Assembly (NCBI GenBank): GCA_030248295.1
Contig: JASANH010001508.1
Span: forward strand, 620,001 to 684,000
Length of the DNA stretch: 64,000 nucleotides
Direction: 5' to 3'
DNA from: Mesodorylaimus sp. YZB2_4
Lineage: Eukaryota > Nematoda > Enoplea > Dorylaimida > Dorylaimidae
A program made the position numbers and the translations under genes. Below the pieces are notes generated by a model. It worked only from the letters and a program-made list of their open reading frames with translations. It did not search any database and was not told the origin of the DNA. Shown in pieces: positions 1 to 64,000 of this stretch (the first letter of the stretch is position 1; each line of letters opens with the position of its first letter).

Positions 1-229
1 TATGAGAAGGGGGTGCACAGTGTCAGCTGCTTGCCCGCAGTCACGATTCCATATTCAACAAGTGATGATCCAGCATTTGACAATCTAAAACTTGGAAACT
101 GGACGGGTATTTTGTTTAGTAATTTCAAGTTTAGGTGTTATCTGTTCAGTGCTTTTTTCAGCTTCGTTCGATGGTCTATACTTCTCTGGACAACAGCGGT
201 TCGCCTGGACATCATGCTGCTCCCAGTGA
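1..229 (+). CDS. 3' end of an upstream mucin/discoidin-family paralog (copy 0, partial)
   Basis: Two exons, 1-106 and 162-229, joined across a 55-base intron with GT and a good polypyrimidine-CAG acceptor. They encode the extreme C-terminus of a protein paralogous to the complete gene at 7910-16147. Exon 1 carries the VTIPY and DDPAF...LKLG.WTG motifs that recur at 15960-16026. Exon 2 carries FDGL...RFAW.SCC followed by TGA and matches the last exon of the complete copy (16083-16147). The function of this tail is unknown; its cysteines suggest a disulphide-bonded extracellular segment. The rest of the gene lies outside the window to the left. It shows that at least three copies stood in tandem. 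Confidence 0.6.
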
Positions 230-946
230 TAATCTTTTCAGTGTTGTTACTGGCATGCAAAAATTGTTTGGTTCACCGTTTCAAACTGAATGCTGTGAAA
301 AACGTGATAAATTGATGGTTTTTCATGCGCATTGTCGAATATCTGAATATTTGAAGAAGCAGACGACCTTGTTTGATTGGTCATAATATTTAGCTTATCA
401 CACAATACGAAACTGAGTTAACATTGTGCAGAATCGCCTGGCAAGCCTGCTAGTGCCATCTAGAAGTTGCTGCGGGAATACTGTAGGTTCCAGGTGCAAC
501 AGGAGCCTTTATGCCAGGAGAGACGAGGGAATTCCAAGTGCGTCAAGGAGTACTCATATCCTTATCACCGTTTCCAATCACATATTGTTCCAGGCCGTAC
601 TAACCTTCCCGACAGCCTACAATTTTACGGATGTCATTATTGATGTTCTTTCACCACGGGGCTCTCTCCCAAAATACATGCGTTTATGTAATGCAAGCAT
701 CACATTGATTGGCTCAGTGACACTCGCAGGTATCCCCGTTTCTGTCTCCAGTTTCAACCAAGTCCTAAGATCGTCCGACGCCAGTGCTACGGTAAAGGAC
801 ATGACGGTAGGTTGCACCCTGCTCTTCTTCCTACAGCGGGCTCTTTGCCACAGTTCGACGAAGTAGTATACAGCTCAACCCTCGCTGGAACGTACACGCC
901 GGCAGCAAAAGCAAGCGTCACAATCGATTTCTCTTTGAGCCACATA

Positions 947-1064
947 CAGTAGTGGACAAAAGTAAGGCACGTTCCTGACTTCTTTACTTATGGCAGCAGC
1001 TACTCTCTAGGGGACAATCTTGTGGCGTTTCCCGCAAAATATATGAATAGAGCACAAAAGACTG
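947..1064 (+). repeat. Left terminal inverted repeat of the Tc1 element
   Basis: 118 bases that match, inverted, the right end at 2502-2619 with scattered substitutions. The inner copy of the transposase-binding-like motif is at about 1150-1170. Confidence 0.9.
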
Positions 1065-1288
1065 AGTAGGTAACACAAGTAAATTTTAGACCAGGTAGCA
1101 CAAATCAGTGGTGGGTGGCAAAACTTTAAAAAATTGCGAAATATTGCTGGGACAAAAGTGAGGCACGTTTTTTGGCAGGAGAAAACGCTCGATACACGCG
1201 AGCTACAAAGTGACGGGAAACGGTCAGGTGGCTCGTCTGCGTCATCTAGAAACATAAAATTCAAGTTTGTGCCATCGGTTTACCAAAA

Positions 1289-2299
1289 ATGCCCACTGGT
1301 CATAATTTTTCAAACGATGCTAAGGCTGCAATGGTTAAAATGAGGGTCGAGGAGAAGAAATCATTTTCGGAGATTGAAAAGACGTTTGGAAGATGCGGTC
1401 AAGTCATTTCAAAGATCGGGAAACGCTGTTCGGCCCGGTGGACAACAAGTCCGTTGAAAAAGCCTGGAAGACCAAGGAAAACCACGACCCATGAGGATCA
1501 TCTGATTAATTAAAAGAACGTCGATTTCGAGCCCCTGACTGACCGCTGGTCAAGTGGAGTTGGCCACTGGCTTAACGGTCAGCAGCAAGACAATTAGTCG
1601 TCGCCTGAGGGAGGTTGGCTTGTCAGCTCGACGTCCATGCAAGAAACCATTGATCTTATTGAAGAATCGGGGGGGGGGGGGGCGCGAATCAAATTCGCCA
1701 AAATGCACCTGAACTGGACCAACCAGCAAGGGCAAAAAGTTCTTTGGAGCGATGAATCGAAGTTTGATTTGATCAACTGCGGTGAGATCAAGTACGTGAG
1801 ACGCCCAGTTGGCAAAAGGTTCGATCTTAGATACACTATTCCAACGATTAAGCACGGTAGGGGGACTGTTAAGGTTTTGGGCTGTTTCTCTGGACGAAAG
1901 ATGGGCCCGACTCATAAGATGAATGGCATCATGGACAAGCACGTGTACATGGACATCATGGAGAATGCCATGCTTCCTCACGCCCGTCGCTTCATGCCCA
2001 AAGGCTGGATCTTTCAGCAGGACAACGATCCGAAGCACTCCTCGGCTCATGCACAGCTATGGTTTCAGCGCAAGAAGGTCAATGTAATGCAATGGCCAGC
2101 TCAATCCCAGGATCTAAATCCGATTGAAAACTGGTGGGATGAGGTCGAAAAACGTATTCGAGTGACCACCTACCAGAATTGCAACCAGCTGTTCGATGCC
2201 ATTCAAAAAGCGTGGGCCGAAATTCCTCAGTTAGTCATTGATAAACTGATCGCCTCCATGAGGAGCAGATGCGGGCAGGTGAACAAAAATTTCGGGTAA
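1289..2299 (+). pseudogene. Tc1-like transposase remnant (DD34E), frameshifted
   Basis: The first part (1289-1513) encodes a helix-turn-helix-like N-terminus ending in a GRPRKTT AT-hook-type motif and then a stop. The centre (about 1560-1668) is open only in a different frame (RRLREVGLSARRP). The catalytic half resumes in a third position after a 14-G run at 1669-1682, with FAKMHLNW, DESKF, QQDNDPKH and NPIENWW. The spacing between the second Asp and the Glu is 34 residues, the DD34E signature of Tc1-type transposases, which catalyse cut-and-paste transposition. The N-terminal stop and the poly-G shift make this copy inactive as it stands. Part of the poly-G length could be sequencing error. 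Confidence 0.88.
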
Positions 2300-2501
2300 G
2301 CTACCAAATACTGAAGGTTTAGAGTCTCGATGTCCTGTCATGAAGTTTAGAGCGTTTTTCGAAGCGGAAAATAGGGCTGTTCAGTTATTCAAAGAAAACG
2401 TGCCTTACTTCTGTCCCAGCAATTTTGCTGAATTTTTTGAAATATTTTGGGGTGCTTGACTACTTTTGCTGTCAGATAAGCTATTGAAGAAGGAACATAC
2501 C

Positions 2502-2619
2502 CAGTTTTTTGTGCTCTATCTATGTATGTTGTAAGAAACGCCATAAGGCTGTCCCCTAGTGAGTAGCTCCTGCCATAAGTGAAAAAGTCAGAAACGTACC
2601 TTACTTTTGTCCACTACTG
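2502..2619 (-). repeat. Right terminal inverted repeat of the Tc1 element
   Basis: Inverted partner of 947-1064, ending in CCACTACTG next to the TA duplication. The inner motif copy lies at about 2400-2420. Confidence 0.9.
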
Positions 2620-5600
2620 TAGGTTCAATTTACGCAGCACCAAGTGGAAGTGACAAGATATCGACGCGCCTGATTCGACCTTTTCAAGGGATAAGATTAG
2701 TTCTTTTCAGGTGAAGGCGCAAGCGACATTCTCAACTGGATGGAAAGCAACGACACAACTGTCCATCATATTTGGTCCGACAACAAACCCCGTCCAGGTA
2801 AGTTACTCGTAAATGGCGCCTTAGAAGGTCACAAGGAAATTGAAGCAATATTCGCGTCTGATCAACTAATTCTAGTTTCTTTTCCTTCACGAAGACAGGT
2901 TACTATGGGACGCTAAAGTCCCCAACCAACGCAACTGGCGTCGGTCAAATAGTGGATGTGACTACTGACCCTGAACTCGGACGCCATCACGATCGATCTA
3001 AACGTTATCGTGTTTCCCGACTGCGCTAGCGTGCAGTACAAGCTGTCTTTGATCGAGATAACGATTACCAGCGCCCAACCATCCAGGGGGTGCGCGCTTT
3101 CGAAGGAAGTAGCCACCACGCAATGCCCAATTTTCGGTTCACCTGCACCTGACTGCAACAGCGGTTACAGTAAGGGTACAATCAGTTTTGGAGGACTGGC
3201 AAATAGCAGTGAGTATCGGTAAGAATGATGGAGAAGGGCAGCTCACCCATCCCTTCTTGCAGATGGAGGGAATGGAAACAGCCATGATGAACCAATACAA
3301 CTAAACGCGAAACTATACGTCGAGAGCGTCGATAAAACATACGGCCTTTATCAAAACGCGACTATTTCTGTTCAGATCCCTGTCGTAGCCCCTGTAAACG
3401 TGCCTACTTCATTAAATATCAACAGAACTATTCCTTTAATCGTGAGTAGACTACATAGGTGTTCTAATCCTCGTCTCACAAAAAACCTGACTGGATACAT
3501 TTTTAGGGTATCCTAAACACCAAAACAACTTCATCTACAACTGCGACCACTTTGACATCGACTGGTATTTTATCATCTACTAAAGCCTTATTAAGACCCA
3601 CGTCCTTACTGAGTACAGAAAAAACGTCAACGTCAACGCCAACGACTAAGACCCCCGCTCCCAAAAACACGAATGCATTCGCCACCACCTCCATCTTCAC
3701 CACATCGACTACTAGTTTGACGCCTAGCACACTTTCAGCAACTGCACCTGCCATCAGTCCCACTACAACAGCTTCTACGGCCACCCAAACAACCTCAAAA
3801 ACATCTACTGCTCCGCCATTTTCAACTGCATGCACCAAGTCGTCGACGAGTCACACCATATCGATCTCTTAGGCTTCAACCGCCTCTACGATTACAACGC
3901 CCACAATGCAAACCAAAGCTCCATCCACCAGAATCTCCTCTTTTGGTACCACTGCTACTACTTCTAATTCGGGAAGTAAATCGACAGCGCTTGTCACAGC
4001 TACCACAAACAAAAGCATGCAGACATCGACGACCGTCACTGAACTATTGGCCATCAGTTCGACATCTCCAAAGACTTTTGGGACAAATACAGCAGAACCA
4101 TCAACTGTATCGACTCCTGGGTTGAATAGTATGCCCACGGCCACCTACCCTCCTGCTACTTCTATAATCCCTGGCACTTGTAAGTTTGGTGTTTCTGGTA
4201 ATGACTGCCAAGTAATGACAGAACATCACTTTATGGCATCACCAACTCCTATCCAGTCCGCTGCCACGCGGGTTTCGACAGCGGCACCAATAACGACAGC
4301 AGCCCTGGCGTCGGCACAAACGACAGTTTATTCGTACTCGAACGTGCCGCCGGCTTTCTCCACTGAGGCTTCCATCGTGACACAGCAGCCAAGAACTCCA
4401 GTAGCCACTGAATCAAAAGCGACGACAGCGCCATCTACATCTTTCTTATCACTCACAACTACCTATCAGTTTCCAACATCAGCACATCAGCCCGCCAATA
4501 CAACCTTGATTCAAACAACCAGTTATGTAGCATTGACCCAAGCGGGTTCTGGGCCTGTGACCTCTACAAACGGGTTGGTGGAGACGACAGCTCCTTCCTC
4601 AACTAGAATTGCGTCTACAGTCTCCTCAGAGTCCACTGCTTTGCCAACTACAGTTGATTTATTGGCCAGCTCAGTCACTTATACAAGATCCACCGTTCCT
4701 AATCCTACTGAGCAAAGCCATGTCACTCAAGAGTTGACAACAATGGCAGCGGATAGGATCCCGTTAGAAGTAACCACACCCTAGACATATACGCCTCCAC
4801 CTTCAGGCAATGCAACCACGACAATCATACCCATTGTGGATACCGCTTCGTCAGATACATCAACTCTAACATCTAGTATTACCTTGTCAGTTACTTCTTT
4901 TGGCGCTCCAAACTCTATCTATGCAACCAGCTAAGATGCCCTCGACCAGTATCCCCTCTAGCTCAGTGGTGGCAAGCACTGACACCGCATACACACACAT
5001 TGGAGACCCAGATACTGCAACATTGTTTGGAGGCCAAACAGAAGCGATATCAACTGAGCTTCCCTGGCCTAGTGTCAATTAAGCAGTCAGTTAGCCAAGT
5101 CCCAGTGTATATGTGCACAGATTCCTCATTGTTGACTGACATCAACATGGAAGAGCCCACCCCAGGACACTCCGCCACTGCTAGATCCGAAATGTTCCAG
5201 GTCCAGCAACATGGTTAGCACCCAGACTGCCAGTATCTATTTTTCACTTGATGCCCCACCAACTACCGCCAGTGTCGCCCTTGCAGGTGCGTCTGGAAAG
5301 AAGCAGTACCCAGGACTTCTGGCTCTCGGACCTCTAATCGTAAGATTATCACCATAACAAGATTAGATGCAAGGGGCCTTTTTGAAGACAGGTATTCAGA
5401 GACGACGGCTTCAATTTCCTCCAATGTCATGAAAGAAGATCCTATGCCGACTCAGCCCGTTGTGACCACACCTGAGTCAATCGCTTCCCCGAGCGTAGCA
5501 TCAACTAAATTCTACCAGGACTATAATGCCACTGGTTTCTCTTTTGAATGGACTGGACCCACTCCGACAGGCTCCCAATCTACAGCAGGCGTATACAGGC

Positions 5601-7265
5601 CTTCCCCCGTCTCGCCTCATCGTCAGCTGCTTCAATTTCTTGGTGTCACCAAAGTCCCACTGCAAACACAACAAATTCACCCACTTTCGCCAAACCCAGC
5701 CAGACCCAACTGACGCAAAACCTGTAGCAACCGAGGCTTCATGGCTTACTAGACCATTTAACGCGTTCGTAGAAGGCACGTCTACGGCAAGAATAAAATC
5801 CCGTTCGTTAAAAAGCACCGAGTCAACAGGTAGTGCAAGCCACCAAACGCCTGTGCCAAACCCAGCCACGCACGCGACGAAAGATTTTGTTGGAGGCATT
5901 CGTCAATCTGGACGCAGAACTGTATCCGCTGCTAGATTAACAACACTGCCAATGATCTCAGCAATCATTGATGGTTACACAGACGCATCAGAAGCTCAGG
6001 CATCTTCTTCCTTCACTTCTGAAACCTTGCCATTCACAAACAGCGCAGCCGATAATGATGTTGCCGAAGGCACCGCATTTAGACTTCGGGCATCATCATC
6101 GTCAGAAACAAGTGAAGTGACAGCGGGTGCGCTAGGCATGAAAATTGTACCACCTACTTCAGTTTTCAGACGACAGGAAAAACAAACGCGGTGTCACGAC
6201 CTAGCGCGTTAGGGTCATATTGAAACACTGAACCTTCACCAAGCTTTGTCGTCAAGTGTTTCTCTCCAACCAAGCATCACACCCGCCTCGGGTAACTACT
6301 CTTGAAAGCTCCAAAGTATCCATGAGCCTGAAGCAACATCCATGGCAGCAGACATTCAAAGCTATCACATCAAACGCTCGTAATTATTCCTCATACGCAT
6401 CACTCACCACAAAACAAATAAAATTACAATCTCATAGGAGAGTCTATAGAACTTCTCTAAGCGCAATACTCTCAAGTACAGCTGCTATGACCGGAATGCA
6501 AACGCATCTGATAAAATTGAGCCCAACGCAAGGCTATTCGTGTCATCATTAGCACCAATTTATCCATCACTTTCTATGCCATTACTGAAAAAGAAGCCTT
6601 CTAACGGTGGAACAGTCAACAATCACGAAAAACAGACTACCAAATCACCTGCGGCAAATACAGGTGAGCTTTCGCTAGTCAAGTATCGCTGGACAGGGTT
6701 TAAAATTTCAGGAATTCAAACGTTTTTCACTACAAAGACTACCAATACAGAGGCAGTGGCTCCCAATGGGAATTACGTCAGGGCTCGCCTTTCAGATGCA
6801 GCTACAAGTAAAGTATTATCGAAAATTAAGCTCCTTCTACAGCAATTTACCATTTCTGAATACATTGCTTCACTAGCGCGTGCACACTGCCTTGGTTTCA
6901 GTGACACCGTGGACGTGAGCATCCAGATTTCATACCCTGCTGACAGCTCGAGTGATGCAGAGCGACTGGATCTTGTTTTGCTGCTCCCACCTCACCTGTC
7001 CTTGATTGGCTTACTCCAATCAAATTCAACTTATTCTGATAATCTGACGGCCAATATAATTGACGACAAACGCAAATTGACAAAAATACGCATTCCTAGA
7101 ATGAGTCCTGGCGAGGTGGCAACTCTGGATCTTCAGTGCTCAGTCGAGCAGATGCCAAATAACACAAACAAGTACGACGATGGCACCCCGTTTCGAACAG
7201 CCATCCTCATGCAGACAATAAGCAATGTGAGTTCAGACGAGCCAAGTCGGGCCCCAAACGGGTGA

Positions 7266-7909
7266 CGAGACTTTTAATCTACAAGTATTTATTGGCGCAG
7301 AGACGAGCTTTTTGTAATTTTGCCTTGTCATTGAATACTGTCTTTTTATGCCATAACAGCCAGACAGAACTGGGCAATCAGGCCATGACAACGGGAATGA
7401 AACGCATAAAACCATTTGAATATTGAGTAAGAATGAATATTGGGTGCTAATATTTCGAAAAATCTTCCAATTGCGTGCTCCTGTAATACCTATTTCATGC
7501 ACGACATACTCCTTGCAAGTGTAAAGTGTGGAGCATCATCTGGAAATTATCATCTCTCAACGGAGCTTCACGACGGATGCCATTGAGCTTATAATTTACT
7601 TTCACAACGAGTGAGCATTGTGCTGTCATCCAAGATCGCTAGGAGCTTGGTCGCTGAACCTTGATGAACCCTGAACTTTGTGAAGCATCAGCTATGATTT
7701 TTTTGAGAGCATACGCAGAACAATCACGCAGAGCGCTCGAAAAGTTGAACCGAATCGGGTGCTTAATAAAACAGAAATAATAAAACATCTGGTGATTGAA
7801 TAACTTGGCAACTCAGATCCTTGAAATACTCACCCACCCAGCCGTTCACCCACTGGTACCTGTGACCTGGTCAAGTCGAATGCAAATTGCTCGGAGTCTG
7901 ACAGCAGCG
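7266..7909. other. Spacer between mucin copies A and B
   Basis: About 640 bases without a recognisable coding segment. The discoidin and cysteine-tail exons expected at the end of copy A are absent here, so the deletion or rearrangement that truncated copy A lies at or before this spacer. The promoter of copy B must lie here, but I see no clear TATA box. Confidence 0.5.
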
Positions 7910-10900
7910 ATGACTCCGCTAGCGGGTCTGCGACATGCTGCTGTAGCTTTTGGTGAGTGGGAAAAACTCAGTGATTATAATCATGCACGCCTTACTTTCC
8001 AGCAGGTTTAGTCTGCTTCTTTTCGCTGGCTGCGGCACAGAAACCGTCGCTTTCGATAGTGCAGACATCTTCTTCAACAGGAAACTTCTTGCCCGGCGAG
8101 ACAAGAACATTCCAAGTGAGTGTTACAAAGCACGCTACAAGAAACCACACTACTGTAGATTCACATTATTTTAGGCGGTAGTAAATTTCCCAAGCTCCTA
8201 CAACTTCGCTACCCTGTCCATCAATATATTATCTCCGCGCACTCTTCTCCCAAAATATATGCGTCTGTGTAATCCAAGTATCTCATATACTGGCTCGGTG
8301 ACAGTAAACAGCATGCCCGTTCCTTACTCCAGCTTCGTTTCGACCTTGAAGTCATCCGACGGAAGTGTTACGGTAAGACTGAAATCCATTGGATTCTGAG
8401 AATAACGATCCGCTACCTCGAATTTGTTCTCTTTTTACTACAGTATGACGAAGTGTCATTTAGTACATCCATTCCTGGAACATACAACGCAGCAGCAAGC
8501 TCAATAATCGCTGTTGATTTCTCTCTGAGTCATGTCGGTTCAATCTACTCCGCACCGAGCGGAGCTGACGATGTTTGACATTTTCCTTGCTCAATAATGG
8601 ATAGCACGCTGGAATCTTATGTTTTTAGATAGCCATGAACGTGATATTCTCAACGGGGTTCAAGCCAAAATCCACATTTTCTCTCACATTCGCCCCTACA
8701 ACAAACCCCAACAAGGTATGCATGATGTCGGTTAAACTCTGTTATCGTCGCTAAACCAGTTTATTCATGCCAGACGGATTTGTCTGGTACGCTAGGGTCT
8801 ACCATCAACCCAACTCCCGTCGGTCAATTTGTGGATGTAGCCATCACGCTAACTTTGGACGCCATCACGTTAGATCTCCGGCCACTCTTGATTGCTGATT
8901 GCATAGGCGCAAAGTACAAACTGTCTTTGATCGAGATCACCCTTATCAGTGCTGCCCCATCCTGGGGATGCGCGCTATCGAGCGAAGTGGTGAACACACG
9001 GTTTCCCACTCTCACTTCGCCGCCACCTGACTGCATGGTTGGCTACAGCTCGGGCACAATCGCCTTTGGAGCACTAGCGAACATTAGTAAGTAGAGGCAA
9101 TAGCAATTGTAGTAGGTGTGGAGAAGGCAGTGTATCTGGTTGCCTTAAGCGGCCGCCTTATACACGGAGCAGTGTATTGACTTGCCTTCGTTGGCCATTC
9201 CATACGCTCCTCCAGGCGAGGCTGAATCCCGTCGGGTTGATGTCTCAGGCACCTACGACTAGGTGACTGCCTAGAGGGTCTTAGAGTGCATCCGCTCCCC
9301 GCGGGATCTTCTCCCATGTAGGGCTATTCCGCCTATTACATTTGGCGTCACGAACATAACAAAGCCTGGTAGGCGTAGGAGGGAGGCGGCCGACCGCAAA
9401 GAGCGGGCAAGTCTTGCGACTATACCTACGGCTGAAACACCAACCCAAGAGGTTGACGTCTCCCAGCCAGGGGAGAGTATCGATTACCCTCTCCCACTCG
9501 CCATGGCCTACCAGGCACGAGGGTTACACAATGCAAGAGAAAGGTCTCACTCATGCTGCTTCAGATGGTGGAAATGGGAACAATATGGACGAAACAATAC
9601 AACTAAACGCGAAGCTATATGTTGAAAGCGTTGATGCAACATACGGCCTGTATCAAAACGCGACGATTCAGCTTAAAGTCCCAGTCGTTCTGCCTGGAAA
9701 CAAGAATGCAACTTTTTTAATCTCTAGAACAATTCCACTAGTCGTAAGTACAGTAAAGCACAGATGCTACAGCTTTTTGTAAACTTCAAGGGTCTCAATC
9801 TAATAGGGGGCTCTAAATATGACAACGACATCGCCCACTATCACATCAACATCGACGACTTCAACCTCGACATCATCTACTTCGAATAGTACATCCGCCG
9901 CAACGACCACTGCTCCTACAACCTCAAGCGCAACGTCAACAACGACCACCACCAAGCCAACTACCACGTTGACAACAATCACAGCATCAACGACGATGTC
10001 GACAACTTTACCTCCAATAAGGTCCACATCAATTAGCTCCACCACTACCTTACCAACGACTACTAAGCCAACCACAACCATACCTTCAGCGTCTACTTCA
10101 ACATTTACTACAAAACCCACGACTATCAGCACGACCTCCTCTGCGCCTACAACGCCAGCGACTATTTTATCCACAACCACGCCAGCCATGTATACCAGCA
10201 CCACCTCGACCACAGAGACTCCCACAACGACGACATCCTCTACGACTACAACGTCAATGGCCCAAAATACTTCAACAACTCCGACCACGACCCCCCACAC
10301 AGCCACTAGTACTGTTACAACCGCTACTAGCAGCAGCTCAACAGCACCAACGACCACCACGACTACCAGTAGCACCTCGACAGCACCGTCGACCACCACG
10401 ACTACGAGCAGCACCTCAACGGTACCAACAACCACCACGACTACCAGCAGCACATCAACGGTACCAACAACCACCAGTACAATGACGCCCACCACGACGA
10501 CCACGTCTACGACTACAACTACAACACCAGCGCCAACGACCCAAAGTACTTCAACAAAACCAACCATGACAACTCCTGTAACCACTACTATTGTTACTAC
10601 CAATACCAGCAGCACCTCAATGGTACGAACGGCCACCTCGACTACCAGCAGTACGTCAACGGTATCAGCAACCACAAGCACAAATATCCAGACATCGACA
10701 TCTAAAACTACGCCACCCCTAATCAGTATCGCATCAACATCGCATCCTCCAATGACAAGTTCGGCCGGAGCTTCAAGTGCGACCCCAACCCGTGGTCCAA
10801 CAACATTTCCTATGACCACGTTGCATCCAACGACCACAGTTCTTTCTGCGATCACAAGTAAGTGCTGCACTGATTTATTTGTGATTAATCAGCTATTGCA

Positions 10901-13900
10901 GTCTATATCTTTAAGCAGCGCCAACAGTTGCAACCAGCCTGGCTGCAACATTGCCCGCACCGATTACTTCAGATCGAACGACCCTTGCTCCCTCGGTTAT
11001 CACTAGTTCTTCGACTCTGGGACAACAATATACGACTCCTGAGATCTCCACCGTGCATGTTCCTTCGTCACCTGCAGCACCATCTACTGCGTTCAGGCAG
11101 CTCACTACCACCATGCCATTACTATCTACACCCACCTCTCCCACAAACACGGCTGCTGTGAAGGCGTTTACTTCCGTGGTACCCGCAACCCCTTCCAGAG
11201 TCTCCTCACGTCTCACATCCCTGCTTGGCTCGCCGTCGGCAGCCCCTATCACAGTCGCAGTGCATCCTACAACCCTGTCAAGTTTTTCCTCTACTAGTCA
11301 TAGTCACTTCAGTGCAACTCCAGTGACCATACCTACATCTATGTCACAAACAACAGTGGCGGTTGCTGCGACGACCGTAAAAGGCTTGAAAACTAGTTCC
11401 AAACAAGCGACCACAACGCTATCGCCACCAGCATCCATGAAACTAACTTCTGCTGGCACAATTCTTCCAAGTGCAACGAGTTCCTTACCACCAACGATCA
11501 ATAAGTCCACCCAGGGGTTCAGTTTGCCAGGATCAACTCTGCTACCAAGCCAACCTCCAACAACCTCAATGAGGCAGCAGCCGATTACTGTATTAACTCG
11601 ACCGCCTCCTCCTGCACCATCCACCGTAAATGTTTCAACTCTCTCCAGTGTCATTCATTCTTCGACCGTGACACAGGCATCCGTCGTAGCGACCTCACCT
11701 ATTCCTGATACCACAGCAGGGAAGACAGCGATAACCCTGAAGACTATAAGCTCGTCAGGTCTGCTCAGCCCAACGACCATACAAATCATGCCGAATAAGG
11801 TAACAACTGAACTGATTTCAACTGTTTTGATTGGTCAAGCGAGCAGTACTCAAAGGGTATTAATGACCAAACCTTCATCTCATGTTGCTTCTTCTCCTAC
11901 GAGCACTGCTGCACAGACAGAACCAGCCCCAACAGAGTCAACTGATCCGACCACCACATTCGCCCATCTGGAACCCGATGTAACAGCACAAGCAAGAACC
12001 ACAGCAGACAGGCAACAAAGCACTCAAATTAGCACCGACCCTCATTCCTTAGAGTTTTCCCAATCATTGAAGGAAACCCGTTTCACAGCGGTGCCAGCAA
12101 GTGCAGCTACTTTGCCCTATTCCACAGACAGGGATGCGAGTCCCGTCGAAATTGGAGCCACTGAAACATTCGCATCAACTGCATCCGTTGAAGTGGTGTC
12201 ACGCTACTCAACATCAGCAAGAGACTCAACACTAGTGGCCAAGTCCTCAGCACTTGCTGTCTTTTCTACAGGAACAACGCCGGACACCACACCCTCGGGA
12301 GTTTTGGGGCTAACAGATGCGCAGTCATCTGTTACATCCATGGCTGAATATCCAGCTTCGGAGGCGACAGCAACGGATCCAGTCACACCCAGCTCCACCA
12401 TTGAGATGTCAACATCCTTTGAATATAAGACAAATCAGGCAACAACAGAATCCCTTGCTGAATCATTGCCACACGCAGTAAGCCAAGTACCGACGGAAAC
12501 GAGCACAGGTTCACGTCTGCTGATTTACACAGAAGTCTCGGCTGCTAGTGCCGATCTGCTTGACACAAATAGAGCCACAAGCCAGAATAGCAGTACTGAT
12601 GCTGCAGCAGATAACATGTCGATATCTGATAGCTCTGTTATCCTAACTTCTTCTGGAATAAAGGAAAAACCATCAACTCACCCTTCTAACCCACTGTCTC
12701 CTGATCCAAGTACCTTCCTGAGCACAGACAAACCTGATTTTATTTCCGTTGTAACAATCTCGTCGCCCCTAGATAATCTGATTCCAAGTTCAACCGCCTT
12801 TCTTTTGGCTGAAACTACGGGAACTCACACTCCAGCCATCGACTGGTCCCTTGACCTAAATGTTGCAGTTTCTTCTGATGCGCAGTCTGAACTGCCACCA
12901 ACAACGACGGACGCAGAGTACCTCTCCGACATGCCCTCTGACCTATCGTCAAGGCGAGAAACAGATGCTCCTCTGCAAACGGTTCAGGCTCTAGCCTCGG
13001 GTCCACCACAGCAGGATACTTTGGGAGCATCGTTGTCAACTATTTCTATAGACACCTTCGGTCAAGGCACTGGTAAACCCAGGTTCAAAACAAAATCAAC
13101 CAGCCTACCACCAAACGTCTTTCCTTCGACACCAATCATCGATTCCTCAGTATCCATCCAAGACTTATCAGCAGCAACAAATGCGCAGACTGACAGCGAG
13201 CCAGAAGACGCAGCAGAACGAAAACGAACGACAGCATCCACTGCTGCAGACAAGCTACCAGTAACCTTTGGTTATGCGGAAGGCACTGGAAAATTAAGGC
13301 TAAAAACCGTATCAAGAGCTGCGATATCTACAGGCTCGGCAGTCACGAAGTTAGTTACCTCAGGTAAGTTGGCAGAAAGCACATTTAGAGCTCCAGCTTC
13401 GCCGATAGGAGGCAAAACAGCAGGTATGAGCCTGAGTTCTAGAAATTCCACTTCAACTGCAGCCTTTCAACCTTTAGACCCGACGAAAACCTTTCCACAA
13501 GGTAGCACGGTAAATGCCCAAGGTATTCGAAACTACGGCACCTCAGCATATTCTCAGCTGGAAAGCGCTTTTAAACAATCAAGCGCCACACCCATTTTAA
13601 GACATCAGTCCACAAAGGAAGTATCTCAACCGTCATCAATCAATACCGCGTCCACCACGAGGATAACATCTACCGCCGTAACAAGCAAACCACCATCAGA
13701 AGGAAGATTAAATGTTACTTTCTCTCTTTGCAGAAAATGCAGAAAAGCTCCTCTTGTCTTACAGGGTCACCCAAGCAATCATCAACTAACCAGATCATCT
13801 CGCAGAAGTCAAGATTTCCAGCGGTAAAGACGACTTCATATCCTAGCTGGTTACTCGACAATGCCACTGCTCTACTTGCATCAAAGTCAACCCCACTGGT

Positions 13901-16147
13901 ACCTACACCCACTGGCGTGATGCCAAAAGAAACAAACAGCCAATCTATCAACCCGAATGAGTCTAGCTACGGGTACAGCAGCGGTGCAGTGACGTCCAAA
14001 TCCGGTAAAAAAATCAGTTATACTGTACATATATCAACGAAGAAAAAAGGCCTGTTGTAGGTAGCTTAGTGCAATCGCTTTCCAAGACGACAATAACAAA
14101 GCCAAAGACTGTGAATCCTCCAGAAATCAAGGCCACTTTGAAACGCGCGGATACTAGCACAGTATTCTTTATGAAGTAAGCTGCTCAAAGACAAAATCAT
14201 AAAGATCATCGTCCTCTATGCGAAGGCGTGAAAGGTGTGTTTGCCAGTGACACACCTTACAGAGCCGCCAGCCAAGGAAGTTGTGTATTTGGTTGCTTTA
14301 TACAGCGTATCAGATACCTTCTTTAGCGGCTCGATATAGAGGGGGTGCGAGGGGCGAGGACCCCTACTTGCCTGGACGGTTGTTGAGGCCATCATCTCCC
14401 TGTCGTACTCTCTGTAATGTAGGGCTGTCCAGCCTATCACATAGGGGCTGTAAGATAAATTTGTGATTTATTTGTTTCAGTGACACCGTGGACGCGAGCA
14501 TTTACATTTCATATCCTGCTGACAGCTCGAGTGATGCAGAGCCATTAGATCTCGTTCTCTTCCTCCCACCTCACCTGTCCTTGATTGGCTTACTCCAATC
14601 AAATTCAACTTATTCTGATAATCTGACGGCCAATATAATTGACGACAAACCCAAATTGACAAAAATACGCATTCCTAGAATGAGTCCCGGTGAGGTGGCA
14701 ACTCTGGATCTTCAGTTCTCAGTCGAGCAGATGCCAAATAACACAAACAAGTACGACGATGGCACCCCGTTTCGAACAGCCATCCTCATGCAGACAATAA
14801 GCAATGTGAGTTCAGACGAGCCAAGTCAGGCCCCCAAACGGGTTCAAGGGAAGTTGACTCATGTATCACTGATCACTTCAGAATCGAGTAAGCGCCTGCT
14901 AAAGACCGAAGCAAGAACAAAAACCCACACCCCATTCGTAGGTTGCCAACAAGCGGCGCTAATCGAAATAACTTCAGCATGCGGTTTGGTTGCATCATCA
15001 GTTGCAATGGGAACAAACGTATCGAATATAAACTTGGACGGGCACTCGTGTAAGAGATTAACACACTCACACTGGCATATTCAGTATTGACCTCTTTCAG
15101 ACTGGAGTCCCGAAATTCGACCGGACGAAGATCCTTGGATCGCCGTCGCCTTTCCGAAACTGGCGCAGGCACGCACTTTAATTATATCCTCAAATTCGAG
15201 CAAATTTCGACGCCCGAGCAGTGTTCGGTTGGAGTACAGTAACGAAGGGCGGAGGTGGTTTGTTCTGCAGGTAGCTGGTAGAACTGGGCGGCCAGCAATA
15301 ATGATCGTCTACAGTCCTTGTATTGTTGCTCGCAGGTCTTCAGATTGGGAAATCTTTACGATAGCAACGACACTGCCAAAGTGGCCATCACGATGACCTT
15401 GCCCGCGTCTTATTATCGTCTCGTGATCGAACAAGCTGACAACGAGTCACTGCGAGACCAGATGCACATTGGCGTGCGAATGGAACTGCTCGGGTGCATT
15501 GTGGACAGCGCAGTCGATACCAAGCATGCGTGTGCACTGGAGACTCCTTCAGTGTCGAGGGATAGGCAGTTTATCGCCTCTCCAACAGAACCGGACGTTT
15601 ACTATTGCACGTATGATCAAAAAAGGTAGACCTCTAAAGCTAAGCTGTTCGCTGTTTGAAAAGATCAATTCTACAGGGATAGGCGGCAGTGTTACAGCAG
15701 TTTGGACGGGGACACGTGGAACAGTAAGGAAATGGCAATTAACTAACCTGTCTGCTTCTTCCCTCTCCCGTCTTCCACTCTAGTTCTGCCCAGCCAAATC
15801 GGTTTCATCACTTGTGTCGAGAAGTCAACGGGTGTGGCTTATGGCCAGTCTCAGTCCGGTCAGAAATATTCTGCTTCGTCTGACGGGGGCAAGTCTTGGT
15901 ATCCGATTTTGTCGACCGACTACGAGAGCAGTGTGCACAACCGCAGCTGCGTGTCCCCAGTCACCATTCCCTATGTAGCCAAGGACGACCCTGCATTCAG
16001 CAATCTGAAACTGGGAAAGTGGACAGGTAACTGTGTGTTTCATGGCTATTGTAGAAACATGGTCCATGCTGTTTTGTTGTAGTCTCACCCGATGGTCTGT
16101 CCTTGCCCAGACAACTTCGATTTGCTTGGAGTTCGTGCTGTTCATAA
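7910..16147 (+). CDS. Secreted mucin-like protein with three repeat modules and a discoidin domain (copy B, complete)
   Basis: Sixteen exons join in phase: 7910-7952, 8003-8115, 8175-8372, 8444-8572, 8629-8715, 8774-9086, 9565-9743, 9807-10857, 10919-13677, 13734-14056, 14481-15049, 15101-15270, 15336-15625, 15677-15723, 15784-16026, 16083-16147; about 2192 residues. Exon 1-2 gives a signal peptide (AVAFAGLVCFFSLAAAQ). Residues 40-355 hold two beta-rich modules with paired cysteines (RLCNPS, ADC...GC...PDC). Residues 358-1735 are Ser/Thr/Pro-rich, an O-glycosylation substrate. A third module (about 1733-1840) follows, then an F5/8 type C (discoidin) domain (about 1885-2032; YWSPE, DPWIAVAF, VRLEYSNEG.RW, MELLGC). 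The last 160 residues have repeated aromatic-SS.DG..W motifs and end SSCCS. Discoidin domains bind glycans, phospholipids or collagen, so a surface-coat, cuticle or egg-envelope role is an inference. Weakest junction: the donor after 8572 (GTTTGA). Confidence 0.72.
9117..9360 (+). mobile_element. Partial LTR retrotransposon end (LTR plus primer-binding-like site) in intron 6 of copy B
   Basis: The stretch 9117-9341 starts TGTGGAG and ends CTATTACA (TG...CA). It is followed by TTTGGCGTCACGAACATAAC, which resembles an LTR/primer-binding-site junction. The complementary string GGTTCGTGACGCCA recurs on the other strand at 31030-31044. No gag or pol coding remains. It could instead be another terminal repeat type; the match is by pattern only. 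Confidence 0.4.
9367..9535 (+). repeat. SINE-2 body fragment (family R2)
   Basis: Shares GGTAGGCGTAGGAGGGAG, CGGCTGAAAC and the ending CTCGCCATGGCCTACCAGGC with copies at 18245-18541 (inverted) and 27020-27195. The tRNA-like head is missing in this copy. It lies in an intron of the mucin gene. Confidence 0.65.
14281..14445 (+). repeat. LTR-like fragment in an intron of copy B
   Basis: Starts TGTGTATTTGGTTG and ends TAGGGCTGTCCAGCCTATCACA. Both ends resemble the ends of the 9117-9341 element (GTGTATCTGGTTG; TAGGGCTATTCCGCCTATTACA), which suggests a related solo LTR. It lies in the intron 14057-14480. Confidence 0.4.
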
Positions 16148-17150
16148 CCGAAGAGGCTTTGCAATCAGAAATAACTTCAGAGCGCATTGCCTTTTGACAC
16201 ATGCATTTGGTGATATCTAATCTCGATTTAGCAGACCCTTCTTTGTCATGTAATATGGGTTAGGTATTGAGCAGTACAGTCGTCAACCGCTGGCACTCCG
16301 ATATCATAGTTTCTGATTTGCGTTTTGTATGAATGGGAAAGGAAATCCCATAAATGGATAGATTTTTCAGTTTGTTTCTTTTCCTTCTCGAAATACACGA
16401 TAACCACTGTTTGTCAATATAGGCTGCAAAGGACAAGTGGCTGGCCATGACACATTTTTGCGGAAAGCCGCTAGGCCAATCATTGAATTTGAATGCCGCC
16501 ACGGTAAAAGCTACAAAAAAATTTACAATAATCACAAAATATGCCGGACAAAATGCACGCTAAAATTTTTTCTGTGAAGTCTTTCGATGTGAGTGTCGTT
16601 AGTCCGCCCGCACGTAAAAGCTCCAAGAATAATATAAATTAAGATTAAAATTGCTTGACTTAAATTCAAGAAAAAGAAATTCGAAAGAATTACGCATCCC
16701 TGAAAAAAACATAAAATGCAACAGAAAAATGTGCATAATTGCATCACTGAAATCGAACAGTGCACGGCTGCTGAGAAAGGCTAGAAAATTGCATTTACGC
16801 AGTGAAGAACATGTCATTGAGTCAGTCAATGTTTTGTCTGGTATTGGTTAGGTCAGCTGAAGCATCCTAGCAGGAACTACTGCAACTTGATAGCGTTGAA
16901 TGGAATGAGTTCGTATTTACTTTCACAACGTGAGTAATATCTTCGAATCTGTGTAAACAAACAACCGACTCGCGAAGCAATAGGCAATGACACTTAGCGT
17001 GAAATCCATAGATTTACCGTATATATATATTCATTTTACTGTACTTTTCAATCGCCTACGAGTATTGATGCGTTGACGTTTGACATAAAACACCTCGAAG
17101 ATTGCGGCGAGTGGTTCCTTGGAGGTTAGGAAACAACAACATTTCGGCTC
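16148..17150. other. Gene-free spacer, A/T-richer
   Basis: Follows the stop codon of mucin copy B. I see no coding exon or RNA gene. Short A- and T-runs are frequent (for example 16660-16740). Confidence 0.5.
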
Positions 17151-17732
17151 TTGCAGGCACTCAAAACGATGGGGACTCCTCTCTTCCATCATCGACCCGC
17201 TGGGCCGCCCTCACGCCTAGCGATACGGTCTCCCTCTCAGCTTACCCGGGCCCTGCCATATCCAGTGTTGCTGGTGGGTTCTAGGAACGGCCAGCCGCAC
17301 TGGTAGTGGGCATGTCAGGATTCGAGGAGTGCAATGTCCTCATCGTCGATCCCGCTCAGGGGAGGATGCGGGATCTCGTACAACCCTGGGGTCGAGCGGC
17401 TGCCATCAAGCGGCACTGGGAGAAGGTAGCTTCAGTCCATCCCACACAGAGGTCACTGCAAGTATGAGCGTCGCACATGCGCCGTCAGGAACCCGTCTTA
17501 CCGAGACTCGTGCATTCAGAACATTCCACCAATTAACTCCAAGTTTCAGCTCCGGTATATATTCGCATACCTTTTCTTAATAAAGTATTGGGGCCACTGG
17601 GATTCGAGCCCGGGCCATCCAGCATGAAAGCCGAAAATCATACCGACTCGACCACAAGGGTCATACAAATTTAATGGTTATTACGGGGGGTTTAAGTTCG
17701 AGGTGGTGAAATAATATATGGGCAGCCAGTCG
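17151..17732 (-). repeat. SINE-like unit, left arm of a large inverted repeat (family R1)
   Basis: Read on the minus strand it starts with a tRNA-like head near 17665. The head has a box-A-like GTGGTCGAGTCGG and a box B in GGCCCGGGCTCGAATCCC (about 17600-17620). It runs through a conserved body to about 17151. The whole stretch, including flanking sequence to 17732, matches 18683-19275 in inverted orientation. Confidence 0.75.
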
Positions 17733-17745
17733 GCTATACTTTACA

Positions 17746-18135
17746 ATGGGCAAGTGTCTGATTCCTAAGCTATGTATAGGTACCACTGACGGTCATTCAG
17801 GACATATATACTCAAACCAAAACAAAGCAGGGCCAGAAACGGTCTGTTTTGATGTCGGAATCCCTGGTCCGTCATGTTTCCCATCCAAATCGTTCTCAGT
17901 CTGCACAAAAGATGGTCAATCTATTCAAATTAAAAATAAAGATTTAGCTCACGCTGATACGGCAGCTTTTCCGCCTCTTCTTGACTGCTTAGTAGCCCTG
18001 GAGAAACCGCTGCGCGACCCTCCATACAGTATGCGCGTGAGAGCCGAGTTAAATCAATTAGAACTACTAACAGTCAAGATGCACAATGCAGGGTGTTGGA
18101 AATGCTTGTTGAAGCAGGAGATTCAGTTTCGATAA
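17746..18135 (+). CDS. Open reading frame of 129 codons inside the inverted repeat, no known family
   Basis: ATG at 17746 to TAA-type stop at 18135, located in the spacer between the two R1 arms. The product would be soluble with scattered cysteines and no recognised domain, signal peptide or repeat. It may be a chance open frame; I see no supporting splice sites or paralog. It is listed only because it is long for this region and sits centrally in the palindrome. Confidence 0.15.
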   Translation: MGKCLIPKLCIGTTDGHSGHIYSNQNKAGPETVCFDVGIPGPSCFPSKSFSVCTKDGQSIQIKNKDLAHADTAAFPPLLDCLVALEKPLRDPPYSMRVRAELNQLELLTVKMHNAGCWKCLLKQEIQFR

Positions 18136-18244
18136 AAATGCCACCCTACGCAAGGGGTTCATGTTCATGTTCATTTTTTACTACATCACCAAACGCTTAT
18201 GCGCACTCGAGGATGAAGGGACACATTTTTCACGAAATGATTGC

Positions 18245-18541
18245 AACCCTCATGCCTGGTAGGCCATGGCGAGTGGGAGAGAGTAATCGATACTCTCCCC
18301 TGGCTGGGAAACGTCAACCCCTCGGGTTGATGTTTCAGCCGTAGGTATATGTAGTCTCAAAACTTGCCTGCTCCAGTCGGAGTTTATGTCCCGCTGACTT
18401 CGGTCGACCACCTCCCTCCTGCGCCTACGCCTAGTGGCAACATGATTTACCGGCCCGCGAGTCGAACACTGGCCCGTAACTGCGCACCTGGCTTGAGAGA
18501 CAGACGCCTAACCCATTAGGCCACGAGGCCGGTGTGATGAC
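18245..18541 (-). repeat. tRNA-derived SINE with intact head (family R2)
   Basis: On the minus strand the unit begins at about 18535 with GGCCTCGTGGCCTAATGGG, a box-A-like start. It continues with an anticodon-arm-like GTCTGTCTCTCAAGCC and box B GTGTTCGACTC. The shared R2 body follows down to CTCGCCATGGCCTACCAGGC near 18255. This is the copy that links the R2 body to a tRNA-like promoter. Confidence 0.75.
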
Positions 18542-18682
18542 CGCTTTGAGACCACTTGGAGCTAATCTGCTAGCTGTGGAGTCGGATCAATACGGAGTGA
18601 GACCAGGTTGCGCCCCAAAAAACAGCCGTTGCAGGCACCTCGCCTATGAGTCACATTTACTCGCGCGTGCCTGTTGTAAAGT

Positions 18683-19275
18683 CCAGCTGGCTGCCCCATG
18701 TATTATTTCACCACCTCGAACTTACCCCCCCCCCCCCCCCGTAATAAACCTCATGTTTGTATGACTCTTGTGGTCGGGTCGGTATGATTTTCGGCTTGCA
18801 TGCTGGATGGCCCGGGCTCGAATCCCAGTGGCCCCAATACTTTATTAAGAAAAAGTATGCGAATAAATACTGGAGCTGAAACTTGGAGTTGGTTGGTGGA
18901 ATGTTCTGAATGCACGAGTCTCGGTAAGACGGGTTCCTGCCGCGCATGTGCGACGCTCATACTTGCAGTGACCTCCGTGTCCGATGGACTGAAGCTACCT
19001 TCGCCCAGTGCAGCTTGAGGGCGGCCGCTCGACCCCAGGGTTGTACGAGATCCCGCATCCTCCCCTGAGCGGGATCGACGATGAGGACATTGCACTCCTC
19101 GAATCCTGACATGCCCACTGCCAGTGCGGCTGGCCGTTCCTAGAACCCACCAGCAACACTGGATATGGCAGGGCCCAGGTAAGCTGAGAGGGCCCGTATC
19201 GCTAGGCGTGAGGGCGGCCCAGCGGGTCGATGATGGAAGAGGGGAGTCCCCATCGTTTTGAGTGCCCGTCCGGTT
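18683..19275 (+). repeat. SINE-like unit, right arm of the inverted repeat (family R1)
   Basis: Plus-strand copy of the unit at 17151-17732. The tRNA-like head is at about 18765-18835 with the same GGGCTCGAATCCC box B. A 16-C run (18725-18740) precedes it where the other arm has a shorter G-run. The spacer between the arms is about 950 bases. Confidence 0.75.
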
Positions 19276-19670
19276 TGAGTGCCTGTAACCGGACAGCTAG
19301 GTCTCCTGAGCGGGTCGAGGCATTGCATCAAGTCAAATAAATGACTGAATCGAACTTGACGTTTTAAAAAACCCACTTTCACTTGAGCAAGCACCAATCA
19401 AGGAATCCGCAGTCGAGTTGAGAATTTGGATGTTCCAGCAAGAAAATCTGGATCACCGTCGCATTTCCTGCAACTGAATCTCTGAACTTACTGACTGAAA
19501 ATTAGTCACCTTTTTTAAGATTATTTGAATGCAGCTAAGTCTAATTCTTTTGGCCGATCAAAAGAGCGTCTATCACTCACAGGAGATCCCAGAAGAATTA
19601 TGGAAGGCGATGACGGCAAGTTGGATGCCAACAAATTGTAGTCTGACGGTAGAAAGTGTACAGCTGGAAT

Positions 19671-19795
19671 GAAGCCAGTTGCGCCACTTCCAGTTGCGCC
19701 ATTCCCAATTGCGCTGTGTCCCATTTGCGCTGTTCCCAATTGCGAAATAGCTCAATTGCGCCGGATCCCACTTGCGCCATTCCTATATGGGCCTA
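19671..19795 (-). repeat. Minisatellite, unit about 15-16 bp (GCGCAAYTGGGAAYG), minus orientation
   Basis: About seven degenerate units of a GGCGCAATTGGGA-type motif read on the minus strand. The same unit appears on the plus strand at 20464-20640, so the two arrays face each other across about 670 bases. Confidence 0.75.
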
Positions 19796-20463
19796 GTTTT
19801 ACCATAGGCAGTTGGTCTTTGTTATTATAAAATTGGAACTTGTCCTTGAACAGACTTGCAAAAAGTGTCAACCAAAAACCCCTGATGCAACTGCAACTAG
19901 AAATACATGGGACTTGCCAGGTTGTAGGAAATCCCACGAATGTATTGATATCCTTCGATTTCACGGTTATCAAATTTGTTTTGCAACGTCAAATTTTTAT
20001 TTATGTCCGCAATAACATCCTGATTGAACTGAGGCCCAAGGGTCAGAATTTTGAATCGGAAAGCCTGAGCCGGCCAAGAAAAACACTGTCCTATTTTATG
20101 TGCAAAAATGAAGGCAGCCGAGGTGGTTCGGCATTCCCCCCCCCCCCCCCCACCCCCCATGTTGCTTGGGAGGCTGGAGTAGTCCTGGGTTCAATTGCTA
20201 CTGAAGGAGCTCAGTTTGTGACCTAGCTAACCTGTAGATAACATCGCTGACCTTGCACTCTAGGCTGTGGGCGACACACCTAATACCTTCGAGGTGCTCC
20301 GATATAGAGATGAAAGCCAAACGAGGGGACAATCTCGGCTATCCAACACTGATAGCGTTCAAAGCCACCCACGATCGTGCGAGGAAGTCGGTGTCCAGTC
20401 CGGGATGCCCTGGCCTCGCTGATATCAGGGTTATCACGTGTCAATCCAATTTGAAACAGGCTC

Positions 20464-20640
20464 GCCGAAATGGCGCTAATGGAAATAGCGCTGCAAACGG
20501 CGCATCTGAGACACAGCGCAAGTGAGAACGGCGGTACTGGGTGATGATGGCACAGTCGGGAAAGGGCGCAATTGGGATGCCGCAATTGAAACAGCGCTAT
20601 TGGGAAAAGCGCAACTGGGAACGGCGCAATTGGCCTACAC
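20464..20640 (+). repeat. Minisatellite, same 15-16 bp unit, plus orientation
   Basis: About ten degenerate units such as AAATGGCGCTAATGG and AACTGGGAACGGCGCAATTGG. Inverted relative to 19671-19795. Confidence 0.75.
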
Positions 20641-20726
20641 CCGGCGGATTGCAGGAACAAGTCGGCGGTGCAGGAACCCGGCGGTGCAGGAACCCGGCGA
20701 ACTGCAGGAACAAGTCGACGGTGGCA
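20641..20726 (+). repeat. Minisatellite with GGCGGTGCAGGAACC units
   Basis: Directly abuts the previous array. Contains GCAGGAACAAGTCGGCGG, two GGTGCAGGAACCCGGCG units and GCAGGAACAAGTCGACGG. Confidence 0.7.
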
Positions 20727-23560
20727 TGGATGAGAGACTGCAGGGACCAAAGTACACTGGACGAGGTCACTCGTTCTTTTTACTTCCAATACCCGAAGTG
20801 GTTTGATTCCTTCAGCTTAGCCAGTTTGTACTGCAGTCTTTGCGAGCCTATTTTGTCTTTTCCATGATTTTCCTGTTTGAACCCGCCTGTCGAACTTCAT
20901 GCCGCATGAGCAGAAGTACAAATGTATTCTTTTACGGAAAACATAATTCCAGGTGGCTTGCGACTACCATGTGCCTCTACATGCGCTGTCTAGTACGCTT
21001 ACCAACTCCTGGCATTGAATTGAATAGCAAATAGCGAATTCAGTTCATCATTCTTGTTGGCGAAGGATAAAGGAGATGAATCTAGACCGCTTTGTTGAGG
21101 GACTGATATGCTCTAGCGGTCATCTACAGTCTTTTGCGTATAACACTCGAATGTATTCTGGGTATCTTGTTCCTTAGTCGGCGCAAGAGTACCCAGAGCC
21201 CGGTGCACGTGGGTTGATGATCCATAAACTTCCCTGCAATTATTTATTCTGCCAACGTCCTCACCGGCACGAATTTTGTCCATGGCATTAACGGAGTGCG
21301 TGGTCAGAAAAAGATTTCAGCCACGTGCTGTGAACTATTTTGACAATGCAACCTCGGCTGGTCTAAATCAGTCGGTTCTTTGTGCAATTAGTTGTGATAT
21401 GTCCATGCCGCACCTGTCGTCAAATGGGGCATACTGTCTTCTAGAACTCGAATCTATTTGCTGGCACGTCACGTAATCAATCACGCGCTCCGTTCACGTC
21501 GAAGGCCATTTACGGCCCAGCGTGCAGGTCCGCCCGAATGAACGTAAACTATGCTCGTGCAGGGTGCGCCATGGAATTTTAACACCGGTTTGCGTTTTCT
21601 TCTTTCATTCACCGGCAAAACAAATTTGGCACCGGCAATGAGTTATGATCTGTGCCAGAAGTTTTTCTGAATTTACTACAAGGCATTGATAACAGTGACT
21701 TTGCCTTATTCATGGCTCATTCTCAACATGAGAAGGAAACTGACCCTAATAGCCCATAGGCATGCTAACCTGACCTAGGATAGGTGCGGTCGTCGTGATA
21801 TTTTACGCTCCTTACAGGTTACACTGATAAATTACCGTCATTAGATACTTGGGAGGCCGCTATTGAAGACATGTGACAGTCTAGCATATAGAGTTTCCAA
21901 ACACATCTGTAAAGCGATATGGCATTTAGGCATGGCATACTTTAGGTGGCTATTTGTCATAGATGACAAGCAGAAAGTCATAAGAATGTCAAACAGGGTG
22001 ATCTTACTGTAGAACTTTAGAATGAGGGCGTGCCTGTTGCCTTGTAAACAGTTGGTATAGTCACAAGAGACGATTGCCTTAAACCAAATCACCCCTCGAG
22101 ATGGCCAGCTCCTAAAACTGTTAACTTGGAGCCAGATTGCATTCCAACTAACGGAATGGACTCATTTTTTCACCAGCCTTTCGCAAGGAGTGGCCGCTGC
22201 TGAATAATTTAGTAGAATCACTCATAGAAGGAGTGCCGATGCGCAACATTTGCTGGAGTGCCGTTCTTTCCATTGCCTCCACACTTATCAAAGTGAAAAC
22301 AGATGAGTCGATAGATGAACAGATCTTGGTTCTTTGAAAAAGCTTTTTTGAAGGAGCTAGGTGTGTTGAGGTCGTGTGATGCAGCATGTCTTTCCTCCTC
22401 CTCCTTGGTTATACTCCATCCCACCTACATGTTCACGCATTTATCGCAGAGCACCAGAGTGGAAAAGTGCCGACCGAATTAGTTTTACGGCTAGAATGCT
22501 TTTACCCGTAACGCGCTCCGTTCCGTTCTTGGCGTCAGTTTGTCTGAGTCGTCACTGTCACACGACATTATAAACAGATTGAAAGAAATTAGGCAAGTCG
22601 GGCACGAGCACACGCGTCATCGACATACTACACAAGTTTTTCGAGTGGCACGGCAAGGCACTGAATGAATTTGCATTCCACTAAGAATGATGCTTGCAGC
22701 AAAATTTTATTACATTCTTTTGTCTCATTGCAAAAAAACAACATTGAGCAGGAGTCGAAAATATGCAATGCCTAACCTGCATGACGAGATTTTTTGCTAA
22801 AGTGATCATTTTTCATTCTTTCGCAAACCCCTCGTTTCTCACTGTCAAAAGAGAAAAGATTTGATGCAAACCACCCTCAGACAACATGACATGAATGGGC
22901 ACGTGACAGGGAGCTGCTTATCACGCTCGAAGAAAGAAAATCAGAGAAGAAAGGTTCTCACAGCACAGAGCCCAGTTATACGTGCCGTGCACGCACCTCC
23001 ATTAAAGGAAAACGAGTTGTTACAAGGCCGTTTGACTGGGCTGTAGAATGTGCACCGCAATTTAGAGTTGAGTATGCGAGGAGCAGTCTGTGGGCGCGTC
23101 TACTCGACCTTGCCCTATGAAATATTAGTGCAGCATGGGCGTTCAACATGTCTTCGAAATTTTCAAATATGAGGTAGTGTGAAGGAGGATGTGTGCGACC
23201 CTGTTTCTGGTGCCAGGTATGTACCTATAGTGCATGTAGTAGTTACCGTTCACTCACCTCAACGAAAATGTTCAGCCGTCATGATTGACGATTTTGCAAA
23301 TCACCCGAGGCTGTATTAACGACCAATTAATGACTGGCTGGATTTTTTTTGCCAAGATCCACCCCTGACGGCAGGGCGCGTGTGATCGCCAATCGCCAAG
23401 TGAACAGGGGGCATGGTGCGGACCAGTTTTCGGTATTAGGCTGAGCCATTGTTTATTGCCATGCAAGGCGTGGCTTGTGAGCGTGTGCCTTCGGCGCTCC
23501 CTTTCCGCCTACAGTGATTTTACAGTATCTGGTTACCGTATTCAGCCGACCGGATCGCCG
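20727..23560. other. 2.8 kb without a recognised gene
   Basis: Only short open frames, none with coding-like motifs or consistent splice sites. No RNA gene pattern was seen. Confidence 0.4.
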
Positions 23561-23561
23561 A

Positions 23562-23570
23562 CTATATAAG
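23562..23570 (+). promoter_or_regulatory. TATA box of the MIG-18-like gene
   Basis: CTATATAAG lies about 92-100 bases before the ATG at 23662. The CACTCACC-rich stretch around 23590-23610 is at a plausible start-site distance. Confidence 0.6.
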
Positions 23571-23661
23571 TGGCCCAGACTCACCGACTCCATCACATTT
23601 CCCACTCACCTCCAGATTTCCTGTGCCATCTAAGTCTGGCCATTATTCATCCCTTAACGCC

Positions 23662-24754
23662 ATGATCATGCGCCAGAATCATCTTATTTGCCTGCTTCTT
23701 ACTTTATGCTGCGCTGCAGTCCGGACAATGGCTGCAGATACAAGATGTCCCGGCGGCTATGCCGAAGGCACCACCATTGATATCGGGACCTATTGGTAAG
23801 AGGCTAACGATATACCCAGACCAAAATAATGCTAGCCTAGTTTTTCTGTGCAGGTATGAATGCCAAGGAGGCCGCGTGATTCCCAAAGGATGCCTGACTG
23901 AAAACCATATGCGAATCGAGATCAAAGAAACCTACGACGTGGATTCGTATCGCATGCAATGCGTACTGGACTCGGCTGGCCAACTAACGTTGCACTACAA
24001 GGCCTGCGTTCTAAACGGCATGGAGCACGAGGTGGGTGCCGTTTGGGACGACGGCAGTAGCTGGTTCACGTGCACCCGTATCTCAAACTATCTTAAAATT
24101 GAAACAAGTGGCTGCGTGGACGGCGGTCGACGGGTCAGTCTGGACGAGAAAGTTACCAAGGACGATATTATCTTTCGTTGCAAGAAGAACAGTGCGGGTG
24201 TGCCAACCATGACACCGTGGGGATGTCTGGGCAAGGATGGCAAGCAATATGCCATTGGAGAAAAGTTCGATTTCGGCCAGACCGTCTATCAGTGCATGGT
24301 CAATGGTGAAAAGACGCAAGCTAAATGCATCGGGTGCTTGCACGAGCAACGCGAACTCAGCGCTATGGATCGTTTCGTCAAAGATGATGTCATCTATGAA
24401 TGCTCGGTCCAAGATGACGAGACTGCGTTCAAACCTTCCGGCTGCATTCAAAGGGACGAACGCGGGACCAAGATTGAACGAAGACTGGGCTGCTTCTGGG
24501 TCGAAGGACAGCCACCTTACCAGTACCAGATGACCTGCAAGCACGACGACAATGCACTCACTGCTGTAAAGACAGTGACCAAATGCGTGTACAAGGTGAC
24601 CCAGGGAACACTCGTGGTCGAACCTGGCTGCTATTCTATCATCGAGAAGACAGCCGTTGCGTGCATCTCTGACTCGTCGGGTATCAATCTTCGCACGTTC
24701 CAGGTGGACGACAATGGCAGTGTGAACGTGCCGGGTGGAGCGAGGAAGTGTTAG
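23662..24754 (+). CDS. Secreted cysteine-module protein resembling the nematode MIG-18 (fibronectin-I-like) family
   Basis: Two exons, 23662-23795 and 23854-24754, with a 58-base GT-AG intron splitting a Trp codon; 344 residues. The N-terminus (MIMRQNHLICLLLTLCCAAV) is a clear signal peptide. The mature protein is a string of about six modules of roughly 45-50 residues. Each has the pattern C-x-x-x-G...G...W/Y.C.......GC, for example GTYWYECQ...PKGC, GAVWDDGSSWFTC...TSGC and GEKFDFGQTVYQC...KCIGC. No membrane segment is present. The pattern fits the extracellular 'abnormal cell migration protein 18-like, fibronectin type I' modules known mainly from nematodes. Family assignment is from remembered pattern only. 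The ATG lies about 95 bases after a TATA box, and an ATTAAA lies 154 bases after the stop. A matrix role is an inference. Confidence 0.8.
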
Positions 24755-24907
24755 CAAACTCGTTTGCTAATGGACTTCTTTCTGCACGCTTTATGATGAG
24801 GATCTGGAGTCGCATTCCGTGCCGGCATAGAGAATGAATAGTGAATGGCTTGATGTCACAAAGCTGTGTAACATTTTCTCCGTCAAGTTTTTTTGCAGTG
24901 GTGTATT

Positions 24908-24913
24908 ATTAAA
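24908..24913 (+). promoter_or_regulatory. Polyadenylation signal variant
   Basis: ATTAAA, the common variant hexamer, 154 bases downstream of the MIG-18-like stop codon. Confidence 0.5.
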
Positions 24914-25859
24914 GTGTGCACATTTGGAACCTTGTCTTCTCTGTGAAGTCAGAACAGAATTTTCCATTCACGTCTCTCGCAACTAGTAACTATCCATTCT
25001 ATCAGACTGGGTCTTTCGTCGAGATAGAGGACTCCTTTTTGTGATGTCTGAAACTATTGACTGACCGAAACTGGAGGTGCCTATTTTAGTGGGGCTGTCT
25101 GCCTCAATGAATGGAAACAAGTTCACTGCAACAACAAAATTGTATTGGCGTGGCATTTTGCACAGACGGAACAAAATCAAAGGCCCAATTAGGCACGTCC
25201 ATTGTCCTGCCCACATGACCAAAAGGACGCATTATGTCTCAGCCCACAAATCCTGCTCAAGTGCCTCACCACTGGAAGAGCAAGTTGAGGATGTGTTTTT
25301 GTCAGGTTAATACTTCAGACAAAACTTGACCACTTAAACACCAGTTACGATAGCACAGGTCGGAATAGATTGTGTCTCCGTGTCTACACTTGACTGGATA
25401 GAAGAGGCTGCTATTCAATCACCGCCTCGGGACACTGTGCCAATCAATCAACAGCATCGTGAAGTGGTCAGTGGCATCAGAGTCCTTGACTACTCGCAAA
25501 CACCGTCTTGCAGGGCATGTCGAATTGTACTCGAAGCACAACACTTCCGACTGAAAAATACTATAGCCTAGATCGGTCTGTACAATAGACATACATGTAC
25601 ACTACACTACATACTACGCTAATCCTTGACACCACTTTCGATTGAGAGAAACCTGGACATGCGCCTATGCTTTTGTACATGATAAGGTCAACATCCAATG
25701 CAGCTGGAAAATAAAGAAAGTGAGAATTTATGACTGTTTCTATTGTATTTAAATTATTTAAAGTTATTTTCTGGTCTCCACCCACGTGAACCTAGCTGGA
25801 TTATGCATTAGCCAGCCAGCAGCGGCGGGGACAGAAAGCAGCAGCTTTCATCTGTCTCC

Positions 25860-26095
25860 CCTAGGAGCACCTCCCCACGAGGGCATCCGGTACTGGACAC
25901 CGACTTCCTCGGACGATTGTGGGTGGGCTGTGACCGTGCCGTGACAGCCGAGACTGTCTCTTCGTTTAGCTTTTGTCTCTCCACTCAGCGCATACGTACT
26001 CAGTGAGTTCCCAACGTCCTGACCCGCAAGGTTAGCGAGGGTTTATGGTCTCCTTGTCAAACACAAACCGCGTGACCATGTGACCAGCCAGTAGT
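25860..26095 (+). repeat. Dispersed repeat R3, copy 1
   Basis: Shares ACACCGACTTCCTC, GAGACTGTCT, GTCTCTCCACTC and AAGGTTAGCGAGGGTTTATGG-type blocks, in the same order and strand, with 32885-33085. Confidence 0.6.
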
Positions 26096-27019
26096 CAGCC
26101 AGGATCTTTTTTGATCACCTTTTGTCAGCCTGGACCAGCTCCTCCGAAGGCACATCAAACCAACGAATCATACGTACTACCTAAATATGTACTATTTCAT
26201 GAACTTTTTGCCAATATCAAAACGATCGTTCACGGCTGTGGAAGTTTCACCTGACTGTAATAAGGTTAGAAATAATAAAATCGTTCGTGGGGTACGCGAT
26301 GAAGGGGAATCGAATCAGCAGCTAAAATAGTGCACACAACTATCTCAGACGCTTCTCCCCAGCCCGTAAATTTCCCACCGTCTGATCAATAGAGCATAGG
26401 CGAGAAGGAATCAGAGGAACGGACACCTACTGTGATAATGATTATGACGGGCACTGTACCATCCGCGATGGTTTCCGTGACTTTGCTGCTCGGACCTTGA
26501 TTGCCTGCTTACCCCCCGCCCCCCCCCCGTTGCTATGGCGATTTTGACCAGTTGAACGTATATTAGCCGCCTTGAGAAAGCAGGGCGCATCTGTTTGAAG
26601 CAGATGCAACCATGACCTTCTCAATCGAGTGAGGATAATTTTCCGTTTTTACTTCTTATAATAAAAAGCGTGAGAATAGTCAAGGTTATCACTGCCACAC
26701 CAATCAGGCCTTCGTCACCTGTCGACAAATGAGAGAAGGCTAAGAAAATGCGGACATAGCAAAAGAACGTTGATGGCTGGAACTAACAGCAAAATAAGAC
26801 ACACGCGTAAAGTGTGCTAATTACAGCGATAGATAAATATGCGGAAACGAATAGAATAAATAACAAAACGGAACGGAAAAAACAGAATTAATGACTACCT
26901 TGTTACAAATAGAACACGATTGACACTTGTCGTATCCGTGTTGAACGAACCTAGAAAAAATGTAGCTGCAGTATGTATGCTGTAGCCGTACCGTAACTGT
27001 ATCGAAAATAAAATACGCA

Positions 27020-27195
27020 CGGTGTAACCAGTCCTGGTAGACGTAGAAGGGAGGGGCCAACCGAAGTCGGCGGGACGAAACTCCGACTGGAGCAGGCAAG
27101 TCTTATGGCTGAAACATCAATCCTCCCAGCCCGGGAGGGAGTATCAATTACTCTCCCATCATTCACTCGCCATGGCCTACCAGGCATGAGGGTTA
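27020..27195 (+). repeat. SINE-2 body fragment (family R2)
   Basis: Contains GGAGCAGGCAAGTCTTATGGCTGAAACATCAA and ends CTCGCCATGGCCTACCAGGCATGAGGGTTAC, as in 18245-18541, but has no tRNA-like head. Confidence 0.65.
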
Positions 27196-27397
27196 CAACG
27201 GTCGGGAGAGCGAGTGTGAGCGCACACGGTTTATATGCGGACCTCCGTTCCAAATGCTGTAGGGTGCATCGAAATCAGGAACCAGGGCGTTGGTAACCCC
27301 ACCTATACGTGACTACATCTCCACCTCGTCCATCTCGTGATTTTATCAGCTCCCACTCAAGAACCCAAAACTAACAAAGCCTAACATACCGAGTCAT

Positions 27398-27847
27398 TCA
27401 GCAAGATGACCGGCCCTTTTCCTGCCAGCTCTTGATCCACTCGCTTTTTTTAGGAGCATCATCTATTCGCCATCTTCCGTCCTGACGGGTCATTCGAACG
27501 GTTATTCCACGGCCGGCGTCGTCCGCTTCTCTCATGCACGACAGCATGGACCTGTCTTGGCAAAGAATCCGTTTCATTTCGTTGTCTGAACCGGCTCGTT
27601 GTCGAGGCTTCATCTTCAAAAGTTTACGAAACCAGGCCTCAATAGTAGCGTGTTTCCGACCAGTCTCATCAGTAGTTTCCAACAAGCCTCCACGTTGCAA
27701 CGATGCCGCATAGTATCCATCCAGTCTTGTTCCAACATCCTTGAACCTGACTGACCAAACAAAAATACTGTGGCTTACCTCTGGGTCGGTGTAATCCATT
27801 TGCTCAGTCTCTGGCTTCAAGATTCCAAGACGAAGCAGTTTCTTCAT
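27398..27847 (-). CDS. Hypothetical exon or gene of about 149 codons, family unknown
   Basis: Open from an in-frame ATG at 27847 to TGA at 27398. The upstream frame stays open to 27877, so the 5' end may be a spliced exon (AG sites at about 27856 and 27870). The predicted product is charged and rich in Arg, Lys, Asp and Glu, with a Trp-rich C-terminal third (RRIDD-like and SEWIKSW). It has no signal peptide or membrane segment. I do not recognise the family. It lies just downstream of, and slightly overlaps in another frame, the last exon of the gene at 27877-29050, so it may be an alternative 3' end of that gene or noise. Confidence 0.3.
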   Translation of the reverse strand: MKKLLRLGILKPETEQMDYTDPEVSHSIFVWSVRFKDVGTRLDGYYAASLQRGGLLETTDETGRKHATIEAWFRKLLKMKPRQRAGSDNEMKRILCQDRSMLSCMREADDAGRGITVRMTRQDGRWRIDDAPKKSEWIKSWQEKGRSSC

Positions 27848-27876
27848 ATCCACTTTGAACGCCTTCCTAGATCGTT

Positions 27877-29050
27877 TTAGAATGGTGTAAAATCTTTATT
27901 GGAAGCTTCAGAACGTGTGGCGTCCGATAATAAATCAGCTAGATTTGAACTCGAGTCCACTAACGATTGCGCGTACGGCAAATCCTTGAATCCAGAGCCT
28001 TGAGAAGACCCGATATATTTGAATTCCTGCGATAACGACAGAGTGCTACATCCTTACGACTCCAAATCGACGACGGTCGTTGTCGTTTGTTGGGATAAGC
28101 TGGATGAAAAGCGGTCGTCTCGTTTCTTAAATAAATATCATTTTTCAATCATGCAGTGTACAGAGTGGGAAGGCAAAAACTTACAATGTGCAAAGATGAA
28201 CGAGATTCTTGAAGCAAATGGGTGTCAAAGTTCAGAGTACTTTTCAATGCCGCCAGATTACAGTACAGATCCTTGCACTCCTCGTACAGCTCCCTGTAAT
28301 TATAAGGGGTAAAATCCTTTGCTCGTCCTAGGGCTAACTAAGGCTCGCCAGAGGCCAGATGGTGTGGTCTTTCCTGTCGATCTCAAGCCCGCAGGAAAGA
28401 CCACACGCAGCCTACGAAACATGGCGGACATGGCGGCCCAGTAGAAAGGTGACGGGCAAACCCGGTAGATGTACACGCAGGTGGTTATCTATGTACTGGG
28501 AGGGAAGCCTAGCGGCTAATAGGCGTCTGTCTCTCACGCTGGCTTGACGTTACAGGGGAGGGTTCGACTTCCGCCTGGATCAGTCTGGTCAACCGATCTG
28601 GATAGGGCAGGCAGGGCGGTTGATGGAGAGTGCGAAGCAAATATGGGGTCCTACGGAATTTTCTGGAGTTGGGTATAACACTGATTATACTCTAACCTCA
28701 GACCTGCTGTCTTTCTTGCAGAGGTAAGGAACACACGAAAATATCGCCAGTATCCTAAGGGCCTCTGACTACTGTATGCTAGAGGATCACCATTCTATCA
28801 ATAAGCTCGCTACAGCTTACCTTTTGCTACGAAAAGTATTCGTCTTGACCGATTCATATATCTTCAACAGAAGTTGAATGATGTACAGGAATCGATGAGG
28901 ATTGCTAGTGCGAAGTTCCAAAACTTCCGAATCACCGCTACTAAAAGATAATGCGTATTTAAAAATGAAGTGAAGTTCCCAAATCTGACACGATTCCAGT
29001 TTTCTTTCAGCAAGCTCAGCCAGAAACACCAGCCCGTCACACACGTTCAT
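27877..29050 (-). CDS. Small-exon gene of unknown function
   Basis: Exons on the minus strand: 29050/29059-28992, 28940-28821, 28293-28185, 28099-28058 and 28026-27877. All four junctions have GT donors and AG acceptors with matching phase. Together they encode about 159 residues from the ATG at 29050. The first exon gives CDGLVFLAELAERKLE, the second a hydrophobic helix (RFLYIIQLLLKIYESV), the third an acidic helix (ELYEECKDLYCNLAALK), and the last ends NKDFTPF and TAA. No stop interrupts the spliced frame, and composition is protein-like throughout. I do not recognise the family. The start is uncertain: a good ATG exon (29215-29149, MAVTKERFYRI) with a GTAAGT donor lies just upstream but joins out of phase. 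The donor at 28991 (GTGTCA) is weak. SINE sequence sits in the 28294-28820 intron. Confidence 0.55.
28363..28405. repeat. Hairpin, 14-bp perfect stem
   Basis: TGTGGTCTTTCCTG (28363-28376) pairs with CAGGAAAGACCACA (28392-28405) across a 15-base loop. Lies in an intron of the unknown gene. Confidence 0.7.
28503..28585 (+). repeat. tRNA-like SINE head
   Basis: TAGCGGCTAATAGGCGTCTGTCTCTCACGCTGG followed by GGGAGGGTTCGACTTCCGCC gives box-A-like and box-B-like pol III signals. Related to the heads at 18541 (minus) and 30605 (minus). Confidence 0.6.
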
Positions 29051-30504
29051 GCAGACCGCCTTGGTCAGTTTTTAAAAACACCATCATACTGGACGCAAAG
29101 AAACAGCAAGATCTCAGAAATGCAAGCGTTGTATCTGCTTGCACTTACGCAACAGCGCTAAATAAGCAATGCAGGGAGCACTAATCCTATAAAACCTTTC
29201 TTTTGTCACCGCCATTATTGCAGTTTCGGCGACTTTACAACAAAGCGACGAAAGAAACGGGGATGCCTCTATTTGTAAGGGTGACTCAAATTTCGCAGGG
29301 CTACCTATTATACCAAACAGTGTCTAACTAGCGCTACACACAGCACAATCAGAAATGACAAACAGGCCTACTTCGCTTCGGACAAAAATTACGTTCGCCG
29401 ACCAACATGACTCACTCGATTTTTCGAAGCACAGGATCGCAGTCGGGTAGATCCATTATTTTCAATGATAAAATTATTTTTCCTTCTCAATCGCACCTGG
29501 ATATTTGACATTCCATTTAATAAAACACTTCGCGCCAATTATTCAAAGTCAAATTACGCGCACAACTAGCAGGCAACACTTACTGCCCACGGCAAATTCG
29601 AATTTCACCCAGTGCTTCACTGCTGCCTTCGTTTTTTTCTTACACACCCTCTTTTATTCAGCAATCATTGCAAAACCAATGGCTTACCTACTTTCTGCTT
29701 TGTGAAGCACATCTCGAAACCAGTTTTGCCGTTCATGTTGGCAGAAGACTTCATGTGCAGAAGCAGCTTTCTGACACCCCCGCGATTAATTCAGGAGATT
29801 TCTGATTTTGAGAGTGGGTACGTATCCAGCACCAACCTTCTATTTGTACCTAATTAGGCATCAACGTCATCAACTTGGTTCCCAGTTTGATTCGTCTGTG
29901 CTTATTGGCAGCTATCTTCGCAGTTCCTAATCCCCGTGTGAAGGGCGAACAAAGTGATGGCTGTATCAACTTGGGTAGAGCCTTGCAGTGTTCGGAGATT
30001 GGGTGTCGCGACTTTCACGATGATGGCCTTTCCTCTTTCTGATCGAATTATCACATCACCTTTGAACTGAGTAACCTTTCTCGCAGCTCTTCCTGAAACA
30101 ATCTTGTTTCCCACATGTAGATTCTAGCTCCCCCTCTGCCCTCAAACCCAAACAGACTTCTTTTCCTATCCACATTTCGCTCTCTCTTGCTATTCTGTGC
30201 CTATTAGGCTGTAGGATGGTTTTTTTCGGTGCGCAGTAAGAATGGCGAGCATCGCTACATTGGGTCTACTGCCCTGCACCTGCTGAGGATATTGAGCTGT
30301 TTCGGATGTTGGTGTGGTCTCGGAGGAGTGAGAGAAGCAGTGGATAATTTGGACAAGGACGAATATATTCGAGTTTGAACCTGATTTTGAGCGGCTCCTG
30401 ATATTCGTACATTTTTAATGTCATGTCATGTTTTATCCATAGCCAAGCACCATACAGCGCACTCGAAGGCTAAGGAACACATGCAGTATTTGCCAATCAT
30501 TTTT

Positions 30505-30600
30505 TACCCAGGCGGGAGTCGAACCCCTCCCCTGTAGTGCGCACCCAGCGTGAGAAGCAGGCACCTACCGCTAGTACGAACCAGCCATTGCTTGTGGTTC
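30505..30600 (-). repeat. tRNA-like SINE head
   Basis: On the minus strand: GGCTGGTTCGTACTAGCGG, then TGCTTCTCACGCTGGGTGCG, then GGAGGGGTTCGACTCCCGCC. The box B and the paired GGCGGGAGT flanks are tRNA-like. The missing regular acceptor stem argues against a true tRNA gene. Confidence 0.6.
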
Positions 30601-31232
30601 ACAGCCCCACCCGATGGGCTGACGTCTTCCAGCCTGCCATGAATGCTGGTTACATTCCTCCCACCGTTGGAAAATGGGGTCGCCGGCGACCTTGCCATTA
30701 TTAAGTCAGAGAGCCAACATTCCAGTGCTTATGCCTTATCAGCGCTAGGTGTTCGCACTTCCGCTCAACAAGGTACACCAAATGCTCAATGTGGCTTACT
30801 TTACGATTAGAAGAGTTGCCAGTGCACTACCAAATATGGTAGGCAACTCACGATCAGACCATAGCCTGGTCGGTAACTCCCGGAAGATGAGGCCGCAGCA
30901 AACGAGGGATGCGCGTCCGGCATGTGCATCCCGACCGGCCAGACACGCTTACTACACATGCACCACTACCACCTGGGCTCACACACCGGTCCATACAGGG
31001 CTTACATCCGAGGAAAGCCCTAATCGTTAGGTTCGTGACGCCAGTGTAACTGTACATATGTGCGTTTTGCGGTGGCTCTTACGCACGTTGCACGCTGCAA
31101 GTTTTGCGGGCATTTACTTCGACGACTAGTTCATTGCGAACACACACCGATGACCGAGACACTGCACTGAACACCACACAGAGCATCGTTTCTCATCACG
31201 TTGTCGTGGTTTCAGGGCGATCATGGAGACGA

Positions 31233-31757
31233 CTACGAGTTGGATCCCTGCTGAACACTTTCTTTCGCCAAGCGCGCGTACTCGTTCTTGTCCCGTTGGA
31301 AGGTCTGCGTGGCTTGCGCATTCGACGGACGAATCGAGTTCGAGCTCGGCCAGCACCGTGTTCAAGGCTTGGATCACCTCGCGGACGCTGACACCGGCTC
31401 GCCAGCCTTCGGGGTTGATCTTCGAGAAGCACACTTTGCCCGTGTTCGGCTCCACGTTCGGGTGGTACACCTGGAATGCGAGCAGGCCAGAGTTTATGGG
31501 AGACCCTTGAACGAAATATGCACGCTTACCTTGGTTTCGAAAGTGAGGATGGGCGGCTGGAACGGGTATCGATCACCGAACACGAATCGCACCTTGAGTG
31601 TGCCGCCGTTGAACGGTCCTCGATCGGGAGCCAACGTCACGGCCCAGTCTCGTTCATTGTCACCCATTGTCTTCACTTCTCGCACCATCGGCGGCGGATC
31701 CTTAGTCAAGTTGGCCAGCTCTTTGCGGACACGATTCGGAGCTATTGGGGCGGCCAT
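31233..31757 (-). CDS. UBE2L-type ubiquitin-conjugating enzyme (E2), apparent one-base frameshift
   Basis: Exons 31757-31530 and 31470-31233, with a 59-base GT-AG intron. The UBC fold is clear: RVRKELANL start helix, YPFQPP, TFETK, YHPN (the HPN motif), catalytic Cys in GKVCF, W-R-A-G and VIQALNTVL. E2 enzymes carry ubiquitin as a thioester and hand it to E3 ligases. YPFxPP...FxTKxYHPN matches the UBE2L3/L6 type best, whose members work with HECT and RBR ligases. After ELDSSV (about 31326) the frame runs into an unrelated tail ending at 31126. Skipping one base gives NAQATQTFQRDKNEY..., a normal E2 C-terminal helix, and a stop at 31233, for 154 residues in total, the usual size of UBE2L3. A sequencing indel or a recent mutation could explain it; I cannot tell which. 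Confidence 0.8.
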
Positions 31758-32884
31758 GCTCGACGACGACGATCGAGATGAGGAGAGTTGCAAGAGAGCT
31801 TCCGACCGACCACCTGACCCGACTGTTCCCAACACTCTTCTGACGATGAGGAGTCCAAGCCAGGTGCGCTGACTTTACACTGGCTCTTTACACTGGCTTA
31901 CGAAACACTGCGGGGGTCCAGCGTGCAATACAATCCAAGTGATCGCCTTTCCAGTCGCCTGCGATGTTGTGATCGTGTCGTGAATTGCTGACTGGACAAG
32001 CTGTATGCCGTCTGACAGAGACTCATACCAGCAGAATCACAGCTTTGAAATGGAGACAATTTCTAGAAGGATCAAAATGATGCGCAGAAACTTAATTTTA
32101 AAGTTTGAAGCTGGAAACCAGAAATTACGGGCTGGACTCAATCATGGGCAACCGAAAGTGCTACTCTTCAGCATAGCTGCTTACAAAGCAGTTAATATCA
32201 TAAAGTGCAGCCCTTGACAAGAAATGATAGGCACCCATGTAGACGGAAAGACATCAGCACCCACCAGTTAGTACCCCCCCCCCCCCCCGTTATGACCCAT
32301 CAGTTAGTACATCCGATTAAAAACGCTCTGAGATCACATCAAAGTGACTCCATCTGTGATTTGTTTCATTCTCAGGGGGAAGGGAATGGAGCCCTTCGGT
32401 TTTGGACTGAGCTCGGGATTAGCCCCGCCGCTCGCTGCCAAGCAACACGGTAGGCCAACGCCGAGCCGCTGCACCAATGCGGCCGCATGTCGCCCACACT
32501 ATTGTCCTTCGAAATTCTCCCACACAATCGATAATGCATGCATCGCGAAAGCCTTAGATACCGCCTATACATGCATGCATGTTGACATCTTGGTCACCCG
32601 GCGCAAAAGTTTGGTGATTACGCCAAGATAGCTAGCATCGAAAAGTTCTGGTTTCCCATCTTGGCTTTTAATGCAAATCAGCACAAAGGTTTCAAGGTTT
32701 GGGCTGCAATGACGTGCAATCGACCTGAGCATGCTTTCGACTGACAGCTGCGATGAGACTTGCCAGTTGTCAGCTAGAAAATTCCAGAGGGCTGGTCAGA
32801 TTTCCGCTGTCTCCTCCTCACAATCAGCGTCGTGCACTTGCTCCTTTCCGTTCAGACAATAAAAGTACGGCTACAGCCCCAAGT

Positions 32885-33085
32885 GGCCCAAGTGGAACAC
32901 CGACTTCCTCAGGCAACGGCGGGTGGGTTGTGGACCCGATCGGTTTTGGGCAGCAGAGACTGTCTACTCGCTCGGCTTCCGTCTCTCCACTCTGGGCACC
33001 TCGGCGGTACCGGGTGAGTCCCCCACGGCCTGGCGTGCAAGGTCAGCGAGGGTTTATGGCTCGCAAACCGACCATTGTCACCGGC
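32885..33085 (+). repeat. Dispersed repeat R3, copy 2
   Basis: Same blocks in the same order as 25860-26095 (ACACCGACTTCCTC ... GTCTCTCCACTC ... AGGTCAGCGAGGGTTTATGG). A C-run at 32274-32288 lies 600 bases before it. Confidence 0.6.
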
Positions 33086-33743
33086 AATTGAACCTGGGAC
33101 GAGCAAAGCAGTTCAAGTAACACGGAGAGGGGAATGCCAAGCTGCACCACCGCGGCCGCACCTCCTGTTTGGTGGTATCTCCCACTGCCACCTGTTTCTA
33201 CCACATTTTGGTGCCGTTTCTTGTCTGTCGCTTTGTCACTATACAAAATCAAATACAGCGAACGCATAGAACTTCGAACTGAAAGGAACCAAAATACAAA
33301 CGAAAGACAAGATAGACCAATAACTTAAAAAAGGGTGCACGAGCGATACACGCTCCAATGAGCTCGCCAAGGGTATTAGAGCAGGGAGTTGAAAAGACAC
33401 AGAAGACCTAGAAATAGGATAGGTACATCAGTACAAGCACTCGTATGCAACCAGGAATGTCTGCACACTAATCCAAATTACCATCAAAAGAAAGCAAATC
33501 ACAAAAGCATGGAAGGAACCGACCTGCCTGGCAAAAGAAACGCAAATATACGGATCTGATTAAGAACACTAGAATACGTGCAAGGGATGAAGGACAACAC
33601 CAAATCACAATCCTGATGACTATTCCATAAACACCATCTTGTAAATTAGGGCACTACTCCCATACCGCATTGTACACGTAACACGAGAAAGCTGACTCAG
33701 AGATACATCGGCCTAGGTCTGTACATAAGATACACGTACTGCG

Positions 33744-35504
33744 CTAATCCTTGGTACCGCTGCCCATAACTGGCAACGAGGAGGATGGCGGTGGACTCGT
33801 AATTGCAGTCAATTGCTCAAGCTGCCGAGGTAAACTCTGACACGCACCAGCATCCGTGTCACCACCCTCTCCAAACCCGGTTTCAGCGAAGGCGGCCAGC
33901 TGCTGCTGGTCGTAACTGGTCAATAAGGCTGAATCTACCGGCTCCAGACACGATGGACAGTTGAACGATCGCATCAGCCACTCGTCGATACAGTCCACAT
34001 GATACGTATGCATACATGGAAGAAACCGAACGCGATCGCCTTCCACAAAATCAGCCATACAGATGATGCACCTAAAAAGGAAGATCTCGAGTAGGAAAAC
34101 AGGCTCGAAAAATGGCCGCTACTTATGCTTACTCTGTATCACTCTTGTTTCCTTCAACGAAAATATCGATAGGCAAATGCTGAATTAGACCGATTCGTTG
34201 GGCTATTTTAATTTGTTCTTCTTCAGTCAGCTCGGATGCTTGACGGGATACCCCTGGTGACGGATGATAAATCGGAACCGGCGTGGTGCTAGCATCCGTG
34301 ACTGTGGCTGCTGAACGTTGCATGGTGGCAACCTAGAGCGGGAGAAAGAGTGATTAAGAGCAGATGAAGCCTAGACTAAGCCCAAATGGACATTGTGCAC
34401 CAAATACCATGGCAGCAGGTTCCAGGCTAAGCTGGAATAACCTGGGGTAATATACCGTACATGGCACCCAGTAACTTACTACCCTATATAGTGCCTACTT
34501 CAGTGAGCCCTTTGCAATTTTCTGAGTCAGACAGGCCCCCTAACCAAACTTATCGAGTGAAGTCCTTGGTTCCGACATAGGGAAACAGGGCTTGCCACAG
34601 GAAGGCTCAAACCATAGCGTGAAGTGTCCAAATGCGGAACACCTATGCCCCAAGTCCTTGTATCGTCACAAGAGGATGCTGGTTTTTCTATGCTAGCTGA
34701 CACTAAATCCCTGGGCGGCGAAAAAATCTACATTTTGCTTGAACCGTAGCTCAGGCTTAGAGCGACCGTATTTGTAAACCTACGAGTCGATTCCGCTTTA
34801 GGCTCATTTCGGGTCTGATTAGGAACACGCACAAGATTTAGTGGGATCTTACGATTAGTGGGTTTAGTGGAAAATTTTCACAGTCCTGAATCAAAACTGT
34901 ATCACTGATGTTTGTTGAATGACGACGACTTTTTTGCAAAATTTGAGCTAATTTTCTATTGTGATTATGTGACACTGTTACTGCGCTAACCGAAAACGTC
35001 TTGTCCAAAACAGTGAGACATCGGATTAGACGGTAAAATCAAGGTCTCCCAGATTAGTTCTAAGCCCCCCAGAAAAGGTACTGCTCTGTAGTGTAGCACT
35101 CACGAGGACGAGGAGACAGGGAATTCGAAGATCCGCTGGACATCACACGGAGTTGTAGGTAGTCCCTTTCATTATCAGACAAAGTTCTATGACTATACTG
35201 TAAGCCATATCTTACAGTACAGTACCTCGTAAGGGGGTGGTAGAACAATTCGTTGATGAAGCGCACCATCACTAGAACGCCGTTGCCGAGTTTCCCCGTC
35301 ACCTTGGCTATTCCGTTGTCGCCGGGATGACCTTGAAGGCCTGGCACCGATGTTAGTCTCGCTGTTTCGACTTCGGCTGCGATGCGATTCGTGTCCTGTT
35401 CCAGACGAAGCCGCCGATGACCGACCGACCACACTAACAGATTCGTTGTCACTATGCAGTAGATCTACATCGTCCGTCTCTGATGCTTGAAGGCAGTTTC
35501 CCAT
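33744..35504 (-). CDS. RNF11: RING finger protein 11 (RNF11) ortholog
   Basis: Three exons, 35504-35226, 34332-34133 and 34071-33744, in phase; 268 residues. It starts MGNCL, an N-myristoylation and palmitoylation signal as in RNF11. A Ser/Arg-rich linker of about 75 residues follows, then the PPPYE PY motif (about 89-93) that binds WW domains of NEDD4-type ligases. Next is LTEEEQIKIAQRIGLIQHLP, nearly invariant in RNF11, and then the RING-H2 domain (CIIC...CMHTYHVDCIDEWL...CPSC, about 160-202). RNF11 acts on endosomes as an adaptor for HECT ligases and in TNF and TGF-beta signalling control. The protein is longer than the 154-residue human form, because of the Ser/Arg linker and a 65-residue Gln/Ser/Pro-containing tail after the RING. 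It is transcribed away from the SMYD gene at 36032. Confidence 0.93.
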
Positions 35505-36031
35505 TTCGAAATGCGGAATCTCGCTTATCAATCCCTTGGCGTAGAATAAAGTGAATAATCCAATATTCGAATACCACGCTTTCTCGAATTTACGTCGAGA
35601 AAGCAACGCACGAAAAGAAAAAAACTAAATTAAGCGAACCGAGCCATGTGGATCAAGAAAGGCAACATCAGCTGATTTATTCTATTTCTTTTTGTCATAA
35701 ACGGTTGAAGGGGATGTGCGCGAGGAAGGGCGGGAATATGAATTTAGATAGTAGGCTTTGTCGACTAGACACAGTGGAGCCCTTTCATGAAAAATAAGAC
35801 CATCATACGCCGAACATTGCTTTTTGTGGTCTCCGTATGCGCTATTGTGGTGTTGGCATACAAAACCCTGTGAAATCGTGTTTACTGGTGGGGTGTGCCA
35901 TCCTACCTTGCCTAACCTGAAGGTGTAAAGCCGCGTGTTCAGCATAGCAATATGCACTGCACTCCCTACTGTGCATTGCTAGGCTCAGGTGTGTATCAGT
36001 GCCGAGCAGTCTGTTCTACTTGTTCGCCAAC
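35505..36031. promoter_or_regulatory. Short head-to-head intergenic region between RNF11 and the SMYD gene
   Basis: About 530 bases separate the two divergent start codons, so both promoters must lie here unless there are untranslated upstream exons. No TATA box or other clear element is visible. Confidence 0.4.
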
Positions 36032-37728
36032 ATGGCCACGTACTTCTTCAGCGAAATGCCCTACGCGATCGTGCTCAATGCCCAGTACCTGAGTTCGCAT
36101 TGCTCGAACTGTTTCGCCAGCACAGACTCGATGAGGTACTGCGCGGAGAAATGCGGGCAAGTAGTCTACTGTTCGGATTCTTGCATGGAAACCGATGGGC
36201 CGTGGCACGAGAACGAATGTTTGGCCTACCGGAGTGGACACCGTCGTTCCAACAATCACTACAGCGATGTGCATGTGCGATTGGTGGGACGAATCTTGAC
36301 GCGTCAGAGGAAAGACAACGGCATAGCCGTCTTGGCTGCTGACTTTCCTCGCCATTTGGCCAAGGTGAGTGGTGTGGAAAAGAGTTATTTACAGTGCGTA
36401 TCCTAGTTTGCGCTCTAGCCCATGTTTTCCTGCAGGATCGCCGTTTCAGCGATCTGATCGCTCACGATCGAAACATGAAAAAGACCTACCAATATCACGT
36501 GACCATTGATGATTTGTTCAGGTGCTTCGTTCGCTTTTTCGGCCAAACTCCTTTGAGCGATGTGAAATGGTCAGAAGTGGCCCATTTGTTCAACGTGGCC
36601 AAAATCAATGGGTTCTCGGTAACGTGCGCGCTATCGGCCGACCCGCGATCACTGGCCGATCTGGGCGAGGGTGTCTACCTGAATGCATCTCGCTTCAACC
36701 ATTCGTGCAAGCCGAGTATGCTCTTCGCTTTCGTCGGAGCTCGTTTGGTCGTCAGACTGATCGAAGAGAAAAAGGTGGAAGATGGAGATGCTGCGACTGC
36801 TCAAGAATCAAGCAAAGGTGTTCCAAAGATGTCGAAGAAAGAGTTCCGAGATCTAACCTTCAACTATGGCTTCGGTTCGATTTGGAATCACGCTTCGGGA
36901 CTTTCACTGACGTCGCAAAGGCTTCGCTCTCTCGAAAATCGCTACTTCTTCCGATGTCGTTGCCAATTGTGCCGCGACAAGAACTTGAGCAAAATCCAAG
37001 CGGACGCATCGGACGTGGAATGTTCGTCGTGTCATCAACCGTTCGTGTGGAGGCGAAAAACTGGCGGCAAGATGTCGCTGAAGAGACTGTGCAAATGTCG
37101 AATTCGAGAGGGTGGTCTGGAAAAGTGGCTTCACAATGCCGTCATTCAATCTGAGGTTCAGTGGCTGAACAACGATGTGAGTTTTAGCTCAGTTTTTGTG
37201 CCTCGAACCTACTGTATTTACGTTTTTTCATAGTGGGACAAGAACATGAAGCAAGTCTGCTCATCGAAGGACGTGTCAAACTCGCTGTCCATCTTGCAGA
37301 AGATTGTTTCGGTGGCTGAAAAATACTGGCATCCGAGCCATAACCTTCGCTTTGGTCAGACGAACGAGAAGCTGATGTACGCGTGGAATTGGAAGATCAA
37401 AGAGCTGAAAAAGACTGGGATGCAATTCGATGAGGAATTGAATTGCCTGATCAAGGCTGGCGAAACAATGCTCCAATCATACTTACGCTACGCCATGCCT
37501 TATGATCTGACAATGGCCATCCTGGAACAGCGTCTGGCGCTCAAATATTTGAGCCAAAAGAACGAGTGCGAGACGAAATGGGAGCGCGCTGCTGACCTGT
37601 GCAAAATGGCTGCTCAGGTCTGGAAATTTGCTGGAGAGACCGACAGCGAAACGTTTTTGCTGAATTTGGCTGACTCGATTGAGAAAAAGACGCTGGATTT
37701 GTGTGAAGCTCAATGCACCGACGAATGA
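36032..37728 (+). CDS. SMYD-like protein (split SET domain with MYND zinc finger)
   Basis: Exons 36032-36364, 36436-37176 and 37234-37728, all joining in phase 0; 522 residues from the ATG at 36032. The N-terminal part has SEMPYAIVL followed by a MYND finger (CSNC...CAEKCG...YCSDSC...WHENEC, about residues 17-60). The C-terminal part of SET has NASRFNHSCKPS (the NHSC cofactor-binding motif) and FNYGF near 36860. A post-SET cysteine cluster (RCRCQLC...CSSC) and a helical C-terminal domain follow. SMYD proteins methylate lysines of histones and other proteins. The N-terminal SET strand (G-x-G-L) is not present after this ATG. The frame is open a little further upstream from 35999 without another ATG, so a first coding exon may be missing from this model. 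Which SMYD subgroup it belongs to is not decided. Confidence 0.85.
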
Positions 37729-37906
37729 TCGTGTGACCTTGTGTACATGCATTCTGCGATCGATGAAGATGCTGTGAGCAAGAAATTCAAAATGAAACGG
37801 TGTATAGTTCAGTAGGACAGGAACAAAAAATATAGCACGTTGGGGTGCAACAAACATGATATCCAGTTAATGCATAGATAAGAAGAATGATCAGATTGCA
37901 CCTCGC

Positions 37907-40745
37907 CTAATTAATGACCACGGACGTGACCATTTGATCAACACCACACACTCCTTCACCTCGATACAATCGGAAGTATCCAGATTCGCCCCACCATTTT
38001 CCCCAACTGTTCTTGATAAGCCAGTACGGCTTGTCGCCTTGTTCCCCGTAACCAACGATTGTAACCCCGTGATTGATGGACTTGGGACTGCACAAGAACT
38101 TCCACGGGTGGGCAATGCCTCCGAAGTAGAACATCAGGGGATTCGCATTGATGCCGATGGCCAATGGTCCATTCTTGTACAAATACTGCGCCATCTGCTT
38201 CTCGTCTTGAGGTAGAGCCAGTGATGAATTGATGTACACCTTCTCCATGGTTCGGTTGTTGTGGCACTGCTTTTTGCTACCCTTATAAGGGTAATCCCCC
38301 TCGGTTTCCAGACCCCCCATTCGAATTATCTCCTTGTATGCATTGGACGGTAGACCTCCGTTGCAGCCTTCGTCCAACGCGTCGCAATCTACCAGCTGCT
38401 GTTCGGAGAGGGAGACCAGATTGCCCGTCTTTATGGCCCATACGCCCTCGATATTACCCGTAGTGCAGAAGGCCCAGCAAGAACCGCACGTGCCTAGCGA
38501 GAGAAAGGAAAATGTAGCTGGGTTTGGTGCGAGCCTAACCAATGTCATAATACCTTGGTTCTTAACAGGGGTCACTACGTTCTTTTGTCTCCAGTCCCAT
38601 TTTTCTGGAATGGGTTCCAAGGGCAAAGGGGAAATGCGAGGCGGATATCCCGTGTCTTTCCATTCGGGTGACAAATAGCTCTTGGTAAACTCGTCTGGAG
38701 TCATGTCGGCGAAGATCGTAGCACCATATTTGGCTGTGCCTGAAAAAGAGCACAGTAAGGTCCAATCACAGAATGGCCTGATCTACAGATGACCCCACTT
38801 TGATGTCCTGTGCTCAAGCCCTCTGTTGCTCCATGCTCAGGCTATCTTAGATAGTTGCCTGCCAATACATACCAGCTTCATTGTCCTGCAGCATTTTGGC
38901 CGTTTTCATATTGACCTTAAAAATCTGATAACGCTGCTTGATTTCGGCATCATTTGCGTAAGTTTTGTTATAGTCATCCATAAACTTGCGGAACCTTGGC
39001 CACATCAAGATATCTTCTTCGACATCCTTCGGGTTCTGGGTTGACGGGGGAGAGAGATGCAAGGACTCTTGCTGCCTATAAACGTAAAGCCGGCTCAGGT
39101 CTAGGGTTTCTAAACCGTATCTCCAACCAGACTGGTCGCTTATCACTCTTGTTGTAAGCTAACAGCCTAATGTGAGGGGTTTCTTGCTTTGTGGGTTTCT
39201 GGTCCGTTCGTTGTGGTCAACTGCGATCTTCAGACCATGATGTACTTTAAGGGTATGCTGTATGTGTCTACTCGTATTGTGCTTACGTATTTGATAGTCA
39301 AATTAGGACAAATTAGGGTTCGCATGATCATGCTCTACTTATTGTTACGACCACGATACCCATAAGATTGCCTCAATGGAAGAGAAATCTGATCCACCTT
39401 TGTTGCTGATCTACTCGGTGTACCCACACACAGGCTCTTGGTGGCAGTTAGTGTGTTTGAAACTATCATAGCATAGGTTAGCGACAATATAGAAATTTCC
39501 CCATGCAATAGTCGCTATCAGGTTTCATCACGAAAAATAGGTTTTTTGAGGGTGCCAATTATTTAGGCTAAGCATTACGATAGCCTTGAAAATACTGCTT
39601 TTCATTCGCCCTGTTCTTCTCGCCTGCTATTATTCGATCATATTATGCCCAAGACTGTACAAAGGAGTAGAACTGTATCTATGTATGCGAGATCAGTACA
39701 CTCTGCCACGATTTCTAGCAAAGATGTCTTAAAGTCCACAGAAATACTGAGACTGATCACCCATGGCATCGTCTGTGTCTCCCCTATCCGCTTCCTTGTA
39801 CATCCATGCAATATAGTTTGAGTGACTGACAATACGAGAAGCATCATCTTTTGCATTTACTGTACTCACTAACATTAAGTGATGATTTACTTTATCTGCA
39901 GACTTTCAGGAAATGCCCACGCAACCTTCAACTGAAATTAGCACATGTTTTGTCCACAATGACTTACGAGTCTGACGAAAGGGCAGTTTCGCGGGTGACG
40001 GCTGAACATTTGAAGTCAGCCAGAGTGGTACTGTTCAGCCACACTTTCTCCAACACTTTTGCAGTGCACACTTGAAACCGTGCATCGTTGTCCTTTGATA
40101 AAGGACATTGATCCAAAGTTGGGTGACGAGTCTGGCTTTCCTGTTGTAAGAAGAAAGAATTTAGGTGCCACAAAAAGTGCTCAGTAGCACATAGCCAGTG
40201 TTGGGCACTTTCGCAACCTGGCTTTGTGCTCACTGATTGATCACGTGGTAAGATACGACCCCTGCCAACAAAGGAACGATTTAGGAGTTCCACATTTGGT
40301 ATAGGCACCTGAACCAAGTTTTTGGCGGCATAGGTGCGGGAATCGGTGGTATTAGAAATACACGATTCTGACCAATGTTTCTCGTGACAGTAACCTCCAA
40401 CAAATCCTTGGCCACGCTTACCCCCATATTTCGGCAAGTGCTCTGGCCGCTGTAAAAGGTGATATGATACAGTACACCAGCCACAATCTGTCTGTAGGCA
40501 CGTTGTATTTTGATCACACTATGGCGATATAAACTGTTGGATCTATCGTTGATTTGTGTCATCGCAAAGCGAGTCAATTTATCAATGTGGCCTCGAGCGG
40601 GATCATTCTCGAGGTCCACTGGGATCAGGCTGCCAAGTATTTGTGGTTGCCGAGTCGACAGATCGATCGGCCGCTGTCCACCAGCTCCCTGGACGCACGA
40701 AACTATTGCCAAAATGACCAAACCCACAACCGCACGGGATTCCAT
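37907..40745 (-). CDS. CTSF: Cathepsin F precursor with N-terminal cystatin domain
   Basis: Five exons, 40745-40422, 40140-39968, 39075-38873, 38739-38554 and 38493-37907, join in phase; 490 residues, close to the 484 of human cathepsin F. A signal peptide (MESRAVVGLVILAIVSC) leads into a cystatin domain with the QIVAG motif and paired cysteines. An I29 inhibitory propeptide (FRKFMDDYNKTYAN...RYQIFKVNM) follows, then a papain-fold peptidase. The catalytic Cys is in NQGTCGSCWAF (about residue 300), His in INHGVTIVGYG and Asn in IKNSWGKWWGESGY. It is a lysosomal or secreted cysteine endopeptidase, kept inactive by the propeptide. The 38494-38553 intron happens to be open in frame, so a naive translation reads through it and splits the QG|TCG active-site motif. 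The exon 2/3 junction uses acceptor TTTATAG at 39076, chosen because only it keeps phase. Confidence 0.92.
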
Positions 40746-41422
40746 ATTTCTAAAATGAAAATACTGTACTACGTCAAAGAGCAATGGATGGCTCAAGCCT
40801 TCGTGTAGGCTCACCGCATTACCTACTGGCTTCCCAGAATAGTTAGTTGCTCCTGCCGAGACGTCTATTCGAAAACACGATCCAGTCATCGGCTCCGAGC
40901 CAGCTAGAGGTGTCAGGTGACGGGCACGAGTTCACGGGCTTGTTCCATCCTATCAACTTTTAAAAGCATCTGTCTAGGCTGCCTAGAAGGTTTTAGACAG
41001 CAGCGTCTCTGTCACAAGAAAAAATGGCGGCTCCGAAGAGCATAGTTAAAACCATTTATTTGAACCAGTCTCACAGGAAAATCAACGACGCAAGCGCATT
41101 TATTGCAAATAACAAGCAAGAATGTTGCCCTTGGTGAAGCACGATTATGTACACATACGGGATATACAAGGTAGAAAGGCATCAAAATATAAAAGAAACA
41201 AAGTCCACGAATTTTGTTCAATTGAAAACGTGGTGTCCAGCACAAAGGAAGTACAAGATTGATGCCCTACTCGTCCAGTATAACCATCTAGCGGACTGTG
41301 ACCAAGCAGCTAAGGGGCGCACACGATCAACGAGATCATTCAATAAGTTACAGTCAACAAGTGCACAAGTTTCGTTATTTACACGCGCTATCAGAAGCTA
41401 TGATTGTCTTTGCATTGATGCA

Positions 41423-44400
41423 CTAGACGTACCACTCCTTGACATCTTTCTTCTTGCCCGTCCTGGAAAATCCGTTCACTTGTGTCACTCGAGTGCTTAT
41501 GAAACTTCTACTTTGAGCCATTTCTGGCGCCTGAGCAGTCTGGTCAGGCCCGGCCCCACCACCCGATGTGGCTATGAGATTAGTATACTGCTTCGTCTCG
41601 TCCACTGTCGAGTATGACTCGCCGCTGGAAGATTTGTGTCGACACTTAAATACCAAGAAGACAACCAGGATCAACATGAGTATCAGCCCGATGGCCACGC
41701 ATGAAATCACAACCGTTTTCGGAAAGCTACTTTTCTCCTCTTCGGCTTGCGCTTTGGGTGGAGGGGCCTGAGTGATGAGCGGTGGGGCCTCGACAGTGGG
41801 CCGAGGAGGCTGGGGGATGATCCCGTGCGAAATGGCTGGTTTGTTAGGTTTAGTAAGAGGCACTGCGGGTGCCCCAGTCACTAAAACGGGTGCGGGTGTG
41901 CGAGCTGGAGGCGAAGGCCGTAGTCTCGGCGTGGTCATCGGCCGATGAGGTCTCGAGGTGGACATATGAGGGGGCAACAGGATCTCCACCGAGTCGTCCT
42001 CCATCTCATCATAGTCGCATTCGCCATTGGGTCCACGACGACATGGGATAGTTTCGGCATCGGTTGGCGAGGCAGGCGTGGATCTCCTGTTGCTCTCAAC
42101 AGGTCTGACGCTTTTAGCTGAAGTTGATGACGCAGACGACTTTCTTGTGCTGGCACTCGATGGTATGGTCTTTGGCACTGGTGTCACGACTGGCGCTGCT
42201 CTCGTAAACACCGGCGAAATCAGGTCTGAAAAGGAAGCCCCGAAACTTAGTAATCATTAGAGACAGACCTAGGTCGAGCAGACACTTTTACCTGTCGGAC
42301 TGGGTGGCTCAATCGTGCAGCCATCGTCATTCGAGCCATCACCAGCACATCTTCCCGAGCCGCCTTCTTCATCGACGTCACCCGACATGAGCAAGTCATC
42401 TGGCGATGGTGACGGTTCGACCGAGCTCTGGGAGAGAAAGCATATTTATCGATAATATCCTATGCGAATTAGGGCATTACTTACCGACATCATCATTCGA
42501 TCCCTTAACACATCGCGTTCATGTTGGACGTAGTTGGGAGGGACATTCCAGGTGGTCAGGGCGTCATGATCTTTCCTGCCGTTGCTGGCTGGTCTCTGAC
42601 TTAGCTGGCTGGCGTACATGACCACGTCGCCATCGATTGTGATACGCGGATCGCGAGTAGCTGCCAATTCCAATGGCATGAGCATGTTGAAGTACAGCCC
42701 GCTGATCACTCCTTGAAACGGCTTTTCCACCTTGCTCCTCAAACTTCGCCTCTTTCCGTGTCTCGATTTGATAGGCCCATAACCTGACGGCGAGCGATGA
42801 TGCTCGAAGTAGGTTGGATTGTGACGACCACCAATTTGCAATTGGTATTGGCTATTGAAAACCTCCAATTCAGGGGCTGCAACGAAAAGTAGATAGAACT
42901 GTGTACAGTGAGGCCACAAATGCTTACCTCTGTGATAAAACTTGGACTGCATTGGAAAAGAATCCAGTTGAAAAGTCGAGTTGGGCCCAGTTCGAGTGAA
43001 CCTTAGGATATGATATTGATCGTCGTTGATTTTGTGCGTCAAGTCTCCAACTCTGTGAGCTCCTGATCCAACATCGTAAACCACTGCTGCACAACCGTCG
43101 ACCTAAAGGACAACGTGAAAAAGCGTCAGCTCGGGTAAGCCAGTAAAGACACCCTGTTTCGAAGCGCAGGCCACCCACCATTTCAAGAAACAAGTAATCT
43201 TCCGACGTTTGACTATCGACTCGGAAAATGATCGCTTCCGTTGTCTGATTGGTCTTGAGGCCGACCACCAGCTTATCACTGCTCCTGCTCGAAACCTCAG
43301 TTCCACTGTACTCGAACTTGATGAGGCCAGGCCCAGGTCCAAACTTGTATGAAATACTTTCTGAAAACAGGAAGCGCATGACTAATTACTATAGTGGACC
43401 TCTACTCGGGCTGACCTTCATCACACTTCGGTCCACCGTAGGTGGTCAGCGAGCAATCACAACGAATAGTGTTCGGTTGCTGAATGCATATCCCACCATT
43501 GGCGCAACTGTCCGTTTGACATAATGCAGAGGGTTCTGAAAAACGAGACCTTTCATAGCCAGAAACAAGAAAATAAATGCGAACTTACCTTGGCATCCAT
43601 TTCTAGCATCTACACGCGTCACAGCGTCATTGAGCAAATGTTTACGAGCACCGTTAATTTCCAACGAAGCAATACACCCCTTGAAACCATGTCGGGCAGA
43701 AACAGCAGACAACATTCTCCGGTACGATGTGGAATCGGCACCACCGAAGAACAAATTCCCGTCGAGGTTCAGCTCGTGAGTTGGCCCATCGTTTCGCAGT
43801 GTGGCCGATGTGTTGTCCACAGTCAACGTATGGTTACGACCACTGGTCTTCAGCACTTGAACTGAGTGCCACTTGAAGTCGTTGAGGTTGCCCGTACGAT
43901 GCGGTTGAATGAACTGAAGCGAAGGGGCTGTTAGGCGTAGCAGGGATAAGACGGGGGCTTGTAATCTCATCATCAGGAGTAATCATGTTTAATCCCACGA
44001 TGTGTAGGAGGGTCTCACTCAGGACCAACATCGTCATACTACTGTAGTGCGTCAGCAGGGAAAATGCTAATTCGCGAGTGCATTTGGTGTCTGCCCAGAA
44101 CACTCTTTTTGACATTGACGTCAGTAACATAGAAGCAATTTGCAAGTACGGGTACGACAAGGACCCTGTTAGATATTATCCCGTTACCTGCTTTCATTGT
44201 GCTTATCACAGGTGTCAATACTGCAAACCCTACATTTTCTGCTCCAGCCGCTAATGAAGCCGAACGTCGTTCCTTGCTCGCAAGTGGCCGTCGTAGTTTT
44301 CTCCTCAATCGCACAAGCCTGCTATCATGGCCGCAAATGACCAAATAGTACAAGGCAGATAAGTAAAGACAGAAGTACAAATTTTGAGTGTTCATGATTG

Positions 44401-47400
44401 GTCAACATAGGCCGAGAATAAAAGGCCTAGAAAAATGAATATAGCCGAGATGAGATCGAGTGGATGGTGGCTTGGAGGAATAAGCTAGAAATCGGACCAT
44501 TGACTAGAAACAACTGCTAGTAAAGGGCCTCATAAAACGAATTCCGGACTTGGCACCTCCGTTTTTAGACTTTATTGCTTCTCCGTCGACCAGTTCCGCG
44601 GCGTCGGCCGCCCGTGGGTTCTTCGAGGCAAGAAAACCAATGAAGCTGCTCCAGAGCCCTCGCTTTTGATGACTACGTCTACGTCCTAATACGCATGGGA
44701 AACGAAGCTCGGCAATGAGTAGACTGGCGGAAGGGGTGCGTTAAAAGCGAGTTCTCTTTCCTCTATCAATCGAAGAACACAAGGAAAGACGACTGCCGAC
44801 ACGAGCATGAAGGATCGAATTGTAGGCAAAACTCTAGCGACTTATTATCCTAACATGCGCGGACCAACCGTAGATGGCGAAAGGGTTCTAGCCCCCAGGT
44901 ATTCTCCTACGGAAATTTTGTATTATTCTCTTTCCTCTCCTCATGAAGCCAAACACCACCCGCACACAGTCAAGAATTATGACCAGAAGGGCGGATATTA
45001 GAGACGAGGTCGACCACTAGGCTAGCTCGACCGCTTATCACTTATTCAATCCAATTCGTTTTCGGTAGCCGAGTAGAATGTTTTCTCAAAGGCGTTCTTC
45101 CCACCATTGGGGGGGGGGGCATTCGCGAGTTTCAAGCTTCCAAATAAGGCTCTAGACCGCCAGTGGCAACACGTGCCTGTCCTGGCTTAGATGAAACTGT
45201 TTTTAACATGACCAAATAAAAGGGATATTGACACTAGTTTTTCTATTTCGCTATCCAGAAACCACTGGCTTTATTGATGCCAAAGACCAAATAAGGGATG
45301 CTTATTACGAATTCTCGATTCGAGCCTTCTCCCCATCCAAGCGATAACCAAAAGAAGACATCTTTGGCAATATTGACTGATCTTTATCCGAGCGTGAGCT
45401 TTGCTTATGAAAAGCCTGGGGGAAAAAACGAGAGCGCATCGCTGGATGGCACCAATTTTTCTGGCAAGCTCCGACCATCGAAACCTAGCTTCGTGATAAT
45501 TTTGCTATGATAGCTCTCATTGACTTTTCTCGCATAAATTTTGCCTTCAAGATGCGACCAAAGAAAACACTGACAACACTTCGAGCGGTCAGTCGTACAA
45601 ACGTGGCCACCCAGTTGTTACGCAGCAAAAATAGAAAATGCTACGAAGTCATTTATGGTCGTAGATCCCCAAAGAACTCATTTTTTCACATATGTGGAAG
45701 CAAAGGGGAAAATAATTTTTCCCTCTGAAACGAGCCATCGAAAAAATTAGTTGCCAATATTATAAACTGGAGGTTAGGTTGAAAAAAGGCCAGAGTGACA
45801 AATGAGTCTATTTGAATGAGAAATGGTGGCACTGACCCGAGTGAGTTAGGCTCCCGTTCTGGCGTCAAGGAAAGGCAGCACCAATCGGCAAACATTCTCA
45901 CCTTGGGACCATCGCCCGTATTGAATACATATCGTAGCTTGCCGCTTTTCAATTCCACTGCAAGAAAGTCCTTGCTTCGGCTGCTTCGTCCAAATACGAG
46001 AAGACCATTGGCCTCGAACGTGCGAAAATGGAAGGACATTTGATAAGTGGATGATGAAAATGCCACGGAATCTGTTTCGGGGAAAGCCACATAGGCGTCC
46101 CTTGTTGTGAAAGTGACCGGATTCTCGTAAGTCGTTCTTCGAAAGCCGATGTTTGCCGTCGATCTGACATTACCACCATCACTCTTGTTTCCTGGGGCTC
46201 TTCTTCCCTTCCCGTCGGCTGTGCTCGTGTACAGACGCTCGAAGACGTCGAAGTGATTGAATCGGAAAGCAGCCATCTGACCTTCAAACCCGTTCATGGA
46301 AGCGAATGCCGATGATAGGTTCTCCTCGGCGATCTGACCAGCCCAAAATGTGTCGTATTGCAGTGTGGTCATTGGGAAAGGAATCTCGGCTGCAATAGCA
46401 AGGCGGTTGTGAACGACAGGTCGTAGGGCATGGGGAAGAGACCTTGACGGCATGAAGAGTAGTTTTGAGCAAGCTCTAAGAGGTAGGCACTCGACAAAAA
46501 TCACAAGCTGGGCATCTCAAAAGTCGAAGGTCCTTTGCTGTAAGAGCCCATTGTTTCATTCGTGTTTCTCTTCCCGTACAGTACTCTGTGCATATACCAT
46601 TCATATATATATACCATCACAAGCTTTCAGCTTATCATTTCTGTTTATATGTACTTCATAATGGTCTTATTCCCACCTGGGTACAAAAACATGCAAGTTT
46701 TTTGTGTTCTTGTAGTGAGCACAGCCGCGTTTGGAGTGCGACTGTGAACACTGCCTTTCTTACGGACAACCCTACCTATGGCAGGACTTTCTTGGTCCAC
46801 GAGCATCTCGACTCTTCGATCTCGTCTCTTGACCTTGGCAGTGTGCCAACGATCGTCGCTTAGCGAAGTGCCCCAGAAGAACGGCTAAAACAAATTAAAA
46901 CTCTCGTTTTTCAAAGAGATCGACACGAAAGGCAAAAGTCGGATACCTGACCCGACTTTCCCAAATTGATTTGATACTCGAGCACTCCATTCGACAAGCG
47001 TAATTCGATGCTCTGCTGCGAATTTGATGAAGTGGCAGCCACAAGCAAGCCGGACGGCCAGGATGTTCGAAACTTGACACTAATGTCCTCGGCTTCCGAT
47101 TTCACTGGTTCGTCTAAGCCGACTCGGAAAAAGTCGCCTGACTTGAAATTTATGATTGTCGGTTCCGACTCGCAAGTATCGCCATCGTAGAATGTTGGCG
47201 TACAGTCACACGTGTAGCGATTATAGCCTTCGCGACAGACCCCCTCATTTTTGCAAGGCCCGCTCGAGCAAGGTGAGAGAGTTTCGAAACAGCCAAGTTG
47301 AATGTTCGACGACCTCGGCTTCGTAGCTAATGAGCTGACCAAGTCGACCACGAGACCGTTCAGGCGCAAGTCTCGAAAACAACCGATAAAACCACGTCGG

Positions 47401-50400
47401 AGTGTGACTGTATGCACGGAGGGAAAAGTCAGTTCGCTGCCATTCCAGGGGATTCCGCCAACGAATAAAGTTTCTCCTTAAATAATCGCAATAAATGCGG
47501 CAGAGATCACATTTAGTCTGTGGCTCTCCTTACCTAGGTCGAGTCGTCTTCCTTTTCCGGGCGTGGCGAAGTCAGTGGACAGGTGGTCGACACTGACTCG
47601 TCCTTCCCTTCCTTCTCTGTGCACTGTTACCGTGTGCCATCGTTGTCCGTCGTTCACTGGTTCGGCCGTTGCTTGCAAACGCAACACTCCAGATCCCAGG
47701 TTCATCACGAAGTACACTTGGCCATCGACCAACTCGAAGGCCACGAAGTCCGTTTCGTTCCGGTCTTTCGGTCCATTGTACAGGATCAATCCATCCGGTT
47801 CGTTGGTCCGAAACTTAAAGCTGATCGAACCTTGCCTAGGCGCTTGCCAACCTGGTGTTAATCGAAGGTAGGAATCCGGGTCCAGGAAAGATAGTGGTTC
47901 GGGGGCATGCTTTTCTCGACAGCTATCGTACGACAGATTGCCATAAGTTCGAAGGAAGGCGCTTTGTTCTGGTATCTTGGCTAACTCCAGGAAATCCAGC
48001 ACGCGACCAGAAACATTGAATCGCACCTGAAAGTAAAGAAGGGTCGTGATCAGTTCTGACATGTGACAGTGTGAGGTGCCTTGCAAAGTTAGCCAATGCA
48101 GTCACGCTGGTTTAACACAAGGACGCTTCGCGACCAGGGTGCACGCAACGGTTCCAAATAATATATTACCTTTGTCAAACAGCCCACGAAATTGGAAGTT
48201 TCTAAGACCTGAGGGAAACGACTGAGATGATTGATCGGACTAGGGGGTGCGCCTCCGACGTAGACCAGTGTTCCTGTCAGTTGATCGAATTGACCCGGTA
48301 AGTCCTTGATGTCGTAATGCGAATCGTCGACTACCACCGATAACTAAAAAACAAAATGCCTTCATTTTCATGCATATATGGCCCGCGAGCAGATGGCAGC
48401 GGACGACACATGAGCATATCGGGAAAAAGTAAACCTGAAATAAAATTGGGGCAACAGCGTTTCGAACTGCTACTTCATCAAAGTCTGAATTTCAACATCA
48501 AATCATTGGACTTTCATTAATCATTTCTGGACTGTGATAAAGTAGCACCGAGTATGACACCGGGGGTATCCGACAGGCATTACCAAACAAGGGCATTCGT
48601 TCGGGGTTAAAACACAGGACTCGTACGAGGACATCAAGGAAACACGCGTGCTCCTGATAGTTTCTTTTGTATACTTACGTGAATAGAGCTGAGAACTTTC
48701 GTGTGCTGAAATGCAAAAAAAAGAATAAAGTCGAAGCCATTTGTGTAGACATATGCCAGCTGTGAGCACGTGTCAGAGATTGCGGAAGAAAATGCGAGCA
48801 GATGTTTGGAAAGAAAGGCGACAGAGAAAGAGTACAGGGGGTGCCTGTGACTGCACATGTGCACTGGAACTAAAAATCTAGGATCCGGAGCTATCTGATT
48901 GTGAGCTTGATGTCGGCCTGTATAGTAAAACCGGACGGCGAAATGTTGATCTTATTTCATAAGCGATAGCGGCTTGGAAAAAGGCCTGGGCATGCATCGT
49001 CAAAGAATATCCAAGACCAAGATGCCTAAATGGTTTGTTACCGACACATACTTCTGCCAAATTAGTCTGCCCTCATAAGTCAATGAGCGCTTGTGTTACT
49101 GGTTCCACCCCACACCTTTTTTGCATACTTTTTTCAGGCGCCTATGCACTTCCACAGTGTGCCAGGAATTGTCATTGAACTTTACAGCGAATATTGATTT
49201 ATTACTGTAGAAATCGATGGTCGAAGGTGCTGCTCGTACGCTCAGTGTTCCCCCGCCAACATTTGATGTTGCCACGATCACACCTTCTTTCAAGGCTACG
49301 TGGAGGTAATCCTGAAAGAAAACATGCAAAGATAATCTCCAAGGTGAAAGGAACAAGATTTTGTCGTTGACAGGTTGTTTATGATAAAGGATTAGATCGA
49401 AGGATAATCAGGCACTCTTTTGAGAAATGCGAGCAGGATTTTAAAACCTTTCAGACCAATGCCAGGAGCATCGCCCCAATGCCCGCACTTGAACGAATCA
49501 CAGGCAATCAAATGTCGTCAAAGATATGCGCAGACATGAAGCAGATCGTCCCAACTTACCGTCTGATCACCGCAGTAGAATAACATTCCATTCATATGCC
49601 TTGTGCGAAATCGAAATGTCAGCCGTTCTTCTCTCGACATGAAACCATTTCTATTCTCAGTCAGATCGTACACTAAATATTCGCCACCAAAAAATGTTGC
49701 TTCAGGGAATTCGCGCTCTAAAAAACGCAACTATATGATATGCTAATTTGACCGGTTATGTCCAGTGACCCTTTTGACCGTATTCCATGCAACAAAACTG
49801 TTCCTACGTGAGTAGGGACCTTTGTGCTTGTAAGTCATTGATTGGCAATTGTCTGACGACCTTTAGGCCTGCTTAGGCCACCTTCTAGCGGACTTTGCAC
49901 TAGCATTGATTCCTTCTGCAAACAAGCTTGCAATTTTCAAGGTCGAAACAAATCTCATCAAGAGTCTTGCCTGCCCCATAAAAAGGTCTTGTATCTCGAC
50001 CACGTTTGCTCCCTTTCCGCGCTTCTGCACCGGCTGTAAGTATATACAGCGAATGCTTGGTATGCATGTCCGAGTGCATATGAGTACTGTACTTTGGGCT
50101 AATAGTACGATTTTTCTGAGACATGCCTTTAAAAAAAAGCTTTGCATTCCGAAATTGCCATTTCCCAAAAAAGGAAGATATGGTTGACGTTTCTTAATGC
50201 AAAACTGAGATAGAATCACGGCTGTAATTTTAGGATGGAAGCGTAGCTGGCACAAAATTGATCCTTTTAACAGCCCTTGGCCGTTTTTAGATGGGCCTGC
50301 ATTCATCATATTTCGATTCTATGCATGACATACGAGGGCCCGTCATCGCTGATCCGTATCGTGGCATAAGCGCTTATTTTTCTGTTTATTTCTTCCATAT

Positions 50401-52394
50401 CAGGGCTAAGCTAAACGAGGAAACAGAGATGATCAGTCAGCTTATGGAAGGCGGTCTGGCTTCATTCGCATTGATTCCTTCTCGCCTTTTCTTCTTTCAG
50501 CTTACAAATCGGTTCATTACGTTTGTGCGCTGGGCTCATCATCAAATGCCAACTCATATGCATAGCCCTAATCGTATGTGGCCACAAATTCGATTTCTAT
50601 TTCTGAAGATAACATAGCCGCGTTTTCGCCCAGTCCGCGCCAAATATGCAAAAGAGATGATGCGGACGCTCTCTCTCGCCGTGCTTGATCGAGCGCGCCA
50701 GTCCACGTGGCCAGTTCATCCATTCTCTCGTTTTTATGGTCGATCGACATTCGGCTAAACGCCAAAACTGTCCTAGCCTGCCAGAGATCAATCGGTAGGC
50801 GGTGGTGGCTATCTCACACACGGGTATGAATATGTAATTAATTTACGGGTGTCTAGCCGTTTTGACGAGTTCTCTCAAGCAAACGAGCCGGCACCATTGA
50901 AACGTATTATGATAACCCATACTGCCCGTTCAATTACGCGTCGACATTCTGCTCTTGAATTCTTGTCCGGCCGGCTTGGACTCGATTCAATGTTGTTGTT
51001 GATAAGGCACGTGACCATTCCCCCAAAATGTCTCTAGCTTATGTCGGAGGCTGGGACGTGATTTGGATCGAATTTCCGACGCATCCTCGGGGAGATGGAC
51101 GAGTCGCGACGTTTCCTCTCATCATTCACTAATCGTACAAATGCTACTCCCTCGACGCCAGAGGCAAGGCTGCTCTAATGAAAGGAGTTGATTAGCACCG
51201 CCTTGTGTAAACAAGCTAGTTCAGTACGGCCAACCAACAACGCATTACATTGAGGAGGGGTAAAAAATGAGTGTCAATATTTTTGCATCAAACCCATAAA
51301 CTGATGCAATCAACTGCTGACGTTCAAGCTTTGACGCCGTAGGCTGCATGAAAAAAATGGGCGCATGTAACAAGATTTTGAACGGTTCGCTGTTTGGCTC
51401 ATAAAGCGCTTTTGGTCACGTTTCTGCCTTTGGTCGATGAGTCAGAAAAAAGATATTGCTTAATCTAGCCGCCAACATGCTGCACAAACTGCCCCTATAA
51501 AGCACCTATAATGTCTCATTGACGTGTCCTTCGTCTTTGCGAATGCATGGAATAAGTAACTCGAGGACTGTTTAGTCGTAACTTACCTGACATGCATTGA
51601 TCGCCGATAAAGTCCGTATAGTTACAATTGCACTTGGGTCCTTCGTCAGTGCTGTAACACATTCCACCATTCCTACAGAACTCTTTCTGACAGTAATCAT
51701 CGTCCGACTCGCGAGCCCCTTCAATACGTAGTAAATGTGGCGAAGTGATACCATGAGGCATTGTTCGATATACCAAGTTCCGGAACTCGCCGGAGAAGTG
51801 CATAACTTTTTGGGCGGTGGGAGAGGAAAGACGAGCAGGAGGATAATCGACGGGTATGCCACCCACGAACACATCGCTGTTCGTTTCGTATCTTCCGAAC
51901 ACAAAGTCTTGCTGTGTCTCCAAACGATCATCAGCAACCTGGTCGTCCACTCTTAATCGAACAGTTTCCCAGAAATGATACAATTCTACTTTGTGCCATT
52001 GACCGTCATCGAAACGCTTCTGATCGATGCGCAGGCTACGCGGTGATCGGTGACGCGGTTCTTCCCTTCCCACTTTGAAATTTAGTTGAACGTGGCCACT
52101 GACTAGAGTGATTTCGTAGAAGTTACTCACACCTCCATCGTCGGTGTACAAGAGCAAAGCATTGTCCTGTCGAGTTTTGAAATCGAATGTCAGCAAATTT
52201 TCAAAAGTGGGGTGCCATTTTGGGAAACGAACGTAAGAACGGTCGGAGCCTTCTAGCACAAAGGCTTCGCTCACATTGTCTTTACAGAAAGATGTGAGAA
52301 ATAAAATAACAGTAAACAGGGTCGATAAATCATAAGGGGCACAAGACAACCACTTGAATTCAATCGACTGCATTTGACCAACTTTATTGCTCAT
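41423..52394 (-). CDS. nrx-1: Alpha-neurexin, complete
   Basis: Fifteen exons join in phase: 52394-51587, 49717-49560, 49311-49129, 48343-48170, 48026-47534, 47476-46947, 46884-46776, 46389-45902, 43913-43589, 43535-43416, 43360-43179, 43102-42928, 42876-42485, 42427-42292, 42225-41423; about 1691 residues. Order: hydrophobic leader (FTVILFLTSF), LNS1, EGF1 (FCRNGGMC), LNS2, LNS3, EGF2 (CSSGPCKNEGVC), LNS4, LNS5, EGF3 (CANGGIC), LNS6, an acidic cysteine-containing stalk, a Pro/Thr-rich stalk, a transmembrane helix (VAIGLILMLILVVFLVF, about 1600-1617) and a 75-residue tail ending KEWYV, a class II PDZ ligand as in invertebrate neurexins. Neurexin is the presynaptic adhesion receptor for neuroligins and others. 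The start is ambiguous: ATG at 52394 or 52373. No beta-neurexin promoter is obvious. Introns of 1.9-2.0 kb follow exons 1 and 8. Confidence 0.95.
43914..45901. other. Large neurexin intron (2.0 kb)
   Basis: Splits LNS5. Contains a 10-G run at 45110-45119 and several short open frames. I see no additional LNS-like exon in it. Confidence 0.6.
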
Positions 52395-54207
52395 AGATTT
52401 TCCAAGGACGAGGTTCCTGAAACGAAAAAGAAGACTAATATGGAGCTAGCGCGGCCCAGCCGCACTGATGGGTGGGGGGGCGATAACATTATCAAAGGCA
52501 GCCAGTTTCGGTTTTCCTGTGAAACGCATGACGTGCTGAGCATGATACAGGAAGAACCTGAAGAAGGGGGCTACAAACAGGTGATTGCCATGGACCCCAC
52601 AGTATCGCCACACTCGATGTGAGTACCCACTTGATTAGTCAAGACCCGCAAGATCAGTCCTACCTAAGTAGCGTCTCCAGCCATTCCACTAATGCATTTG
52701 CATCCGTTTGTTCTATAACGATTGGCGAAAGGCCAATCGCACAGGGGGATGTCGTATCATTGCGGCTCGTCGCTTTTTCAACCCAGATTCTATGACGAAT
52801 AAGGTTATGATTTTCGGACTCCCCAGTGATTTTCGTGGACTTTATCACGTCCAAATGGCGCGTTATTGCGGTGACAATGGGTGGCAGGCTTGGAGGATGG
52901 CGTCAAAGATGCAATTGATAGGAGTCTCAATATGGCAGACTGTCCGCGTCCACCACTCGACTAATATACTTGGCACCACTGCTCGCATCTATGACCGATA
53001 TACATGGGCTTTTTTCTATTTCGCATTTCAGCAAAAGTCTTGGTGACAATAGATTCTATTCTTCTCCAGGGATAAGCGTCGTTTCACTGCAGCCAATGCG
53101 ACATAATCAACGTCTGGACGCGTGCCGGCGCCGCCGCAAAATGACCAAAGTCGTCTGCACTTTGTACACGCGTTGGCACATGGCACCGACAGCTGCAGCG
53201 TGAGACCATAACGGGCGTCGGCCGAAACTGTTTCCGTCTCCTAGAGAGGACGTAAAATGGCAAGCAGCCCAAATATAGAATATTACGCGCAGTCAATCGA
53301 AAGTGAAAATAGAACGGCTGGTGACGTGCCGCGACATCTGCTCAATCCGCTTCTATGGACATAGCCAAACGGATGGGCTTCGATCAGTTCCTTTACGCGA
53401 CCACCCTCCATCGTCTTCCTCTTATAAAGCCATGACGACGCGTATGCTTTGCAGCCCAAACACCGAGTACCTATCGGTCATTTTCGCGCCCTAGGAACAC
53501 GCTTCTCCTACAACAACCAACAACAGCCTCCCCACGGCAGGTGGGATTGGTAGCTATAGAAATGACTCGCCCGAAACAAAAAGGATAGCAAGAAACAACT
53601 TCCTCTTCATCCGGTTTTTATTGTACTTCAAAACTGGACAGCCAACCCGAACGGGTCCCCTTGTGCCTGTACTATAGTGTGGGTAAGCCATTCTTCGTCC
53701 ACTCTGTGCCCCTCCATAAATGGAAATATGGGACCCGCAAGCTGGCGGACAACATTCAAAAACAACCTCGCCCTTCCAGCACCCAAAACAAAACACATGT
53801 AGCTCGGGTGTTTTTGTGGAAGCAGCTAGCGTCTGGCCAATATTTTCAAGTGTCCGTAAAGGCAAGTCGATCCGCAGGGAAGACGCCCAACTGTCGAACT
53901 AGCCCGTCCCTATATAGTCTACTTGGACACTAGCACCAACGAGTCCATGATGAAAAGTCGATGCAAACTTGATAAAACGATCCTTATCAGGAAACAACAT
54001 TACTTCGGAACTGTCCTCAAATCACTCTACTCCTCATTTTTCACACACTTGACATTACCTAAGCGAGATCTAGTCAGCACACTAGAAACCAGGCCGCGCT
54101 ATTACACCATAGGCCTCACATAATGACACTCTTTCGCCGTCGCTATTGTCATCTTTTTAGGTGTCAAGCAGGTGCTCGCGATTGGCGAGGTCCTTTGTTC
54201 TTTCCGT

Positions 54208-54240
54208 CCTGGCCATTTGTTCCAGGAACAAATGGCCAGG
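54208..54240. repeat. Near-perfect palindrome, 16-bp arms
   Basis: CCTGGCCATTTGTTCC, one A, then GGAACAAATGGCCAGG. The arms are exact inverses. Confidence 0.85.
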
Positions 54241-57200
54241 TCGGAAGTTCAAGATGGTTCCTCGGTGCAAATTTCACCCCCGCTTTCTTAAACAGTTGAG
54301 TCACGCGCAGTAGAGCAGAGTCATATGAGTAAAGCAGATAAAAGCTTTCGCGAAAATTCCAAGTGAAAGTAATGCTTGATTCCTGTTTTTATAAAAACAA
54401 AAAGACTCCTTTTAAATGGATGTAAATATTGATCAGAAATAGGACATCCGTTTCTATTTTAGTCTTTTCCGACCTCAATGTTGGTTATCGTATCGCGTTA
54501 CCCGACGGCACTTGGATTGGAATTCTAATCTAACTGCCAAAGAATGCTTTCGTCCGCTGGCCAGAATACTTTTTCTCATCTCCTTTTTGGCCCAGCCGCC
54601 CGTGTTCAAGGCGGCAGTGGCAACGAGCGCGTAATGAAACTTGGTCAAAGGAGCAATGGGTAGTGGCCAAAAATGGCAACGGTGGCTTTTCATTTGGTAA
54701 CTGGACTCTCGTTTATTACATAATAGGAACCGGGCTAGGACACTAGCTCGGCTGGAGACCAGGGGCTTATTTCAATTTGTTCGACTTCTCAATATTGGAA
54801 TGAGAGATATACAGAAGCTGTTTCCCACCAGACCTCCCAACCTTATCGTCCCTCTTCCCCGGCGGCCAAAGAGCGATGAAATTCAATTAGCATCGACACA
54901 CGCATAAAGAAAGAACCGCCCTTTCGCAGAACAATGAGACCAGCACCGGGCGCTTGTCCAAGTGAAAAAATTTTGGACTACTTTCATGGGTTTCCTACTT
55001 TTTGTTCAAAAAAGGTCCAATTCGAAGAGCCTAGTTTTGTGCAAGAGCATAAAAATGGGCACGAACCTTGCCGATGGCGAGAAGCAAAGTCTTTTCAACC
55101 GCGTCTGCGCCTCAACCGGACAAACAAAAAACGAGGACTCGCACCGTTTCCATCTTTCATCCTCTTGGCAACCGAGTTCAAAACTAAATGCGTTTTCCCA
55201 TTTCTCGTCAGGCACCAGTCCGGGTATTATGTGTCATCGTCGTCATACAGACGGAGGGTTTGAGTGACGATCAGTTGAGGCGGAACAGAGAATAGTTATG
55301 CTTACATGAGCAAACCCAATTCGGCCTCCAATCAAGACAGCCTTTAATAGTGGCCCAAAAATCCTTTGTGCGAACGCAAAAGTGGTTATTGGCAGAATGT
55401 GCAAGTTGGCGAGGGCTAGGGGGCAAGCGGAAGTCGGTTGGGCCTGAGACCAGTCGCGCCAAACAGAGTGCTCACAAACAAGCCCAAATGAAGAGACTGT
55501 CGTTTTCGAGATGAATAGGACGATCGGGAGTGATCAAAGAGAAAAGAGCATCATTGCAAGGCGCCTCTGAAAAACGAGACCCGCCATGTTCATGTCCAGC
55601 TATATTGACCCCTCGGGTACTGGTTCAGTCAGAGGCGTGTTCGTGCTCTAATCGCCATCCAATCCAGAATGAATGCAACAACGCGTGGCTGGAGCGGGCA
55701 CCTGCGGAAGCCACTTATCTCGAACATGTAATAAACGATCATATCGAACGGAGGCTATTTGTTTCACGACGGGAGAGAAGAGGCTCGATGTTCTCTTTCA
55801 TTGTGCCTCCTCCATGACAGCTTTCTTGGACCCATTCGTGGTCGCCCGCAACGACGTATTCATTTCTCGCAACGTTTCCGGCCTCCCAGGCGAAAGCAGT
55901 GCTCTTTGTCGCTCGGCCGATTCATTCAGTTATGATTAGACACCCAAAGCCCCATGAACTTGCTCCTAGCACACTGTTCGAGTCGCGTTAGGAGAGCGGG
56001 CAAAATCAATTTGTTTCCGCGGTCACCCACTCGCCACTCGTGTCGCGATGCGTCCCAAAACGGGACAGCCCGTTAGAGCATGGCTTTTAGCTGGCATATT
56101 TGGCCAGGGACAAGTCTACCGTCCTATGCATAATAGATTCCGGTGGACTCGGGGGTTGGAGGATGTCCAAGGGTCGATCGCGAGCACACTTGACCAATGC
56201 ACCAATCGGTCGCGCTTGACAAAAGCCTAATTATTCGAAACTATTAATCGGTCGTAGACCAGCTGACCAGACCGGCATGGCAGATGTCCAGAAGGCATCG
56301 GGATGATTGTAGTGGGTGAAACATAATCAAGTATGTGCATTCATTTGCCGTTATCCATTCCGCAAGCCGGACTCGATGGGACAGCTTAAATGCACGCCAC
56401 GAATACTCACTCTCTTGAAACTAACATCCTTCTTTCAACATTCCGCGAGAGCTGACGCTTTTTTCATTCATGACTTATTTAAAAGCTACCTTTTACACTA
56501 ATTGCACGGCCCTCACAAATGAAGACCGTTTAAAGAAACAAGACACTCGGACTCGTTCCACGTGCTGAGGGACTGTGCTAGTCACACAACGCAGTGCACA
56601 AGCACGCAAGCGCGAGTAGTCACGAGTAATGGTCGGACAAAGAGACCGAGATTGCAGAGCTTTCGTGACGTCAAGGACGACGAAAAGGTTCCTGCCCATT
56701 GCCCACCCGATGAACTCAAAGTGCTAATTCTATTCTTTTTAAAAAACTGTCCTTTTCCAACTAAATGTACAACTTTTGTGCGGGCTAAAAGCCGAATAGG
56801 AAGCATTGGCACGATGAAAAGGTCGCTCGAGTTCTCCAATGGCGTTAATCCAGTTTGCATTGGCATTTCATGGATAATAGAAACCTGCACTTTCTGCCCG
56901 AATCACCTGATTTAAAGCAGTAGGAACAAGTGGCACGCAAAGTTGGGCGGGAGAAGTCGTGGGTGCGAGGAAGCACTGTGGATTTCTGTGTGCAGAGCTA
57001 AGTTTCAATAGTCTAATCAAGAAACTTGGCGGCACTTACCTCGCTTCTCTTCGATTCTCCAGAGCATTGTCGTCTTCTGAGGGCAGGCAACAGGAGTCAA
57101 CTAGGTATTCGGAATCACTAGTGCGAACACGATGGCTTAGAAACGTCTTTTCTCGAATGCTGGGAAAATCAGAGTGTCAGGCCTACGAATCCGTGTGATC

Positions 57201-59829
57201 AAGCGTGCTATCACGATTATCCCAGCGAGCTTGCCCATGCCCTTTATGGCAACCACGCCTCCCGCGCATGAACTTAGATCGTCTTTTTGCTGTCATCGCT
57301 AAGCGTTTTTTCAATTACGATTACAATGGGGCTACATTTAAAAAAGGGATGCAGTAAAACCTATCCGAGCCATAATTTCTAGTTTCCTCAGCGTGAATGA
57401 AAAAAGCTCACAAATTGCTCTTGTTTTTTGAAAAGCCAATGGAAAAGATTATTATCTCACGAATTCAGACGGAAGACGATAAAAGAACGTAGCGGAAAAG
57501 TGAATGAGCCTTGAAAAGATGGCCTATCTCATTGAAATAAAATCAAATATCCATAGGAGTCCAGACGACAAGACTTTCTTTCCGTCAGCTATTATCAATA
57601 TTCCCTCGACTGCACTCGTGATCACAATCTCACTTGGCACAATGCAGGCGACCTCCCACCTAATTATCACCTTCCATAATCGCCAGCTTGAAAAAAGCTC
57701 GGCCTGGGATCAATGTCAGCAGGGCCCAACAAAAACGCTCAGCTTTGATGGCGCGAGCGGAGTAGACTCATGCGAGCAGACGTCAAAGGAGGCCCGCGGG
57801 TGCAGGAGGAATTAAAAGGCAAGGTTACATGATAGGGATGGAAATGGAGTGGGTCTGGTTTTGATGTTTTCTCGGTTACCGAATTGGGATTGGACACTTT
57901 GGGTAAGGGGACAACAACAAGGTTGGCACACTCGTTCTTCGACTTTTCTCGGCCAACGGAAAAGCTTGCTGCTAGCTGGACGAGGACTAGACAGCCGCCG
58001 GGTGAGGGGGGCAGCAACTCGAAGCCGAATCGATTAGACCGAAGGCGGCTTGGGCGGACCCTTTTAATGTATGTTTTGCACTAGCGGACTGTCCATTTTC
58101 TTCATAGTCTAAGTGTATTTTAGGTTATGGGCAACGAGACGAGTGCCTACGAGTAAAGTGCTGAAGCGAAGTCCGCCCAAGGTAAAACACTCGTAACAGC
58201 TTGCACGAAAAGACGCGCCTAGCTAGATCGCTTTTCTAAAAATGGACTTGCTAGAGCTAGGTGACGTCCGTCTTGCTCGACTCGACTCGACTCCTGTGTC
58301 GGCATATGAAATTGTAGGCTTCCGGTCGACTCGACTACACGTGTTCTTTGCTTGAATAAACACACTCCTCAGACTCGTATCGATCAGGTAACCACCAACA
58401 ACCACAAGTGCCCCGTCATGCGAGACCGCTAAATAAACATCCACCGACCTGACAGGTGCCTTGATAGGGCCTCACTAACTTTTTGCTATACAAACCGACA
58501 TCAAGGGCCTTCTGTAATACACAGCCGTGAGAAAGCGGGCTTGGTTACGCTTTTTTTGGACCAGCAGACACCAGTAGCCGTAATGATAGTATCGAATAAC
58601 TAGAGAGTGCACTCGGGAAAGGCAGCCATTGCTAAGGAGATACGAGCACATGGTCAGGTTACACGCCTCCTTACTGACCAATCGATCATACTATAAATGG
58701 GAAAAATATGCTTCTGAATGAGTGCTAACTTGGCAACTGAGCAACATGAGATCTCTCACTGCGCAAAAATTTATGACCACCGTCAAATCTCTCCGAGCCT
58801 ACAAAACGTATCATTATTTCGTCTTACTACCAACAACCAAAAGTGTCGATGGATCTCGCCGCACAGTCTCATCTCTGAAAAACGATAGGTCAGGAAAACA
58901 CGTACTGTTATATAGAAGTAGCCACAGTGGGTCTAAATTTACTGAAAGGAAGAATGGCTGGGAGTAACAATGGACAATGCTTACTACAGGCTGTGTCGAA
59001 TTGATCAAGTCACGTATCCAGCTCATGGCATCAATCCAAAACACTTAATAAGGTCACGCGCGAAGAGCTCATTAGCTGCCTTTTTATACTACTACTAAAA
59101 CTAAAAGGCCCAGCAGGTAGATCAAAAAAGAACTAAAGAAAAGACGTAAATACGGAGCACAAAAATAGACTTTCGGGTCATCAGCAGGAATGTGACGAGG
59201 GCACTTGGCACACAGAAAAGAGCAAAGTGTGATCATGTGTTACAGTTATCAAATAGCGGGTGACAGGGTAGGGGTAGCGTGTATACGGTACATTCATATG
59301 CCTGGTTTTAATCATCGATAGCGCTTATGCGCACTCGAAGGTTTGGGTGTAGTGTTTTTTGGTACCTTACTTGGACCCGAAGATAACAAGGCTTGGCGTC
59401 AAGAAGTCACACCAACACTGTATTTTAGCATGCTTCCTTCAGTTATGTGTGGTCTAAGTCTCTTTATCCAAAGTCATTTTGACTACCAATAGGAGCTGTG
59501 TAGGTGAGTGACCTTCCTTGGGTGATGAGGAAATGGGTCAGACTTGCGCTCTTTCCGTCCATAGCCAGCATTCACTATTTACAATCAATACCATGCTCTG
59601 ATCGATTACACGACATTCCTTTCTGCGTCTCTACTTGGAGCACCCAATGTGTCGGGCTTTCCTTGTCCAGCGGTGTGTAAGCCACAACTCCTGGCGGTAT
59701 TACAAGCTCCATCGCTGGGGATTCCAGGAAGAGCGCAGCGCTCGCTGGGCATCAAGCAATGCGGGTAGACGAACAAGTGAATACCACAGCCGCGAGTTAC
59801 GTTGAACGCGCAACCTGAACCCAGAAGGC

Positions 59830-59995
59830 GTGATCATATTCTAGTACTGGAGAGTTCCTCCCATAGTTCAATCTTTTATTGTGTCCAGTACACTCATGAC
59901 CTAGAAGTACCTAGGAGTGACCATGTTCTTGAGAGTACCAGACAGTTCCTAAGCCATAGTTCAGTTTTTCAGCTTGTCCAGTACGCTCATGGCTA
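59830..59995 (+). repeat. Imperfect tandem duplication, unit about 80-85 bp
   Basis: The first unit has GTGATCATATTCTAG...AGAGTTCCTCCCATAGTTCAATCTTTT...GTCCAGTACACTCATG. The second has GTGACCATGTTCTTG...GACAGTTCCTAAGCCATAGTTCAGTTTTT...GTCCAGTACGCTCATG. Confidence 0.7.
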
Positions 59996-60765
59996 CTATT
60001 GTTTCCGAATTTACCATGGACTCCACTGAATCTGTAACGCGCTGTCAAACGGCCGTAATTATTCTGGCGACGTGGCTGTGTGAATGTCCCGTGTCCCTTC
60101 CACCTAGCCTACTTTTGATCGATGCGATTGCTCATTAGTGGTCGATTGTAAATACGTGTTTTGGCAACAGCCTCGGATTGCTGCCCTGATCTCGATACGT
60201 GCCTCAGTTAATTCGACACAGCCTGTAATCAGTACTCCAAGCCATTCTTTCTTACAGCAAATATAGACCTTGTGTGGCCACCTTGTTATACGTGTATACT
60301 GTGTATCTCCGTGGCACCAGCCTCAGAAACCAAGCCAGCTAATCGTTCGTACGCCTTTTGCCCTGCTGCACGCACCTGCTCCAGTCCACTGAATCCAGCA
60401 TTCTAAACTTGTTGCAGGAAGTTACGTAGTTTCATAGAAACACCAACGACACGACATCAAGGAAATTTTGGATAACACCAAATTAGAAAATCTAACTTAA
60501 CGTTATCTTTACCCTAACAAAGACAACCGACGTCACTCCCATCAGCCATAATTTATCGAATGGACGAAGCACCCTACGACTTCACCGATCCAAATTACCA
60601 GCTTCAAAATCTATTAATCTACTATGTATCAAAACGTACTAAAGCTAATCTAATGAAAAAGTCACAGGTATTACTGAAACGACGAAACTGATGTCAGGAC
60701 TATATTACCCCACACCTTCCAAATAAACACCCCTCAAAATCACCGGCCATTACGCCTTGCGCAGT

Positions 60766-64000
<3,235 letters not shown>

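Follow-up and report, generated by a model that had tools for sequence, protein, structure and literature searches.

The locus described here raises the question whether one nematode gene truly joins N-terminal folded modules, a very long Ser/Thr-rich stretch and a C-terminal discoidin domain, and what such a protein might do. The window comprises 64,000 bases (positions 620001-684000 of contig C7) from a genome assembled into 1067 contigs that total 145,146,385 bases; positions refer to this window unless C7 is named. The gene, hereafter copy C, occupies 7910..16147 on the forward strand, on which its parts and copies A and B described below are located as well. Its splicing through GT-AG introns resulted in 18 exons and a single open frame of 2194 residues plus stop. 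The first-pass annotation, which had arrived by hand at 16 exons and about 2192 residues, was nearly right. Within 9807-13677, the longest stretch free of stop codons spans 921 residues, whereas the longest runs in 300 dinucleotide shuffles averaged 156 and never exceeded 326. Translation might alternatively begin at an in-frame ATG at 7880, which precedes the start placed at 7910 (frame 7796-8011), and a second in-frame acceptor is found three bases upstream of exon 2. Intron 6 (9087..9564) is swollen by an interspersed repeat, of which 9401-9528 matches 18242-18373 on the opposite strand (89%) and 9460-9528 matches 27123-27197 (84%).

Searching the genome with the C-terminal 454 residues and the N-terminal 360 residues gave at least 10 and at least 14 matches, respectively (E <= 0.001), and all matches listed are located on C7 between 611,209 and 636,144, where they define three tandem copies, A, B and C. 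Copy A is intact (C7 610960-620229, 16 exons, 2252 residues), shows the same domain order as copy C and ends 7.7 kb upstream of it; it begins outside the window, at C7 610960, and only its 3' end is included (1..229). All 15 introns modelled in copy A have a counterpart in copy C at the same place and in the same phase when compared by eye, an agreement that is partly by construction, because the splice sites of copy A were picked with copy C as guide. Independent of this guide is the longest open run of copy A, which reaches 1156 residues compared to a maximum of 277 in 300 dinucleotide shuffles. Two further introns, both 56 bases long, interrupt the distal part of the mucin stretch in copy C, a region in which copy A has one exon of 3469 bases.

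The gene model was derived from genomic DNA alone, and an intron of 305 bases separates exon 11 from exon 12, which leaves room for the view that the mucin and discoidin parts belong to two genes joined in error. However, the junction from the mucin exon to module 3 is in phase 2 in copy A also, and in both copies the frame is open into the donor; we therefore reject separate mucin and discoidin genes and regard a wrong join as highly improbable. Hence, the earlier observation of one large joined gene is confirmed by the open spliced frame and by intact copy A, in which the domain order is repeated.

The situation is different for copy B, a broken neighbour at 496..7265 that was recognized through genome and pairwise sequence matches. 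It contains a Tc1/mariner-type transposon (947..2618; DDE_3 match of 49.7 bits at 1598-2296), flanked by pieces of copy B that reach up to 946 and continue from 2619. When the mucin part of copy B is read through any introns, 18 stops occur in the best frame and the longest run is 303, compared to 10 stops and the run of 1156 when copy A is read in the same way. No match to residues 1-37 (the signal exon), to the discoidin domain or to the tail was detected in copy B.

Copy C begins with a signal-peptide-like N-terminus (residues 1-25, 7910..8037), which is encoded by exon 1 and the start of exon 2 around the intron at 7953-8005. Residues 7-25 form a hydrophobic 19-mer with a mean hydropathy of 1.72, and from this hydrophobic start, a putative signal peptide, we infer that the protein is secreted. 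It is followed by modules 1 and 2 (residues 28-353, exons 2-7, 8044..9743), for which no Pfam match was obtained in copy C. The previous description of two cysteine-paired modules is not supported: module 2 contains three cysteines (C232, C255 and C276), module 1 only C83, and therefore internal pairing is impossible in module 1. The kinship among modules 1, 2 and 3 (the last in the C-terminal part), which had also been proposed, is unproven rather than disproved, since hhalign comparisons of two-sequence profiles, which have low power, gave probabilities of at most 1.24% in all three cases.

The Ser/Thr stretch consists of two different parts. Exon 8 (9807..10857) encodes a dense tract, residues 354-703, with 66% Ser+Thr and 9% Pro, and includes a 39-base tandem repeat at 10324-10476 with 3.9 copies. 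The distal, looser tract recognized by composition is encoded by exons 9-11 (residues 704-1751, 10919..14175), among which exon 9 alone comprises 2759 bases; residues 704-1623 contain 34% Ser+Thr and 13% charged residues. Accordingly, the initially noted Ser/Thr/Pro tract of about 1380 residues exists as a stretch, but is dense only in its first 350 residues. With its long Ser/Thr/Pro tract, which is partly tandem-repeated, copy C probably encodes a mucin in the broad sense. The polymerising VWD and cystine-knot domains of gel-forming mucins had no Pfam match within residues 1-360 and 1741-2194; residues 361-1740 hold one cysteine.

The C-terminal part starts with module 3 (exon 12, residues 1752-1887, 14481..14887), which is predicted to be all-beta in an AF2 model with a mean pLDDT of 60. 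The adjacent F5/8 type C or discoidin domain (exons 13-15, residues 1888-2034, 14942..15497) could be verified by profile search, as copy C reached 31.6 bits with F5_F8_type_C (PF00754) compared to the curated Pfam cut-off of 28.2. Copy A alone scored 26.9 bits, below this cut-off, and a discoidin profile built from both copies matches neuropilin-2 (E 3.6e-4). Both copies have a cysteine at either end of this domain (copy C: C1901 and C2034; copy A: C1959 and C2091); the end cysteines of F5/8 type C domains usually pair. Copy C shares the discoidin domain with neuropilin-2 and other F5/8 type C proteins, but carries a long Ser/Thr stretch and an Asp-box tail instead of their remaining parts. 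No further Pfam domain exceeded its cut-off in the folded parts of copy C. A discoidin search of the same genome gave matches on other contigs for six of seven candidates (E <= 0.01), two of them above the cut-off; the three-exon discoidin domain of copy C itself is absent from its output, which indicates that split domains are missed by this search. Beyond the N-terminal start, the highest hydropathy windows are 1.77 (module 3, copy A) and 1.65 (start of the discoidin domain, copy C), and both are situated in predicted or profile-matched folded parts. Copy C appears to be devoid of a C-terminal anchor.

The tail (residues 2035-2194, 15498..16144) contains seven cysteines, all of which are retained in copy A, and Asp-box-type hairpins. 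The repeats noticed before as aromatic-SS.DG..W could be identified as such by comparison with the Asp-box consensus as given in the excerpt of PMC2716378: a short form, SLDGDTW, at 15699..15719 (SLDGDAW in copy A) and a regular form, SSDGGKSW, at 15876..15899 (SDDGGRSW in copy A) are kept in both copies, and copy A has SFDGLYF in addition. Copy C has a third site as well, SPDGLSL, which departs from the consensus. The Pfam BNR profile gave 11.5 bits in copy C (cut-off 27) and no match in copy A. Given its Asp-box-type hairpins, the tail may, on weak evidence, form a few propeller-like blades; the model of exon 17 shows weak structural likeness to blades of sortilin and YCF48. YCF48 is an Asp-box (BNR) protein. 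With such proteins (the sortilin Vps10p domain, sialidases, YCF48) copy C shares the regular and short motifs; in contrast, its tail comprises only about 160 residues, scores below the BNR cut-off and is not accompanied by a matched enzyme domain.

The comparison of copies A and C shows which parts have been maintained. Identical residues make up 77% of module 3 and 64% each of the discoidin domain and the tail; the corresponding values are 50% for the N-terminal modules, 66% for the exon-8 mucin and 33% for the exon-9 mucin. Ka/Ks amounts to 0.34 for module 3, 0.19 for the discoidin domain, 0.17 for the tail, 0.28 for the exon-8 mucin and 0.50 for the exon-9 mucin, the last value resting on an alignment of only 33% identity; Ks is saturated in the N-terminal part. 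Among the larger measurable parts, the discoidin domain and the tail have the lowest ratios, and they are under purifying selection between the two copies as judged from these substitution rates. Therefore, copies A and C are both likely functional. Module 3 stands out by a Ks of 0.44 (1.37 in the discoidin domain, 1.50 in the tail) and a base identity of 82% between A and C, whereas a further 11 exons of the folded parts range within 55-75%; moreover, copies B and C share 95% identity in module 3 along 362 bases. The low Ks, the high base identity and the copy B match together suggest that this exon underwent gene conversion.

The order of folded modules, a spacer encoded by a giant exon, a further folded module and a discoidin domain resembles coagulation factors V and VIII. 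According to the excerpt of PMC3695351, factor VIII has 2332 residues in the order A1-A2-B-A3-C1-C2, its exon 14 comprises 3106 bases, its B domain originates from a single long exon and this domain is poorly conserved between human and mouse. Copy C could work in the same way, with a glycosylated spacer that is cut out or acts in transport, a C domain that binds membranes, and folded ends serving as soluble cofactor or adaptor. Such a role would agree with the common layout of two modules, a long spacer with the 2759-base exon, a third module and a discoidin domain, and with the fact that the spacer is the least conserved part between copies A and C. However, Cu-oxidase (the A domain) was not matched in the modules of either copy, even when Pfam hits up to E 1 were considered, and at the Pfam profile level one F5/8 type C stretch was found and no second C domain. 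Furthermore, an R-x-K/R-R site is absent from copy A, and the only one in copy C, RDRR, is located in the tail and not in the spacer. A factor V/VIII-like mode of action is hence rather improbable. Since neither A domains nor two C domains are recognized at the profile level, the resemblance to factor VIII is one of layout only; the Asp-box tail is an additional difference, and homology is not claimed. One could speculate that a nematode lineage independently built this layout and fused the discoidin domain to a new, small Asp-box propeller, creating a head that docks to glycans or lipids, an idea that we entertain as possible, if doubtful. One isoform of lactadherin (MFG-E8) has a Thr/Pro-rich spacer N-terminal to its discoidin domains and is similar in this respect; copy C differs by the missing EGF match, a spacer of approximately 1400 residues and its extra modules.

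Among the open-licence papers listed, none shows the domain order of copy C in its title or at the start of its abstract. No relatives were obtained from a large protein database at E <= 0.01, neither for residues 1741-2194 (5422 candidates) nor for residues 1745-2194 within the full copy C protein (6198 candidates). A neighbouring gene, in which three Fn1_2 stretches were observed, served as positive control: of its 963 candidates, 42 proved to be relatives at E <= 0.001, and in 40 of these cases the longest contig measured 1,014-1,513 bases. The database probably holds nematode transcripts of which few are long, and its search requires shared exact 5-residue words. These short control contigs and the word requirement make the null result for the C-terminus only moderately informative. 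The canonical SL1 sequence was not found in the genome with up to one mismatch by a search that skips very common words, and its absence would fit an early-branching nematode lineage. The genome holds 133 matches to the cuticle-collagen N-terminus, which, together with the Fn1_2 stretches of the neighbouring gene, mark it as that of a nematode.

Taken as a whole, the best explanation, and in our opinion a somewhat probable one, is that copy C is functional in the nematode and encodes a large glycoprotein, with secretion and glycosylation being predicted, which would act as a mucin of a matrix or surface and dock there through the discoidin and Asp-box unit at its C-terminus. Module 3, the discoidin domain and the Asp-box tail would form one docking head, which may bind glycan or lipid on the matrix or a cell surface. 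The O-glycosylated stretch would hold the N-terminal modules away from this surface and may hydrate it, as in a surface coat, an eggshell or a mucus layer. These predictions agree with the initial suggestion that the protein could be a mucin of the surface, cuticle or egg coat which docks through its C-terminus.

Alternatively, the protein could be secreted by a gland or as a genital product, or be an excretory mucin; it would then be released freely, and its head would bind glycans carried by gametes or by another organism. Such a release would be in line with the secreted layout, in which neither sequence nor hydropathy reveals an obvious anchor at the C-terminus. Tandem duplication and fast mucin divergence are common among genes of this type, and both are seen here. 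Moreover, in the excerpt of PMC6638177 a mucin-like nematode protein, Mi-MUC-1, is placed on the juvenile surface coat and involved in the attachment of Pasteuria spores. It resembles copy C as a Ser/Thr-rich nematode protein, but Mi-muc-1 comprises 1125 bp according to the same excerpt and is far shorter than copy C. Against free secretion, the discoidin domain and the tail are conserved and not fast-evolving, and we consider it unlikely.

To our knowledge, the way in which nematode mucins attach to cuticle, eggshell or mucus is poorly defined. If the docked mucin reading is true, copy C would show by which defined molecular part a nematode mucin is anchored, and the two intact paralogues, with heads conserved and mucin stretches diverging freely, would represent a natural test. 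Furthermore, the parallel in layout with factor VIII, with no shared A domains detected, could reveal features that recur independently.

The minus strand of the window also carries a papain-family cysteine protease (37910-38782, 234 bits) and an exon of a carbohydrate phosphorylase (61991-62386, 131 bits). Exons of a ubiquitin-conjugating enzyme (31497-31874) and of a RING-finger protein (33747-34118) lie near each other, both also on this strand. At 42449-52445 (-), laminin G matches occur in five open frames, one of which additionally has an EGF match; this region looks neurexin-like. An open frame of 362 residues at 23666-24751 contains three Fn1_2 stretches, and the protein database search returned 42 relatives of it. 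Elsewhere in the genome, contigs C32 and C295 hold arrays of 5S rRNA genes spaced by approximately 304 bases, with a total of 47 5S rRNA matches among those listed.

One interspersed repeat is common to intron 6 of copy C, the mucin-discoidin gene under study (9401-9528), and two downstream sites (18242-18373 and 27123-27197). Copy B, the broken middle one of the three tandem copies of this gene (496-7265), is split by a Tc1/mariner-type transposon. Its module 3, the exon preceding the discoidin domain, is 95% identical to that of copy C across 362 bases, and this sequence likeness suggests a recent conversion or duplication.
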